Positions 1 through 64,000 of a DNA stretch of 64,000 bases are shown here, piece by piece (within the stretch, counting starts at the first letter, position 1; every line of letters begins with the position of its first letter). Source of the DNA: an uncultured Clostridium sp. GTDB lineage: Bacteria > Bacillota > Clostridia > TANB77 > CAG-508. The notes under the pieces are model-generated. The model was given only the letters and a program-made list of their open reading frames with translations, was not told the origin of the DNA and made no database searches. The stretch covers positions 16,117-80,116 of the forward strand of contig CAOKXF010000009.1 of assembly GCA_948473335.1 (NCBI GenBank). The letters are read 5' to 3'. The translations under genes were made by a program, and so were the position numbers.

Positions 1-252
1 AATATAGATGGAACTCAGTATACAGAAAAAGATAATTTTCAAGAAATATTATCTAAACATATAGTAAGTCCAGTAAGATTCGATAAAACAATAAAAAGAA
101 TGGTAGAAAGAGAAATAGATACATTTATAGAAATAGGACCTGGAAAATCAATAACAGGATTTATAAAAAAGGAAATAAAGAATCCAGACGTAAAATGCTT
201 TGCAATACAAAATTTAGAACAATTAGAAGAGATGATTAAAGAAATAAAATAA
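1..252 (+). CDS. fabD: malonyl CoA-ACP transacylase, 3' end (truncated by window start)
   Basis: Frame 1 is open from base 1 to taa at 250-252: ...HIVSPVRFDKTIKRMVEREIDTFIEIGPGKSITGFIKK..., typical FabD C-terminus; lies directly before fabG. Absent from the supplied ORF track. Confidence 0.88.
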   Translation, partial: NIDGTQYTEKDNFQEILSKHIVSPVRFDKTIKRMVEREIDTFIEIGPGKSITGFIKKEIKNPDVKCFAIQNLEQLEEMIKEIK

Positions 253-276
253 TAAGAAGATAAGGAGGAACAAAGA

Positions 277-1020
277 ATGAGTGAAAAAAGAGTAGCACTT
301 ATAACAGGAGGAACAAGAGGAATAGGAAAGGCAATTGCAAAAAGATTTGCCAAAGAAGGATATAATTTAGTAATAAATTATGTATCAGATAAAACAGATT
401 TAGAAAAAATAGAAGAAGAAATAAAACAAGGAAAACAAATAGAAATAACATTTATAAAAACAGATGTAACAAACATGAACGACTGTGAAAGTATGGTAAA
501 AAAAGCAATAGAGAAAAATGAAAAAATAGATGTATTAGTAAATAATGCAGGAATAACAAAAGACAATCTATTAATGAGAATGAGTGAAGAAGACTTTGAT
601 AAAGTAATAGATGTAAATTTAAAAGGAACATTCAATATAACAAAAAATGTAATACCATATATGATGAAACAAAGAAAAGGAAAAATAGTAAACATATCAT
701 CAGTAGTAGGAGTATCAGGAAATGCTGGACAATGTAACTATTCAGCATCAAAAGCAGGAATAATAGGATTCACAAAAAGTATAGCAAAAGAATTAGCAAG
801 TAGAAATATACTAGCAAACGCAATAGCGCCAGGATTTATAGAAACAGATATGACATCAGTATTAACAGAAACAGTGAAAGAAAATATAAATTCACAAATA
901 CCATTAAAAAAGATGGGAACAGCAGATGAAGTAGCAAATGCGGTATACTTTTTAGCATCAGAAGAAAATACATATATAACAGGGCAAGTTTTAAATGTAG
1001 ATGGTGGAATGTTAATGTAA
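277..1020 (+). CDS. fabG: 3-oxoacyl-ACP reductase
   Basis: SDR fold: TGGTRGIGKAIA, NNAG, YSASKAG; RBS aaggagg; fab operon context. Confidence 0.96.
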   Translation: MSEKRVALITGGTRGIGKAIAKRFAKEGYNLVINYVSDKTDLEKIEEEIKQGKQIEITFIKTDVTNMNDCESMVKKAIEKNEKIDVLVNNAGITKDNLLMRMSEEDFDKVIDVNLKGTFNITKNVIPYMMKQRKGKIVNISSVVGVSGNAGQCNYSASKAGIIGFTKSIAKELASRNILANAIAPGFIETDMTSVLTETVKENINSQIPLKKMGTADEVANAVYFLASEENTYITGQVLNVDGGMLM

Positions 1021-1130
1021 AAAACAAAAACAAAATGAGACAAAAACAAGAATAAAACTTTCCAAGGAAATTCATTTATTTTGTAGATGACTTTTTTAGG
1101 AATATAAAAGATAGAAAGGAAAAAGAAAAA

Positions 1131-2411
1131 ATGGAAAAGAGAGTTGTAATAACAGGAATTGGTGCAATAACACCAATAGGGAACAATGCAGAAGAATTTT
1201 GGAAAGGAATAAAAGAAGGAAAATGTGGAATAGATGAAATAACACTATTTGACACAACAGACCAAAAAGTAAAATTAGCAGCAGAAGTAAAAGGATATAA
1301 TCCAGAAGAATACTTTGAAAAAAAGAGATTAAATAGAATAGACAGATTTTCACAATTTGCAATAATAGCAGCAAGAGAAGCAATGAAAGACAGTGGAATA
1401 ACAAGTGAAAATACAAATATGGAAAAGTTAGGAGTAATAGTAAGTTCAGGGATAGGAGGACTAGAAACAATAGAAGAGCAAGTAGAAAATTGTTATCAAA
1501 AATCTCCAGACAAAGTATCACCAATGTATATACCAATGGTAATAGCAAATATGGCAACAGGAAATGTAGCATTAGATATAGGAGCAAAAGGAGAATCATT
1601 TGCCATAGTAACAGCATGTGCCAGTGCGACACATTCAATAGGAGAAGCATATAGAATGATAAAGCATGGATATCAAGAAGCAGTAGTAGCAGGAGGAACA
1701 GAGGCAAGTATAACACCAACAGGAATAGCAGGATTTGCAAACATAAAAGCATTAAATACGACATTAGACAAAAATAGAGCAAGTATCCCATTTGACAAAG
1801 AGAGAAGTGGATTTATAATGGGAGAAGGAGCAGGAGTTTTAATATTAGAAGAATTAGAACATGCGAAAAGAAGGAATGCAAAAATATATGCAGAAGTAGT
1901 AGGATATGGAGCATCATCAGATGCATATCATATAACCTCGCCAGCGCCAGAAGGAGAAGGAGGAGCAAGAGCAATAGTAAATGCAATAGAAGATGCAAAA
2001 ATAAAACCAGAAGAAATAGATTACATAAATGCACACGGAACATCAACGCATTTAAATGATACATGTGAAACAATGGCAATAAAAAGAGCATTAGGAGAAG
2101 CAAGTAAAAAAGTAATGGTAAGTTCAACAAAAGGCCATGTAGGGCACTTATTAGGAGCAGCAGGAGGAGTAGAAGCAATAGTATGCGTAAAAGCACTACA
2201 AGAGGGATTTGTACCAGCAACGATAAACTATAAAGTAGCTGATGAAGAATGTGATTTAGATATTGTTCCAAATGAAGGAAGAGAAATAGAGATTAAATAT
2301 GCAATGTCAAATTCATTAGGGTTTGGAGGACATAATTCAACTATCGTATTAAAAAAATGGGTCAGTGGGGACGTTCCTTGTGACACACTTATGGATAATA
2401 TTACCAAATAA
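1131..2411 (+). CDS. fabF: beta-ketoacyl-ACP synthase II, with an atypical C-terminal tail encoded by a repeat
   Basis: VVITGIGAITPIGN, TACASATHSIGEAY, NAHGTSTHLND, KGHVGHLLGAAGG, NSLGFGGHNSTIVLKK; then WVSGDVPCDTLMDNITK from the dispersed repeat. Confidence 0.96.
   Translation: MEKRVVITGIGAITPIGNNAEEFWKGIKEGKCGIDEITLFDTTDQKVKLAAEVKGYNPEEYFEKKRLNRIDRFSQFAIIAAREAMKDSGITSENTNMEKLGVIVSSGIGGLETIEEQVENCYQKSPDKVSPMYIPMVIANMATGNVALDIGAKGESFAIVTACASATHSIGEAYRMIKHGYQEAVVAGGTEASITPTGIAGFANIKALNTTLDKNRASIPFDKERSGFIMGEGAGVLILEELEHAKRRNAKIYAEVVGYGASSDAYHITSPAPEGEGGARAIVNAIEDAKIKPEEIDYINAHGTSTHLNDTCETMAIKRALGEASKKVMVSSTKGHVGHLLGAAGGVEAIVCVKALQEGFVPATINYKVADEECDLDIVPNEGREIEIKYAMSNSLGFGGHNSTIVLKKWVSGDVPCDTLMDNITK
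2359..2390 (+). repeat. dispersed GGGGACGTTCC-core repeat, copy 1 (inside the fabF 3' end)
   Basis: gggtcagtggggacgttccttgtgacacactt; other copies at 9547-9582 and 16492-16527 in opposite orientation. Confidence 0.9.
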
Positions 2412-2457
2412 GCAAGAGTAATATAAAACTAGGAGATAAGAAAGGAGTAAATATAGA

Positions 2458-2919
2458 ATGGAATATAAAGAGATAAAACAACTAATGGAAGATATGGGAA
2501 ATTCAAAATTAGATACAATAAATATAGAATTTCCAGATGGAACAAAAATAAGTATGATAAAAGATACAAAGAAAGAAACAGTCATACCAAGTGATATTAC
2601 AAATCAAACTATATCATTAGAGACATCAAGTACACAAGTTTCAAATACAATGGCAACAATAAAAAAGGGAGAAAAGATAGATGATTACAAAGTAATAAAG
2701 TCTCCAATGGTAGGAACATTTTTTGAGAGTTCATCACCAAGTGAAGCACCATTTGTAAAAATAGGAGATAAAGTACATAAAGGTCAAGTATTATGCATAG
2801 TAGAAGCTATGAAGTTAATGAATGAAATTGAATCAGAGTTTGATGGAGAAATTGTAGAAATATGTGTAAAAAATGAAGATATGGTAGAATATGGAATGCC
2901 ATTATTTAAAATAAGATAG
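2458..2919 (+). CDS. accB: acetyl-CoA carboxylase biotin carboxyl carrier protein
   Basis: Biotinylation motif [12 protein letters not shown] at the C-terminus; P/S/T linker; operon context. Confidence 0.95.
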
Positions 2920-3009
2920 AATATAATATAATTTTATAAAACAAGAGACTTGTATAAAAAAAATCAAAAGATAATAGTACAAAATAATAAAATAAAAGGA
3001 GAAAGTAAG

Positions 3010-3432
3010 ATGCTAGATACAAAAGGAATTGAAGAGATTATACCACAAAGAGCACCATTTTTAATGATAGATAAAGTGGAAGAATATAATCCAGGTGAAA
3101 GTGCAATAGCATACAAAAATGTCAATATAAACGAATGGTATTTTCAAGGACATTTTCCAGGGAACCCAATAATGCCAGGAGTATTAATAACAGAAGCACT
3201 AGCACAAACAGGAGCAGTTGCAATATTAAGCTTAGAAGAAAATAAAGGAAAGAATGCATTATTTGGTGGAATAGACAAAATGAAATTCAAGAAAATGGTG
3301 ATTCCAGGAGATACACTAAAATTAGAAGTAAAAATAATAAAAAGAAAAGGACCAATAGGAGTAGGAGAAGCAGTTGCAACAGTAGACGGAAAAGTTGCAG
3401 CAAAAGGAGAGCTTACATTTGCAGTGGTATAA
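3010..3432 (+). CDS. fabZ: 3-hydroxyacyl-ACP dehydratase
   Basis: [42 protein letters not shown] at 3010 with aaaggagaaag upstream preferred over the TTG at 2950 used in the track. Confidence 0.95.
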
Positions 3433-3477
3433 TGAATTTTGTAATTAATTATTTGAAATAAAGTGAGAGGAAGAAGA

Positions 3478-4827
3478 ATGTTAAAAAAAGTACTAATAGC
3501 AAATCGAGGAGAAGTTGCAGTAAGAATTATAAGAGCTTGTAGAGAGATGGGAATAAGAACAGTAGCGGTTTATTCTGAGGCAGATAAACATGCATTACAT
3601 GTAAAATTAGCAGACGAATCAGTATGTATAGGACCAGCACCATCAAATAAGAGTTATTTAAATGTGAAAAATATATTGGAAGCAGCTTGTTTAACAGGAG
3701 TTGATAGTATACATCCTGGATATGGATTTTTATCTGAAAATGCGACATTTGCGAAAATGTGTAAAGAGTTAGACATAATGTTTATAGGACCAAGCTATGA
3801 ATTAATAGATTTAATGGGAAATAAAACAAAAGCAAAGGAGAAAATGAAACAGGCAGGTATACCAGTACCAAATGGTTCAGATGGAGATATTGAGACAATT
3901 AAAGAAGCACAAAAGGTAGCAAATGAAATAAAGTATCCAGTAATAATAAAAGCCTCAAAGGGAGGCGGAGGAAAAGGGATAAGAATTGCATATACAGAAG
4001 AGGAATTAGTAAAATATTACGAAATAGTAAAACAAGAAGCAAAGTTATCATTTAAAGATGACTGTATATACATAGAAAAATATATAGAAAATCCAAGGCA
4101 TGTTGAAATTCAAATAATAGCAGATAATTATGGGAATGTTAAATGTTTAGGAGATAGAGATTGCAGTATACAAAGAAACAATCAAAAAATGATAGAGGAA
4201 AGTCCTTCACAAGCTATAGATGATCAAACTAGAGATAAGATGAAGAAAATATGTGAAAATGCTATTAAAAAAATAGGATATACAGGAGTTGGGACAATAG
4301 AATTTTTAGTAGACAAAAAAATGAACTTTTATTTTATGGAAATGAATACAAGATTGCAAGTAGAACATCCTGTAACGGAAATGGTAACAGGTGTAGACTT
4401 AGTAAAAGAGCAGATACGAATAGCATCAGGCGAAAAATTAGAATTAACAGAAGCAAATTTAAATCCAGTTGGTCATAGCATAGAATGTAGAATTAATGCA
4501 GAAAATGCTAATAAAAACTTTATACCAATGGCAGGAAAGATAGAAGACTTACATTTACCAGGAGGAAATGGAATAAGAGTTGATACAGCAATTTATTCAG
4601 GATATGTAATTCCAAGCAATTATGATTCTATGATAGCAAAAGTAATAGTACATGCAAAAGACAGAAGAGAAGCTATAAATAAGATGAAAAGTGCTATTTC
4701 AGAATTTGTAATAGATGGAATAACAACAAATATAGACTTTTTATACAAAATATTAGAAAATGAAGATTTTATAAACAATAATTATGATACATCATTTATA
4801 AGTAAAATTTTATCAAATAAAAACTAA
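3478..4827 (+). CDS. accC: acetyl-CoA carboxylase biotin carboxylase subunit
   Basis: KKVLIANRGEVAVRIIRACREMGI, KASKGGGGKGIRI, FMEMNTRLQVEHPVTEMVTG. Start at ATG 3478 after gagagga. Confidence 0.97.
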   Translation: MLKKVLIANRGEVAVRIIRACREMGIRTVAVYSEADKHALHVKLADESVCIGPAPSNKSYLNVKNILEAACLTGVDSIHPGYGFLSENATFAKMCKELDIMFIGPSYELIDLMGNKTKAKEKMKQAGIPVPNGSDGDIETIKEAQKVANEIKYPVIIKASKGGGGKGIRIAYTEEELVKYYEIVKQEAKLSFKDDCIYIEKYIENPRHVEIQIIADNYGNVKCLGDRDCSIQRNNQKMIEESPSQAIDDQTRDKMKKICENAIKKIGYTGVGTIEFLVDKKMNFYFMEMNTRLQVEHPVTEMVTGVDLVKEQIRIASGEKLELTEANLNPVGHSIECRINAENANKNFIPMAGKIEDLHLPGGNGIRVDTAIYSGYVIPSNYDSMIAKVIVHAKDRREAINKMKSAISEFVIDGITTNIDFLYKILENEDFINNNYDTSFISKILSNKN

Positions 4828-4913
4828 AAATTATAATTGATAACGATTATTTGTTAAAGGATATATATCAAAAATCAAAATTAATACTGTAAAATAATAT
4901 AGGTGAGGGATAA

Positions 4914-5768
4914 ATGGTTATAGATAAAATAAAAAAAGTAAATCAAGTTGAGGAAATACAAGAAAAGAACAAAGAAGCAACAGACAAAATGATAGGAAAA
5001 TGGATAAAATGCGAGAAATGTGGAGAAATCTTGTATAAAGAAGAGGTAAAGGCAAATTTAAGCGTATGTACTAATTGTGGACATCATTTTAGAATTTCGA
5101 GCAGAAGAAGAATATCTCAAATAATAGATGAGGGTACATTTGAAGAAATAAACGAAAATATGCACTCAAAAGACCCTATAAAATTTGATGGGTATATGCA
5201 AAAATTGGAAATCTTACAATCAAAGACAGGCATAAAAGAAGCAGTCAAAACTGGAATAGGAGAAATAGAAGGTGAAAGAGTAGCAATAGCAGTTATGGAT
5301 AGCAATTTTATGATGGGTAGTATGGGAAGTGTAGTAGGAGAAAAGATAACATATTTAGTTGAAGAAGCAATAGAACAAAGATTACCAGTAATAATATTTT
5401 GTGTTTCTGGTGGAGCAAGAATGCAGGAAGGAATAATATCATTAATGCAAATGGCAAAAACTTCAGCAGCACTTGCAAAATTAGATGATGAAGGATTATT
5501 ATATATTTCTATTTTAACAGACCCAACTACAGGGGGTGTAACAGCAAGTTTTGCAAGTACAGCAGATATAATTTTAGCAGAACCAGATAGTCTAATAGGA
5601 TTTGCTGGACCAAGAGTAATAGAACAAACTATAAAACAAAAATTGCCAGAAGGTTTCCAAAAATCAGAGTTTTTATTAGAACATGGATTTATAGATAGGA
5701 TTGTCCCAAGAAAAGAAATGAAAAAGGAATTAGCACAAATATTAAAAATGCACAAAGACATACCATAA
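4914..5768 (+). CDS. accD: acetyl-CoA carboxylase carboxyltransferase beta subunit
   Basis: N-terminal zinc ribbon [50 protein letters not shown]. Confidence 0.96.
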
Positions 5769-5824
5769 GAAAATTAATAATTAATAGTTAAGGATTAAAT
5801 GTTAGATAAAAAGGGGGGAGAATA

Positions 5825-6604
5825 ATGTCAAAACAACAAACTTCTGAATGGGATAGAGTCTTAATTGCAAGGAGTCCAGATAGACCAAGAACAACAGACT
5901 ATATAGAAAATATATTTGATGATTTTATAGAATTACATGGAGATAGATTATTTGGAGATGACAAAGCAATATTAGGTGGAATAGCAAAAATAGGAGGAAA
6001 AATTGTTACTATAATTGGCGAGCAAAAGGGAAAGACAACAAAAGAGAATATGGAGAGAAATTTTGGAATGCCTAACCCAGAAGGTTATAGAAAAGCATTA
6101 AGATTGATGAAACAAGCAGAAAAATTCAAAAGACCAATAATAACATTTATTGATACTCCAGGTGCATATCCAGGGATAGGAGCAGAAGAAAGAGGTCAAG
6201 GAGAAGCAATTGCTAAAAATCTATTAGAGATGTCACGATTAAAAGTACCAATAATATGTGTAGTAATAGGGGAAGGATCTAGTGGAGGAGCATTAGCTAT
6301 AGGAGTAGGAGATAAAGTATTAATGCTAGAAAATTCAATATATTCGATATTGTCACCAGAAGGATTTGCAAGTATATTGTATAAAGATAGCACACAATTT
6401 GAAAAAGCTGCAAAAGAAATGAAGATAACAGCAAAAGACTTAAAAGATTTAGGTGTGGTAGATGAAATAATTAAAGAAAATGATATTTTTGAGAATGTGA
6501 AAAAAAGTATTGTTAAAAATTTGCAATTACTAGAAAAGAAAACCCAAGATAATCTTATAAAAGATAGATATGAGAAATATAGAATTATAGGGAGTAACTT
6601 ATAA
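5825..6604 (+). CDS. accA: acetyl-CoA carboxylase carboxyltransferase alpha subunit
   Basis: [79 protein letters not shown] ggggggag. Confidence 0.96.
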
Positions 6605-6739
6605 TTTAATTATACAGAAATTTGGCAAAGAAAAAGTATAAAATATTACTCTTTATGTATTTATGTATAAAATGATGTTTAAATACAAAAGAAAGAACAT
6701 ATGATATTATAAATAAAAAACATAAAAACAAAAAAGAAC

Positions 6740-6783
6740 CTTGTTTACTAATAGACGCATATCTGCGCCCATTAGTAAACAAG
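6740..6783. repeat. dispersed palindrome family, copy A (accA-fabI intergenic)
   Basis: cttgtttactaatagacgcatatctgcgcccattagtaaacaag; near-perfect inverted repeat; related copies at 23664, 34054, 62721, 62821. Confidence 0.92.
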
Positions 6784-6824
6784 CTGGAATATAAGAAAAA
6801 TAAAAAAGAAAAGGAGAAAATAAA

Positions 6825-7595
6825 ATGATAGTAAAAAATAAAAAAATATTAATAATGGGAATAAGAAATAAATGGAGTATTGCTTGGGGAGTAGCAAAAC
6901 AAGCATATGAGAATGGAGCAGAAATAATATTTACATATAGTAGTATGGAGAAATCAGATAAAATTGAAGAATTAATAGCAGAAATACCAGGTTCAAAAGC
7001 ATATGTCTGTGATGCACAAAGTGACGAAAGTATTGCAGAATGTTTAGAAAAGATAAAAGAAGATTATGGAAAAATAGATGGAATATTACATAGTATAGCA
7101 CATGCAAACACAGAGGATTTGAGAAATGATTTTATATTAACATCAAGAGACGGATTCGCGCATGCAGGGGACATAAGCGCATATTCATTAGTTGCAGTTA
7201 CAAGAATAGCAATTGAAAAGGAATTATTAAATGAAGGAGCAAGTATAATAGCTTTAACATATTATGGTTCAGAGAAATCAATAGTTGGATATAATGTAAT
7301 GGGGGTTGCAAAAGCAGCATTAGAAGCATCTATTAGATATTTGGCTTGTGATTTGGGAAAGAAAAAAATGCGTATAAATGCAATTTCAGCAGGACCAATA
7401 AAAACATTATCAGCAAAAGGAATAAAAGATTTTGGTTCAATATTAGATATTGTTGAAGAAAAAGCTCCATTACATGAGAATGTTACAACAGACGAAATTG
7501 GTAGTGTAGCAACATTCTTATTTAGTGATATGTCAAAAGCTATAACAGGAGAAGTTATACATGCAGATAAAGGATTTTCAAGTGTAGCAGTATAA
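6825..7595 (+). CDS. fabI: enoyl-ACP reductase (NADH), FabI type
   Basis: KKILIMGIRNKWSIAWGVAK, HSIAHAN, YNVMGVAKAALEASIRYLACDLG, RINAISAGPIKTLSAKGI. Confidence 0.94.
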   Translation: MIVKNKKILIMGIRNKWSIAWGVAKQAYENGAEIIFTYSSMEKSDKIEELIAEIPGSKAYVCDAQSDESIAECLEKIKEDYGKIDGILHSIAHANTEDLRNDFILTSRDGFAHAGDISAYSLVAVTRIAIEKELLNEGASIIALTYYGSEKSIVGYNVMGVAKAALEASIRYLACDLGKKKMRINAISAGPIKTLSAKGIKDFGSILDIVEEKAPLHENVTTDEIGSVATFLFSDMSKAITGEVIHADKGFSSVAV

Positions 7596-7675
7596 CATTG
7601 TTTTGGAAAATTATTAATTTATATTACTAATGAAAAATAAATAAATATATAATAGTAATTAAATATAAATGTATA

Positions 7676-7724
7676 AAAAAACCACCACTGGAAAAAATAA
7701 TAGAAATCGAAAGGTGGTTTTTTT
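7676..7724 (+). terminator. intrinsic terminator-like hairpin abutting the next start codon
   Basis: Perfect 11-bp stem aaaaaaccacc (7676-7686) / ggtggtttttt (7713-7723), T-run to 7724, ATG at 7725. Confidence 0.8.
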
Positions 7725-8408
7725 ATGACAAAACATATTATAAAAATCTCAGTAGCAATTTTGTTGATAATATCAACTACTATAGGAATATATTATATAT
7801 ATAAAAATCAACAAGTAGAAGCATTATCAAAATATGGTTCATCAGGACAAGAAGTACGACAAATACAAGAAAAACTAAAAAGATGGGGATATTATAATGG
7901 AAATATTGATGGTATATATGGTTCACAAACTACAGCGGCAGTAAAAGCATTTCAAAAAAAGAATGGACTTTCAGTAGATGGTATAGCAGGAAGTCAAACA
8001 TTGTCAGCAATGGGAATAACAAGTAATCAATCTTCATCAGGATCATCTTCAAGTAGACCATCAGATGTAAATTTAATTGCTAGGGCAATATATGGAGAAG
8101 CAAGAGGTGAAAGCTATGTAGGACAAGTAGCAGTTGGAGCTGTTATAATGAACAGAGTAAAAAGTAGCAAATTTCCTAATACAATAGCAGGTGTAGTTTA
8201 CCAAAAAGGTGCCTTTGATGCAGTTTCAGATGGACAAATAAATATGAACCCAGATAGTACAGCGAAAAAAGCAGCTCAAGATGCACTTAATGGTTGGGAT
8301 CCAACATATGGAGCAATTTATTATTTCAATCCAAATACAGCAACTAATGCATGGATTTGGTCAAGACCTATGACCATTACAATAGGAAAACATAGATTTT
8401 GTAAATAA
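7725..8408 (+). CDS. cell wall hydrolase with PG_binding_1 and SleB/Hydrolase_2 domains
   Basis: Signal/TM N-terminus; GSSGQEVRQIQEKLKRWGYYNGNIDGIYGSQTTAAVKAFQ; LIARAIYGEARGESYVGQVAVGAVIMNRV. Confidence 0.9.
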   Translation: MTKHIIKISVAILLIISTTIGIYYIYKNQQVEALSKYGSSGQEVRQIQEKLKRWGYYNGNIDGIYGSQTTAAVKAFQKKNGLSVDGIAGSQTLSAMGITSNQSSSGSSSSRPSDVNLIARAIYGEARGESYVGQVAVGAVIMNRVKSSKFPNTIAGVVYQKGAFDAVSDGQINMNPDSTAKKAAQDALNGWDPTYGAIYYFNPNTATNAWIWSRPMTITIGKHRFCK

Positions 8409-8506
8409 ATTGTTAGTAATAAGTAAATTGTTAGCAATTGAGAGGAAATCTATATGATTAAGAGATTTAAGAGGTTCTATAATTATTATGTAATAAATGA
8501 ATTTGC

Positions 8507-8542
8507 AAAATGACTCTATAATTATTGGAAAGAGTCATTTTT
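8507..8542. terminator. bidirectional hairpin between convergent genes, overlapping the last codons of the DUF421 gene
   Basis: aaaatgactct ... agagtcattttt inverted repeat with T/A tracts. Confidence 0.75.
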
Positions 8543-9229
8543 GCTTTCTTTTGAATTATTAAAATATACAACTAAGTTATTTTGAGAGTCACAAAAAGCT
8601 AAAAAAACATCTTTGATATTTTTAACATTTTGAGAAACAAGTTGCTTTTGAATCCAGAGTTCATCATTTCCAGTATATTGTAAATTTTGTTTTAACAATA
8701 TGCCATTTAAAATGATAGTAGAGCAAATTCGCTCAGGATTAGTAGAAAGATTCAAGTCAGTAGGAGTAACAGGTCGTTGATTTTCTTTAGGAAGAAAACT
8801 TATTTTTCCATTAATTTCTAATATTGCTGTTTGCAAATTACTTAGATTAAAAAATCCATTAACTCTACATTGCATCAAAAATTCATTAATATCAATTTTA
8901 GCTTTTTTTAAATTTTTGACATAAATTTCATCATTATCATAAAGAATTAAAGAGTTGCCATAAATAATTCTGCGAAATTTTAGAGATTTACATGAAAACA
9001 CCGATATTGCAATGGAAATAATCGCATATATAATCATTGCAACAAGAGGTTGCATAAAATCATCTTCAAGAGCAGTAGACATTTCTGCCGCAATAGAACC
9101 AATTGTGATACCAATAATATAGTCAAACATTGTAAGCTGTGACATTTCTTTATTTCCCATTAATCGTGTTAAAATATATAAAGTGATAGCAGAACCAGAG
9201 GTAAGAGCAACAATTTTTAAAATATCCAA
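8522..9229 (-). CDS. YetF-like DUF421 membrane protein
   Basis: TLYILTRLMGNKEMSQLTMFDYIIGITIGSIAAEMS; central VNGFFNLSNLQTAILEINGKISFLPK. Confidence 0.88.
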   Translation of the reverse strand: MDILKIVALTSGSAITLYILTRLMGNKEMSQLTMFDYIIGITIGSIAAEMSTALEDDFMQPLVAMIIYAIISIAISVFSCKSLKFRRIIYGNSLILYDNDEIYVKNLKKAKIDINEFLMQCRVNGFFNLSNLQTAILEINGKISFLPKENQRPVTPTDLNLSTNPERICSTIILNGILLKQNLQYTGNDELWIQKQLVSQNVKNIKDVFLAFCDSQNNLVVYFNNSKESKNDSFQ

Positions 9230-9546
9230 ATTAGAACCTCCTAAAATTTATACGAGTTTGATATAAATAATGTAATTATTAATAGATATAAAGATACTAA
9301 TATACATAGTTATTCATATCTATTAATATATTTTGTACAGCATTAAACAAAAATATTCGAACAATATGAAAAGAGAAATTAAACAGAAAATATATTTCAA
9401 AAAATTAATTTCTAGGTAGTTATTAAATGCTATTAAAAGTGAAAAAAATGTATGAAAATTATTGAATTTATTGTGAAAAATGATAAACTATAATAAGTGA
9501 AAAATACAAGTGGAGAAAAATGCTGCCAATACTGGATTACAAGCAA

Positions 9547-9582
9547 AAGTGTGTCACAAGGAACGTCCCCACTGACCCACTT
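9547..9582 (-). repeat. dispersed GGGGACGTTCC-core repeat, copy 2
   Basis: aagtgtgtcacaaggaacgtccccactgacccactt, with AAGTG..CACTT inverted ends; just 5' of the phosphatase gene. Confidence 0.9.
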
Positions 9583-9607
9583 GCCACTCTGACTCAAGGA
9601 GGAAAAA

Positions 9608-10084
9608 ATGAAAATAATGTTTATATGCACAGGAAATATATGTAGAAGTGCAATGGCACATTGGTTATTAAAAAAGAAATTAGAAAAATTAAAAATACAA
9701 GATGTAGAAGTATATTCAAGCGGAACATTTGCATTTACAGGAGATGTGTCAACAGAAGAAGCAATAGAAGTTATGAAGGAATATGGAGTAGATTTAAAAA
9801 AACACAGAGCAACAAATATAGTAGAATCAAATATTAAAGAAATGGATTTAATATTGTGTGCAACAAATTCTCATAAAATGCAAATAGTAGGTAGATATCC
9901 AGATTTAAATAATAAAACGTTTACAATGAAAGAATATGTGAATTATAATGAGAAAGATAAACACCCAATAGATATTAGTGACCCATGGGGTTATGATATT
10001 GTAACATATAGAATGTGTGCTGCTGAGATAGAAAAATGTTTAGATTTATTATTAAAAAAACTTGAAAAAGATAAAAAAATATAG
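9608..10084 (+). CDS. low molecular weight protein-tyrosine (possibly arginine) phosphatase
   Basis: MKIMFICTGNICRSAMAHWLL (CX5R signature) and C-terminal DPWG loop. Confidence 0.9.
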   Translation: MKIMFICTGNICRSAMAHWLLKKKLEKLKIQDVEVYSSGTFAFTGDVSTEEAIEVMKEYGVDLKKHRATNIVESNIKEMDLILCATNSHKMQIVGRYPDLNNKTFTMKEYVNYNEKDKHPIDISDPWGYDIVTYRMCAAEIEKCLDLLLKKLEKDKKI

Positions 10085-10202
10085 TATAATACGAACATAT
10101 ATTTGAAAATGCAATTAAAATAAAATAACTAAAATAAACAAATGAAATAAAAATAAGATTAGTAAAAAAGGAAAAAGAAATAAAAGAGAAAGAGGAATAA
10201 AA

Positions 10203-12575
10203 ATGCAAGAAAAATTAAAAGAATTGAATGATAAACAATATGAAGCAGTAGTTAAAACAGAAGGACCATGTTTAGTAATAGCAGGTGCTGGAAGCGGAAA
10301 AACTAAAGTATTAACATACAAAATAGCATATCTAATGTCAGAAAAAAATGTTTTACCTTGGAACATTATAGCAATAACATTTACAAATAAAGCAGCTAAC
10401 GAAATGAAAGAAAGAATAGCAAATTTGGTAGGAGATGTAGCAAGAGATTTATGGATGGGGACTTTTCACTCAATATGTGTAAGAATATTAAGAAAATTTA
10501 TAGATAGAATAGGATTTGAATCCTCTTTTATAATATTTGATACAAGTGATCAAAAAACATTAGTTAAACAATGTATGAAAGAATTACAAATTGATGATAA
10601 AACCTTTAGTGATAGAGGAATTTTATCAGAAATAAGTAATGCAAAAAATGAAATGTTAGATCCAGAGCAATATACTATGAGAGCAGGAACTGATTTTAGA
10701 AAAGGAAAAATAGCAACAGTATATGAATTATATCAGAAAAAATTGAAAGAAAATAATGCAATAGATTTTGATGATATAATTAATTATACTATTAGAATAT
10801 TGTTAGAAAACCCAGATGTTTTGGAATATTATGCAAATAAATTTAAATATGTTTTAGTAGATGAATATCAAGATACAAATAAATCACAATTTACTCTAAT
10901 AACGCTTTTTGCTTCAATACATGGAAATATAACAGTAGTAGGAGATAATGACCAAAGTGTATATAGTTTTAGAGGAGCAGATATTACAAATATTTTGAAT
11001 TTTGAAAAGGATTTTCCAGGAACCCAAATTATTAAGTTGGAACAAAATTATAGATGTACAGGAAATATATTGAAGATTGCTAATGAAGTAATAAAAAATA
11101 ATGAGGTGAAATATGAGAAGAAGCTATGGACGGAAAATGAAGAAGGTGAATTACCAAAAGTATATTTAGCAGATAATGAATATGATGAAGGAACATATAT
11201 TGTAGAACAGATAGAATATTTAAAAAGGAACCAATATTATAAATATTCAGATTTTGCAGTTCTATATAGAATGAATACACAATCAAGGGCAATAGAGGAT
11301 ATACTAAGAAGGGAAAATGTACCTTATAGAATTATAGGAGGATTAAAATTCTATGAAAGGAAAGAAATAAAGGACATTATAGCATATTTGAGATTGATTC
11401 AAAATACATCAGATAATTTAAGTTTGAATAGAATAATAAATGAACCTAAAAGAGGTATAGGAAAGACAAGTCTAGAAAATATAGCAGAAATAGCAATACA
11501 ATATAATATATCAATGTATGAGGTAATAAAAAATGCAAATCAATATGGATTAAATAGAGTATATCTAAATTCAAGAGAATTTATTGATACAATGGAAGTC
11601 TTAATATCAAAGAAAGATGAGCTATCAATATCAAAACTTATAGAATTGACATTAAATAAGACAGGATATACAAAAGCATTAGAAAATGAGAATACAGTAG
11701 AAGCGGATAATAGAATAGCAAATTTAGAAGAATTTTTAACGGTAGCAATAGAATTTGAAGAGGAATTTGCAGATAATAAATTAAGTGACTTCTTAGAAGG
11801 AATAACATTATCAAGCGATTTAGATAATAGTGAAGAAGAAGTCGACTCAGTAACACTAATGACATTGCATAGTGCAAAAGGATTAGAATTTCCAGTAGTA
11901 TTTCTAGTTGGAATGGAAGAGGGAATATTCCCAGGATATCAATCAATACAAGAGCCAAAAGAACTTGAAGAAGAAAGAAGATTATGTTATGTAGGTATTA
12001 CAAGAGCAAAAGAAAATTTATTTTTAACTTGTGCAAAACAAAGGACAGTATTTGGTTCAACTAGTTGCAATATGATATCAAGATTTTTAAATGAAATACC
12101 AGAAGAGATGCTAGATGGTGCAGATGAAGTATTTGGTGATAACAAAAAAACTAATAATGCATTTGAGAGAACATCGTTTGGAGATTCTAAATATACTTGG
12201 AGTTATGGAAGCAAAAATAATGGAAATATAAAAACGTATAAAGTGCCATCAAATATTGCATATGGAGTTGCTGCAACAAGCATTGGACAGGGAACAAATA
12301 CAAATGGTACAGTAGGCATAGCAAGTAATAATATGTTTAAGAAGACAGCAGAAAGTTTCTTGAATTCTTTAAATATGAATAAGAAAAATAATTCAACAGA
12401 AATTAATTTACAACAATATCAGGTAGGAGTAAAAGTATATCATAAAAAATTTGGAGAAGGAATAATTAGTACAGTTGAAGCAGAGGAAGATGATTTGAAA
12501 GTTGATATAGATTTCGAGAAAGTAGGTCATAAGAGATTAATGGCAAAATATGCGGGTCTAGAAGTTATATCTTAA
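10203..12575 (+). CDS. pcrA: ATP-dependent DNA helicase, UvrD/PcrA family
   Basis: LNDKQYEAVVKTEGPCLVIAGAGSGKTKVLTYKIAYL, VDEYQDTNKSQF, GDNDQSVYSFRGAD, TLMTLHSAKGLEFPVVFLVGMEEG, CYVGITRAKENL. Confidence 0.96.
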   Translation: MQEKLKELNDKQYEAVVKTEGPCLVIAGAGSGKTKVLTYKIAYLMSEKNVLPWNIIAITFTNKAANEMKERIANLVGDVARDLWMGTFHSICVRILRKFIDRIGFESSFIIFDTSDQKTLVKQCMKELQIDDKTFSDRGILSEISNAKNEMLDPEQYTMRAGTDFRKGKIATVYELYQKKLKENNAIDFDDIINYTIRILLENPDVLEYYANKFKYVLVDEYQDTNKSQFTLITLFASIHGNITVVGDNDQSVYSFRGADITNILNFEKDFPGTQIIKLEQNYRCTGNILKIANEVIKNNEVKYEKKLWTENEEGELPKVYLADNEYDEGTYIVEQIEYLKRNQYYKYSDFAVLYRMNTQSRAIEDILRRENVPYRIIGGLKFYERKEIKDIIAYLRLIQNTSDNLSLNRIINEPKRGIGKTSLENIAEIAIQYNISMYEVIKNANQYGLNRVYLNSREFIDTMEVLISKKDELSISKLIELTLNKTGYTKALENENTVEADNRIANLEEFLTVAIEFEEEFADNKLSDFLEGITLSSDLDNSEEEVDSVTLMTLHSAKGLEFPVVFLVGMEEGIFPGYQSIQEPKELEEERRLCYVGITRAKENLFLTCAKQRTVFGSTSCNMISRFLNEIPEEMLDGADEVFGDNKKTNNAFERTSFGDSKYTWSYGSKNNGNIKTYKVPSNIAYGVAATSIGQGTNTNGTVGIASNNMFKKTAESFLNSLNMNKKNNSTEINLQQYQVGVKVYHKKFGEGIISTVEAEEDDLKVDIDFEKVGHKRLMAKYAGLEVIS

Positions 12576-12615
12576 TGAAAAAATAAGATAAATAAATACA
12601 TAGTGAATTTATAAA

Positions 12616-12644
12616 AGAGGTTATTCTATAAGTGAATAACCTCT
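12616..12644. terminator. hairpin between convergent genes
   Basis: agaggttattc tataagt gaataacctct, perfect stem; no clear T-run. Confidence 0.55.
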
Positions 12645-12712
12645 CCTTAACTATAATATTTTTTATGATAAGTAGTCAAATCAATAAATTGAGTATCTAA
12701 TTTTTTACATCC

Positions 12713-14197
12713 TTATTTTTCCAAATTTATAATTTTTGTTGCTACTTTTGCAATAAATGTTTCATCATGTTCTACAAAAATAAGTGTAGGATTATAATTT
12801 AATATGGCATCTTCTATTTGCATTCTTGTTAATATATCAATATAATTCAAAGGTTCATCCCATATATAAATATTTGCTTGTTCTGATATGCTTTTTGCAA
12901 TTAGAACTTTTTTCTTTTGACCTTCACTCATATCTTGTATATTAGTATCAAAATCAGTTTTTGATAAACCCATTTTTACTAGCATGGCTCTAAAAATACT
13001 TTCATCTATTTTATTATCTTGTGCAAAAGTTTTTAAATTTCCTTTTAGAGCTTCTGTTGTTTGTGATACATAAGATATTTTTAAATCATTAGATACTTTA
13101 AATTCTCCATTATGTTGAATTTTATTTCCTAGAATAAGTTTTAAAATGCTTGATTTTCCAATCCCATTTTTGCCAACTAGTGCAACTTTATCACCATTAT
13201 TTACTTCAAAGGAAATAGGCATAAATATTGCATGATTATTAAATTTTATCTGAAAATTATTTGCTAAAATTAATGGATTCTTATTACTTTGCAAAGGAAT
13301 AATTTTTAGAGTATCATTCCTATCTACATTTTTTAATAAAGTGGTCTTTTTATCTAGTGCCTTTTCAATTCTTTGCTCTATGACTTTTGAAGTTTTCATC
13401 ATTTTAGAAGCTTTATGCCCTATATATCCTTTGTCTATTGTAGTTTCAGAATTATACTTTTTACTCTTTCCCATTTCAGCTTTGTTTGACCATTTTGCAG
13501 AATTTTTAGAGGCAATCTCCAATCGATTTATATCTTTTTGTAATTTTTCGTTCTGCATTATTTCAAAATTATCTTGTCTATCCTTATTTTCTTTCCAAGA
13601 TGATAAATTACCTTGTTGTATTTCGATATTAGAATTATTTATAGAAATTATATGATTTACAACTTTATCTAGAAGATTTCTATCATGAGATACTAATATA
13701 AAACCATTTTTCTTTTCTAAATAACTAATTAAATTATTTCTTGTTTCAATATCTAAATGATTTGTAGGTTCATCTATAAGTAAGAAATTGTTTCCTTTTA
13801 AGAATAGGCTTATTAAAAGTATCTTTACTTGTTCTCCACCACTTAATAGGTTAAAGTTTCTGTATAGAATTTCTGTATCTGCATTAAGTAAATTTAATTC
13901 CTTTATAATTTCCCAATCTTCAACATGTGGAGCAATTTCATTTACTATATCTATTGATATTCTATCTTTATTTATTATTTCAAAAGGAAAATAGTCAACA
14001 TCAATATTTTTTGATATTGTTCCTTTATATTCATACTTTCCTTGTAATAACTTTAAGAATGTAGTTTTTCCTTTACCATTTCTACCAATCAATCCTAGTT
14101 TCCAATCAGTATCTATATTAAATGATACATTTTCAAATATATTATTATAACTACCATCATATCCAAAGGTTAAGTTGTTTATACTTATTAAAGACAT
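12713..14197 (-). CDS. ABC-F ATPase, Lsa-like (putative ribosomal protection protein)
   Basis: Two ABC domains: DTDWKLGLIGRNGKGKTTFLKLLQ, LLSGGEQVKILL, LIDEPTNHLDIETR; second: VALVGKNGIGKSSILKL, MSEGQKKKVLIAKS, IWDEPLNYIDI; no TM segments; layout resembles Lsa(A). Confidence 0.87.
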   Translation of the reverse strand: MSLISINNLTFGYDGSYNNIFENVSFNIDTDWKLGLIGRNGKGKTTFLKLLQGKYEYKGTISKNIDVDYFPFEIINKDRISIDIVNEIAPHVEDWEIIKELNLLNADTEILYRNFNLLSGGEQVKILLISLFLKGNNFLLIDEPTNHLDIETRNNLISYLEKKNGFILVSHDRNLLDKVVNHIISINNSNIEIQQGNLSSWKENKDRQDNFEIMQNEKLQKDINRLEIASKNSAKWSNKAEMGKSKKYNSETTIDKGYIGHKASKMMKTSKVIEQRIEKALDKKTTLLKNVDRNDTLKIIPLQSNKNPLILANNFQIKFNNHAIFMPISFEVNNGDKVALVGKNGIGKSSILKLILGNKIQHNGEFKVSNDLKISYVSQTTEALKGNLKTFAQDNKIDESIFRAMLVKMGLSKTDFDTNIQDMSEGQKKKVLIAKSISEQANIYIWDEPLNYIDILTRMQIEDAILNYNPTLIFVEHDETFIAKVATKIINLEK

Positions 14198-14463
14198 TGT
14201 TTCTCCAATCTTTATAACAAAATAATATTCTTACTTTTTATTACTATACTATAATATTTAGAATAATACAAGAGAATAAAACAAAAATTTGCATACTTAA
14301 GAAATTAAGAGTAAATAATTATCAACAAGAATAATTGTGGGATTACTCTGAAATCATTAAAAGAAATGAGTCATGTAGATTACAGAACTCATTTCTTTAT
14401 AAGTTGTTTAATATAAATTTAATCAAAAAGTGTTTAACTTTTTGTGTGAAATTTAATGTATAT

Positions 14464-14709
14464 TTATCCTTGAACTTCAGTTTTAACAGTTTCTATTTCA
14501 GTAGTAGATGCTTTAGCAGCAGGAATATAGTATCCTTTATTTTCAGCAATCTTATATAATTCATATTGGAAACATTCATCACTATTTCTAATTTGTTGGA
14601 AAGTTTGTCTAAGTTGAGCGTTAGAAGATTCAGTAATAGCTTTTTGATAAGCACTTAAATCAGATTTTACATTAGCCAATATGTCATTAACCATAGCTTT
14701 TTCGTCCAT
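14464..14709 (-). CDS. CotF-like spore coat protein
   Basis: MDEKAMVNDILANVKSDLSAYQKAITESSNAQLRQTFQQIRNSDECFQYELYKIAENKGYYIPAAKAS; RBS aaaggag on the minus strand. Confidence 0.8.
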   Translation of the reverse strand: MDEKAMVNDILANVKSDLSAYQKAITESSNAQLRQTFQQIRNSDECFQYELYKIAENKGYYIPAAKASTTEIETVKTEVQG

Positions 14710-14822
14710 AAAAAACTCCTTTCTATAAAATAATAAAATTATAATAAAAACATGTTAAATAGATAATGAATTGTATTGTAAACAATGAAACATGTATCAA
14801 TTAAGTATTAAAATTTTACTAT

Positions 14823-15011
14823 TTAGTTATTTAAAAAACTCATTAATTTTTGTTTAGTATTCAAAGCATCTTGAGCTGATTTTGTAAACATTTGCTTAAT
14901 CTGAGGATCAACAACTTGAGAAGCATACGTATTTAGTTTTTTATAAACTGTTTCATGAGCGCCAATTAAATGTCTTAAATCTTGAAGCTCTGTTTGTGTT
15001 AAATCTGCCAT
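14823..15011 (-). CDS. small CotF-like paralog
   Basis: MADLTQTELQDLRHLIGAHETVYKKLNTYASQVVDPQIKQMFTKSAQDALNTKQKLMSFLNN; RBS gaaagga; tandem with the previous gene. Confidence 0.72.
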   Translation of the reverse strand: MADLTQTELQDLRHLIGAHETVYKKLNTYASQVVDPQIKQMFTKSAQDALNTKQKLMSFLNN

Positions 15012-15365
15012 AAAAACCATTCCTTTCTATAAAATTTTCAAATAATCATTACAAATATTTTTAATGTTTTATTTGTAAATACTTGTAATATAATGATAAA
15101 ATCCTTCTAATAGTATAGACTAAAATGGAAATAATATACTAAAATTCAATAAAACAAAAAATAAATGCAAAGTCATGTAAACAGCTGATGGTAGCAAAGT
15201 AAATTAAAATAGAGAAAATAAATAATAAAAACAAGAAAAACGAACAATAAGGAAGAAAAACAAAAATAAATAGTAAAAACTTATAGAAAATAAAAAAATA
15301 GGGAAATTGCCAAAATACACCAAAAAATATAAAATATAAACCAAAGACAATGGGAGGAATTATAT

Positions 15366-16376
15366 ATGATAAGAAAAACACTAATGACAATACGTACATC
15401 AGTTAAGCTAATGTCATTACTAATTTTTGCAATTATAATAATAATATCTCTATTTGCAATATTTTACAAACCAACTTATAGTGTAAGCATAAATGGACAA
15501 TTTATAGGATACACAAAAGACAAAAGTAGTTTACAAAAAAGAATAAATGATTATATGGAAAAAGGCGATGAAAGTAATCAAAATATAGCATTTACAGAAG
15601 TACAAATCATGCCAGAATACCAATTATGCTTATTAAAAAAAGGAATTGTAACAAACGATGATGAAATATATACTGCAGTAATACAAGATAGTACAATATA
15701 TTATAGATATTATGCGATACTAGTAGATAATGAAGAAAAAGTATATGTAGGAAATTTCTCAGAAGCAGAGCAAATAGTAGATAAATTAAAAGAAAAAAAT
15801 ACGAACAATATAGACAAAATATCAATAAAAGAAAAATACAATACAGGAATGGATCAATTCGCAAGTATAGACGATGCAGTAACACAGTTATATGAAGAAA
15901 AGCCAGTAGTAGTAGCAACAACTACAAAGAAAAATACAAATTCAACATATTCAGTAGGAAGAAAAGCAACATCAATGTCTTATCAAAATATGCCAATAAA
16001 TATATCATTTATAAGACCAATATCAGGAAAGATAACATCAAGATTTGGATCAATAAGTAGAGTTAGGACAAGCGCACATAAAGGATTAGATATAGGAGCA
16101 CCTACAGGAACAAAAATAGCAGCAGCCGCATCAGGAACAGTTACATGTTCATCATATCAAGGATCATTAGGAAATTTGATTGTAATTTCACATGGAAATG
16201 GTATAGAAACATACTATGGTCATTGTAGTAAATTGTATGCGAAAGTTGGACAATATGTAAATCAAGGAGAAATAATAGCAGCAGTAGGTTCAACAGGAAA
16301 TTCAACAGGACCACATTTACACCTAGAAATAAAAGTAAATGGTGTTTCATATAATCCACAAAATTATGTATATTAA
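15366..16376 (+). CDS. membrane-anchored M23/LytM metallopeptidase
   Basis: N-terminal TM; ITSRFGSISRVRTSAHKGLDIGAPTGTKI...GNGIETYYGHC...GPHLHLEIKVNG. Confidence 0.93.
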   Translation: MIRKTLMTIRTSVKLMSLLIFAIIIIISLFAIFYKPTYSVSINGQFIGYTKDKSSLQKRINDYMEKGDESNQNIAFTEVQIMPEYQLCLLKKGIVTNDDEIYTAVIQDSTIYYRYYAILVDNEEKVYVGNFSEAEQIVDKLKEKNTNNIDKISIKEKYNTGMDQFASIDDAVTQLYEEKPVVVATTTKKNTNSTYSVGRKATSMSYQNMPINISFIRPISGKITSRFGSISRVRTSAHKGLDIGAPTGTKIAAAASGTVTCSSYQGSLGNLIVISHGNGIETYYGHCSKLYAKVGQYVNQGEIIAAVGSTGNSTGPHLHLEIKVNGVSYNPQNYVY

Positions 16377-16441
16377 AGTAAAATACAATAATATTGAAAA
16401 TATGAAATTATTAAAATAAAGATAAAAATAAGAATAAAAAT

Positions 16442-16489
16442 AGTTGAGAAGGATACTAAAAAGTATTTGATTCTCAGCTTTTTTTTTGT
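16442..16489 (+). terminator. intrinsic terminator after the M23 peptidase gene
   Basis: agttgagaaggatactaaaaagtatttgattctcagcttttttttt: stem plus T-run. Confidence 0.8.
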
Positions 16490-16491
16490 TG

Positions 16492-16527
16492 AAGTGTGTC
16501 ACAAGGAACGTCCCCACTGACACACTT
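16492..16527 (-). repeat. dispersed GGGGACGTTCC-core repeat, copy 3
   Basis: aagtgtgtcacaaggaacgtccccactgacacactt; directly 3' of the mecA stop. Confidence 0.9.
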
Positions 16528-16529
16528 AT

Positions 16530-17162
16530 TTAAATAGTTCCAAAAAATCTATAACCATTTTGAATAGCATTATTCTTAAAAATAGGTTTACCATGTTCCA
16601 TTAGCTTATATTGAAAATTAATGGAATTAGAAACAAATGTTGCAAATTCAGAAATGCTTGAATAAAAGCTCTTCAAAAATTTAAAATCAACATTAATGTC
16701 AGATAAAACCAAATAATATGTATCGTTATATAAATATAAAGAAATATTTTTACAAAGTACTTTAAGATTTTTTAATAAATTAATGCTCAAATTATCACAA
16801 AAGTCACAAAAAGAGTCAAAACTATTAAAAGAATATATAGCAATTTTGTTAGTTAAGGACAAATTTCTACGTCTAACTGTTAAAGTTTTCTTAGGAGATA
16901 AAGTTTGAACATTATCAGGAGAAAATTTAGTAATTGTAAAAATAATCTGCCCATCAGAAGAAGCAAATGCCTCAATTAAAATCTTACTATCGTTAGTGTA
17001 AAAACCAACTTCTTTCTCTGCTTTGTTTAAAATAGAAAGAAGTAAATCTTGAGACTGATAAGAATTGGTAATTAGAGATTTAAAATCAACATTGTTTTTT
17101 TCTAAGTCTTCTGTGTTTAAGATTATACGAATTTTATTTTCAGTAAGTTTTTCAATTTTCAT
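16530..17162 (-). CDS. mecA: adaptor protein MecA
   Basis: MKIEKLTENKIRIILNTEDL N-terminus, variable middle, C-terminal FxSISEFATFVSNSINFQYKLMEHGKPI. Confidence 0.82.
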   Translation of the reverse strand: MKIEKLTENKIRIILNTEDLEKNNVDFKSLITNSYQSQDLLLSILNKAEKEVGFYTNDSKILIEAFASSDGQIIFTITKFSPDNVQTLSPKKTLTVRRRNLSLTNKIAIYSFNSFDSFCDFCDNLSINLLKNLKVLCKNISLYLYNDTYYLVLSDINVDFKFLKSFYSSISEFATFVSNSINFQYKLMEHGKPIFKNNAIQNGYRFFGTI

Positions 17163-17297
17163 AAATAGTATTCCTCCTTAATAACTGTAATTATATTATA
17201 CCACTAAATATATTATATTTAAAGACACAAAATTTGGTAATAGTAAAATGTATATTTCTTAATATAACATATAAAAATAAAAAAATCCATAATAGAC

Positions 17298-17326
17298 TTG
17301 AAAAAAAAGAAAAATCAATGTATAAT
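17298..17326 (+). promoter_or_regulatory. sigma-A type promoter for radC
   Basis: TTGAAA (17298-17303), 17-nt spacer, TATAAT (17321-17326). Confidence 0.8.
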
Positions 17327-17360
17327 AGCACTACGAATATGGGATATCCGTAAGAAAGAA

Positions 17361-18095
17361 ATGGGGATGGCAAAAAGGAAAGGAAAAAGAAAAGTGACAA
17401 TTAAAATCAAAGAATTACCCCTATCAGAAAGACCATATGAAAAATTAGAAATATATGGAGAAAGTTCATTAACAAATGCAGAGTTATTAGCAATAATAAT
17501 AAAAAATGGAACAAAGAATGAGACATCAGTAGAATTAGCAAAAAGAATACTAAAGTTAAATGAGAATATAGAATCAGAAAGTTTGAATTTCCTAATGGAT
17601 TTGAGTATAGAGGAACTAGAACAAATAAAAGGAATAGGAAGGGTAAAAGCAATACAACTAAAGGCAGTGTGTGAATTGACAAGAAGAATAAATAAACCAT
17701 CATATTATAGAAAGAAGAAAATCAAGGAGCCAAAAGATATAGTAGAAACAATAGAAGGCGAAATGCGATATTTGAAAAATGAAGTATTAAAAGTAATAAT
17801 ACTAAACTCTAATAATGAAATATTAAAAATAAAAGAAGTGTTTGTTGGAGGGACAAACTTCATAGAAGTATCTACAAAAAATATATTATCAGAAGCAGTA
17901 AAAATGCAAGCACCAAAGATAATATTAGCACATAACCATCCAAGTGGAAATCCAAACCCAAGTGAAAAAGATATAAAATATACAGAAAATATTGAGAGAG
18001 CAAGTCAATTGTTAGGAATACAGTTATTAGACCATATAATAATAGCAGAAGAGAAATATACAAGTATATTTGCATATAGAGATAAAAGAAAATAA
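17361..18095 (+). CDS. radC: RadC family (JAB-domain) protein
   Basis: KELPLSERPYEKLEIYGESSLTNAELLAIIIKNGT, HNHPSGNPNPSEKDI. Start moved to ATG 17361 because the track's TTG start is the promoter -35 box. Confidence 0.94.
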   Translation: MGMAKRKGKRKVTIKIKELPLSERPYEKLEIYGESSLTNAELLAIIIKNGTKNETSVELAKRILKLNENIESESLNFLMDLSIEELEQIKGIGRVKAIQLKAVCELTRRINKPSYYRKKKIKEPKDIVETIEGEMRYLKNEVLKVIILNSNNEILKIKEVFVGGTNFIEVSTKNILSEAVKMQAPKIILAHNHPSGNPNPSEKDIKYTENIERASQLLGIQLLDHIIIAEEKYTSIFAYRDKRK

Positions 18096-18162
18096 AAAGA
18101 ACATAAGAAAATAATAAAACAAAATATACTTAGACATAAACAAAAATGAAGGGAAGAAAGTC

Positions 18163-19191
18163 ATGAGTTTATTAAATTTCAAAGATGTTGGAATAGATTT
18201 AGGGACAGCAAATATATTAGTAGCTGTAAAAGGAAAAGGAATAGTATTTGATGAACCATCAGTAATTGCTATAAATAGAAAAAGAGAACAGACAATAGCT
18301 ATAGGAAATGAAGCAAAAGAGATGATAGGGAAAACTCCAGATGGGATAGAAGCAATTAGACCATTAAAAGATGGTGTAATTGCAGATTGCACAGCAACAG
18401 GACTGCTATTAAAAGAGATACTAACAAAAGTATGCAAGAAATATTCAATTGGAAGACCAAGAGTAGTAGTAGGTGTTCCATCAGGAATAACAGAAGTAGA
18501 AGAAAGAGCAGTGGAAGAAGCTATTATAGGATCAGGAGCAAAAGAAGTCTATCTAATAGAAGAGCCAATGGCAGCAGCAATTGGAGCATCTATAGACATA
18601 GCAGAGCCAAGTGGAAATATTGTAGTTGATATAGGAGGAGGAACAACAGAAGTAGCAGTAATATCATTAGGTGGAATAGTAGTAAGTGAATCAATAAGAA
18701 TAGCAGGAGATGAACTAACTGAAGACATTATAGAATATGCAAGAAAAGAATTAAATCTATCAATAGGAGAAAAAACAGCAGAACAAATAAAAACAAAAAT
18801 AGGATGTGCATTACCATTAATGTCAGAAATAGTATTAAAAATAAAAGGAAGAGATTTATCAACAGGGTTACCAAGAGAAGAAGTGATTTCATCAACACAA
18901 GCAGAACTAGCAATGAGAGAATCAATATGGAAAATAGTAGATATAGTAAAAAGTGCATTAGAAAAAACTCCACCAGAATTATCATCAGATATAATGGAAA
19001 AGGGAATATTAATAACAGGAGGAGGAGCACTAATAAAGAACTTAGATAAATTATTAAATCTTGAAACAGGTATGCCAGTATATATAGCAGAGAATCCTCT
19101 TGAAAGTGTTGTAAAAGGTGCAGAAAAGACATTAGAGAATATAGAAAAATTGAGAAATATTTTAGTTAATTCACAAAAAAGAAGAGGGTAA
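18163..19191 (+). CDS. mreB: rod shape-determining protein MreB
   Basis: DVGIDLGTANILV, EEPMAAAIGA, VVDIGGGTTEVAVISLGGIV, ITGGGALIKNLD. Confidence 0.96.
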   Translation: MSLLNFKDVGIDLGTANILVAVKGKGIVFDEPSVIAINRKREQTIAIGNEAKEMIGKTPDGIEAIRPLKDGVIADCTATGLLLKEILTKVCKKYSIGRPRVVVGVPSGITEVEERAVEEAIIGSGAKEVYLIEEPMAAAIGASIDIAEPSGNIVVDIGGGTTEVAVISLGGIVVSESIRIAGDELTEDIIEYARKELNLSIGEKTAEQIKTKIGCALPLMSEIVLKIKGRDLSTGLPREEVISSTQAELAMRESIWKIVDIVKSALEKTPPELSSDIMEKGILITGGGALIKNLDKLLNLETGMPVYIAENPLESVVKGAEKTLENIEKLRNILVNSQKRRG

Positions 19192-19261
19192 ATATTAGTA
19201 ATATCCAAAATGAGGAGTTATTAATTAAGATTTGTGCCTTTAGAAAAGGAATGATTTAGGT

Positions 19262-20074
19262 ATGAATAATAAAAAGACAGGAAAGTTAGGAATTATAATA
19301 ACAATAGTAATATTAATATTATTAGTGTTACTTACTAATGTTAAAAGAAGTCAAATTTACACATTAGAAAACATTGTAAGCAAATTAGTATCACCAGTAC
19401 AACAAGGAATAACATTTCTAAAAAATAAAATCAATGGGAATAACACATATTTTGCAGACTTGGAAAAATTACAAGAGGAAAATAAAAAGCTAAAAGAAGA
19501 AAATAGTAAATTGGAACAGACTTTAAGAGAATATGAAGTAGTAAAAACAGAAAATGAAACATTAAAATCTTACTTGTCATTAGCAGAAAAGTATAATAAC
19601 TACAAAACAGTCCCAGCATATGTAATAAATAGAGATATAAGTAACTATTCAAAAACGATAGTAATAAATGTAGGAAAAGATGATGGAATAAAAGAAAATA
19701 TGCCAGTAATAGCTGATGATGGGTTAGTAGGGTATGTAATATCAGTAACAAATAATACAGCAAAAGTGCAAACAATAGTAGACAGCAGTAGTAGCACTAG
19801 TTGCTTGACAAGTTCTACTAGAGATAATATGGTATGCAAAGGTACAATTGAAGAGACAAATACATTAAAAGGAACATATATAGCAAATGGAGCAAATGTA
19901 ATAGAAGGGGATAGCATAGAAACTTCAGGAATGGGTGGAATTTATCCAAAAGGAATACACATTGGAAAAGTAAAAGAAATAATGAATGGAAAAAATAAAA
20001 CAGATTTAACTATAAAAGTAGAAGTATCAGTAGATTTTGAAAAGTTAGAAACAGTTCTAGTAATAACAAAATAG
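19262..20074 (+). CDS. mreC: rod shape-determining protein MreC
   Basis: N-terminal TM plus coiled coil, then VINRDISNYSKTIVINVGKDDGIKENMPVIADDGLVGYV. Confidence 0.93.
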   Translation: MNNKKTGKLGIIITIVILILLVLLTNVKRSQIYTLENIVSKLVSPVQQGITFLKNKINGNNTYFADLEKLQEENKKLKEENSKLEQTLREYEVVKTENETLKSYLSLAEKYNNYKTVPAYVINRDISNYSKTIVINVGKDDGIKENMPVIADDGLVGYVISVTNNTAKVQTIVDSSSSTSCLTSSTRDNMVCKGTIEETNTLKGTYIANGANVIEGDSIETSGMGGIYPKGIHIGKVKEIMNGKNKTDLTIKVEVSVDFEKLETVLVITK

Positions 20075-20096
20075 AAATGAAAGGAATTACGAAAAT

Positions 20097-20630
20097 ATGA
20101 AGAAAGTTTTGATAAATATAGCAATTATAGTCGTTTTTCTAATCATATATTTTTTACAAGCAAATTTTTTTACATGGTTTAAAATAGCAGGAATAATGCC
20201 AAATTTATTTATAATACTTATTTTATTTATAGGGTTATTTACCAAAAGAACATTAGTCATAATGTATGGCATAGTATTTGGCATACTAATTGATATATTT
20301 ATAGGAAAAAGTATAGGAATAACATCTATAATGCTATCAATAGTAGGAATAGTAGCACTAATATTTGATAAAAACTTTTCAAAAGATAGTAGAATAGCAA
20401 TAATGATAATAGTAGCAATAAGTACAATTATATATGAACTTGGAATATATATATTAAATCATATACTAATAAAAACAGGATTTGAAATAATACCATTTAT
20501 ACAAATATTAGCAATAGAAGTGATATATAATGTAATACTTACAATAATAATATATCCGCTAATACAATTAGTAGGATATGATATAGAGGAAGAGTTTAAA
20601 GGAAATAAACTGTTAACAAAATATTTTTAA
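20097..20630 (+). CDS. mreD: rod shape-determining protein MreD
   Basis: Multi-TM protein between mreC and the PBP gene; PNLFIILILFIGLF...GIVFGILIDIFIGKSIG. Confidence 0.88.
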   Translation: MKKVLINIAIIVVFLIIYFLQANFFTWFKIAGIMPNLFIILILFIGLFTKRTLVIMYGIVFGILIDIFIGKSIGITSIMLSIVGIVALIFDKNFSKDSRIAIMIIVAISTIIYELGIYILNHILIKTGFEIIPFIQILAIEVIYNVILTIIIYPLIQLVGYDIEEEFKGNKLLTKYF

Positions 20631-20652
20631 AAATTAAAAAGAAGGTGAAAAG

Positions 20653-22761
20653 TTGAGTAAAAGAATAACAAAAGAACACATAAATTTAAGATTCAACATA
20701 ATGACTCTAGTTATATATTTAATAGGAACTATATTGATTATTCAATTATTCAATTTACAAATAATACATGGAAAAGAATATAGAGAACAGTCAAACACAA
20801 GGCTATCAAGAGAATCAGTAATAAGTGCATCGAGAGGAGATATATTAGATAGAAGTGGAAATGTATTAGCAACAGTAAAAACAACATATAGCATAGAATT
20901 ATATAAAACGAATATAAAATCGCAAGATTTGAACAATTCAATATTAGAACTAATAAAATTATTGGATAAAAATGGCGAAAGCTATATAGACACATTTCCA
21001 ATAAATATAAATCCATTTGAATATACAATAAGTGACAAAAAATTAGAACAATGGAAAGAAAAATATAAAATAGATTCTAATGCGACGCCAGAAGAAGCAT
21101 TCAACGCATTTAAAGAAAAATACAAAATAACAAATGAAAATATAGAAGATGCAAGAAAAATAATGATAATAAGATATAGAATAACAACAGAAGGATATAG
21201 TAATACAAAATCAATATTAATATCATCAAATATAAAAGAAGAAACAGTAGCAGAATTGAGTGAAAGAAATAATAGTTTTGCAGGAATAACAATAAACACA
21301 GAAGCAACAAGGACATATACATCAGGAAGTTTAGCATCACACATATTAGGATATATAGGAAAAATAAATGAAGATGAGTATGAAGAAAAAAAGGACACAT
21401 ATAGAAGAAATGATGTAATAGGAAGAACAGGAATTGAAAGTGTATTTGAAACATATCTAAAAGGTAAAGATGGAATAAAACAAATAGATATGACAGTAGA
21501 TGGAACAATAACGGCAGAATATGTAACAAAAGAACCAGTAGCTGGATCGAATGTAGTATTAACGATAGATGCAAATCTACAAAGAAAGACAGAAGCTGCG
21601 TTGAAAGAAAATATAGAAAAAATAGCAAGTGGGGGATTTTCAGAAGCAAGAGACACAAAATGTGGAAGTGCAGTAGTAATGAAAGTAGATACAGGAGAAA
21701 TACTTGCAATGGCAAGTTATCCAGACTACGAACCAGAGAAATTTGTAGGAGGAATAGCAGCATCAGACTGGAATGCATATAGAGATGATGAAAGAAAGCC
21801 ACTAATAAATAGAGCAATACAATCTTCATATGCACCAGGGTCAATATTTAAAATGGTAACAGCAACAGCAGGATTAGAAACTGGTGTAGTAACGATAAAT
21901 GAAACTATATATGACACAGGAAAATATAAATATTCAAATGATTATCAACCAGAATGTTGGTATAGAAGCGGACATGGATATATAAATGTAATGAATGCAA
22001 TAAAAAAATCATGCAACTATTATTTTTATGAAGTAGGAAATAGGTTAGGGATAGATAGGTTGTCACAATATGCAAAATACTTTGGACTAGGAAGAAAAAC
22101 GGGAATAGAATTAACAGGAGAAACAGCTGGAACACTAGCATCAAGAGAAGCAAAAGCAAAAATATCAAAAGAATCTTGGCAAGGAGGAGAAACGTTATCA
22201 GCAGCAATAGGACAAAGTTATAATAGTTTTACACCATTACAAATGGCAAAATATATGGCAACATTCGTAAATGGTGGAAAAGAAGTAAAACCAACTATAA
22301 TAAAATCAATAATAAATAATGATTTAACAGAAGAGAACAAAGAAGAAATACGAAAATATTCAAATCAGAAATTGGGAATAGAAGAAGAAGAAACAACAGA
22401 ATTTAGTATAAAACAAGAATACTTACAAGTAATTCTAGAAGGAATGAGGTCAGTTACAAATGAAACAGGAGGAACAGCTTATTCTATATTCAAAAATTTC
22501 AACATAGAAGTTGGTGGAAAAACAGGTTCAGCTCAAGCAGGAAAAAAAGATGGAAAAGATGTAGTACACGCATGGTTTATGGGTTTTGCACCATTCGATA
22601 AACCAGAAATAGCTGTAGTAGTAATGGTAGAAGATGGTTCACATGGTAGCTATTCAGCTGAAGTTGTAAGAGAAATAATGGAGGAATACTTTGGAATGAA
22701 TTCAAATAATGTATATGAAAGTACAACAGCAATACCATATATGGAACAAATTAGAAATTAA
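20653..22761 (+). CDS. mrdA: penicillin-binding protein 2 (class B transpeptidase)
   Basis: DILDRSGNVLA, SSYAPGSIFKMVTA (SxxK), KKSCNYYFYEVG, GGKTGSAQ (KTG). TTG start after gaaggtg. Confidence 0.94.
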   Translation: MSKRITKEHINLRFNIMTLVIYLIGTILIIQLFNLQIIHGKEYREQSNTRLSRESVISASRGDILDRSGNVLATVKTTYSIELYKTNIKSQDLNNSILELIKLLDKNGESYIDTFPININPFEYTISDKKLEQWKEKYKIDSNATPEEAFNAFKEKYKITNENIEDARKIMIIRYRITTEGYSNTKSILISSNIKEETVAELSERNNSFAGITINTEATRTYTSGSLASHILGYIGKINEDEYEEKKDTYRRNDVIGRTGIESVFETYLKGKDGIKQIDMTVDGTITAEYVTKEPVAGSNVVLTIDANLQRKTEAALKENIEKIASGGFSEARDTKCGSAVVMKVDTGEILAMASYPDYEPEKFVGGIAASDWNAYRDDERKPLINRAIQSSYAPGSIFKMVTATAGLETGVVTINETIYDTGKYKYSNDYQPECWYRSGHGYINVMNAIKKSCNYYFYEVGNRLGIDRLSQYAKYFGLGRKTGIELTGETAGTLASREAKAKISKESWQGGETLSAAIGQSYNSFTPLQMAKYMATFVNGGKEVKPTIIKSIINNDLTEENKEEIRKYSNQKLGIEEEETTEFSIKQEYLQVILEGMRSVTNETGGTAYSIFKNFNIEVGGKTGSAQAGKKDGKDVVHAWFMGFAPFDKPEIAVVVMVEDGSHGSYSAEVVREIMEEYFGMNSNNVYESTTAIPYMEQIRN

Positions 22762-22860
22762 AAATATATATGAAAGAATATATATAAGTATGTAAAAAAT
22801 AAACAATAAATTATGCAAGAAATATGTAAAAATATATAAAAAGAAAGGATGTTAAATGAA

Positions 22861-23472
22861 ATGGTAAGTATAAATTTAAGAAAAAATGAAAATGTAATAA
22901 AATTAGAAGAAAATGCGCAATTAGAGGAAATATTAAAAGAGCTAGAGCCTAAATTAGTAGAATTAAAAAAATTATACAAAGACGAAAAAACACCAATAAA
23001 GGTTGTAGGAAAAGCATTAAAAAAAGGCGAAATAGATTCAATACAAAATATGATTAAAAACTATATAGATGTAGATATAGTATTTGACATATCAAAGGAA
23101 TTAGGATTATCAAGCATAGTAAAACCTTTTAGTAAAGAGACAGAAATATCAGAAACTAGATATTATAGAGGTTCATTGCGTTCAGGGCAAAAAATAGAAG
23201 TAGAAGGAAGCATAGTGATATTTGGAGATGTAAATTCTGGTGCAGAAGTAATGGCAACAGAGAACATAATAGTATTAGGTACACTAAGAGGATTAGCGCA
23301 TGCGGGGGCAAGAGGAAATATGCAAGCAATAATTGCAGCAAATACACTAGATGCAGTGCAATTAAGGATAGCTAATATAATAAAAGAACTTACAAGAAGT
23401 GCAAGTACAGTTAAGAGAAATGTATATATAACTGTTGATAAAGATAAAATAAAAATGGAAAATTATCAATAG
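22861..23472 (+). CDS. minC: septum site-determining protein MinC
   Basis: C-terminal beta-helix: RYYRGSLRSGQKIEVEGSIVIFGDVNSGAEVMATENIIVLGTLRGLAHAG. ATG 22861 chosen for RBS spacing; ATG 22849 also possible. Confidence 0.92.
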   Translation: MVSINLRKNENVIKLEENAQLEEILKELEPKLVELKKLYKDEKTPIKVVGKALKKGEIDSIQNMIKNYIDVDIVFDISKELGLSSIVKPFSKETEISETRYYRGSLRSGQKIEVEGSIVIFGDVNSGAEVMATENIIVLGTLRGLAHAGARGNMQAIIAANTLDAVQLRIANIIKELTRSASTVKRNVYITVDKDKIKMENYQ

Positions 23473-23581
23473 TTCGTTGCTATAAATGAGAAGTTATCAA
23501 TAGTGCATTAGTATAAATGGGAAGTTATCAACAGTGCATTGGTATACATGAGAAGTTAATAATAGTACGCTAGTAGAAAAT
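23457..23581 (+). repeat. four degenerate 31-bp tandem repeats overlapping the minC stop
   Basis: ggaaaattatcaatagttcgttgctataaat / gagaagttatcaatagtgcattagtataaat / gggaagttatcaacagtgcattggtatacat / gagaagttaataatagtacgctagtagaaaat. Confidence 0.85.
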
Positions 23582-23663
23582 ACTACAAAACTAAATTTTA
23601 CTATAACTATTTTCTATGGAAAGTCATCATGCTATAATAAATTTTTTAAGAATAAAAAAACAC

Positions 23664-23707
23664 CTTGTTTACTAATGGGCGCATATCTGCGCCCATTAGT
23701 AAAACAG
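23664..23707. repeat. dispersed palindrome family, copy B
   Basis: cttgtttactaatgggcgcatatctgcgcccattagtaaaacag. Confidence 0.92.
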
Positions 23708-23760
23708 TTGAAATAAAAGGGATTCCTAAAAAAGAGAGAAGATGTGATAATATTTTTAAT

Positions 23761-24234
23761 TTAACTTATAAGCAATAACAACAAAGATATAAATAACATT
23801 TCGTCTTTAACGCCTTCACTATAAAGGAAATATATTAAACCCAAAATTAAAATATCATCAAAATATAATTTTATGCCAAATAAATCAAACAAGTAATCAG
23901 AATCATTACTGTTTGATTTGTTTTTATCCTGGCTTTGATTTGAATTTCGGTTTGAGTTTTGATTTGAATTTTGATTTGAGTATAAATTTTGATTTTGGTT
24001 TGAGCTTATATTGGGATTTGAATATGAATTTGGGTTCGAGATTTTATTTTGACTTTGAGTTGGTCTCTGCTTTTGATTTTCATACTTAGACAAATTATCT
24101 AAATTATTGTTATTGCTGTTAGTATTGATATTATTACCTTGAGTAAAATATGAAGAATAGTTATAAGAATAAGGATACCTTGGATAATTTCTATAGTATG
24201 AAAAAGGCATGTTCATATAAGGAAATCTAGGCAT
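23761..24234 (-). CDS. uncharacterized N/Q/S-rich protein with hydrophobic C-terminus
   Basis: MPRFPYMNMPFSYYRNYPRYPYSYNYS..., (NQNSNQNSNRNSNQ), C-term LFGIKLYFDDILILGLIYFLYSEGVKDEMLFISLLLLLIS; RBS aaggaga before ATG 24234. Confidence 0.65.
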   Translation of the reverse strand: MPRFPYMNMPFSYYRNYPRYPYSYNYSSYFTQGNNINTNSNNNNLDNLSKYENQKQRPTQSQNKISNPNSYSNPNISSNQNQNLYSNQNSNQNSNRNSNQSQDKNKSNSNDSDYLFDLFGIKLYFDDILILGLIYFLYSEGVKDEMLFISLLLLLIS

Positions 24235-24724
24235 TATTATTCTCCTTATTATCATTTTTCATGAAATCAGCAATTTTAGTCATATTCAATAAATTAACAT
24301 ATTGATCTAATTTTCCTTTTTTACTATCTCTAAGGTAAGGTTTTAAAGAATATAATAGGTTTGCTCTGGGGTCATCTTTTTGATTCATTGAAGAGATAAT
24401 ATTTTTCATTTTTAGCATAGTATTCATATCTATATTGAAACCAGAGGTGTTATCATTGTTTGAAGAATTAGAACTAGAATTATTATTACTAATATTTGAT
24501 GATTGAAGCATTGAAGAAAAACTATTTAACATTTCAGGAGAAACTTGACTTAATACCTTATTAAAATCTATATTATTATTGTTATCACTATTATTTGAAA
24601 CACTGTTGGAATTGTTAGAAGAATTTTGCAAACTATTCATCATTTGTTGTATTTCTGGAGGAATATTACCACTATCCACCATCTTCTTTACATTAGACAT
24701 TAAATCTTCCATATTATCTGCCAT
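24227..24724 (-). CDS. uncharacterized protein with N/S-rich linker
   Basis: MADNMEDLMSNVKKMVDSGNIPPEIQQMMNSL...ANLLYSLKPYLRDSKKGKLDQYVNLLNMTKIADFMKN; RBS agaggtg before ATG 24724; overlaps the next ORF by a few bases (translational coupling likely). Confidence 0.68.
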   Translation of the reverse strand: MADNMEDLMSNVKKMVDSGNIPPEIQQMMNSLQNSSNNSNSVSNNSDNNNNIDFNKVLSQVSPEMLNSFSSMLQSSNISNNNSSSNSSNNDNTSGFNIDMNTMLKMKNIISSMNQKDDPRANLLYSLKPYLRDSKKGKLDQYVNLLNMTKIADFMKNDNKENNNA

Positions 24725-25174
24725 GTTATCACCTCTAAATAATTTATTCATTTTTAGATATAATATGCCCCAATTGGAAAAAAGTTCCAATGGGTCAATT
24801 TGAAAAATAAATATAAATCTGCTATAATCTCTTAAAAGTCCAGAAAAAATGATAAATATTTTATGAAAACTAGTCTGGAAAACTTGTTTTTTAGCAAAAA
24901 ATGTGTTATAATAAAAAAGAAGTGTTAAACCACTAATTACCAAAAGAAGAGGAAAATTACAGAAATGTAATAAAAAAACAATAAAATCGTAATGATTTTT
25001 GCAAATGTAGTTTCCTTAAGAACATATAAAAATCAACTAACCTGAGATAAAAAAGGCTATTGATTTTTAAATTTATTAGTAGGATAATAAATTTAAATAA
25101 TAAAACAAAACATATATATTAAAAATATATAAGAGATTTTAATTTATATAACGCAATTGAAAGGAATGAGAAAT

Positions 25175-28100
25175 ATGAAAAAAATTTGTAGTATTTTAAT
25201 TTTAATCGTATTATTGCTAAATAGTTCAGTAATGGTATTGATTAGTCAAGCTGTTGACGCAGTATCAGAGATAATCTCATCAGAAAAAGACGCAATACAA
25301 AGTATGCAAGAAGTAGCACTAGAAAAATATGTGAACTATGCAAACGAATTAGAAAGGGGTACAATTGTTCAACTCAAAGTAGGAGTTGGGCTTAAAAATG
25401 ATACTAATAAAGAAGTATATGTAAAAGATAGAAAAGTATCAATAGAATGTCCAAGAATTTCTGAAAAAGTTCCAACAAGAGTTGAAGTAATTGGAAAAGA
25501 AGCAAAATATGACAATGGAACAATAACAGTACAAGAAACATATGAAAATAAATTAAAATATGAAGGAAGAGAAGAATATACTGTAATATTATTCTATGAT
25601 GCAGATTGTTATACAGAAAATCAAGAAGAAAGAATGTTAAATGCAAAAGTATTAGTAGAACAAACAATAGAAACAGCAGAAGCAAAAGAAAGTGTAACAG
25701 TAAAAGGAGAAGCAACAGCACAAATAGCAGTAAGAGAAAATGTAGGAACAATAGTATCTGCAGAATATGAAACAGAAGATATATATAATGGATATATAAA
25801 TTCAAATATAGAAAATGGAACAGCATATAATACAGAATATCAAGAAAAGAATAAGATTACAATAAGCAACAAGAATATAGCAGAGTCATTTATAGTAGAA
25901 TCAAACGATGTATTAGGATTCCAAGGAGAAGAAATACAAGATAACAGAAATCTACTATACAAAGGTATAACATTAGAAAAAGCAAATATAAAAGATATTC
26001 TAGGAACAAATGGCGAAATAAGAATATTAAATGAAAAAGATGAAGTATTAGAAGTTATAACTAATAAGACAGAAGTAAAAGAAGATGGAAAATACAAATA
26101 TAACTACCAAGAACCAGTAGAAAAAATAAAACTACAAATAATTAACATAGAAAAAGAAGGAATAATAGAATTTAATACTACAAAAATAATAAAAGGAACA
26201 CTTACACAAAATGTAGATTTAGTAAAAAATAGAATAAATGTAGTAGGAACAAAAACAACAGAAAAAACAATATTAGATGAAGAAAACAAAGAAGAAAAAG
26301 TCGATGAAATAACTACAGTATATGAAGAGAATAATTTAGAAACAGTAATAAATATACAAAATGCAACACAAAAAATAAGTATGGATGTAAACAAAAAAGA
26401 ATTAACAAATAACGTACAAAACAATATGACAATAACAGCAACATTAGAAAAGAACACAGCAGCAAATAGATTATTTGAAAATCCAACAGTAATAATAGAA
26501 TTACCAGAAGAAGTAGAAAAAGTAATATTAAATGATGTACAAGTATTACATGACTTAGAATTAAGCAAACAAGAAGCAGTAGTAGAGACAAATGCAGAAG
26601 GCAAAAAAGTTATAAGAATAGCACTTTCAGGAAAACAAACACAATATACACAACAAGAAGATATAACAAAAGGAACAAATATATTAATATCAGCAACAGT
26701 AATGCTAAAACAAAATATACAAACGAAGACATCATCAATAAAAATGATATGTAATGAAAATGTTTGTGAACAAGAAATAAAATTAATAGAGAAAAATCAA
26801 GTAGCTAAGAAAACTACATCAAAAACAGAAGCAGAAGGAACAGTAGTTAATCAAAATGGATTAAAAATAGCTACAAAAGTTGTAGCAGGAGACAAGATAT
26901 TAGCAAATAATGAAACAATATATGAACAACAAATAATAAAATATGAAGTAAAAGTAACAAATACAACAGAAAACAACATAGAAAACGTAAAAATAGTAGG
27001 AAAAGTACCAGAAGGAATGACATATGTAGATTTAGACATTGGTGGATTTTATGATGACTTTTATGATTTCATTCCAAATACAGAAATAAAGCAAAAAGAA
27101 ATCGAAGTTGGAACTTTAAAAGCAGGACAAACAGAAACATATTACTATGAAGTTCAAGTAAACGATTTAGCAGAAACAGAGCAAGAAAAAACAATAACTT
27201 CAGAAGTAAAAGTATACATAGGAGAAAACGAAATTTCTACATATACATTAAAAAATGTTGCGAAACAAGCGAAGATAGCAGTTAAATTGGGAGGATATGC
27301 GAACAGAGAAAAAAGAAATCAATGGGCATATTTTATTAAAGTATCAAATTTAACTTCAAGTGAGCTACAAAATGTACAAATAAATTTACCAATATCAAAT
27401 AAATTACAAATACAAAGTGTAGAAGTGTGGGATGAAGAATCAAATTATGAAATAAAAAGAGAAAATAATAATATAAATGTTAAACTTAACAAACTTCCAG
27501 CAAAAAATAATACATCAGAAGAAAAGCCAAAATATACAGATCAAAATGGCGAAGTTGGAAATATAGGTATTGAATTTGATAATAACGAAGTAGTAATCTA
27601 TATTATAGCTGATATGGTATCAATAGAAGAAAATACAGATTATACTTGGCAAGTAAACTCAGCAGCAACAGTAACATTGCCAACAGGAGATATATACAAA
27701 TCTAATGACAATATAGCATCAGGAAAAATAGAGGCAATAAAAATAGAACAATCTTCAGACAAATCAGGAGAAACATTATCAATAGGAGATGAAATTGTAT
27801 ATAAATTTGTTGTAAAAAATGTAGGAAAGACTATAGAAGAATGGGGAAAATATACAACAATTGATTTTAAAGACTTTATTCCAAATGAATTAGAAATATT
27901 ATCAGTAAATTATAACAATAATAAAGTTTCAATGGAAGTAGAAGAAGGAGAAAGAGTATATAAAGCAAATAAAGAAAATATTACTTTAAGTGATTATGAA
28001 ATACAACTAATAAACAAAAATGATAATACTGAAAAACCAAGAATTGAATTGAAATTAAATCTATTAGAGGATGAATCATTAGAAGTAACAATAAGAGCAA

Positions 28101-31100
28101 AAGTAAAAACAGTATATGCAGATGTGGATATAGAAAACTGTGCTATGGTAACAGGAGAATATATAAATACAAAACAATCAAACATAATACAAAATTCAAT
28201 TAAAGGATATAAAGCAGTAGTAGATTTAGAAGACCCAGATGATGAAGATAAACCAGTAGATCCAGACAATCCAAATCCACCAGTAGAACCAGACAAACCA
28301 GATGTTCCAACAGAAAAGAAATACACAATATCAGGAATTGCATGGATAGACGAAAATGAAAATGGACAAAGAGAAGAAACAGAACAAAGATTATCAGGAG
28401 TAGAAGTATTATTATTAGATATAACAAATAATAAATACTTACAAGATGATAATGGAAAAGTAATAACAAAAACGACAAATAATAATGGTCAATATTCATT
28501 TGAAAATGTTAAAGAAGGAAAATACTATGTAGTTTTCAAATATAATAATAATGATTATGAAGTAACAGCATATAAAAAACCAGGAATAGCTGCAACAGTA
28601 AATTCAGATGCAATGCAAAGAGAAACTACAGTAGATAATCAAAAAGTATATGTTGGAATAACAGATACAATTGATTTAACATCAAATAAAGAAAATATAG
28701 ACATTGGATTAATAAAAAATAAAGTATTTGATTTAAAAGTAGATAATTATATACAAAAAATAACAGTACAAAATAGTAAAGGAACAAAACAATATACATA
28801 TAATAATGAAAAAATGGCTAAAGTGGAAATACCAGCAAAACAAATAGTAGGTTCAATACTTGTTGTAGAATATAAAATAGTTGTAACAAATGTTGGAGAA
28901 TTAGCAGGAACAGTAAATGAATTAATAGACGAAATGCCAGCAGGTCTAGAATTTAAGTCAGAATTAAATGCTAATTGGTATAAGACAATAGGAAACAGCA
29001 TAAATAATACAAGTTTATCAACACAAGAAATAAAACCAGGAGAAAGTATAGAAACAAGCATAGTATTAACAAAAACATTAGATGATACAATCCAAACATA
29101 TACAAATATTGCAAAAATTGGTATAAGTGATAATATAAAACATATAGAAGATAAAAATAACGAAAATGATAGTGATAAAGTAGATATAATAATTTCTATA
29201 CAAACAGGAACAGTAATAAATTATATTGCAACAGTAATCGGATCAATTCTAGGACTAGCAGTATTATTAAGTATAGTTATTATATTAATAAAGAAAAATA
29301 AAATAAAAGCATTAAAAGTATTCTGCTTCATTTTTGCAATATCTATAATAATACCAATAACTACAACAAATAAACATGTTGATGGAGAATATATAGGAGA
29401 TGTAAATATTCACATAAATAGTTATTCAGACCATGATTATAGTATTACTTATAATGGAGAAGAAGTAAAATCAATATGTCAAAGTAGAGGAGCGCATTTG
29501 TGTCCACTATGTAATCACTCAATGGACTTAATTTCTATAGTTGTTCAAGGACCACATAACCACAGAATAGAAGGAGGAAATCCTGAATTAAAGAAGGAAT
29601 CAACTGGAATAATTAATTACAAACAAGTAGATTATACAAGCAAAGATAATAATGGAAATGATATAACAGAAAGTAGAGATATCTACGGACCATTTAGAGT
29701 AAGTTGGGTAAATGGTTCAATATCATCAGTAGAAGTAAAAGGAATTACAAATATAGAAACAGCAGAAATAGGAGCAGTAAACTATAAAATTGTAGATGCA
29801 ACAGGAAAAAATGAAATTAATATAACTTCAGGAAGCGATTTCTATATAAGTGTACCAACTAATGTAAAGGCATTAACAGAGGTAGCAGTAACAGCAAAAA
29901 GTACAGTAACAGTTTATTATACAGTAACAGTACATTATTACATACATCTTACACCAAATCCTTCACCAGAGCATTTAGCTGAACTTAATGGTAGAACTAT
30001 ACAAGAGCATGAAGTAGATTTAGGAGAGAGAGACAGAGAAGAAACTGATCAAGGAGAAGCTAGCGAAAGAGTTAATTGGACAACAGAATTACCAAAAACT
30101 ATAAGAGTCATAAAAGTAGATTATGATAATAGAGAAAAAGTATTACCAGGTATTGTATTCTTAATAAAAAATGAATCATTAGGAAAATATGTAAAACAAA
30201 ATTCAGCAGATTTATCAATATCATATGTAGATAATGAGGAAGATGCAACAAGATTTATAACAGATGCACAAGGTATTATAGAAGTAAAAGGATTAAGAGC
30301 AGGAGAATATACACTTATAGAAAAGGAAAATCCATACCATGGATATGACCATATAAAAAATGTAAATGCAGATAGAAAAATAACAATAGCAGATACAAAT
30401 TCATTAATAAAATATACAGCTAAAAACAAAGAAATGGTAGGAAATATAAATATTGAAAAGGTAAATAGCGAAAATTCAGCAATAAAATTAAATGATGTAG
30501 AATTTGCATTACTTGATTATACAGGAACAAAATATGTAAAAGTACAAATAGAAGGACAAGAAGGATTCCAAAAGAGAATAGTAGGAACATCAAAAGTAAC
30601 AAAACAAGAATTTACAGATAATTTAGAAGAAGCTACAATATTTGTAACAGATAAAGACGGAAAAATAAATATAAAAAATATAGCATTAGATCCATCAGAT
30701 ACTAATATAGATAATGACAACATAAATAAATATATATTAAGGGAATTAAAGAATCCACATTATGGATATGAAGTAGACCCAGATTATATAACATGGAAGG
30801 TAGATGGAGTAGCTTCACAAATAAGAAATAGTCAATTAGAATTTAATATTGCTACAAGAGGTGGAAAAGTAGACATCATAGTAGCAAATGAACAAAAATA
30901 TGTAAGAATATCAGGATATGTATATGAAGATGTACCAAATGGAAAAGAAAATGTAAGAAATGAACTATATGATACAGATGCGCAAAGCAAAGATAAATTA
31001 GTAGAAGGAATAAAAGTAGTATTAAATAATACAAAAACAAATGAGACATATGAAAATTGGACAGATAGCAAGGGAGCATACTTATTTGGAAGTAAAAATC

Positions 31101-33985
31101 AAGATGGAACATATTCAGCAGATAATATTTTATTAAGAGATATAGATTCTTACTATGTAGAATTTATATACAATGGAATGAAATATAGTAATGTAATAGC
31201 AAATGCAGATAAAGAGAATGGTTCAAAAGCAATTGAAGGAACAAACAGAGCGCCATTTAATGATAAATATGCAACAATTACAGGAAATATAGCAAAGGGA
31301 AATACAGGAGAATCAACAGGAAATGCGTTAAATGCAAATGGAAATATAACATCAGACATAAAATATACACAACCAGAAGAACATACGTCACAAGTAACAT
31401 ATACAGAAGGACAAGAATATGCAAATAGAGATAAAGGAATAAAATTAAATGATTACTATGCATTAGACAAGTATCATATCAGTGCAACAACACAACAATT
31501 AGGATATGCTTTAAAAACGACATATGTTGCAGACAATGAAGAAATAAAAAATATAAATCTAGGTATATTCCAAAGAGAACAAGTAGATTTAGCAATATCA
31601 AGTGATATAGAAGAAGTTAATGTATCATTAAATGGATATACAAATACATATAACTATGCAACAAGAAATCAATATGTAAAAAATAAAGGAGCATTTAGAA
31701 CAGGAGTAAAATTTGGAGACAAATATTTAAATAGATACTCAAGAACAGTATATCAATCAGCTGTAACATATTTTGCAGAAGATAGAGATAATCATAAGTT
31801 AGAAGTAAATGTATTATACAAAGTTACATTATATAACAATTCACCATCTCTAGTAAGTATATTCAAACAAATAAATAACTATTATGACAAAGAATATACT
31901 CCACAAGAAGTATACTATATGTCAAATGGAACAAGAACCCCAATAACAACATGGAGTATAGGAAATGAAACTTTTGTAAATGGAAGACTAAAAGTATTAC
32001 AAGTAGAATTACCAGATACATATTTAGCATCAGGAGAAACAGCAGAAGTATATATAAGATATAAAGTAAGTGATGAAGCAGTATTAGGATTAATGAACCA
32101 AGAAGCAACACTACAAAATATGACAGAAATAGATACATATTCAACATTTACAAAAATATCAGATACATCATATGCACATTATGCAAGTATAGATGAAAAT
32201 TCAGCACCAGGAAATGTTGTACCAGAATTAGATGCAGATGACAGATTTGTAAAAACAACATTTGAAGATGACACAGATATGGCACCATCATTAAAATTAC
32301 AAGCAGATAAAAATAATATAATATCAGGAACAGTATTTGAAGATTCACAAACACAAGAAAGCAAGAATAAAAATGAAAGACTAGGAAATGGAATCTATGA
32401 ACAAAATGAAAACGTAGTAGTAAATGCTAAGGTAGAATTATTAGAAGCATATGATAGTAATGATAATGTAGATGATAGTCAAATAGGACAAATCAAATAT
32501 GATAGTGATGGAAATCCAATAATTGCAAAACTATATCAATTCAGATTAAAAGAAGATGGAACAACAGAAGGAATATTAGTTGATGCAGTAACATATACAG
32601 ATGACAATGGAAACTATCAATTAATAGGATTAATCCCAGACGGATATGTAGTAAGATATACATATGGAGAAGGAACTAAGATTAAAGAAAATGGAACATA
32701 TAAAGATATAGATGCAAGAGATTACAAATCAACAATAATAGCATCAGACGAAATAAGAAAAGCATTAAATATACAAGCTGATAGTGCGACAATAGAAGGA
32801 AGAGGAAATCTATATTGGAATACAATACAAGAAAAAGATGGAAATGGAAACATAATAAGATATTCAGATGCAGTAGACGAAATATTAGAAAGAATAAAAC
32901 AAGAACAAGAAGACGATGCAATAAATTATTCTACATTACAAACAAAACCAAAGGATATGAAAGCACGTACAGCAGCATTTATAGTAGGAGTAGAATTTGA
33001 AAATATTAATTCAGCATCAAACGTATACTTCAGGGATACGAACGGAGATATAGTAATAGATGAAGCAACAGGAGAACCAAAAGTAGACCCTAACTTCTAT
33101 TCAGAAAATAAAAATATGGACTTTGGAATTATATATAGACCATTAGTAGATATAAAACTAGACAAAAACTTAACAAACATGTCAATACAATTAGGAAATG
33201 GACAAATATTAGTAAATGGAAATCCATATGAACAAGACTTACCATATACAAGGGCAATAGGAGATAGTATATATGTAGATATGGATGCAGATTTAATACA
33301 AGGTGCAGCACTAAAAATGGCATATGAATTAAAACTAATAAATGCTTCAGAAGTAGACTACAAATATACAACATTTGATGCAAAAGGAACAGCAGGAAGA
33401 AGATATTACTACTTTGGAGATAGTACAGGAGCAGAAAAAATAGATAAATATGTAAAACTTGTAGGAGATTATTTAGATGAAGAATTAGTTTATGATATAA
33501 ATGAAATGAATCAAGGATTATCAAAAGGATGGACTACAACAACAGCACAGAAATTATACGAAGAAGGTAGAATATCACAAGAGGTAAGAGATGCACTAAT
33601 CTCTGGAAAAGAAAGCGTATTTACAACAGAAGAATTTAATGAAGGACTAGGAACAAGTAGTAATCCAAATATAGCAATAAGCAAAACAGTTAGATATCAA
33701 GTAAGTAAACTACTAGGAGCAAAAGACGAATTAGTATTTACAAATGATGCAGAAATATTAGAATTATATGCAGTGGCAAGAAGATCAATTTTAGATACAA
33801 CACCAGGAAACTTAATACCACAATATGCAAAAGAACAAGACGAAGATAGCGTAGTTCTAACAATTATGCCACCAACAGGAGGAATAAACTATACACCATA
33901 TATAATTACAGTAATATGTTCACTAACACTAGTTATAATAGGAGTAGTTTTAATAAGAAGAAAAATTCTAAGAACGAATAAATAG
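25175..33985 (+). CDS. giant surface protein 1 (DUF11-like, SdrD_B/SpaA-like repeats, mid-protein TM hairpin, C-terminal anchor)
   Basis: Signal peptide MKKICSILILIVLLLNSSVMVLISQAVDA; SdrD_B-like YTISGIAWIDENENGQREETEQRLSGVEVLL and ISGTVFEDSQTQ...; C-term MPPTGGINYTPYIITVICSLTLVIIGVVLIRRKILRTNK. ATG 25175 with aaagga RBS. Confidence 0.88.
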   Translation: MKKICSILILIVLLLNSSVMVLISQAVDAVSEIISSEKDAIQSMQEVALEKYVNYANELERGTIVQLKVGVGLKNDTNKEVYVKDRKVSIECPRISEKVPTRVEVIGKEAKYDNGTITVQETYENKLKYEGREEYTVILFYDADCYTENQEERMLNAKVLVEQTIETAEAKESVTVKGEATAQIAVRENVGTIVSAEYETEDIYNGYINSNIENGTAYNTEYQEKNKITISNKNIAESFIVESNDVLGFQGEEIQDNRNLLYKGITLEKANIKDILGTNGEIRILNEKDEVLEVITNKTEVKEDGKYKYNYQEPVEKIKLQIINIEKEGIIEFNTTKIIKGTLTQNVDLVKNRINVVGTKTTEKTILDEENKEEKVDEITTVYEENNLETVINIQNATQKISMDVNKKELTNNVQNNMTITATLEKNTAANRLFENPTVIIELPEEVEKVILNDVQVLHDLELSKQEAVVETNAEGKKVIRIALSGKQTQYTQQEDITKGTNILISATVMLKQNIQTKTSSIKMICNENVCEQEIKLIEKNQVAKKTTSKTEAEGTVVNQNGLKIATKVVAGDKILANNETIYEQQIIKYEVKVTNTTENNIENVKIVGKVPEGMTYVDLDIGGFYDDFYDFIPNTEIKQKEIEVGTLKAGQTETYYYEVQVNDLAETEQEKTITSEVKVYIGENEISTYTLKNVAKQAKIAVKLGGYANREKRNQWAYFIKVSNLTSSELQNVQINLPISNKLQIQSVEVWDEESNYEIKRENNNINVKLNKLPAKNNTSEEKPKYTDQNGEVGNIGIEFDNNEVVIYIIADMVSIEENTDYTWQVNSAATVTLPTGDIYKSNDNIASGKIEAIKIEQSSDKSGETLSIGDEIVYKFVVKNVGKTIEEWGKYTTIDFKDFIPNELEILSVNYNNNKVSMEVEEGERVYKANKENITLSDYEIQLINKNDNTEKPRIELKLNLLEDESLEVTIRAKVKTVYADVDIENCAMVTGEYINTKQSNIIQNSIKGYKAVVDLEDPDDEDKPVDPDNPNPPVEPDKPDVPTEKKYTISGIAWIDENENGQREETEQRLSGVEVLLLDITNNKYLQDDNGKVITKTTNNNGQYSFENVKEGKYYVVFKYNNNDYEVTAYKKPGIAATVNSDAMQRETTVDNQKVYVGITDTIDLTSNKENIDIGLIKNKVFDLKVDNYIQKITVQNSKGTKQYTYNNEKMAKVEIPAKQIVGSILVVEYKIVVTNVGELAGTVNELIDEMPAGLEFKSELNANWYKTIGNSINNTSLSTQEIKPGESIETSIVLTKTLDDTIQTYTNIAKIGISDNIKHIEDKNNENDSDKVDIIISIQTGTVINYIATVIGSILGLAVLLSIVIILIKKNKIKALKVFCFIFAISIIIPITTTNKHVDGEYIGDVNIHINSYSDHDYSITYNGEEVKSICQSRGAHLCPLCNHSMDLISIVVQGPHNHRIEGGNPELKKESTGIINYKQVDYTSKDNNGNDITESRDIYGPFRVSWVNGSISSVEVKGITNIETAEIGAVNYKIVDATGKNEINITSGSDFYISVPTNVKALTEVAVTAKSTVTVYYTVTVHYYIHLTPNPSPEHLAELNGRTIQEHEVDLGERDREETDQGEASERVNWTTELPKTIRVIKVDYDNREKVLPGIVFLIKNESLGKYVKQNSADLSISYVDNEEDATRFITDAQGIIEVKGLRAGEYTLIEKENPYHGYDHIKNVNADRKITIADTNSLIKYTAKNKEMVGNINIEKVNSENSAIKLNDVEFALLDYTGTKYVKVQIEGQEGFQKRIVGTSKVTKQEFTDNLEEATIFVTDKDGKINIKNIALDPSDTNIDNDNINKYILRELKNPHYGYEVDPDYITWKVDGVASQIRNSQLEFNIATRGGKVDIIVANEQKYVRISGYVYEDVPNGKENVRNELYDTDAQSKDKLVEGIKVVLNNTKTNETYENWTDSKGAYLFGSKNQDGTYSADNILLRDIDSYYVEFIYNGMKYSNVIANADKENGSKAIEGTNRAPFNDKYATITGNIAKGNTGESTGNALNANGNITSDIKYTQPEEHTSQVTYTEGQEYANRDKGIKLNDYYALDKYHISATTQQLGYALKTTYVADNEEIKNINLGIFQREQVDLAISSDIEEVNVSLNGYTNTYNYATRNQYVKNKGAFRTGVKFGDKYLNRYSRTVYQSAVTYFAEDRDNHKLEVNVLYKVTLYNNSPSLVSIFKQINNYYDKEYTPQEVYYMSNGTRTPITTWSIGNETFVNGRLKVLQVELPDTYLASGETAEVYIRYKVSDEAVLGLMNQEATLQNMTEIDTYSTFTKISDTSYAHYASIDENSAPGNVVPELDADDRFVKTTFEDDTDMAPSLKLQADKNNIISGTVFEDSQTQESKNKNERLGNGIYEQNENVVVNAKVELLEAYDSNDNVDDSQIGQIKYDSDGNPIIAKLYQFRLKEDGTTEGILVDAVTYTDDNGNYQLIGLIPDGYVVRYTYGEGTKIKENGTYKDIDARDYKSTIIASDEIRKALNIQADSATIEGRGNLYWNTIQEKDGNGNIIRYSDAVDEILERIKQEQEDDAINYSTLQTKPKDMKARTAAFIVGVEFENINSASNVYFRDTNGDIVIDEATGEPKVDPNFYSENKNMDFGIIYRPLVDIKLDKNLTNMSIQLGNGQILVNGNPYEQDLPYTRAIGDSIYVDMDADLIQGAALKMAYELKLINASEVDYKYTTFDAKGTAGRRYYYFGDSTGAEKIDKYVKLVGDYLDEELVYDINEMNQGLSKGWTTTTAQKLYEEGRISQEVRDALISGKESVFTTEEFNEGLGTSSNPNIAISKTVRYQVSKLLGAKDELVFTNDAEILELYAVARRSILDTTPGNLIPQYAKEQDEDSVVLTIMPPTGGINYTPYIITVICSLTLVIIGVVLIRRKILRTNK

Positions 33986-34002
33986 ACATAAGTATTTTAA
34001 TA

Positions 34003-34042
34003 AAAACATCTATGTTAGAGAAATCTAATATAGGTGTTTTTT
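34003..34042 (+). terminator. terminator of giant surface protein 1
   Basis: aaaacatctatgttagagaaatctaatataggtgtttttttt. Confidence 0.8.
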
Positions 34043-34053
34043 TTAATTGTAAG

Positions 34054-34097
34054 CTTATTAACTAATAGGCGCATTTCTGCGCCTATTAGTTAATAAG
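34054..34097. repeat. dispersed palindrome family, copy C
   Basis: cttattaactaataggcgcatttctgcgcctattagttaataag; compensatory changes keep the stem. Confidence 0.92.
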
Positions 34098-34480
34098 GTG
34101 CTTTTATTTTTTTTTATGTAATAAGTTCTCTTTTTAGATTTTTTTGAAAAACTTTATATAGCAAACAAGATGTTTTTTTATTTTTAACCTTAAAATTATA
34201 TAAAGAATGTATATCCGTAAGGAAAGAAAAAATAATAACACAAAAATATTGAAGAATTTTGTCATTAATGTAACAATAAAATAATAAAAATGTAATAATT
34301 TTTGTAAATAGAGCATCCTTAGCAAGGTATAGAAGTGGGATAATCTGATGAAAATAAAAGATATTGATTTTTGATTAAGATGGAGCGATAATAAAATTAA
34401 GTATATATAAAAAAGACACATAAAATATTTTAATTTAATTTATTTTATGCAATCTTATGCAATTGAAAGGAATGAAAAAC

Positions 34481-37400
34481 ATGAAAAAGATTTGTAGTAT
34501 TTTAATTTTAATCGTATTATTGCTAAATAGTTCGCTAATGATATTGATTAGTCAAGCTGTAGATGCAGTATCAGAGATGATATCATCAGAAAAAGATGAA
34601 ATCCAAAGTACACAAGAAGTAGTGCTAGAAAAATATGTGAACTATGCAAATGAATTAGAGAAGGGGACAATTGTTCAACTTAGAGTAGGAGTTGGGCTTA
34701 AAAATGATGCTAATAAAGAAGTATATGTAAAAGATAGAAAAGTATCAATAGAATGTCCAAGAATTTCTGAAAAAGTTCCAACAAGAGTTGAAGTAATTGG
34801 AAAAGAAGCAAAATATGACAATGGAACAATAACAGTACAAGAAACATATGAAAATAAATTAAAATATGAAGGAAGAGAAGAATATACTGTAATATTATTC
34901 TATGATGCAGATTGTTATACAGAAAATCAAGAAGAAAGAATGTTAAATGCAAAAGTATTAGTAGAACAAACAATAGAAACAGCAGAAGCAAAAGAAAGTG
35001 TAACAGTAAAAGGAGAAGCAACAGCACAAATAGCAGTAAGAGAAAATGTAGGAACAATAGTATCTGTAGATTATGAAACAGGAGATATATATAATGGATA
35101 TATAAATTCAAATATAGAAAATGGAACAGCATATGATACAGAATATCAAGAGAAGAATAAGGTTACAATAAGCAACAAGAATATAGCTGAATCATTTATA
35201 GTAGAATCAAACGATGTATTAGGATTCCAAGGAGAAGAAATACAAAATAACAGAAATCTACTATACAAAGGTATAACATTAGAAAAAGAAGATATAAAAG
35301 ATATTCTAGGGGCAAATGGAGAAATAAGAATATTAAATGAAGAGAATAGAGTATTAGAAGTAATAAATAATGAGATAGAAGCAGCAGAAGATGGAAAGTA
35401 CACATATAACTATCAAGAACCAGTAGAAAAAATAAAACTACAAATAATTAACATAGAAAAAGAAGGAATAATAGAATTTAATACTACAAAAATAATAAAA
35501 GGAACACTTACACAAAATGTAGATTTAGTAAAAAATAGAATAAATGTAGTAGGAACAAAAACAACAGAAAAAACAATATTAGATGAAGAAAACAAAGAAG
35601 AAAAAGTCGATGAAATAACTACAGTATATGAAGAGAATAATTTAGAAACAGTAATAAATATACAAAATGCAACACAAAAAATAAGTATGGATGTAAACAA
35701 AAAAGAATTAACAAATAACGTACAAAACAATATGACAATAACAGCAACATTAGAAAAGAACACAGCAGCAAATAGATTATTTGAAAATCCAACAGTAATA
35801 ATAGAATTACCAGAAGAAGTAGAAAAAGTAATATTAAATGATGTACAAGTATTACATGACTTAGAATTAAGCAAACAAGAAGCAGTAGTAGAGACAAATG
35901 CAGAAGGCAAAAAAGTTATAAGAATAGCACTTTCAGGAAAACAAACACAATATACACAACAAGAAGATATAACAAAAGGAACAAATATATTAATATCAGC
36001 AACAGTAATGCTAAAACAAAATATACAAACGAAGACATCATCAATAAAAATGATATGTAATGAAAATGTTTGTGAACAAGAAATAAAATTAATAGAGAAA
36101 AATCAAGTAGCTAAGAAAACTACATCAAAAACAGAAGCAGAAGGAACAGTAGTTAATCAAAATGGATTAAAAATAGCTACAAAAGTTGTAGCAGGAGACA
36201 AGATATTAGCAAATAATGAAACAATATATGAACAACAAATAATAAAATATGAAGTAAAAGTAACAAATACAACAGAAAACAACATAGAAAACGTAAAAAT
36301 AGTAGGAAAAGTACCAGAAGGAATGACATATGTAGATTTAGTAGTAGGAGGATTCTATGACGACAATTATGATTTCATTCCAAATACAGGATTAAAACAA
36401 AAAGAAATAGAAGTCGGAACATTAAGCGCAGGACAAACAGAAACATATTATTATGAAGTTAAAGTAAATGATTTAGCAGACACAGAACAAGAAAAGATAG
36501 TAAATTCAGAAATAAAAGTGTATATAGGAGAAAATGAAATTTCTGTATATACATTGGAAAATATAGTACAACAAGGAAATATAGCAGTAGAACTTAAAGG
36601 TCTTCCAGGAAGAAGCGAAAGAAATGAAAGAATATATTTTGCAAAAGTATCAAACATAGCAAAAGAAGATTTACAAAATGTTGTTGTAAATATACCATTT
36701 TCAGCTAATATTAAGGTTAAAAATGTACAAATTTGGGGAAAAGAAGAAGGAGAATATGAGAAGACTATAGAAAATAATAATGTTTTTGTTAAATTCAGTA
36801 ATATTCAAAAACTTGTAAATTCAAGCACATTGGATAAAGATGGAACAGGAGGAATAGGATTTGTACTTGAAGAAAATGAAGTAGGTATATATATAACAGC
36901 TAATCTTGTAAATGTGGAAGAAGATTTTGAATATATATGGGAGATAAACACAGCAGCAACAGTAACAACTTCAGATGGAAATATATACAAATCTAATGAA
37001 AATAGAGCATCAGGATATATAGAAGCAGTAAAAGTTACACAAGAATCAGATAAGTCTGGTGAAGAATTACAAGTGGGAGAAGAAATAACATATACACTTG
37101 AAGTAGAAAATATAGGAAATGTAATACCAGAATGGGGAGAATATACTAAAGTCAAATTTATAGATTATATTCCAAATGAATTAGAAATTACAAGTGTAGA
37201 ATACAATACGAATTCAGTATCTATTCAAGAAGGAAATCAAGTGTTAGTTCCTAGAAATGTAAAATTAGAAAGACATGAAATAGATGAAGTAAATAAAAAG
37301 GATAATTCAAATGGTGCAAGATTACAATTTGATTTATGTATACCACTTAGAGAAAAATCAACAATAACGATAAAGACAAAAGTAAGAACAACATACTCAG

Positions 37401-40400
37401 ATATAGATATAGAAAATTTTGCTATGATATCAGGAGAAAATATAAAAACAAAGAAATCAAATAGTATACAAAATAAAATAAAAGGATATAAAGGCACAGT
37501 AATTGTAGACCCAGATGACCCAAATTTACCAATAGACCCAGATAATCCAGATCCACCAGTTGATCCAGATATTCCAACAGAAAAAGAATATACAATATCA
37601 GGAATTGCATGGGTAGATGAAAATGAAAACGGACAAAGAGAAGAAAATGAACAAAGATTATCAGGAATAGAAGTATTATTACTAGATATAACAAATAATA
37701 AATACTTACAAGACAATAATGGCAGAATTATAACAAAAATAACAAACAATAATGGTCAATATTCATTTGAAAATGTAAAAGAAGGAAAATACTATGTAAT
37801 TTTTAAATATAATAATGATGATTATGAGCTAACTGCATATAAAAAGCCAGGAATAGGTTCAACAGTAAATTCTGATGCAATGCAAAGGGAAGCATTAATT
37901 GATAGTAAAAACATATATGTAGGAATAACAGATACAATTGATTTAACATCAAATAAAGAAAATATAGATATAGGATTAGTAAAAAATAAGATATTTGATT
38001 TAAAAGTGGATAAATATATAGAAAAAATAACTGTACAAAATGGTAAAGGAACAAAACAATATACATATAGCAATGAAAAAATTGCAAAAGTAGAAATACC
38101 AGCAAAGCAAATAGTAGGTTCAATACTTGTTGTAGAATATAAGATAGTAGTAACAAACGTTGGAGAATTGACAGGAACAGTAAATGAATTAATAGATGAG
38201 ATGCCAGCAAATTTAGAATTTAAGTCAGAATTAAATTCTAATTGGTACAAGACAGCAGGAAATAATATAAACAATACAAATTTATCAACACAAGAAATCA
38301 AACCAGGAGAAAGTATAGAAACAAGTATAGTATTAACAAAAACATTAGATGATACAATACAAACATATACAAATGTTGCAAAAATAGGAATAAGTGATAA
38401 TTCAAAACATATAAATGACAAAAATGTTGAAAACGATGTAGATAAAGTGGATATAATAATTTCTATACAAACAGGAACGATAGGAGAATATATAGGAACA
38501 ATAATAGCAACTTTATTAGTAATTGCTGTAATGTTAATGATTGTACTTATAATCATGAAAAAATTCCCAACAAAAAATGGAATAAAACTATTTATTTTAT
38601 TGGGATTGATAGTAACAATATTGCCAATGACTTTAAATATTTCAAATGGAGAAGGAACAACTGATGATGGACATACTGTAATAAGTAGAGATCCAGTATC
38701 TGGAAAATTTAATGAAGGAGAATTTGAGTGTATAAGTCCAGGACTATCTCAGTGCAAAGGAAGTCATTATTATGTAGAATCTGGAAGAAATATGATAGAA
38801 AGATGGGAAGAAGGAGATACTGTATATGGGGCAAGTGTAAGCTTATCTAAAGCTACAAACAGTATAGAATATAAATATATAGAAAAAAATTCACAAGGAT
38901 ATAATGTATATGGACCATTTAGATTTTCTGTATCAGCAGATGGAGCAACTCCAAGTTATACGATGGAAGTAAAAGGAATCATGAATATTACTACAGGAGA
39001 AGTAGTTAATGCTCCTTTTGAGACTATAGATAAAGATGGAAATACAACAACAGTAGGTGCAAATAAAGATATATATATAAAAGTACCTTTAAATGTTGTT
39101 GCTATAGACTCAGTAAAAGTAACAGGAAAGGCAACAGTAAGCTTTACACGTACAATTCATGAAAAATGGGAACAATATTATACATGTGATTATAGTACTT
39201 GTAGTTGGTGTGCTGGGAAAAATGTACAAGATATGAAATCTACACAACCAATTGAAATAACATATCAAGAAACTGGAACTTATGAGGCATCAGATTCAAA
39301 AGAATGGACAACAGAGGTACCAAAAACATTAAGAATAGAAAAAATAGATAAGGATAACAATTCAATAGTATTGCCAAATGTTAAATTCATATTAAAGAGA
39401 GAAATAATAAACACAGGTACAGGAGGGGGAACATTAAATCCAGGAGGAACAGGAACGCTACAGCCAATCAATCCAGGGGGAACATTAAATCCAGGAGGAA
39501 CAGGAACGCTACAGCCAATCAATCCAGGGGGAACATTAAATCCAGGAGGAACAGGAACGTTACAGCCAATCAATCCAGGGGGAACATTAAATCCAGGAGG
39601 AACAGGAACGTTACAGCCAATCAATCCAGGGGGAACATTAAATTCAGGAGAAATAGGAACATTACAACAAATGGATGCAAGAGGAGGCATAATAGATTCA
39701 ATAGGGCCAGGAACAATACAACCAATATATCCAGGAGGCACAGAACCATCAAAACCAGGTGAAAATCAAGGTGGAACAACTTCATCAGTAGTATATGTAA
39801 AGCAGAATCCAACAGATTTATCGATATCATATGTAGAGAATGAAGAAGAGGCAACGGAATTTATAACAGATATTAATGGAATAATACAAGTTGCAGGGCT
39901 AAAGTCAGGAAAATATACATTTATAGAAAAAGAAAACCAACATCATGGTTACAATAATATTAAAAATATAAATAGTACACGAACCTATACAACAGGAATA
40001 GAACATTTAATTATATATCGTACACCAAATAAAGAAATGTTAGGAAACCTAGACATAGAAAAACAAAACAATGTAAATTCAGCAATAAAATTATCAAATG
40101 TAGAATTTGTATTATTAAATGACACAGGAACAAAATATTTAAAAGTACAAGTAGAAGGAAAAGAAGGATTTCAAGCAGGAACTGAAAAGAAATTAATCGG
40201 AACAACGAAAGTTACGAAACAAGAATATACAGACAACTATGAAGAGGCAACAATATTTGTAACAGATGCAAATGGAAAAATACATATAGAAGACTTAGCG
40301 TTACAATCATCAGGGACAAATCAGAATGATGAAACAGATATATTAGGATATGTAATCAAAGAAATACACAATCCACACTATGGATACGAAGTAGATTCAA

Positions 40401-43400
40401 ATTATATAACATGGAAAGTAAATGGAAGTGACATAACAGGAAGTAGTGATTATTTATTAGTAACAATACCAAATAAAGGAACAACAAATGTAATAGTAAA
40501 AAATGAGCAAAAATATGTAAGAATATCAGGATATGTATATGAAGATGTACCAAATGGAAAAGACAATATAAGAAATGAATTATATGACACAAATTCACAA
40601 AGCAAAGACAAATTAGTAGAAGGAATAAGAGTAAGATTACGTAATTCAAGGACAGGAGCAATATATGAAAATTGGACAAACAGTAAAGGAGCATACTTAT
40701 TTGGAAGTAAAAATGAAGATGGAACATATTCAGCAGATAACATCTTATTAAGAGATATAAATAATTACTATGTAGAATTCATATATAATGGAATGAAATA
40801 TACTAACGTAGCGCCACAAATAGATAAAAATAATGGATCAAAAGCAATTGAAGGAGCATTTAGAGAACCATTTAATAATAAATATGCAACAATAACAGGA
40901 AATACAGCAAAAGGAAGCACAGGAGGATCAACAGGAAAAGCATTAAATGTAAATGGAGGTACAACAGCATCAATAACATATACACAACCAGAAGAACATA
41001 CATCACAAGTAACATATACAGAGGGACAAGAATATGCAAATAAGGACAAAGGAATAAAATTAAATGATTACTATGCATTAAGCAAATATCACATAAGTTC
41101 AACAACACAGCAATTAAAATACGGATTAGGTACAACATATGTTGCAGATAATGAAGAAATAAAAAATATAAACTTAGGAATTTTTGAAAGAGAACAAGTA
41201 GATTTAGCAATATCAAGTGATATTGAAGAAGTCAATGTATCACTACATGGATATACAAACACATATAATTATGCAGCGAGAAATCAATATGTAAAGAACA
41301 AAGGAGCATTTAGAACAGGAGTAAAATTTGGAGACAAATACTTGAATAGATACTCAAGAACAATATATCAATCAGCAGTAACGTATTTTGCAGAAGATAG
41401 AAATAATAACAAATTAGAAGTAAACGTATTGTATAAAGTTACATTATATAATAACTCACCATCTCTAGCTAGTATATTCAAAAAGATAAATAACTATTAT
41501 GACAAAGAATATACTCCACAAGAAGTATACTATGTATCAAAAGGAACAAAAACACCAATAACAACATGGAAGATAGGAAATCAGACATATGCAAATGGAA
41601 GATTAAAAGTTTTACAAGTAGAATTACCAAATACATACCTATCAGCAGGAGAAACAGCAGAAGTATATATAAGATATAAAGTAAGTGATGACACAGTATT
41701 AGGATTGATGAACCAAGAAGCAACATTACAAAATATGACAGAAATAGATACATATTCAACATTTACAAAAATATCAGATACATCTTATGCACATTATGCA
41801 AGTATAGATGAAAATTCAGCGCCAGGAAATGTTGTAGTAGAATTAGATGCAAATGACAGATTTATAAAAACAACATTTGAAGATGATACAGATATGGCAC
41901 CATCATTAAAATTACAATCAGATAAAAACAATATAATATCAGGAACAGTATTTGAAGATTCACAAACACAAGCAAGTAAAAATAAAAATGAAAGATTGGG
42001 AAATGGAATCTATGAACAAAATGAAAGAGTAGTTGAACATGCAAAAGTAGAACTATTAGAAGTATATGACAGTAATGACAACGTAAGTACTGATCAAATA
42101 GGTAGAATTAAATATGACAGTAATGGAAATCCAATAATTGCAAAACTATATCAATTCAGATTAAAAGAAGATGGAACAACAGAAGGAGTATTAGTAGATG
42201 CAGTGACATATACAGATAGCAAAGGAAATTATCAATTAATAGGACTAATTCCAGATGGATATGCAGTAAGATATACATATGGACAAGGAACAAAGATACA
42301 AGGAAAAGAAATTGATGCAAGGGATTACAAATCAACAATAATAACATCAGGGGAAATAAGAAAAGCATTAAATATACAAGCTGATAGTGCAATAATAGAA
42401 GGAAGAGGAAATCTATATTGGAATACAATACAAGAAAAAGATGGAAATGGAAACATAATAAGATATTCAGATGCAGCAGATGAAATATTAGAGAGAATAA
42501 AACAAGAACAAGAAGATGATGCAATAAATTATGCTACATTACAAGCAAGACCAAAAGATATGAAAGCACGTACAGCAGCATTTATAGTAGGAGTAGAGTT
42601 TGAAAATATTAATTCAGCATCAGATGTATACTTCAAAGATATGAATGGAAATATAGTAATGGATGAAGCAACAGGAGAACCGAAGGTAGACCCTAACTTC
42701 TATTCAGAAAATAAGAATATGGACTTTGGAATTATATATAGACCAGTAATAGATATAAAACTAGATAAAAACTTAACAAATATGTCAATACAATTAGGAA
42801 ATGGACAAATGTTAGTAAATGGAAATCCATATCAACAAGATTTACCATATACAAAAGCTATAGAAGATAGTATATATGTAGATATGGATGCAGACTTAAT
42901 ACAAGGTTCAGCGCTAAAAATGGAATATGAGATAAAATTAGTCAATGCTTCAGAAGTAGATTACAAATATACAACATTTGATGCAAAAGGAACAGCAGGA
43001 AGAAGATATTACTACTTTGGAGATAGTACAGGAGCAGAAAAAATAGATAAATATGTAAAACTTGTAGGAGATTATTTGGATGAAGAATTAGTTTATGATA
43101 TAAATGAAATGAATCAAGGATTACCAAAAGGATGGACTACAACGACAGCACAAAAATTATATGAAGAAGGTAGAATATCACAAGAAGTAAGAGATGTATT
43201 AATCTCTGAAAAAGAAAATATACTTACAACAACAGAATTCAGTGAAGGACTAGGAACAAGTAGTAATCCAAATATAGCAATAAGTAAGACAATAAGATAT
43301 CAAGTAAGCAAATTACTAGGTGCAAGAGATGAGTTAGTATTTACAAATGATGCAGAAATATTAGAATTATATGCAGTAGCAAGAAGATCAATTTTAAATA

Positions 43401-43588
43401 CTACACCAGGAAATTTAATACCACAACATGCGAAAGAACAAGATGAAGATAGTGTAAGCCTAACAATTATGCCACCAACAGGAGGGGTAAACTATTCACC
43501 ATATATAATTGCAGCAATATGTTCATTAACACTAGTTATGGTAGGAGTAATTTTAATAAGAAGAAAAATGCTAAGGACGGATAAATAG
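34481..43588 (+). CDS. giant surface protein 2, paralog of protein 1
   Basis: MKKICSILILIVLLLNSSLMILISQAVDA; same domain order; C-term MPPTGGVNYSPYIIAAICSLTLVMVGVILIRRKMLRTDK; divergent centre with GGTLNPGGTGTLQPINP repeats. Confidence 0.88.
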   Translation: MKKICSILILIVLLLNSSLMILISQAVDAVSEMISSEKDEIQSTQEVVLEKYVNYANELEKGTIVQLRVGVGLKNDANKEVYVKDRKVSIECPRISEKVPTRVEVIGKEAKYDNGTITVQETYENKLKYEGREEYTVILFYDADCYTENQEERMLNAKVLVEQTIETAEAKESVTVKGEATAQIAVRENVGTIVSVDYETGDIYNGYINSNIENGTAYDTEYQEKNKVTISNKNIAESFIVESNDVLGFQGEEIQNNRNLLYKGITLEKEDIKDILGANGEIRILNEENRVLEVINNEIEAAEDGKYTYNYQEPVEKIKLQIINIEKEGIIEFNTTKIIKGTLTQNVDLVKNRINVVGTKTTEKTILDEENKEEKVDEITTVYEENNLETVINIQNATQKISMDVNKKELTNNVQNNMTITATLEKNTAANRLFENPTVIIELPEEVEKVILNDVQVLHDLELSKQEAVVETNAEGKKVIRIALSGKQTQYTQQEDITKGTNILISATVMLKQNIQTKTSSIKMICNENVCEQEIKLIEKNQVAKKTTSKTEAEGTVVNQNGLKIATKVVAGDKILANNETIYEQQIIKYEVKVTNTTENNIENVKIVGKVPEGMTYVDLVVGGFYDDNYDFIPNTGLKQKEIEVGTLSAGQTETYYYEVKVNDLADTEQEKIVNSEIKVYIGENEISVYTLENIVQQGNIAVELKGLPGRSERNERIYFAKVSNIAKEDLQNVVVNIPFSANIKVKNVQIWGKEEGEYEKTIENNNVFVKFSNIQKLVNSSTLDKDGTGGIGFVLEENEVGIYITANLVNVEEDFEYIWEINTAATVTTSDGNIYKSNENRASGYIEAVKVTQESDKSGEELQVGEEITYTLEVENIGNVIPEWGEYTKVKFIDYIPNELEITSVEYNTNSVSIQEGNQVLVPRNVKLERHEIDEVNKKDNSNGARLQFDLCIPLREKSTITIKTKVRTTYSDIDIENFAMISGENIKTKKSNSIQNKIKGYKGTVIVDPDDPNLPIDPDNPDPPVDPDIPTEKEYTISGIAWVDENENGQREENEQRLSGIEVLLLDITNNKYLQDNNGRIITKITNNNGQYSFENVKEGKYYVIFKYNNDDYELTAYKKPGIGSTVNSDAMQREALIDSKNIYVGITDTIDLTSNKENIDIGLVKNKIFDLKVDKYIEKITVQNGKGTKQYTYSNEKIAKVEIPAKQIVGSILVVEYKIVVTNVGELTGTVNELIDEMPANLEFKSELNSNWYKTAGNNINNTNLSTQEIKPGESIETSIVLTKTLDDTIQTYTNVAKIGISDNSKHINDKNVENDVDKVDIIISIQTGTIGEYIGTIIATLLVIAVMLMIVLIIMKKFPTKNGIKLFILLGLIVTILPMTLNISNGEGTTDDGHTVISRDPVSGKFNEGEFECISPGLSQCKGSHYYVESGRNMIERWEEGDTVYGASVSLSKATNSIEYKYIEKNSQGYNVYGPFRFSVSADGATPSYTMEVKGIMNITTGEVVNAPFETIDKDGNTTTVGANKDIYIKVPLNVVAIDSVKVTGKATVSFTRTIHEKWEQYYTCDYSTCSWCAGKNVQDMKSTQPIEITYQETGTYEASDSKEWTTEVPKTLRIEKIDKDNNSIVLPNVKFILKREIINTGTGGGTLNPGGTGTLQPINPGGTLNPGGTGTLQPINPGGTLNPGGTGTLQPINPGGTLNPGGTGTLQPINPGGTLNSGEIGTLQQMDARGGIIDSIGPGTIQPIYPGGTEPSKPGENQGGTTSSVVYVKQNPTDLSISYVENEEEATEFITDINGIIQVAGLKSGKYTFIEKENQHHGYNNIKNINSTRTYTTGIEHLIIYRTPNKEMLGNLDIEKQNNVNSAIKLSNVEFVLLNDTGTKYLKVQVEGKEGFQAGTEKKLIGTTKVTKQEYTDNYEEATIFVTDANGKIHIEDLALQSSGTNQNDETDILGYVIKEIHNPHYGYEVDSNYITWKVNGSDITGSSDYLLVTIPNKGTTNVIVKNEQKYVRISGYVYEDVPNGKDNIRNELYDTNSQSKDKLVEGIRVRLRNSRTGAIYENWTNSKGAYLFGSKNEDGTYSADNILLRDINNYYVEFIYNGMKYTNVAPQIDKNNGSKAIEGAFREPFNNKYATITGNTAKGSTGGSTGKALNVNGGTTASITYTQPEEHTSQVTYTEGQEYANKDKGIKLNDYYALSKYHISSTTQQLKYGLGTTYVADNEEIKNINLGIFEREQVDLAISSDIEEVNVSLHGYTNTYNYAARNQYVKNKGAFRTGVKFGDKYLNRYSRTIYQSAVTYFAEDRNNNKLEVNVLYKVTLYNNSPSLASIFKKINNYYDKEYTPQEVYYVSKGTKTPITTWKIGNQTYANGRLKVLQVELPNTYLSAGETAEVYIRYKVSDDTVLGLMNQEATLQNMTEIDTYSTFTKISDTSYAHYASIDENSAPGNVVVELDANDRFIKTTFEDDTDMAPSLKLQSDKNNIISGTVFEDSQTQASKNKNERLGNGIYEQNERVVEHAKVELLEVYDSNDNVSTDQIGRIKYDSNGNPIIAKLYQFRLKEDGTTEGVLVDAVTYTDSKGNYQLIGLIPDGYAVRYTYGQGTKIQGKEIDARDYKSTIITSGEIRKALNIQADSAIIEGRGNLYWNTIQEKDGNGNIIRYSDAADEILERIKQEQEDDAINYATLQARPKDMKARTAAFIVGVEFENINSASDVYFKDMNGNIVMDEATGEPKVDPNFYSENKNMDFGIIYRPVIDIKLDKNLTNMSIQLGNGQMLVNGNPYQQDLPYTKAIEDSIYVDMDADLIQGSALKMEYEIKLVNASEVDYKYTTFDAKGTAGRRYYYFGDSTGAEKIDKYVKLVGDYLDEELVYDINEMNQGLPKGWTTTTAQKLYEEGRISQEVRDVLISEKENILTTTEFSEGLGTSSNPNIAISKTIRYQVSKLLGARDELVFTNDAEILELYAVARRSILNTTPGNLIPQHAKEQDEDSVSLTIMPPTGGVNYSPYIIAAICSLTLVMVGVILIRRKMLRTDK
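39425..39679 (+). repeat. 51-bp in-frame tandem repeat, 4 near-identical copies plus 1 degenerate copy
   Basis: Unit encodes GGTLNPGGTGTLQPINP (17 aa); starts at 39425, 39476, 39527, 39578; degenerate copy 39629-39679. Confidence 0.95.
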
Positions 43589-43605
43589 TCATAGAAGCTT
43601 AATAC

Positions 43606-43645
43606 AAGGCATCCTTATTAGAGAAATCTAATAGGGGTGTTTTTA
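43606..43645 (+). terminator. terminator of giant surface protein 2
   Basis: aaggcatccttattagagaaatctaataggggtgttttta; sequence-related to the terminator at 34003. Confidence 0.75.
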
Positions 43646-43708
43646 TATCGAACAAAAGATAGAAAAGTAAAGAAAACAAAAAAGTGATAAAAATTTAAAT
43701 AAATAATA

Positions 43709-43737
43709 TTGACAGAGTAACGAAAAATAAATGTAAT
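43709..43737 (+). promoter_or_regulatory. predicted promoter of giant surface protein 3
   Basis: TTGACA (43709-43714), 17-nt spacer, TGTAAT (43732-43737). Confidence 0.6.
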
Positions 43738-43909
43738 AAAAAAGACAAAAATGTGTAATAAAAGACATAAAATGAGTATCCGTAAGTGATAACAGAAAAA
43801 AGCGAAAAGACTACAAAACCTTGCCATTTACTATAGTAAGAAAATATACTAAAATAATTATGTATAGCTAGTATACATATACTATACTGGAAAAATGGAG
43901 GAAATAAAA

Positions 43910-46900
43910 ATGGCAAGAAACAAAAGAAGTAAAATAATAATGGGAGTAGCAGTAATGCTAATGATAGTCGCATTAGTGGTAGCAATAGTAATAGACCAAA
44001 TAGCAAAAAGAAATAGAGAGAATGTAGGACTATCATCAGAATTAGCAAGAGCGAAAACATATAATCGAGTAGAAGAAGGAGAAGAAGCAGTCGAAGGAAC
44101 AGAAAATGTAAAATTCGATGCATTCTTTTTACGTGATTTAGAAGGAAATGGATATGCAACAGGAGTAAGAGGAACATGTAAAGAGATAGGAAAAGAAGAT
44201 ACCTTGTATATGGAAATAAATGTCCAAACAGCAGGGTATTTAAAAGATGCCAAAATAACAATAGATGGAAAGAATTTTTACTTACAAACAGCACTTCCAA
44301 AAGATGAACAATTAGCAAATAGCTATATAGGAAATAATATAAAAGAGATAAGATTTAATAATTTAACAAATGGAACCCAAAAGTTATTAACAGGAATTGT
44401 AAGAAGTGGAGATTATTCATATTCATCAACAATAAATGATGCAATAGCAAGTAATATAAATAATTATTCAAGAGAAGATAATAAAATAATATTAACAGGA
44501 ACATATGTAGGAGAAGATGGAACAGAAATAGAAATAAGAAAAGAAGTACCATTTACAATGGACTGGTATGGAACAACAAAAGCAAGTATCTATTCAACTA
44601 CACAAAATAAATACATAGGTAGTTGTATAAACGAAGAAGAAGGAACGCTAAACTTAGAATTTACAGTATACACAGAAGAAATAGATAAAAAGCTAATATT
44701 AAAAACAAACCATACAGAAGGAGAAATACCAGAATTAAATGGATATGCGCCAATATTAGTAACATACACAGGAACAAATGCAACATTCAATTATGACTCA
44801 ACAACTAGAAGATTTACAATAGATAGAACATCAACAGTAGGAGAAGATGGAAGTATAATAAGTAGTTTATCAAGTTCAAATAGTTATAGTATAAAAATAA
44901 CATATCCACTAGAAGCATATCAAACACTAGAAGCAAAGACAGTGCAACTACAAATACCAGTAAATACCTATTATGAAGGATATAATAATCAAAATGATGA
45001 ATTCACAAATCCATATAAATCAAATATAGCCAAAACAACAATAGTATCAAATTACAACAATTATCAAGGTAGTATAACAAATTTTTATATAGAAGTAGGA
45101 AAACAAGGATATAGTCCGAACTACAGAAATCTAATTTCAAAGCAAAAGCCACTAAAGATATATAATGGAAAAAGTGAAGGAGAAAAAGATGATATATATA
45201 CAGTACAATGGGGAGTATATATAGGAACAAATGTAGAGCTTGGAAATATAGTAATGAAAGAAAACAAAGACGGAGAGAAACAAGAAACAGATCAATTTAT
45301 AAAAACAAATGGAGAAATAGAAAGTGCAGAGGATGTTATAACAAATGTAGGAATATATTTCTCAGGAGCAGATACAGTATTAGGGTCAAATGGAGAAATA
45401 AAGATATATGACGAAGATACAAACAATTTATTAGTTACATTTACAAAAAACAATTGGAACAAATATACATCTAGTAATCCATATAAATATGAAACACCAG
45501 TAAAACATATAAGAATAGAAACAAGTAAGGTAATAAATAATGGAGTCTTTTTAGATGTTTACAATATAAAGGAAATAGATGATGAAGCTATAACAACCAA
45601 ATACGAAAGAGAAGAATTTGATAAATTACAATATATAAAATCAACATTAGTAGGACATATAGCAAATAGATATATACAAACAAAAGAGAGCCAAGCATAT
45701 TATGAGGTACCAATATCAATAGCAACAATAGGGATAAGTAAAAAAACAATATCAACACAAACAACAGAGAAAAGAGTAAATATAACAATAAAAGCAGAAG
45801 CAAAAGAAAATCAAAATCAAGTAAAATGGAAAAATGGAACATTTTTAATAAAATTTCCAACAGAGTTAATAGATGTGCAAATAAACAGCATTAGTATAAA
45901 TAATGGAAGTGTAAAAATAGACAGTTATGAAGTGGCAGAACAAGATGGACAAATATTTATAAAAATAGTAACAAAGAATATAACATCTCAAGATTACACA
46001 ATAACAATAGATGCAGATTTATCACCAGACCCAAGAATAGCAACAACTACAAGAAGTATAGAATTATATGCAACAAATGAAAATGAAACAAACTATTATT
46101 ATCAAGAAGCAGATATATATGACATAAATAATAATTTAAATACAATAGAAAAAGTAAATCATACAACAACAAGTATAAGTATGGTATCACCAAATTTACT
46201 ATTGACAAATCAAATAGCAACAAATTATGATGAAAAGGGAGGTATAATAATATCACCTCAAATAGCAGATATAAAGCCCAAATATGCAGTAGTAGACCAA
46301 GAACAACAAGAAGAGCAAACAGCAGAAATAGGAATACAATTAAGAAATAACTATGCGAGTACAATAAGTGAGATACAAATATTAGGAAAAATACCATTTG
46401 AAGGAAATACATATGTAATAAGTGGAAACAAACTAGGTTCAACATTTACAACAAAAATGATAAAGACAGGAATACAAGTGCCAGAAGAATTAAGAGAAAT
46501 AGTAAAAGTATATTATTCAGAAAACGAAAGTGCAGACAAAGATTTAAACAAAGCAGAAAATAACTGGAAAACAGCAGAGCAGGTAGAAAGTTGGGACAAT
46601 ATAAAAACATTTTTAATAGATTTAGGTGACTATGTAATGCCAACAGGAAAAGAATTTATATTTAATTATACAGTAAAAATACCAAATGGATTAGCATTCA
46701 ACAAGGTATCATATAGCCATCATGGAGTATATTTCTGTTTAGATACAGAACAAGGAAAATATAGGACGCAAACAGAACCAAATAGATTAGGATTTAGAAT
46801 AGCAGAAAAATACAACATAGAAATACAAAAGTATCAAAAAGGAAGAGAAAAAATAGTTCCAGGAGCAACATATAGTATAACAGAAATAATACAAAATGAA

Positions 46901-49900
46901 GATGGAACAGAAGAAAAAGGTCAAATAAAAACAGCTACAACAAATGAAGAAGGAAAATTGCGAATAGGAAATTTATATGTGGGACAAATATATGAAATAA
47001 AAGAAACACAAACACCAGGAGACTATGAATTAAACCTTGACGCCATAAGATTTACCAGCAATATCGATGAACATAGAATATTAACAGTAAACAAAATAGA
47101 AGGAACAACAAGAGAAGAAATAGCAGCTACAAAAGAAGAAGGAGAGAACTATAAAGTTTTAGTAAAGGTAGAGGATGAAGTAAAAGCAACTCTAAAAATA
47201 ACAAAGAAAGAAAAAGATACAGACAAAAAGCTAAAATCTGTAAAATATGTAATCACAGGATATAATTTACTAACAACAGGACAAGCACTAACAACAGATG
47301 CAAATGGAGAAGCAAGTATAAAAGGATTATCGATAGGACAAGAATATGTATTAAGAGAAGTAAAGGCAGAAGGATATTATTTAGGAGAGGCTGTAACATT
47401 CAAGATTACAAATAATAATGGAGCATATGGAACAGAAATTATTGGAGGAACAGTAAAAGATTACAATATGATAGAAGAAAACCATATACCCCAATTAAGC
47501 ATAACATTAGAGAATGAAAAAATACCAACATACGATTTAGAAATAACAAAAATAAAAAGAACAACAGATGTGCAAATGAGCGATAAAGAGGGAGAAGAGA
47601 GCTCAACAGAAGAACAAGTAACATATTTGGAAGGAGCAAGATTTAAATTATACAAAAATAATGAATTGATTGGTGAGTACATAACAAATGACAAAGGGAA
47701 AATAGTTATTAGCAATTTGTATCAATATATAGAAGAGAAAGATGAAAATGCAACATATACATTAAAAGAAGTAATCGCTCCAGAAGGATATTCAAAAGTA
47801 AAGGATATAAAATTTAAAGTTCAAGAAGACGAAGGACTAAAATTCATAAATATAGATGAAAAGCAAAGTAAATATACAGCAGAAGGAAATACAGTAAAAC
47901 TAATAATTGAAGATAGTCCATTATTTAAATTAATAAAAAAAGATGGAGAAACAGGAAAAGTATTGTCAAACATAAAATTTGTAATCTATAATATAGATGA
48001 TGGAGAAAAGCCAGCAACAAATAGTAAAGGAGAAATCTTAGGAACAAAAGAGCTAATCAATGGAAAAGAATATTATACATTATTAACAGATAGTAATGGA
48101 GAAATTACAGTTGATTTACCAGAAGGATTATATAAAGCAGTAGAAGTAGAGGTACCAGATAAATATGATAAGTCAAACAGTAGTCACTATTTTAGCATAG
48201 GTAGTTCAAGTAAAGGCAAAGAAATTTTAGTAGCAAAATGGACAAAAACAGTAGGAGATGAAATAAATTGTATAATAGAAACATCAGATGGAGGATACTT
48301 GATAGGAGGATATTTCAAAAGCCCAAGTATAGACTTAGGAAATGGAGAAGTGTTAAATAATAATGGAAGTAGACCTTATAGTGATGGATTGATAATTAAG
48401 TATAGTGAGAGTGGAGAAGCAGAATGGGGAAAGGCAGTAGGAGGAAGTGATGGTGAGCAAATAACATGTATAATAGAAACAAGAGATGGAGGATATATTG
48501 TAGGAGGATATTTCTATAGTAGTAGAATAGATTTAGGAAATGGAGAAGTGTTAAGTAATTATGATACGAGAGGATATTCTGATGGAATGATAATAAAGTA
48601 TGATAGTGAAGGTAATGTAGAATGGGGAAAGGCAGTAGGAGGAAGTGATGGTGACTATATCAGGTGTATAACAGACACACAAGATGAAGGATACATTGTA
48701 GGAGGATATTTTAATTCAAGTAGTATAGACCTAGGAAATGGAAAAGTATTAAATAATAATAGAACAAGTTATTTAGATGGAATGATAATTAAGTATGGAG
48801 TAGATGGAGAAGTAGAATGGGGAAAGGCAGTAGGAGGAAGTGATGGTGAGCAAATAACATGTATAATAGAAACAAGAGATGGAGGATATATTGTAGGAGG
48901 ATATTTCTATAGTAGTAGAATAGATTTAGGAAATGGAGAAGTGTTAAGTAATTATGATACGAGAGGATATTCTGATGGAATGATAATAAAGTATGATAGT
49001 GAAGGTAATGTAGAATGGGGAAAGGCAGTAGGAGGAAGTAGTAGTGACCAAATAATATGTATAATAGAAACAAGAGAAGGAGGATACTTAGTAGGGGGGA
49101 ATTTTAGGAGTGAACATATATTTTTAGAAAATGGAATTAATCTCTATAATACTTCAGATAGTGACCCATATGGAGGAGAGAAATATTATAATGGAATGTT
49201 GATAAAGTATAACAATAATGGAGAAGCAGAATGGGGAAAGGTAGTAGGAGGAAGCAGTAGCGATTATATAAATTGTATAATAGAAACAAGAGAAGGAGGA
49301 TACTTGGTAGGAGGATATTTTAATTCAAGTAGTATAGACCTAGGAAATGGAAAAGTATTAAATAATAATAGAACAAGTTATTTAGATGGAATGATAATTA
49401 AGTATGGAGTAGATGGAGAAGTAGAATGGGGAAAGGTAGTAGGAGGAGACCAGGGTGACCAAATAACGAGTGTATTAGAGACGATAGATGGAGGATATGT
49501 TGTTGGAGGAGCATTTAAAAATGTTAAGTTAGAAAATGGAATAGAGTTAAATGGTGAGATAAGCATAATCAAGTATAGCACAATGGTTATGCCAGATATA
49601 AAAATAGAGAATGCAAAGTCTATAGGAGGCAACAGCCGAGACTATATAAATTGTATAGTAGAGACATCAGATGGAGGATATTTGACAAGTGGATATTTCA
49701 AAAGCCCAAGTATAGACTTAGGAAATGGAGTAGTGTTAAATAGTAAAGATAATAATATAAACTATGCTGATGGAATGATAATCAAGTATAGTGAGAGTGG
49801 AGAAGTAGAATGGGGAAAGGTAGTAGGAGGAAGTAGTGACGATTCTATAAATCGTATAATAGAAACAAGAGATGGAGGATATTTGGTAGGAGGATATTTT

Positions 49901-52900
49901 GCAAGTAGTAATATAGACTTGGAAAATGGAGTAGTATTAAAAAATAATGGAAGCACGAATTATTATGATGGAATGATAGTCAAATATGATAGTGAAGGTA
50001 ATGTAGAATGGGGAAAGACAATAGGAGGAGATAATACAGACCAAATAACATGTGTAGTAGAAATACAAGATGGAGGATATGTAGTAGGAGGAAATTTCTA
50101 TAGTCAAAGTATAAACTTAGAGAATGGAGTAGTTTTAAATAATCATAATATAAATAATAGTTCTGATGGAATGATAATCAAATATGATGAACAAGGTAAT
50201 TTAGAATGGGGAAAGACAATAGGAGGAGATAATACAGACCAAATAACATGTGTAGTAGAAACACAAGATGGAGGATATGTAGTAGGAGGATTTTTTTACG
50301 GTAATAGTATAGATTTAGGAAATGGAGTAGTATTAAATAAAACTTTAAGTAGTATGAATGGAATGATAATCAAATATAAAGCGAACGGAGAAGCAGAGTG
50401 GGGAAAAGTAGTAGGAGAAAACAGTATGGAACAAATAACTTGTATAACAGGTACATCAGATGGAGGATATGTAGTAGGAGGATATTTTATAAGTAATAGT
50501 ATAGATCTAGGAAATGGAGTAGTGTTAAATAACAATAGTATTTCAAGTTTTTATGGAGATGGAATGATAATCAAATATAATAGTGAAGGTAATATAGAAT
50601 GGGGGAAAGTGATAGGAGAATCATATACTGAACGTATTAATTGTATAGTAGAGACAAGAGATGGAGGATATATTGTAGGAGGATATTTTAACGGTAATAG
50701 TATAGAGACAGAAATAAACCATGGAGGTTATGATGGAATAATCATTAAGTGTGATACATATGGTAATACAGAATGGATAAAAGCAATAGGAGGAAGCAGA
50801 AATGATTATATAAACTGTATCATAGAAACACAAGATGGAAAATATGCTGTAGGAGGGTATTTCGAAAGTAGTAGTATAGATTTAGGAAATAGAGAAGAGT
50901 TAAATAATAGTGGATATTGTAATGGAATGTTACTAGAAGTAACAGGAAAAATGGAAACACCAGAAATACAAGAATTAGTAATTGAAAATGTAAGAAAAGA
51001 ATTCAAAATAACAACAAAAGTAGAAGAAATAGATGGAGTAAAAGGAGGAACAATTTCTGGAGAAGGTAAAATAGCATATGAAAAAGTAAAATATGGAGAT
51101 AGTAGCACAAAAGAAATAATAATGATACCAAACAAAGATTATGAAATCATGGGAATAACAGTAAATGGAAAAGAATATCCATTTATAGCAAATGAAGATG
51201 GAACATATACAATGCCACAATTTGAAAATATGGTTGAGAATAAACATATAGTAGTAACATTTGCAATGAAAGACAATAAAATAACAATAAACAAAGTAGA
51301 TAGAAGGACAAGAGAGCCATTAGCAGGAGTGAGATTCAGATTAGACCAAATAGAAGAAAGAACAGAACCAGAAAATGTAATAGGAGAACTAACAAATAAT
51401 GGACAAACATATATAGAAATAGATAAAACAAATGAAATAGCAGATGTATTAGGAAAACTAACGAATAATGGAACATATTATTTTGTAGAGCAAGAAGGAA
51501 AATATATACCAACAAATAGTAAAACATATCAAACAGCAAATGGAGGAACAACAGGAAAACACAATACAATAGCAAATTCATATATAGAGATAGATTTAAG
51601 TAATAAAGAAGGAAAATATGTAGTATGTATAAATGCAGAGGTATCAAGTGAAAGTGCAGATAGAGGATATGCAACAATAACAGAAACAACAATAGCACCA
51701 GCATATAATTCAACAAATGGACAATTTATATATATATCAGGAACACAAGGAGCAAAAGAATATACATCAGCAATATTAGAAGGAGGAAAAACATACTATT
51801 TACACTTAGGATATAGAAAAAATGGAAGTGTAGACACAGGAAAGGACCAAATAATATTTAATAGTATAAAAGTATATGGGACAACAAGTACAACATATAA
51901 CTTTGTAAGTACAGAAGGAAAATATGAATCAAATAATCAGAGACAAGACAATACAGTAGCAAATTCATATATACCAATAGATTTAAGAAGCTATAAAGGC
52001 AAATACAACCTAATAGTAAATGCGCAAGTATCAAGTCAAAATGGAAATGATATAGGATATGTAACAATAACAGAAAATACTGATAGACCAGCATATAGTA
52101 GTTCGACAGGAAGATTAATATACATATCAGGAGAACAAGAAGCAAAAGATTACACAACAGTACTAGAAGGAGGAAAACAATATTACTTACATCTAGGATA
52201 TTACAAAAACGCAAGTACATCAACAGGAGATGACAAATTCACAATAAATAATATAGAAGTAAAATTAAACGACTCAGAGCTATACCATACAGAAGTAGAA
52301 ACAAACAGCCAAGGACAAGCAATAACACAAATACCATTTGGAAAATATAGTATAACAGAAATAAAAGCACCAGAAGGATATAATATATTAGCAGAACCAT
52401 TAATAATAGAATTTAGAGCAAATGGAGAACACGAATTCACAATAGAAAACCAAAAAAGTGCCAAGGTAAAAGTAAACCACTACAAAGCAATAAAAAATGA
52501 AGATGGAACATATACATATACAGAAGAAAAAGTAGCAGAAAGTCAAATATTAGAAGGAAAAGTAGAAGAAGACTATACAAGTATTCCACATTTAGACTTA
52601 AGCCAATATAAACTAATAAAAAATGAAAATGGGGAATATGCAATACCAGAAAATGCAACAGGAAAATTTGCAGAAGAACAAATAGAAGTAATATACTATT
52701 ATGAGGAAAAACAAATACCGTTAAAAGTACACCATTACATAGAAGGAACAGAAGAAAAAGTACCCCTAAAAGATGGAACAGAGGCAGAAGACATAGTAAA
52801 AGGAGGAAAAGAAAATGAGGAATATACAACAGAAGCAATAAGTGGAGAAAAATTAAGTGAAGAATACGAATTAATAGAAATACCAGAAAATGCAAATGGA

Positions 52901-54841
52901 ACATACACAGGAGATGAAGTAATAGTAACATATTATTATAGAAGAAAAGCAAAAGTAATAACACATCACTACTTAGAAGGAACAGAAGAGAAAATAACAA
53001 TAGAAGGAGTAGAAGTAGAAGATGAAATACAAACAGGAAAAATAGGAGACACATTTACAACAAAAGTATATGAAAACTTACCAGAATACTATGAAAATAC
53101 ATCTTCAAGTGAAATAACAAGTGGAAGGTATACAGAAGAAACAATAGAAGTAATCTATTATTATAAATTAAAAGAATATAATTATAGAGTAGAATACTAC
53201 TATAATGACCAAAAAGATGAAGAAGCAACAGAAAAAGGAAAAGAAGAATATGGAAAAGAAATAGTAGGATATGTAAGTAAACCAAAAGAAGGATACAAAT
53301 TCAAAAAAGAAGAAAATGTGCCACTAAAAATAACAGAGAATGAAGAAAATAATGTAATAAAAATTTACTATGTAACAGATAACATAAGTTATACAGTAAA
53401 CTATTTAGAAGAAGATACAGAAGAAGAATTACATGAACCAAAGATAGTAGAAAATCAAGAATTTGGAGCAACAATAACAACAAGTAGCGAAATAATAGAC
53501 ATTGAGGGATATGAATACAGTAGTATTGATAGAGACAAATTAACAATAGGAATAGACGAAACCAAAAATGCAATTAACATCTATTATATTAAAAGATCAG
53601 ATTTAAAATATACAGTAAACTACTTAGAAAAAGACACAAATGAAATATTACATGAAGCAAAGACAGTAGAAAACCAAGTATTTGGAGGAATAATAACATC
53701 AAGTACAGAAGTAATAGAAATACCAGGATATAAATATGATAGTGTAGACAAAGAAAGCATAACTATACAAGTAGATGAGACACAGAATATAATAAATATA
53801 TATTATACAATAAGGACAGACATTAAATATAAAGTAGAATACTACTATAATGGAATACAAGATGAGGAAGAAACAGAAGAATATGAAGGAACATATAAAG
53901 AAGCAATAGAAAATTATGAAGACAAGATAAAAGAAGGATACATATTAGTAGAAGTAGTAGGAATACCACTAATAATAGAAGCAGAAGAAGAAAAAAATAT
54001 AATCAAAGTATATTATGCAAAAGAAACAACAGCAACAGTAAAATACATAGACAAAACAACAAATGAAATAATAGAAGAAAGAACAGAAAAAGGATATGTA
54101 GGAAAAGAATTTGTAACAGAAGCAAAAGACTTTGAAAACTATGTATTAGTAGAAGAGCCAGAAGAAAAAACAGTAATAATGGAAGAAGACGAAGTAATAG
54201 TAAGATATTATTATGTACATGTATCAAGTGGAGTAATAGAAAAACACATAGATATGAACACAGACGAAATACTATACAATACAACACATGAAGGAAACGA
54301 AGGAGACGAATATACAACAAAACCAAAAGAATTTAAAGGATATAGTCTAGTAGAAGAAAAATATCCAGAAAATGCAGAAGGAAAAATGAAAAGGGAGGTA
54401 ATAACAGTAAATTACTATTACAAGAAAAAAGAAGCAGCAACAGTAATCATAAAATACATAGACAAAGAAACAAATGAAGAAATAAAAGAAAAGATAGTAA
54501 TAGAAGGATATGAAGGAGATGAATATAAGACAGAACGAAAAGAACTAGAAGGATATGAATTCGTTGAAGTAGTAGGAGAACAAGAAGGAACAATGAAAGA
54601 AGAAAAAGAAATAATCTATTATTATCAAAAAGTCAAAGAACCAGAAATACCAGGAGAAGGAGGAGCAGACATAGAAGAACCAACAGAACCAAAAGATCCA
54701 ACAGCAACAGACAAAGAGATACCATCAGCAGGACTAACAAAGGAACAAATAGCGATAATAGTTGTAACAACAATGACAGCAATAACAGGAATACTAGTAA
54801 TTGTGGGTATTAAAGGAATAAAACTAGACAAAAAACATTAA
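43910..54841 (+). CDS. giant surface protein 3 (SpaA/Cna_B-like domains, 14 propeller-like repeats, about 10 MucBP-like repeats, C-terminal anchor)
   Basis: RBS ggagga before ATG 43910 (track start 43895 lies on the RBS); N-terminal TM KIIMGVAVMLMIVALVVAIVI; repeats DGGYIVGGYF...DGMIIKY...VEWGK; IxVxYYY MucBP-like repeats; C-term IPSAGLTKEQIAIIVVTTMTAITGILVIVGIKGIKLDKKH. Confidence 0.88.
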   Translation: MARNKRSKIIMGVAVMLMIVALVVAIVIDQIAKRNRENVGLSSELARAKTYNRVEEGEEAVEGTENVKFDAFFLRDLEGNGYATGVRGTCKEIGKEDTLYMEINVQTAGYLKDAKITIDGKNFYLQTALPKDEQLANSYIGNNIKEIRFNNLTNGTQKLLTGIVRSGDYSYSSTINDAIASNINNYSREDNKIILTGTYVGEDGTEIEIRKEVPFTMDWYGTTKASIYSTTQNKYIGSCINEEEGTLNLEFTVYTEEIDKKLILKTNHTEGEIPELNGYAPILVTYTGTNATFNYDSTTRRFTIDRTSTVGEDGSIISSLSSSNSYSIKITYPLEAYQTLEAKTVQLQIPVNTYYEGYNNQNDEFTNPYKSNIAKTTIVSNYNNYQGSITNFYIEVGKQGYSPNYRNLISKQKPLKIYNGKSEGEKDDIYTVQWGVYIGTNVELGNIVMKENKDGEKQETDQFIKTNGEIESAEDVITNVGIYFSGADTVLGSNGEIKIYDEDTNNLLVTFTKNNWNKYTSSNPYKYETPVKHIRIETSKVINNGVFLDVYNIKEIDDEAITTKYEREEFDKLQYIKSTLVGHIANRYIQTKESQAYYEVPISIATIGISKKTISTQTTEKRVNITIKAEAKENQNQVKWKNGTFLIKFPTELIDVQINSISINNGSVKIDSYEVAEQDGQIFIKIVTKNITSQDYTITIDADLSPDPRIATTTRSIELYATNENETNYYYQEADIYDINNNLNTIEKVNHTTTSISMVSPNLLLTNQIATNYDEKGGIIISPQIADIKPKYAVVDQEQQEEQTAEIGIQLRNNYASTISEIQILGKIPFEGNTYVISGNKLGSTFTTKMIKTGIQVPEELREIVKVYYSENESADKDLNKAENNWKTAEQVESWDNIKTFLIDLGDYVMPTGKEFIFNYTVKIPNGLAFNKVSYSHHGVYFCLDTEQGKYRTQTEPNRLGFRIAEKYNIEIQKYQKGREKIVPGATYSITEIIQNEDGTEEKGQIKTATTNEEGKLRIGNLYVGQIYEIKETQTPGDYELNLDAIRFTSNIDEHRILTVNKIEGTTREEIAATKEEGENYKVLVKVEDEVKATLKITKKEKDTDKKLKSVKYVITGYNLLTTGQALTTDANGEASIKGLSIGQEYVLREVKAEGYYLGEAVTFKITNNNGAYGTEIIGGTVKDYNMIEENHIPQLSITLENEKIPTYDLEITKIKRTTDVQMSDKEGEESSTEEQVTYLEGARFKLYKNNELIGEYITNDKGKIVISNLYQYIEEKDENATYTLKEVIAPEGYSKVKDIKFKVQEDEGLKFINIDEKQSKYTAEGNTVKLIIEDSPLFKLIKKDGETGKVLSNIKFVIYNIDDGEKPATNSKGEILGTKELINGKEYYTLLTDSNGEITVDLPEGLYKAVEVEVPDKYDKSNSSHYFSIGSSSKGKEILVAKWTKTVGDEINCIIETSDGGYLIGGYFKSPSIDLGNGEVLNNNGSRPYSDGLIIKYSESGEAEWGKAVGGSDGEQITCIIETRDGGYIVGGYFYSSRIDLGNGEVLSNYDTRGYSDGMIIKYDSEGNVEWGKAVGGSDGDYIRCITDTQDEGYIVGGYFNSSSIDLGNGKVLNNNRTSYLDGMIIKYGVDGEVEWGKAVGGSDGEQITCIIETRDGGYIVGGYFYSSRIDLGNGEVLSNYDTRGYSDGMIIKYDSEGNVEWGKAVGGSSSDQIICIIETREGGYLVGGNFRSEHIFLENGINLYNTSDSDPYGGEKYYNGMLIKYNNNGEAEWGKVVGGSSSDYINCIIETREGGYLVGGYFNSSSIDLGNGKVLNNNRTSYLDGMIIKYGVDGEVEWGKVVGGDQGDQITSVLETIDGGYVVGGAFKNVKLENGIELNGEISIIKYSTMVMPDIKIENAKSIGGNSRDYINCIVETSDGGYLTSGYFKSPSIDLGNGVVLNSKDNNINYADGMIIKYSESGEVEWGKVVGGSSDDSINRIIETRDGGYLVGGYFASSNIDLENGVVLKNNGSTNYYDGMIVKYDSEGNVEWGKTIGGDNTDQITCVVEIQDGGYVVGGNFYSQSINLENGVVLNNHNINNSSDGMIIKYDEQGNLEWGKTIGGDNTDQITCVVETQDGGYVVGGFFYGNSIDLGNGVVLNKTLSSMNGMIIKYKANGEAEWGKVVGENSMEQITCITGTSDGGYVVGGYFISNSIDLGNGVVLNNNSISSFYGDGMIIKYNSEGNIEWGKVIGESYTERINCIVETRDGGYIVGGYFNGNSIETEINHGGYDGIIIKCDTYGNTEWIKAIGGSRNDYINCIIETQDGKYAVGGYFESSSIDLGNREELNNSGYCNGMLLEVTGKMETPEIQELVIENVRKEFKITTKVEEIDGVKGGTISGEGKIAYEKVKYGDSSTKEIIMIPNKDYEIMGITVNGKEYPFIANEDGTYTMPQFENMVENKHIVVTFAMKDNKITINKVDRRTREPLAGVRFRLDQIEERTEPENVIGELTNNGQTYIEIDKTNEIADVLGKLTNNGTYYFVEQEGKYIPTNSKTYQTANGGTTGKHNTIANSYIEIDLSNKEGKYVVCINAEVSSESADRGYATITETTIAPAYNSTNGQFIYISGTQGAKEYTSAILEGGKTYYLHLGYRKNGSVDTGKDQIIFNSIKVYGTTSTTYNFVSTEGKYESNNQRQDNTVANSYIPIDLRSYKGKYNLIVNAQVSSQNGNDIGYVTITENTDRPAYSSSTGRLIYISGEQEAKDYTTVLEGGKQYYLHLGYYKNASTSTGDDKFTINNIEVKLNDSELYHTEVETNSQGQAITQIPFGKYSITEIKAPEGYNILAEPLIIEFRANGEHEFTIENQKSAKVKVNHYKAIKNEDGTYTYTEEKVAESQILEGKVEEDYTSIPHLDLSQYKLIKNENGEYAIPENATGKFAEEQIEVIYYYEEKQIPLKVHHYIEGTEEKVPLKDGTEAEDIVKGGKENEEYTTEAISGEKLSEEYELIEIPENANGTYTGDEVIVTYYYRRKAKVITHHYLEGTEEKITIEGVEVEDEIQTGKIGDTFTTKVYENLPEYYENTSSSEITSGRYTEETIEVIYYYKLKEYNYRVEYYYNDQKDEEATEKGKEEYGKEIVGYVSKPKEGYKFKKEENVPLKITENEENNVIKIYYVTDNISYTVNYLEEDTEEELHEPKIVENQEFGATITTSSEIIDIEGYEYSSIDRDKLTIGIDETKNAINIYYIKRSDLKYTVNYLEKDTNEILHEAKTVENQVFGGIITSSTEVIEIPGYKYDSVDKESITIQVDETQNIINIYYTIRTDIKYKVEYYYNGIQDEEETEEYEGTYKEAIENYEDKIKEGYILVEVVGIPLIIEAEEEKNIIKVYYAKETTATVKYIDKTTNEIIEERTEKGYVGKEFVTEAKDFENYVLVEEPEEKTVIMEEDEVIVRYYYVHVSSGVIEKHIDMNTDEILYNTTHEGNEGDEYTTKPKEFKGYSLVEEKYPENAEGKMKREVITVNYYYKKKEAATVIIKYIDKETNEEIKEKIVIEGYEGDEYKTERKELEGYEFVEVVGEQEGTMKEEKEIIYYYQKVKEPEIPGEGGADIEEPTEPKDPTATDKEIPSAGLTKEQIAIIVVTTMTAITGILVIVGIKGIKLDKKH
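48422..48646 (+). repeat. 225-bp perfect direct repeat, first copy
   Basis: Identical by eye to 48815-49039 (offset 393 bp = 131 codons, two propeller repeats). Confidence 0.88.
48815..49039 (+). repeat. 225-bp perfect direct repeat, second copy
   Basis: See 48422-48646. Confidence 0.88.
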
Positions 54842-55022
54842 AATAGTAAATAATAAAATATTTAAAGAACTCATATTTTTATGAGTTCTTTAAGTAAATA
54901 AAAATATTTAACAACTTTAGATTATGACACAAACAATTATAATGGAAAAAAACAAATAAGTGCAATTGATTTTTTATTAAAAAGAATAGAATTATAATAA
55001 GAAAACTAAATATTATTAATCT

Positions 55023-55088
55023 AAAAATTCAACTAATTTATAAATAATCGTAGATTTGTATCCATTCGTAAATCAGTTGAATTTTTTA
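55023..55088. terminator. long hairpin upstream of spoIIE
   Basis: aaaaattcaactaattta ... taaatcagttgaatttttt; large loop; may terminate giant gene 3 transcripts. Confidence 0.5.
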
Positions 55089-55346
55089 AGCAATATATAA
55101 AACTGAGCAATAATAATATTTATTAAAAAATTTCCAGGTATAAAATGAAAAATTAAGACAAGAGCTTGCGTTTTCAGACAATATGTAATAAAATAAGAAA
55201 AACAATTTGTCCAAAAAACAAAAAAACAAATTGTAAATATCACAAAAAGTAAAAAACTTTTTTTGAAAGTAAACACAAAAAGACAAAAAAATAAAAAAAA
55301 ACATACTAAAATATTACCAAAAAGAAAGTTTATAGAGGTGGTAAGG

Positions 55347-57803
55347 ATGTTTCAAAATATACAATACGAAGAAGTAGGACAAGAAGAGAGTAGCAAAATA
55401 GATATAATCAATATAATAAAAAATATATTCACAACAAAAAATATATTAATATACACAATAGCATTTTTAGTATCAACAATAAGTTTAGGAGGAGAAGTAT
55501 CTCCATTCAGTATAGCACTAGTAGGAGCAAGCTTTTCAGCAGGGATACCAGCATTTGGAATAATAATAATATCAATAATAGGAAACATTGTAGGATTTGG
55601 AGCAACAGGAGGACTAAATTATATATTAACACTACTAATGCTAATGATAACATATGTAATAAAGAGACCAACATACAATGAAGAAAACAAAAACGAGAAA
55701 ATTAAATTAGGAAAAAGATTATTTATAAGTGTATTAACAGTAATGATATGCAGATATGTAATAAGTACATTCACAATATATAACCTAATAGCGAACATAA
55801 CAAACGCACTAATAGTAGTAATATTTTATAAAATTTTCACAAATTCATTAGGAGTATTGGAAGAAGTAAACGTAAAAAAAGCATTTTCACTAGAAGAAGT
55901 AATGGGAGCAAGCCTAATACTAGCAGTATCAATATCAGCATTAGGAGACATAGGAATATTTGGACTATCAATAAGAAATATATTAAGCATATTTATAGTA
56001 TTAATATTAGGGTGGAAGAATGGAGTACTAATAGGAACAACATCAGGAGTAACAATAGGAGCAGTATTAGGAATAATAGCTCAATATGAACCAAGTGTGG
56101 TAGCACTATATGCAATATCAGGAATGCTAGCAGGACTACTAAACAGATTTGGAAAGATAGGCGTAATAATAGGATTTATAGTAGGAAATGGAATATTAGC
56201 ATACATATCAAATGGAACAACGTTAGATGCACAAATACTAAAAGAAATTTTAGTAGCAGCAATAGGACTATTAGCAGTGCCAACAAGAATAAATATAAAT
56301 ATAGAAGAATTCATGAATAGTTCAAGATTATTACCAGCATATTCAAACAAAACATTAGTAACAGGACAAGCAACTGTGGACAAGCTAAATGTTGTAACAG
56401 AGACAATAGAAGATATAGCAAAAACATATGAAAATGACAAAGAACTAGAAGAATTAATTCAAGAGAAAACAATAGAAGATAAAAATAGAGATTTATTTAT
56501 ATCAGAACTATTAAATGAACTAGATGATATAAAAGATAATATGTTATATGATGATTTAAGTAAAGTTCCAAACAAAATAGTAAATGAGATATATACAATA
56601 TTAATAGACAAGCAACAAATAAGCAGAAAAGATTTATTAAAAGCATTTGCAAAGTTTAATAGTTATATAATAGGATTTGATGATGAGAAAGTAAGTAAAT
56701 ACTTAGAAGACAACATAAGACAAGTTATAAACAAAATAAATTCAGCATATAGAGTAAGTAAAGCAAACTTTATATGCCAAGAAAAAATAAAAGAAAACAA
56801 AAAGAGTATGCAATCACAATTAGGACAGATTTCAAAAGCAATAACAAATATAGCAACTCAAATACAAGAAGAAGTAGTAGAAGAAAAACAAGATTACAGA
56901 GAAGAAAAAGAAAAGATATTATTACTATTAAAACAGAAAGACATAAAAATAGAAGAACTATGGATTAGAAGGAAAAAAGGAGACAGATACTTTGTAGATA
57001 TATATGTAAATATACTAAATCAAGGTATAGTAAATAATGACATAGAGAAAATAGAAAAGATATTAACAGAAGTACTAAGAGATAAAATAAAATTAAATGA
57101 AAGAACATCAAAAATAACAAAGGGAAAAAGTTTATTAAGTTTTACATCAACAGACAAATATGAAATGAGCATAGGGATAACTGGAAGTACAAAAAGTAAA
57201 AGTACAGTATCAGGAGATTCAATACTAAATATAAGACTAAATGATGGAAAAAATTTAATAGCAATAAGTGATGGAATGGGATCAGGACCAGAAGCAAGAA
57301 AAAGTAGTCAAATAGCAATAAAAATGTTAGAAAGATTATTATCATCAGGATTTAACCAAAATATATCAGTAGAATTAATAAACAAAGCAGTATTAAATAA
57401 TACAGAAGAAATATTTGCAACTCTAGATATTGCCATAGTAGACTTATATAAAGGAAACATAGAATTTATCAAAAATGGAGCAGCGCCAACATACATAAAA
57501 AATGAAAGCAAAGTGCAAATAATAAAAACACTAACATTGCCAACAGGAGCATTAGAAGAAATTAAATTGACAACATATGACAAAGACTTAGTAAAGGGAG
57601 ACATAATAGTAATGTGTAGCGATGGAATAATAGATTCAAATGTTGAATATAAAAATAAGGAGTTATGGTTAAAATATTTACTAGAAGATATGGAAGCACA
57701 AAATCCACAAAAGATGGCAGATATTATATTAAAAGAGGCAATAGATAACAATTATGGAATAAATAAAGATGATATGAGTGTTATAGTTCTAAAAGTAAAA
57801 TAA
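55347..57803 (+). CDS. spoIIE: stage II sporulation protein E (PP2C-type phosphatase)
   Basis: N-terminal multi-TM region; PP2C: LIAISDGMGSGPEARKSSQIAIKMLERLL, DIAIVDLYKGNIEFIKNGAAPTYI, DIIVMCSDGIIDSN. ATG 55347 after gaggtgg. Confidence 0.93.
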   Translation: MFQNIQYEEVGQEESSKIDIINIIKNIFTTKNILIYTIAFLVSTISLGGEVSPFSIALVGASFSAGIPAFGIIIISIIGNIVGFGATGGLNYILTLLMLMITYVIKRPTYNEENKNEKIKLGKRLFISVLTVMICRYVISTFTIYNLIANITNALIVVIFYKIFTNSLGVLEEVNVKKAFSLEEVMGASLILAVSISALGDIGIFGLSIRNILSIFIVLILGWKNGVLIGTTSGVTIGAVLGIIAQYEPSVVALYAISGMLAGLLNRFGKIGVIIGFIVGNGILAYISNGTTLDAQILKEILVAAIGLLAVPTRININIEEFMNSSRLLPAYSNKTLVTGQATVDKLNVVTETIEDIAKTYENDKELEELIQEKTIEDKNRDLFISELLNELDDIKDNMLYDDLSKVPNKIVNEIYTILIDKQQISRKDLLKAFAKFNSYIIGFDDEKVSKYLEDNIRQVINKINSAYRVSKANFICQEKIKENKKSMQSQLGQISKAITNIATQIQEEVVEEKQDYREEKEKILLLLKQKDIKIEELWIRRKKGDRYFVDIYVNILNQGIVNNDIEKIEKILTEVLRDKIKLNERTSKITKGKSLLSFTSTDKYEMSIGITGSTKSKSTVSGDSILNIRLNDGKNLIAISDGMGSGPEARKSSQIAIKMLERLLSSGFNQNISVELINKAVLNNTEEIFATLDIAIVDLYKGNIEFIKNGAAPTYIKNESKVQIIKTLTLPTGALEEIKLTTYDKDLVKGDIIVMCSDGIIDSNVEYKNKELWLKYLLEDMEAQNPQKMADIILKEAIDNNYGINKDDMSVIVLKVK

Positions 57804-57860
57804 AGAAAAAGCAAATGAAAATTAGAATAATAAAAACAAAAAATAAATTTAAAATATGAC

Positions 57861-57890
57861 AAAATCCCCTTGTAATTGAAGGGGATTTTT
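57861..57890 (+). terminator. intrinsic terminator after spoIIE
   Basis: aaaatccccttgtaattgaaggggattttt. Confidence 0.88.
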
Positions 57891-57996
57891 GATATATTAT
57901 AAATACAAAAAACTCACCACTATCGTGATGACTTTCCTAAAAATATAAAAAATAAGGAGGAAGTGTTAGTAGTTTAAACTAACATCAGCTAAAATT

Positions 57997-59526
57997 ATGA
58001 GAAGTCGAAGTGAAAGAAGAAATAGATATTCAGATGACAATAAATTAAATTATACAAAAGTATTAGCTGTAATAATTGCAATAATAGTAGTAATAGTATT
58101 TGTAATGGCAATTAGACAATTATTAACAATGGATATAATACCTAAAAAAGGAAATGAATATTTTGCTCTATATGAACAAGACAAATGGGGAGTAATAGAT
58201 AATAGAGGAAATGTTGTAATAGTACCATCATATGCTGAAATGATAATAATACCAAATCAAAAACACGATATATTCATTTGTACATATGAGATAAATAATA
58301 AAACAGGAGAATATAAAAGTAAAGTCTTAAATAAGAAAAATAAAGAAATATTCCAAGAATATGAACAAGTAGAAGCATTAGAAAATTATGATAAGGCACA
58401 AAACATATGGTATGAAGAAGACATATTAAAAGTAAAACAAAATGGAAAATATGGACTAATCAATTTTAAAGGGACTAAAATAGCAGAATGTGAATATGAC
58501 AAAATATATGCACTAAAAGGAATAGAAGGAAGCATAATAGTAGAAAAAGACGGAAAGCTAGGATTATTAGATAATACGGGAAGAAAAATAATAGATACAG
58601 AATACAAAGAAATACTAGGAATAGGAACAAAAAGTGACGAAGGATATATTACAGTTGATGAACAGGGAAAATATGGAGTAATAAGTTACACAAAAGAACA
58701 AATATTACAAAATAAATATGAATATATAGAACCAATATATGGAAAAGATTTATTTGTAATAAAAGACAAAAATCAACAACAGTTAATAAATGCAAATGGA
58801 GAAATAATACTAGACAGTGGATATAGTAAAATTGAATCAATATTGAAAAATGAAACACAAGGAGTAATTTTTGAAAGAGAACAAAAATATGGAATAATGG
58901 GAACAGACAGAATGATATTAGTAAAACCTCAATATGACAGTTTAAAAGAATTAGAGAATGGAAAGATTGTAGCAGAAAAAGATGGAAAAAAAGGAATTAT
59001 AAATATGCAAGATACAGAAGAATTACCATTTAGCTATAAAAGTATAAACTATAACAAGAAAGCAAACCTATATATAGCAGAAGACACAGACAATAATACA
59101 TCAATAATAGATCAAGATTATAATATAAAACTAATAGGAATACTAACAGAATTCAATGAAGAAGATGAATATATAAGGATGAGAATAGGAACAGAATATC
59201 AATATTACAATTTCAAATGTGAAGAAACAAGTAATATAGATGTATTAAAAGGTAATACACTATTCTTAAAACAAGAAAATGGAAAATATGGATATGTAAA
59301 CAAAAAAGGAGAAACTGTAGTTGACTATATATATGATGATGCAACAGAGCAAAATATATATGGATATGTAGCAGTAAAGAAAAATGGACTATGGGGTTCA
59401 ATAGATAGAGATGGGAAAGAAATAGTTGCACCAAAATATGAACTAACAAATAACATAATAATAAATTTCATAGGAAAGTGGCATTTAGGAGAAGATTTAA
59501 ATATGAAATACTATTGTGAAAAGTAA
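57997..59526 (+). CDS. membrane-anchored WG-repeat protein
   Basis: N-terminal TM VLAVIIAIIVVIVFVMAI; about 10 repeats such as QDKWGVIDNRGNVVIVPSYAEM, NGKYGLINFKGTKIAECEYDKI, NGKYGYVNKKGETVVDYIYDDA. Confidence 0.85.
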   Translation: MRSRSERRNRYSDDNKLNYTKVLAVIIAIIVVIVFVMAIRQLLTMDIIPKKGNEYFALYEQDKWGVIDNRGNVVIVPSYAEMIIIPNQKHDIFICTYEINNKTGEYKSKVLNKKNKEIFQEYEQVEALENYDKAQNIWYEEDILKVKQNGKYGLINFKGTKIAECEYDKIYALKGIEGSIIVEKDGKLGLLDNTGRKIIDTEYKEILGIGTKSDEGYITVDEQGKYGVISYTKEQILQNKYEYIEPIYGKDLFVIKDKNQQQLINANGEIILDSGYSKIESILKNETQGVIFEREQKYGIMGTDRMILVKPQYDSLKELENGKIVAEKDGKKGIINMQDTEELPFSYKSINYNKKANLYIAEDTDNNTSIIDQDYNIKLIGILTEFNEEDEYIRMRIGTEYQYYNFKCEETSNIDVLKGNTLFLKQENGKYGYVNKKGETVVDYIYDDATEQNIYGYVAVKKNGLWGSIDRDGKEIVAPKYELTNNIIINFIGKWHLGEDLNMKYYCEK

Positions 59527-59589
59527 AAGAAAAGGTAATACAAAAAGAAGAAACATAAGAAAAACCTTATGAAAGGAATGAAATAAAAA

Positions 59590-60819
59590 ATGGAACTAAA
59601 GACTAAATTTCAATATACATATTTTATACACTCATATAAAATAAGAGATAACAAATATAGCAAATATATTCAAAGATTATTAAAAAATCCGAAATGCAAA
59701 TTAAAGATTTTTGAGAAGCATAAAGATATAGGAATATATAACTTCTTTACACCAAAAGTAAGAAACTATATGTTCAGCACATTTGATTTTACTAAATCAA
59801 AAATTAGAAGATTAGAAGAATTGCCAGTAGAAACAAAAGCAGCTATATTATCAAAAGAACCATGTATAATGTTTGAATATGATATAGAAAAGGATATACA
59901 AGGTAAGGCAGGAGAGCAAAAGGGAATTTTCTTCAAAATACGAAAAGTAGAAATAGTATGTTTTAATACAGGGATATGTATGCTAAGTCTAAAAACAGAT
60001 ATAGAAAATAGTGAATATTTTTCAGATGTATTAAATTTTAACTATAAATTCAATAAGCTAAATAGTGAGGAAGCATTAGTAGATTATGACAAGATAAGAA
60101 TACAGACAGATAAATTTGAAGGAGCATTAACATTTAAAAAGTTTATAGATGAATTGACAGGTGGAAACTTAGCAGAAGTAGGAAATATAGATACACAAGA
60201 ATATTTAACATTTGCATATACATGTATAGATCAAAGCTATTGGAGCAATGCAATGGATTTTGAAAGAATTAAATCAGATTATATTAAGTATGTAAAAGTA
60301 CTTCCAAATGATAATAGTGTGTCATATAGCAGTTTTGGAATGACAAAAATAATAGATAAGTGGAATTATGCAAAATTGGGTATAACAAAGTCAGGAGTAA
60401 CACTATTAACTTCAAGTATTGACTTAAATAATTATACTGTATTACCACAAGATTTTGAAAATCAATATCTATATGCATATATGTTATTATCATACATGAA
60501 AATATATTTAAGAATGATTAAGCTAGAATTTAGACAAAAAGTAAATATAAAAAGTACACGAAAGAAATTATTGCAATTTACAAAAGAATTATGGATTCAA
60601 GAAATAACAAATGATGATATAGGAACTTTATATTATCATAATTTAAAGGAAGTATTAGAGCTAGATAATTTATATTTTAAAGTTAAAAATCAATATGATT
60701 TAGTATACAAAGAACTTAATGTAGAAAAAAATATAAAAACAAATGTTATAATTACTATTATACTTGTAACTACTTTGATTTTAAACATAGTAAGCTACTT
60801 TGCTCTCATAAAGAAATAA
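59590..60819 (+). CDS. uncharacterized protein with C-terminal TM segment
   Basis: 409-aa ORF with RBS gaaagg; single C-terminal TM TNVIITIILVTTLILNIVSYFALIKK; no family recognised. Confidence 0.72.
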   Translation: MELKTKFQYTYFIHSYKIRDNKYSKYIQRLLKNPKCKLKIFEKHKDIGIYNFFTPKVRNYMFSTFDFTKSKIRRLEELPVETKAAILSKEPCIMFEYDIEKDIQGKAGEQKGIFFKIRKVEIVCFNTGICMLSLKTDIENSEYFSDVLNFNYKFNKLNSEEALVDYDKIRIQTDKFEGALTFKKFIDELTGGNLAEVGNIDTQEYLTFAYTCIDQSYWSNAMDFERIKSDYIKYVKVLPNDNSVSYSSFGMTKIIDKWNYAKLGITKSGVTLLTSSIDLNNYTVLPQDFENQYLYAYMLLSYMKIYLRMIKLEFRQKVNIKSTRKKLLQFTKELWIQEITNDDIGTLYYHNLKEVLELDNLYFKVKNQYDLVYKELNVEKNIKTNVIITIILVTTLILNIVSYFALIKK

Positions 60820-60846
60820 CGAAATCAACATAGAAGGAAAACAAAA

Positions 60847-61224
60847 ATGGAAATAAAATGTGGAATAGATATAATAGAAATATCAAGAATAAAAGAAAGT
60901 ATAGAAAATGATACTCAGGAAAAATTCAAAAATAGAGTATTTACACAAAGAGAAATAGAGTATTGCGAAAATAAGAAAAAACAAAAATATCAACACTATG
61001 CAGCAAGGTTTGCTACAAAAGAAGCGGCATTTAAAGCATTATCAGAAAAAATTCCTGATAAGTATGCAATAGAATGGAAAAATATAGAGACATTTAATGA
61101 TAGTAATGGAAGGCCTCAAATTAAGTTAATGGGAATAGAGGAAAAAGACATAGAAAATATAGATGTGAGTATATCACACTGTAAAGAATATGCGGTAGCA
61201 AATGTTGTTATTTTATTCAAATAA
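60847..61224 (+). CDS. acpS: holo-[acyl-carrier-protein] synthase
   Basis: CGIDIIEISRIKESI, FTQREIEYC, YAARFATKEAAFKAL, SISHCKEYAVANVV. Confidence 0.94.
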   Translation: MEIKCGIDIIEISRIKESIENDTQEKFKNRVFTQREIEYCENKKKQKYQHYAARFATKEAAFKALSEKIPDKYAIEWKNIETFNDSNGRPQIKLMGIEEKDIENIDVSISHCKEYAVANVVILFK

Positions 61225-61248
61225 ATACGAAAGGAGAGTTAGCAAAGG

Positions 61249-62106
61249 ATGCTAGCGAGCATGAAAGAAATGGAATTATTGGGTTCACAAGTGGATAATA
61301 AAAAAATAGAATTATTTGATTCACATGCACACTATAATGACGAACAATTTAAAGAAGATAAAAACCAAGTTATCTCATCTGTGAAAGCAGAAGGGATAAC
61401 TAAATTAATATGTGTGGGATATAACGTAAACTCATCAAAAGAAGCAATTGAAATCGCAAAGAATTATGATTTTATATATTCATCATGTGCAATTTCACCA
61501 AATGATATTCCACAAATTGAGAAGGAATTGTGGAAAGATATAGAACAAATAAAAGGAATGTTACAAAAAAAAGAGGAAAATAAAATAGTTGCTGTAGGAG
61601 AAATAGGATTAGATTATTACTGGAACAAAGAAAATTCGGAATTGCAGAAAAAAGCATTTATTGAGCAGATAAAAATTGCAAACGAGTATGATCTACCAAT
61701 TGTGATACATACAAGAGAGGCAGTTGCAGATACGATTGATATATTAAAAAATAAGATAAATATTGAAAATAAAGGAATATTTCATTGCTGTCCATTAAAT
61801 AGAGAATTAGTAAAAGAAGCATTGAAATTAGACTTTTATATTTCATTAGCTGGACCAATAACATTTAAAAATTCTAAAAATGCTAATGAAATAATAGATA
61901 TGTTACCTTTAGATAAAATATTAATAGAAACAGATAGTCCATATCTTTCACCAGAACCATTAAGGGGTAAAAGAAATGATTCAAGAAATGTCAAGTATAT
62001 GGCAAAGAAAATTGCAGAAGTTAAGAATATGGATATAGAAGAAATAGCAAAGATTACATATGAAAATGCTGAGAGGGTTTTTAAAATGAACAATAAAAAG
62101 GAGTAA
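61249..62106 (+). CDS. TatD family hydrolase
   Basis: [50 protein letters not shown]. Exact start uncertain. Confidence 0.92.
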
Positions 62107-62119
62107 TAGGAGAAGAAAT

Positions 62120-62674
62120 ATGTATGACAATTGGGAAAAACTAGAAGAGTTATTAAAAGATTGTAAAAAATGTAAATTGTGTTCTAATAGAACAAATATT
62201 GTATTTGGAACAGGAAATAGAGAAGCGGATATAATGTTTATAGGAGAAGGACCGGGAGCAGATGAAGATTTGCAAGGAGAACCATTTGTTGGAAAAGCTG
62301 GTAAGCTGATGAACATGGCTTTTGATATTTTAGGAATAGATAGAAAAAGAATTTATATAGCTAATATTGTAAAATGTAGACCTCCTGGAAATAGAAATCC
62401 AGAACAGGATGAAGCAATGGCATGTTTAGATTACTTGAGAAATCAAGTAGTTTTAGTAAAACCAAAGATTATAGTATTACTAGGGAGTATTGCCCTTAAA
62501 AATATTTTAGGTCAAGAATATGGTATAACGGCATCAAGAGGAAAGTGGATTGAAAAACGTGGAATATGGTACATGCCTACCTGGCACCCTGCCGCTCTTT
62601 TACGTGATGAGACTAAAAAAGTTGATTTTATTAATGATTTGAAGTTAGTTCTTGAAAAAGAACAGCAATTGTAA
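62120..62674 (+). CDS. uracil-DNA glycosylase, family 4 (Fe-S)
   Basis: [68 protein letters not shown]. Confidence 0.93.
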
Positions 62675-62720
62675 AATTATACTTTTTGTATATGATGTTT
62701 ATATCTATTTTTTTAAAGTA

Positions 62721-62766
62721 GCTGTTTTAGTAATGAACGCATATCCACGCTCATTAGTAAAGTGGC
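62721..62766. repeat. dispersed palindrome family, copy D (degenerate)
   Basis: gctgttttagtaatgaacgcatatccacgctcattagtaaagtggc. Confidence 0.75.
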
Positions 62767-62820
62767 TATTTTACTGGAGTACAAGCATTATTATAGAGTT
62801 TTTGCAGGTATTGGTTATAT

Positions 62821-62856
62821 AGCAATGGGCGCATATCCACGCCCATTAGTAAAACA
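62821..62856. repeat. dispersed palindrome family, copy E
   Basis: agcaatgggcgcatatccacgcccattagtaaaaca. Confidence 0.8.
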
Positions 62857-63055
62857 CTACTCTTTTGTGCAAATTCTAACGTTTCTTATATAAGTAGTAA
62901 TACAAAATTAAAAAAATTACAGTATTGTAATAGATAAGTTTCACAATTTGAAAAGCAAAAACATGTTGACATAATGATAAAACAGTAATATAATAAAATA
63001 GTAAAAAACAGGTGCACTCAAAAAAATTTTAGAGAGTAAAATAAGGAGGAAAAAG

Positions 63056-63766
63056 ATGGAACGGAAGGAAGATGAATTTGTAAATTGGCTTAAAGAAATG
63101 CTAGAAAAACATGAAATAAGTCAATCAGAGCTTGCAAAGGAAATAGGAACAGACTTAACATATATATGCAAAATCGTAAATGGAAGAATGCCTGCAACAG
63201 CAAAAATGAAATATTTGATAATAAATTTCTTCAAGCAAAATTATGGAGAAGACTATTCAGAAAACCCATTAGAAAAAGTAATTCCAACTACATATGGAGA
63301 GTGGCTGAGTTTGGAAACAACCAAACACAATATATCTTCTCAAGAATTAGCAGAAGCGACAGGAATAAAGAGCAAAACGATTAGAGACATTTGGTCCAAT
63401 AGAATAAAATCAACTGTCGAAAAGAAAACTAAAATATTAAAATATTTAAAGGAGGTATATGGTATAGACATTACAAAGGGAGAGGAGTTATTGGAAAGAA
63501 CAATAAGTAGTCAAAACGAGAAATACTCAATTTGGATAAACAATACCATGAAAGAATTACAAGTTGAAAATGTCCAGATTGCAAATTATTTAGGAATAAA
63601 TAAAAATAACTTTTCAAAAATAAGAACAGGCAGAATAGTTCCACCTACAGAAAAAGCAGAACTGATTTTTCGCTTTTTTGAAGAACGTGGCATTGATACA
63701 ACTAAAGGAAGAGAGATTTTTCAAGGACTTTATAAAGGAACAATAAGATACAAAGTAAGTAAATAA
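63056..63766 (+). CDS. protein with three tandem XRE-like helix-turn-helix repeats
   Basis: HTH-like: ISQSELAKEIGTDLTYICKIVNGRMP; ISSQELAEATGIKSKTIRDIWSNRIK; VENVQIANYLGINKNNFSKIRTGRIVPP, each followed by a helix ending in ..YGED/YGIDITKG/RGIDTTKG. Confidence 0.82.
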   Translation: MERKEDEFVNWLKEMLEKHEISQSELAKEIGTDLTYICKIVNGRMPATAKMKYLIINFFKQNYGEDYSENPLEKVIPTTYGEWLSLETTKHNISSQELAEATGIKSKTIRDIWSNRIKSTVEKKTKILKYLKEVYGIDITKGEELLERTISSQNEKYSIWINNTMKELQVENVQIANYLGINKNNFSKIRTGRIVPPTEKAELIFRFFEERGIDTTKGREIFQGLYKGTIRYKVSK

Positions 63767-63791
63767 TAGTTCAATGCTAGCGCAGAAATCC

Positions 63792-63840
63792 GTAAATCAT
63801 CTATATTGTGAAAATGCAATATAGGTGGTTTACTTTTTTT
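63792..63840 (+). terminator. intrinsic terminator after the HTH gene
   Basis: gtaaatcatctatattg tgaaaatg caatataggtggtttac ttttttt: 17-bp stem with two G-U pairs. Confidence 0.88.
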
Positions 63841-63874
63841 ATGGAAAAAGCACTATAAAAATCTGTAATCTGTT

Positions 63875-64000
63875 GAAAAATAAATGTCATAAAAAAGACA
63901 AAAAAGTGTAATAAAGAACATGAGACAAATATCCGTAAGAAAAGGAAAAAGTAAACAAAAGAGATTGAGAAACTTGCCATTTACTAAGAAAAGAAAATGT
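63875..64000 (+). promoter_or_regulatory. leader/promoter region homologous to that of giant surface protein 3
   Basis: gaaaaataaatgtcataaaaaagacaaaaaagtgtaataaa...atatccgtaag...cttgccatttactaag matches about 43722-43855. Confidence 0.72.

Follow-up and report, generated by a model that had tools for sequence, protein, structure and literature searches.

Two candidate tandem seven-bladed beta-propellers in a giant adhesin-like protein of an uncultured Clostridia bacterium

The C-terminal domain of CylK forms a seven-bladed propeller in crystals (PMC8916777), and WRAP (Npun_R6612 of Nostoc punctiforme, PDB 2YMU), with its 14 near-identical blades, crystallised as two seven-bladed rings (PMC6805158). 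Propellers also occur in adhesion: the propeller of Bap1/RbmC, closed by a Velcro strand that the adhesin needs in order to work, binds biofilm polysaccharide (PMC10102183). Fibrillar adhesins in turn commonly have SpaA as a stalk domain (PMC8286594). Tandem 7 + 7 propellers, as in WRAP, Aip1 and BT4663, and recent blade amplification are already known. Here we identify what is almost certainly a double propeller, one that no Pfam model fits, in a multi-copy adhesin family of uncultured Clostridia.

The window, a stretch of 64,000 nucleotides from an uncultured gut-type Clostridia bacterium, contains one very long open reading frame with the following features.

43895-54841, + strand: giant surface protein, a single open reading frame of 3648 aa
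45935-48240, + strand: upstream SpaA (prealbumin-like stalk) domains, four Pfam matches
48218-48247, + strand: single strand leading into ring 1 (KEILVAKWTK), the Velcro partner for R7, predicted strand at AlphaFold2 residues 7-16
48254-49591, + strand: ring 1, blades R1-R7, starting at 48254, 48446, 48644, 48839, 49037, 49253 and 49448
49553-49630, + strand: junction of the rings, with the last R7 strand EISIIKYSTMVMP followed by the leading strand of ring 2, DIKIENAKSIGG (49595-49624); predicted strands at AlphaFold2 residues 453-464 and 466-475
49631-50950, + strand: ring 2, blades R8-R14, starting at 49631, 49832, 50030, 50228, 50420, 50621 and 50795
52430-54838, + strand: seven MucBP domains (Pfam) and C-terminal anchor, a tail shared with the paralogues

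From its N-terminus the chain runs through a hydrophobic signal or membrane anchor, an unassigned stretch of about 1000 aa, SpaA domains, the double propeller, further SpaA domains with two related domains of about 120 aa, and seven MucBP domains to a terminal IPSAG motif, a transmembrane segment and a basic tail (KGIKLDKKH), the last three common to the paralogues. Pfam recognises six SpaA and seven MucBP stretches, and such a series of stalk domains along one long secreted protein is a feature of fibrillar adhesins; the host genome encodes six sortases. The first-pass annotation had placed the repeats in a MucBP-type adhesin, and the stalk domains, the signal and anchor ends and the sortases agree with it; judged from sequence, the SpaA and MucBP domains and the genomic sortases support a surface-anchored fibrillar adhesin. 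We infer display through a sortase, with the reservation that IPSAG instead of the canonical LPxTG makes this mode of anchoring uncertain. NCBIfam returned a single match, to internalin J in the MucBP region, with a score far under its cut-off, and we discarded it.

Two parts of the protein are without a Pfam match. The N-terminal region (43895-46000, + strand), about 700 aa, contains a motif (KFDAFFLRDL...RGTCKEIG) that recurs in relatives and could be the adhesin head. Downstream of the rings (51350-52300, + strand) lie the two related stretches of about 120 aa (ANSYIxIDL...YLHLGY). The adjoining frame at 34457-43588 (+ strand) encodes a further adhesin-like protein of 3043 aa with SdrD_B and DUF11 domains and an internal tandem of GGTLNPGGTGTLQPIN; it looks like two fused adhesins, because a membrane-anchor-like stretch stands in mid-protein directly before a signal-like one, the true end being MPPTGG and a transmembrane segment. 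Downstream, by eye, are look-alikes of a SpoIIE-type phosphatase (55263-57803, + strand) and a WG-repeat protein (57997-59526, + strand).

Split at the EWGKxxGG motif, the array consists of exactly 14 repeats in one open frame (48254-50950), and a blade HMM recovers 14 of 14 units, most full units scoring 99-117 bits, with R13 at 74, R14 at 54 and R7 at 30, all far beyond chance. Blades are about 65 residues long and 34-100% identical to one another. The first-pass annotation had read 48236-50950 as 14 repeats arranged 7 + 7, and both the HMM count and the break between units 7 and 8 bear this out. It had also described R7 as shortened and followed by a non-repeat linker, and R14 as ending in the same way. 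R7 indeed lacks the EWGK strand and continues into EISIIKYSTMVMPDIKIENAKSIGG (about 49553-49630), and R14 stops without EWGK at about 50950; the linker is nonetheless not foreign to the repeat, since its second half, DIKIENAKSIGG, replaces the EWGKxxGG strand and opens ring 2. An EWGK-like strand stands before R1 as well (LVAKWTKTVG), just upstream of and spanning the start formerly given to the array. Because R7 and R14 lack EWGK and one extra copy leads each set, each ring has seven EWGK-type strands (one leading plus six) for seven blade bodies, which is the strand count of a Velcro-closed propeller. In a 27-row alignment of homologous arrays, each of the 12 junctions inside the rings keeps the EWGK tryptophan in 22-27 of 27 homologues. 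At the 7/8 junction the linker strand takes its place, and this junction is the same across the alignment, in which the L003 row has 6 + 7 blades. At the column of the ring 1 leading strand, 15 of 27 have tryptophan.

From this alignment (the window and 26 homologues), AlphaFold2 predicts four strands per repeat plus an inserted short hairpin, with a mean pLDDT of 89.5, and models both leading strands (residues 7-16 and 466-475); the pTM of 0.71 leaves the mutual arrangement of the two rings undefined. Ring closure was judged by this strand pattern and by Foldseek matches to closed rings. Against the PDB, CylK ranks first (E 2e-19; 7fh6, rmsd 4.4 over 457 columns), followed by the tandem-ring proteins BT4673, BT4663 and Aip1, and also a seven-bladed lectin. 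The whole-chain TM to CylK is 0.40 when normalised to the query, where a match to one ring of two would be expected to give about this value, and the single-ring model of a relative reaches a TMq of 0.68 at rmsd 3.6. The model favours tandem seven-bladed propellers, for which the first-pass annotation had named an AlphaFold model as a check.

Might the blades instead form an open solenoid, or one ring of 14? Similar blades could in principle run on continuously, and L085 and L093, the two arrays that diverge most, show 14 units without an obvious 7/8 linker. We nevertheless find this scarcely credible: the Velcro features fall precisely between units 7 and 8, paralogues with one ring have seven units and end in the same way, the predicted strand pattern and its CylK match speak against it, and WRAP is a precedent, its 14 blades having crystallised as 7 + 7 (PMC6805158). 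From the Velcro anatomy, the predicted fold and its match to CylK, sequence homology to CylK, and the recurrence of 14 or 7 units among relatives, we conclude that the 14 repeats almost certainly fold as two tandem, separately closed seven-bladed beta-propellers.

CylK is also found by sequence (E 7e-23 with a profile, aligning mainly to ring 2, and 3e-8 with a single sequence). SBBP repeats are of propeller type too, and the first-pass annotation had likened the array to them; this likeness finds no support, as PF06739 has no match in the whole genome (E<=1e-3) or in the Pfam scan of the protein (E<=1). Pfam matches on the isolated array (MoaF, Toxin-JAB1, DUF2690, MenC_N and Reg_prop) were set aside, because each adds up many weak matches to repeats and no individual stretch exceeds the threshold. 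Plasmids of Bacteroidota, haloarchaea, a methanogen and Aneurinibacillus encode distant homologues of 23-32% identity, pointing to a broad unnamed superfamily; among phages there is one match only, an unannotated 5-kb record.

That CylK is the closest solved relative by both sequence and fold raises the idea that the rings are enzymes as well. We regard this as very improbable: in CylK the propeller and the calcium beta-roll on its N-terminal side enclose the active site, which needs residues from both (PMC8916777), whereas the upstream neighbour here is SpaA and the beta-roll of a CylK-type alkylating enzyme, the partner such a role would call for, is absent. Moreover, the conserved blade positions (glycine, tryptophan, KY, hydrophobic) recur in each of the blades and seem to be structural.

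How constant is the number of blades? Scanning 84,980 species genomes turned up 46 loci, almost all of them in Clostridia MAGs, and a search of 57 relatives gave matches in 8, plus the host's own genome. In that genome, genome searches found five more paralogues of the locus, on contigs C1, C8, C11, C19 and C22, two of them with a single ring. Within the class the distribution is patchy, the double-ring profile matching 11 of 291 sampled genomes at 1e-10. Units were counted with an iterative HMM and gaps were read by eye, so the counts are partly manual, and some of the loci are not independent of one another. Among 34 complete arrays, from relatives, paralogues and the window, 14 units occur in 27, 7 units in three, 8 units in three and 13 (6 + 7) in one, as follows.

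14 units: the window, L001, L002, L004-L013, L016-L021, L023, L025, L030, L077, L078, L084, L085, L093
7 units: L080, L081, L034
6 + 7 units: L003, 5986-8565
8 units: L029, 6013-7560; L036, 5998-7506; L037, 6040-7542

The four arrays in the last two lines are possible natural ring-size variants within one family. For the eight-unit array L029, AlphaFold2 gave one low-confidence unit and closure by the remaining units; the alignment did not cover that unit, so the model is no test of eight-blade closure. Five distant proteins (L045, L094, L096, L097 and L098) have seven units with weak scores and stand outside the tally of 34. In three further loci the frame is broken inside the blade array (L014 at about 8393-8425, L022 at about 7667-7705, L028 at about 7883-7891), at places with no obvious homopolymers; assembly error, decay or on/off variation could be responsible.

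The sequences of the blades are less constant, and two exact repeats stand out in the window.

48421-48646, + strand: 226-nt tract, blade R2 = R4, identical to 48814-49039
48698-48827, + strand: 130-nt tract, 3' parts only of R3 and R6, identical to 49307-49436

We read the first as a recent intragenic copy and the second as a conversion tract covering part of a blade. The identity of R2 and R4 might also be an artefact of short-read assembly, in a draft genome of 25 contigs where several paralogous arrays lie at contig ends. We think this improbable: the reading frame is unbroken, 26 other arrays likewise total 14 units, and ten other arrays also contain exact tracts, of 60-214 nt (for example 214 nt in L004, 147 nt in L078 and 108 nt in L012). 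Between proteins, no positional orthology of blades was found (47.4% identity at the same position vs 47.0% at different positions), and no duplication of one ring into the other is visible as the source of the 14, since a blade of ring 1 resembles its counterpart in ring 2 no better than blades at unlike positions resemble each other. The exact tracts and the missing positional orthology, set against a within-array identity of 63% in the window, point to conversion or independent amplification in each gene, with the count kept. A 537-nt exact match between L077 (contig C11) and L078 (contig C19), outside the propeller, suggests conversion between gene copies too.

What might these rings do? 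In the explanation that we propose, each blade would be a meander of four strands, the second and third separated by a small hairpin of variable sequence (SxSIDLGNGxVL), and the lone N-terminal EWGK-type strand would complete the last blade, giving Velcro closure of each ring. The pair, with SpaA stalk domains on one side and MucBP on the other, would be part of the shaft of a fibrillar adhesin anchored at the surface, and would present two multivalent discs, held away from the cell, to a host or microbial glycan or protein, much as in Bap1/RbmC. Gene conversion would swap blade sequence, while selection for ring closure, as we infer, would maintain seven blades per ring. We consider this explanation as a whole, with its closed rings, ligand display, blade conversion and selected count, quite probable.

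The adhesin architecture and the Bap1/RbmC precedent suggest that the rings most likely bind a ligand. Standing in mid-chain and not at the tip, flanked by SpaA and MucBP stalk domains, they could instead be rigid spacers without a ligand of their own, leaving binding to the N-terminal region of about 700 aa, which without a Pfam match could be the head. At the DNA level, however, the rings of the own-genome paralogue L077 are about 76% identical to those of the window, vs 82-88% for the C-terminal stalk in its best-aligned pieces; the rings thus diverge faster than the stalk, which is only suggestive evidence against spacers. The single-ring paralogues L080 and L081 are compatible with both readings. 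On balance we think spacers somewhat unlikely and prefer ligand-binding rings. A bolder extension, which we offer as a speculation that is rather doubtful, is that gut Clostridia adhesins shuffle blades within and between genes as exchangeable recognition cassettes, with closure fixing 7 + 7: a surface-diversification system in which topology sets copy number. The arrays are in any case natural data on propeller evolution, in which blades convert and diverge fast and 7 or 14 units are retained, and the rare cases of 6 and 8 units are material for asking how ring size is set.

Compared with known systems, the closest likeness is to the CylK propeller (PDB 7fh6, 7ron), which shares the seven-bladed ring, sequence homology, the best fold match and long internal blade loops; CylK, however, joins just one ring to a calcium beta-roll and is an enzyme of cyanobacterial natural product synthesis, whereas here two rings stand in a giant adhesin with no beta-roll. 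WRAP likewise has fourteen recently amplified blades in two seven-bladed rings, but its blades are WD40, shorter and practically identical, while ours belong to another blade family, vary far more and carry an explicit Velcro strand per ring. The BT4663/BT4673 ectodomains and Aip1 share two consecutive rings in one chain and appear as fold matches, yet they are only about 10% identical and are sensory or actin-binding proteins. Bap1/RbmC of Vibrio cholerae, finally, places a Velcro-closed propeller within a secreted modular adhesin, as here, but with one eight-bladed ring in a Gram-negative biofilm matrix protein; the likeness shown here is one of architecture, not of homology.
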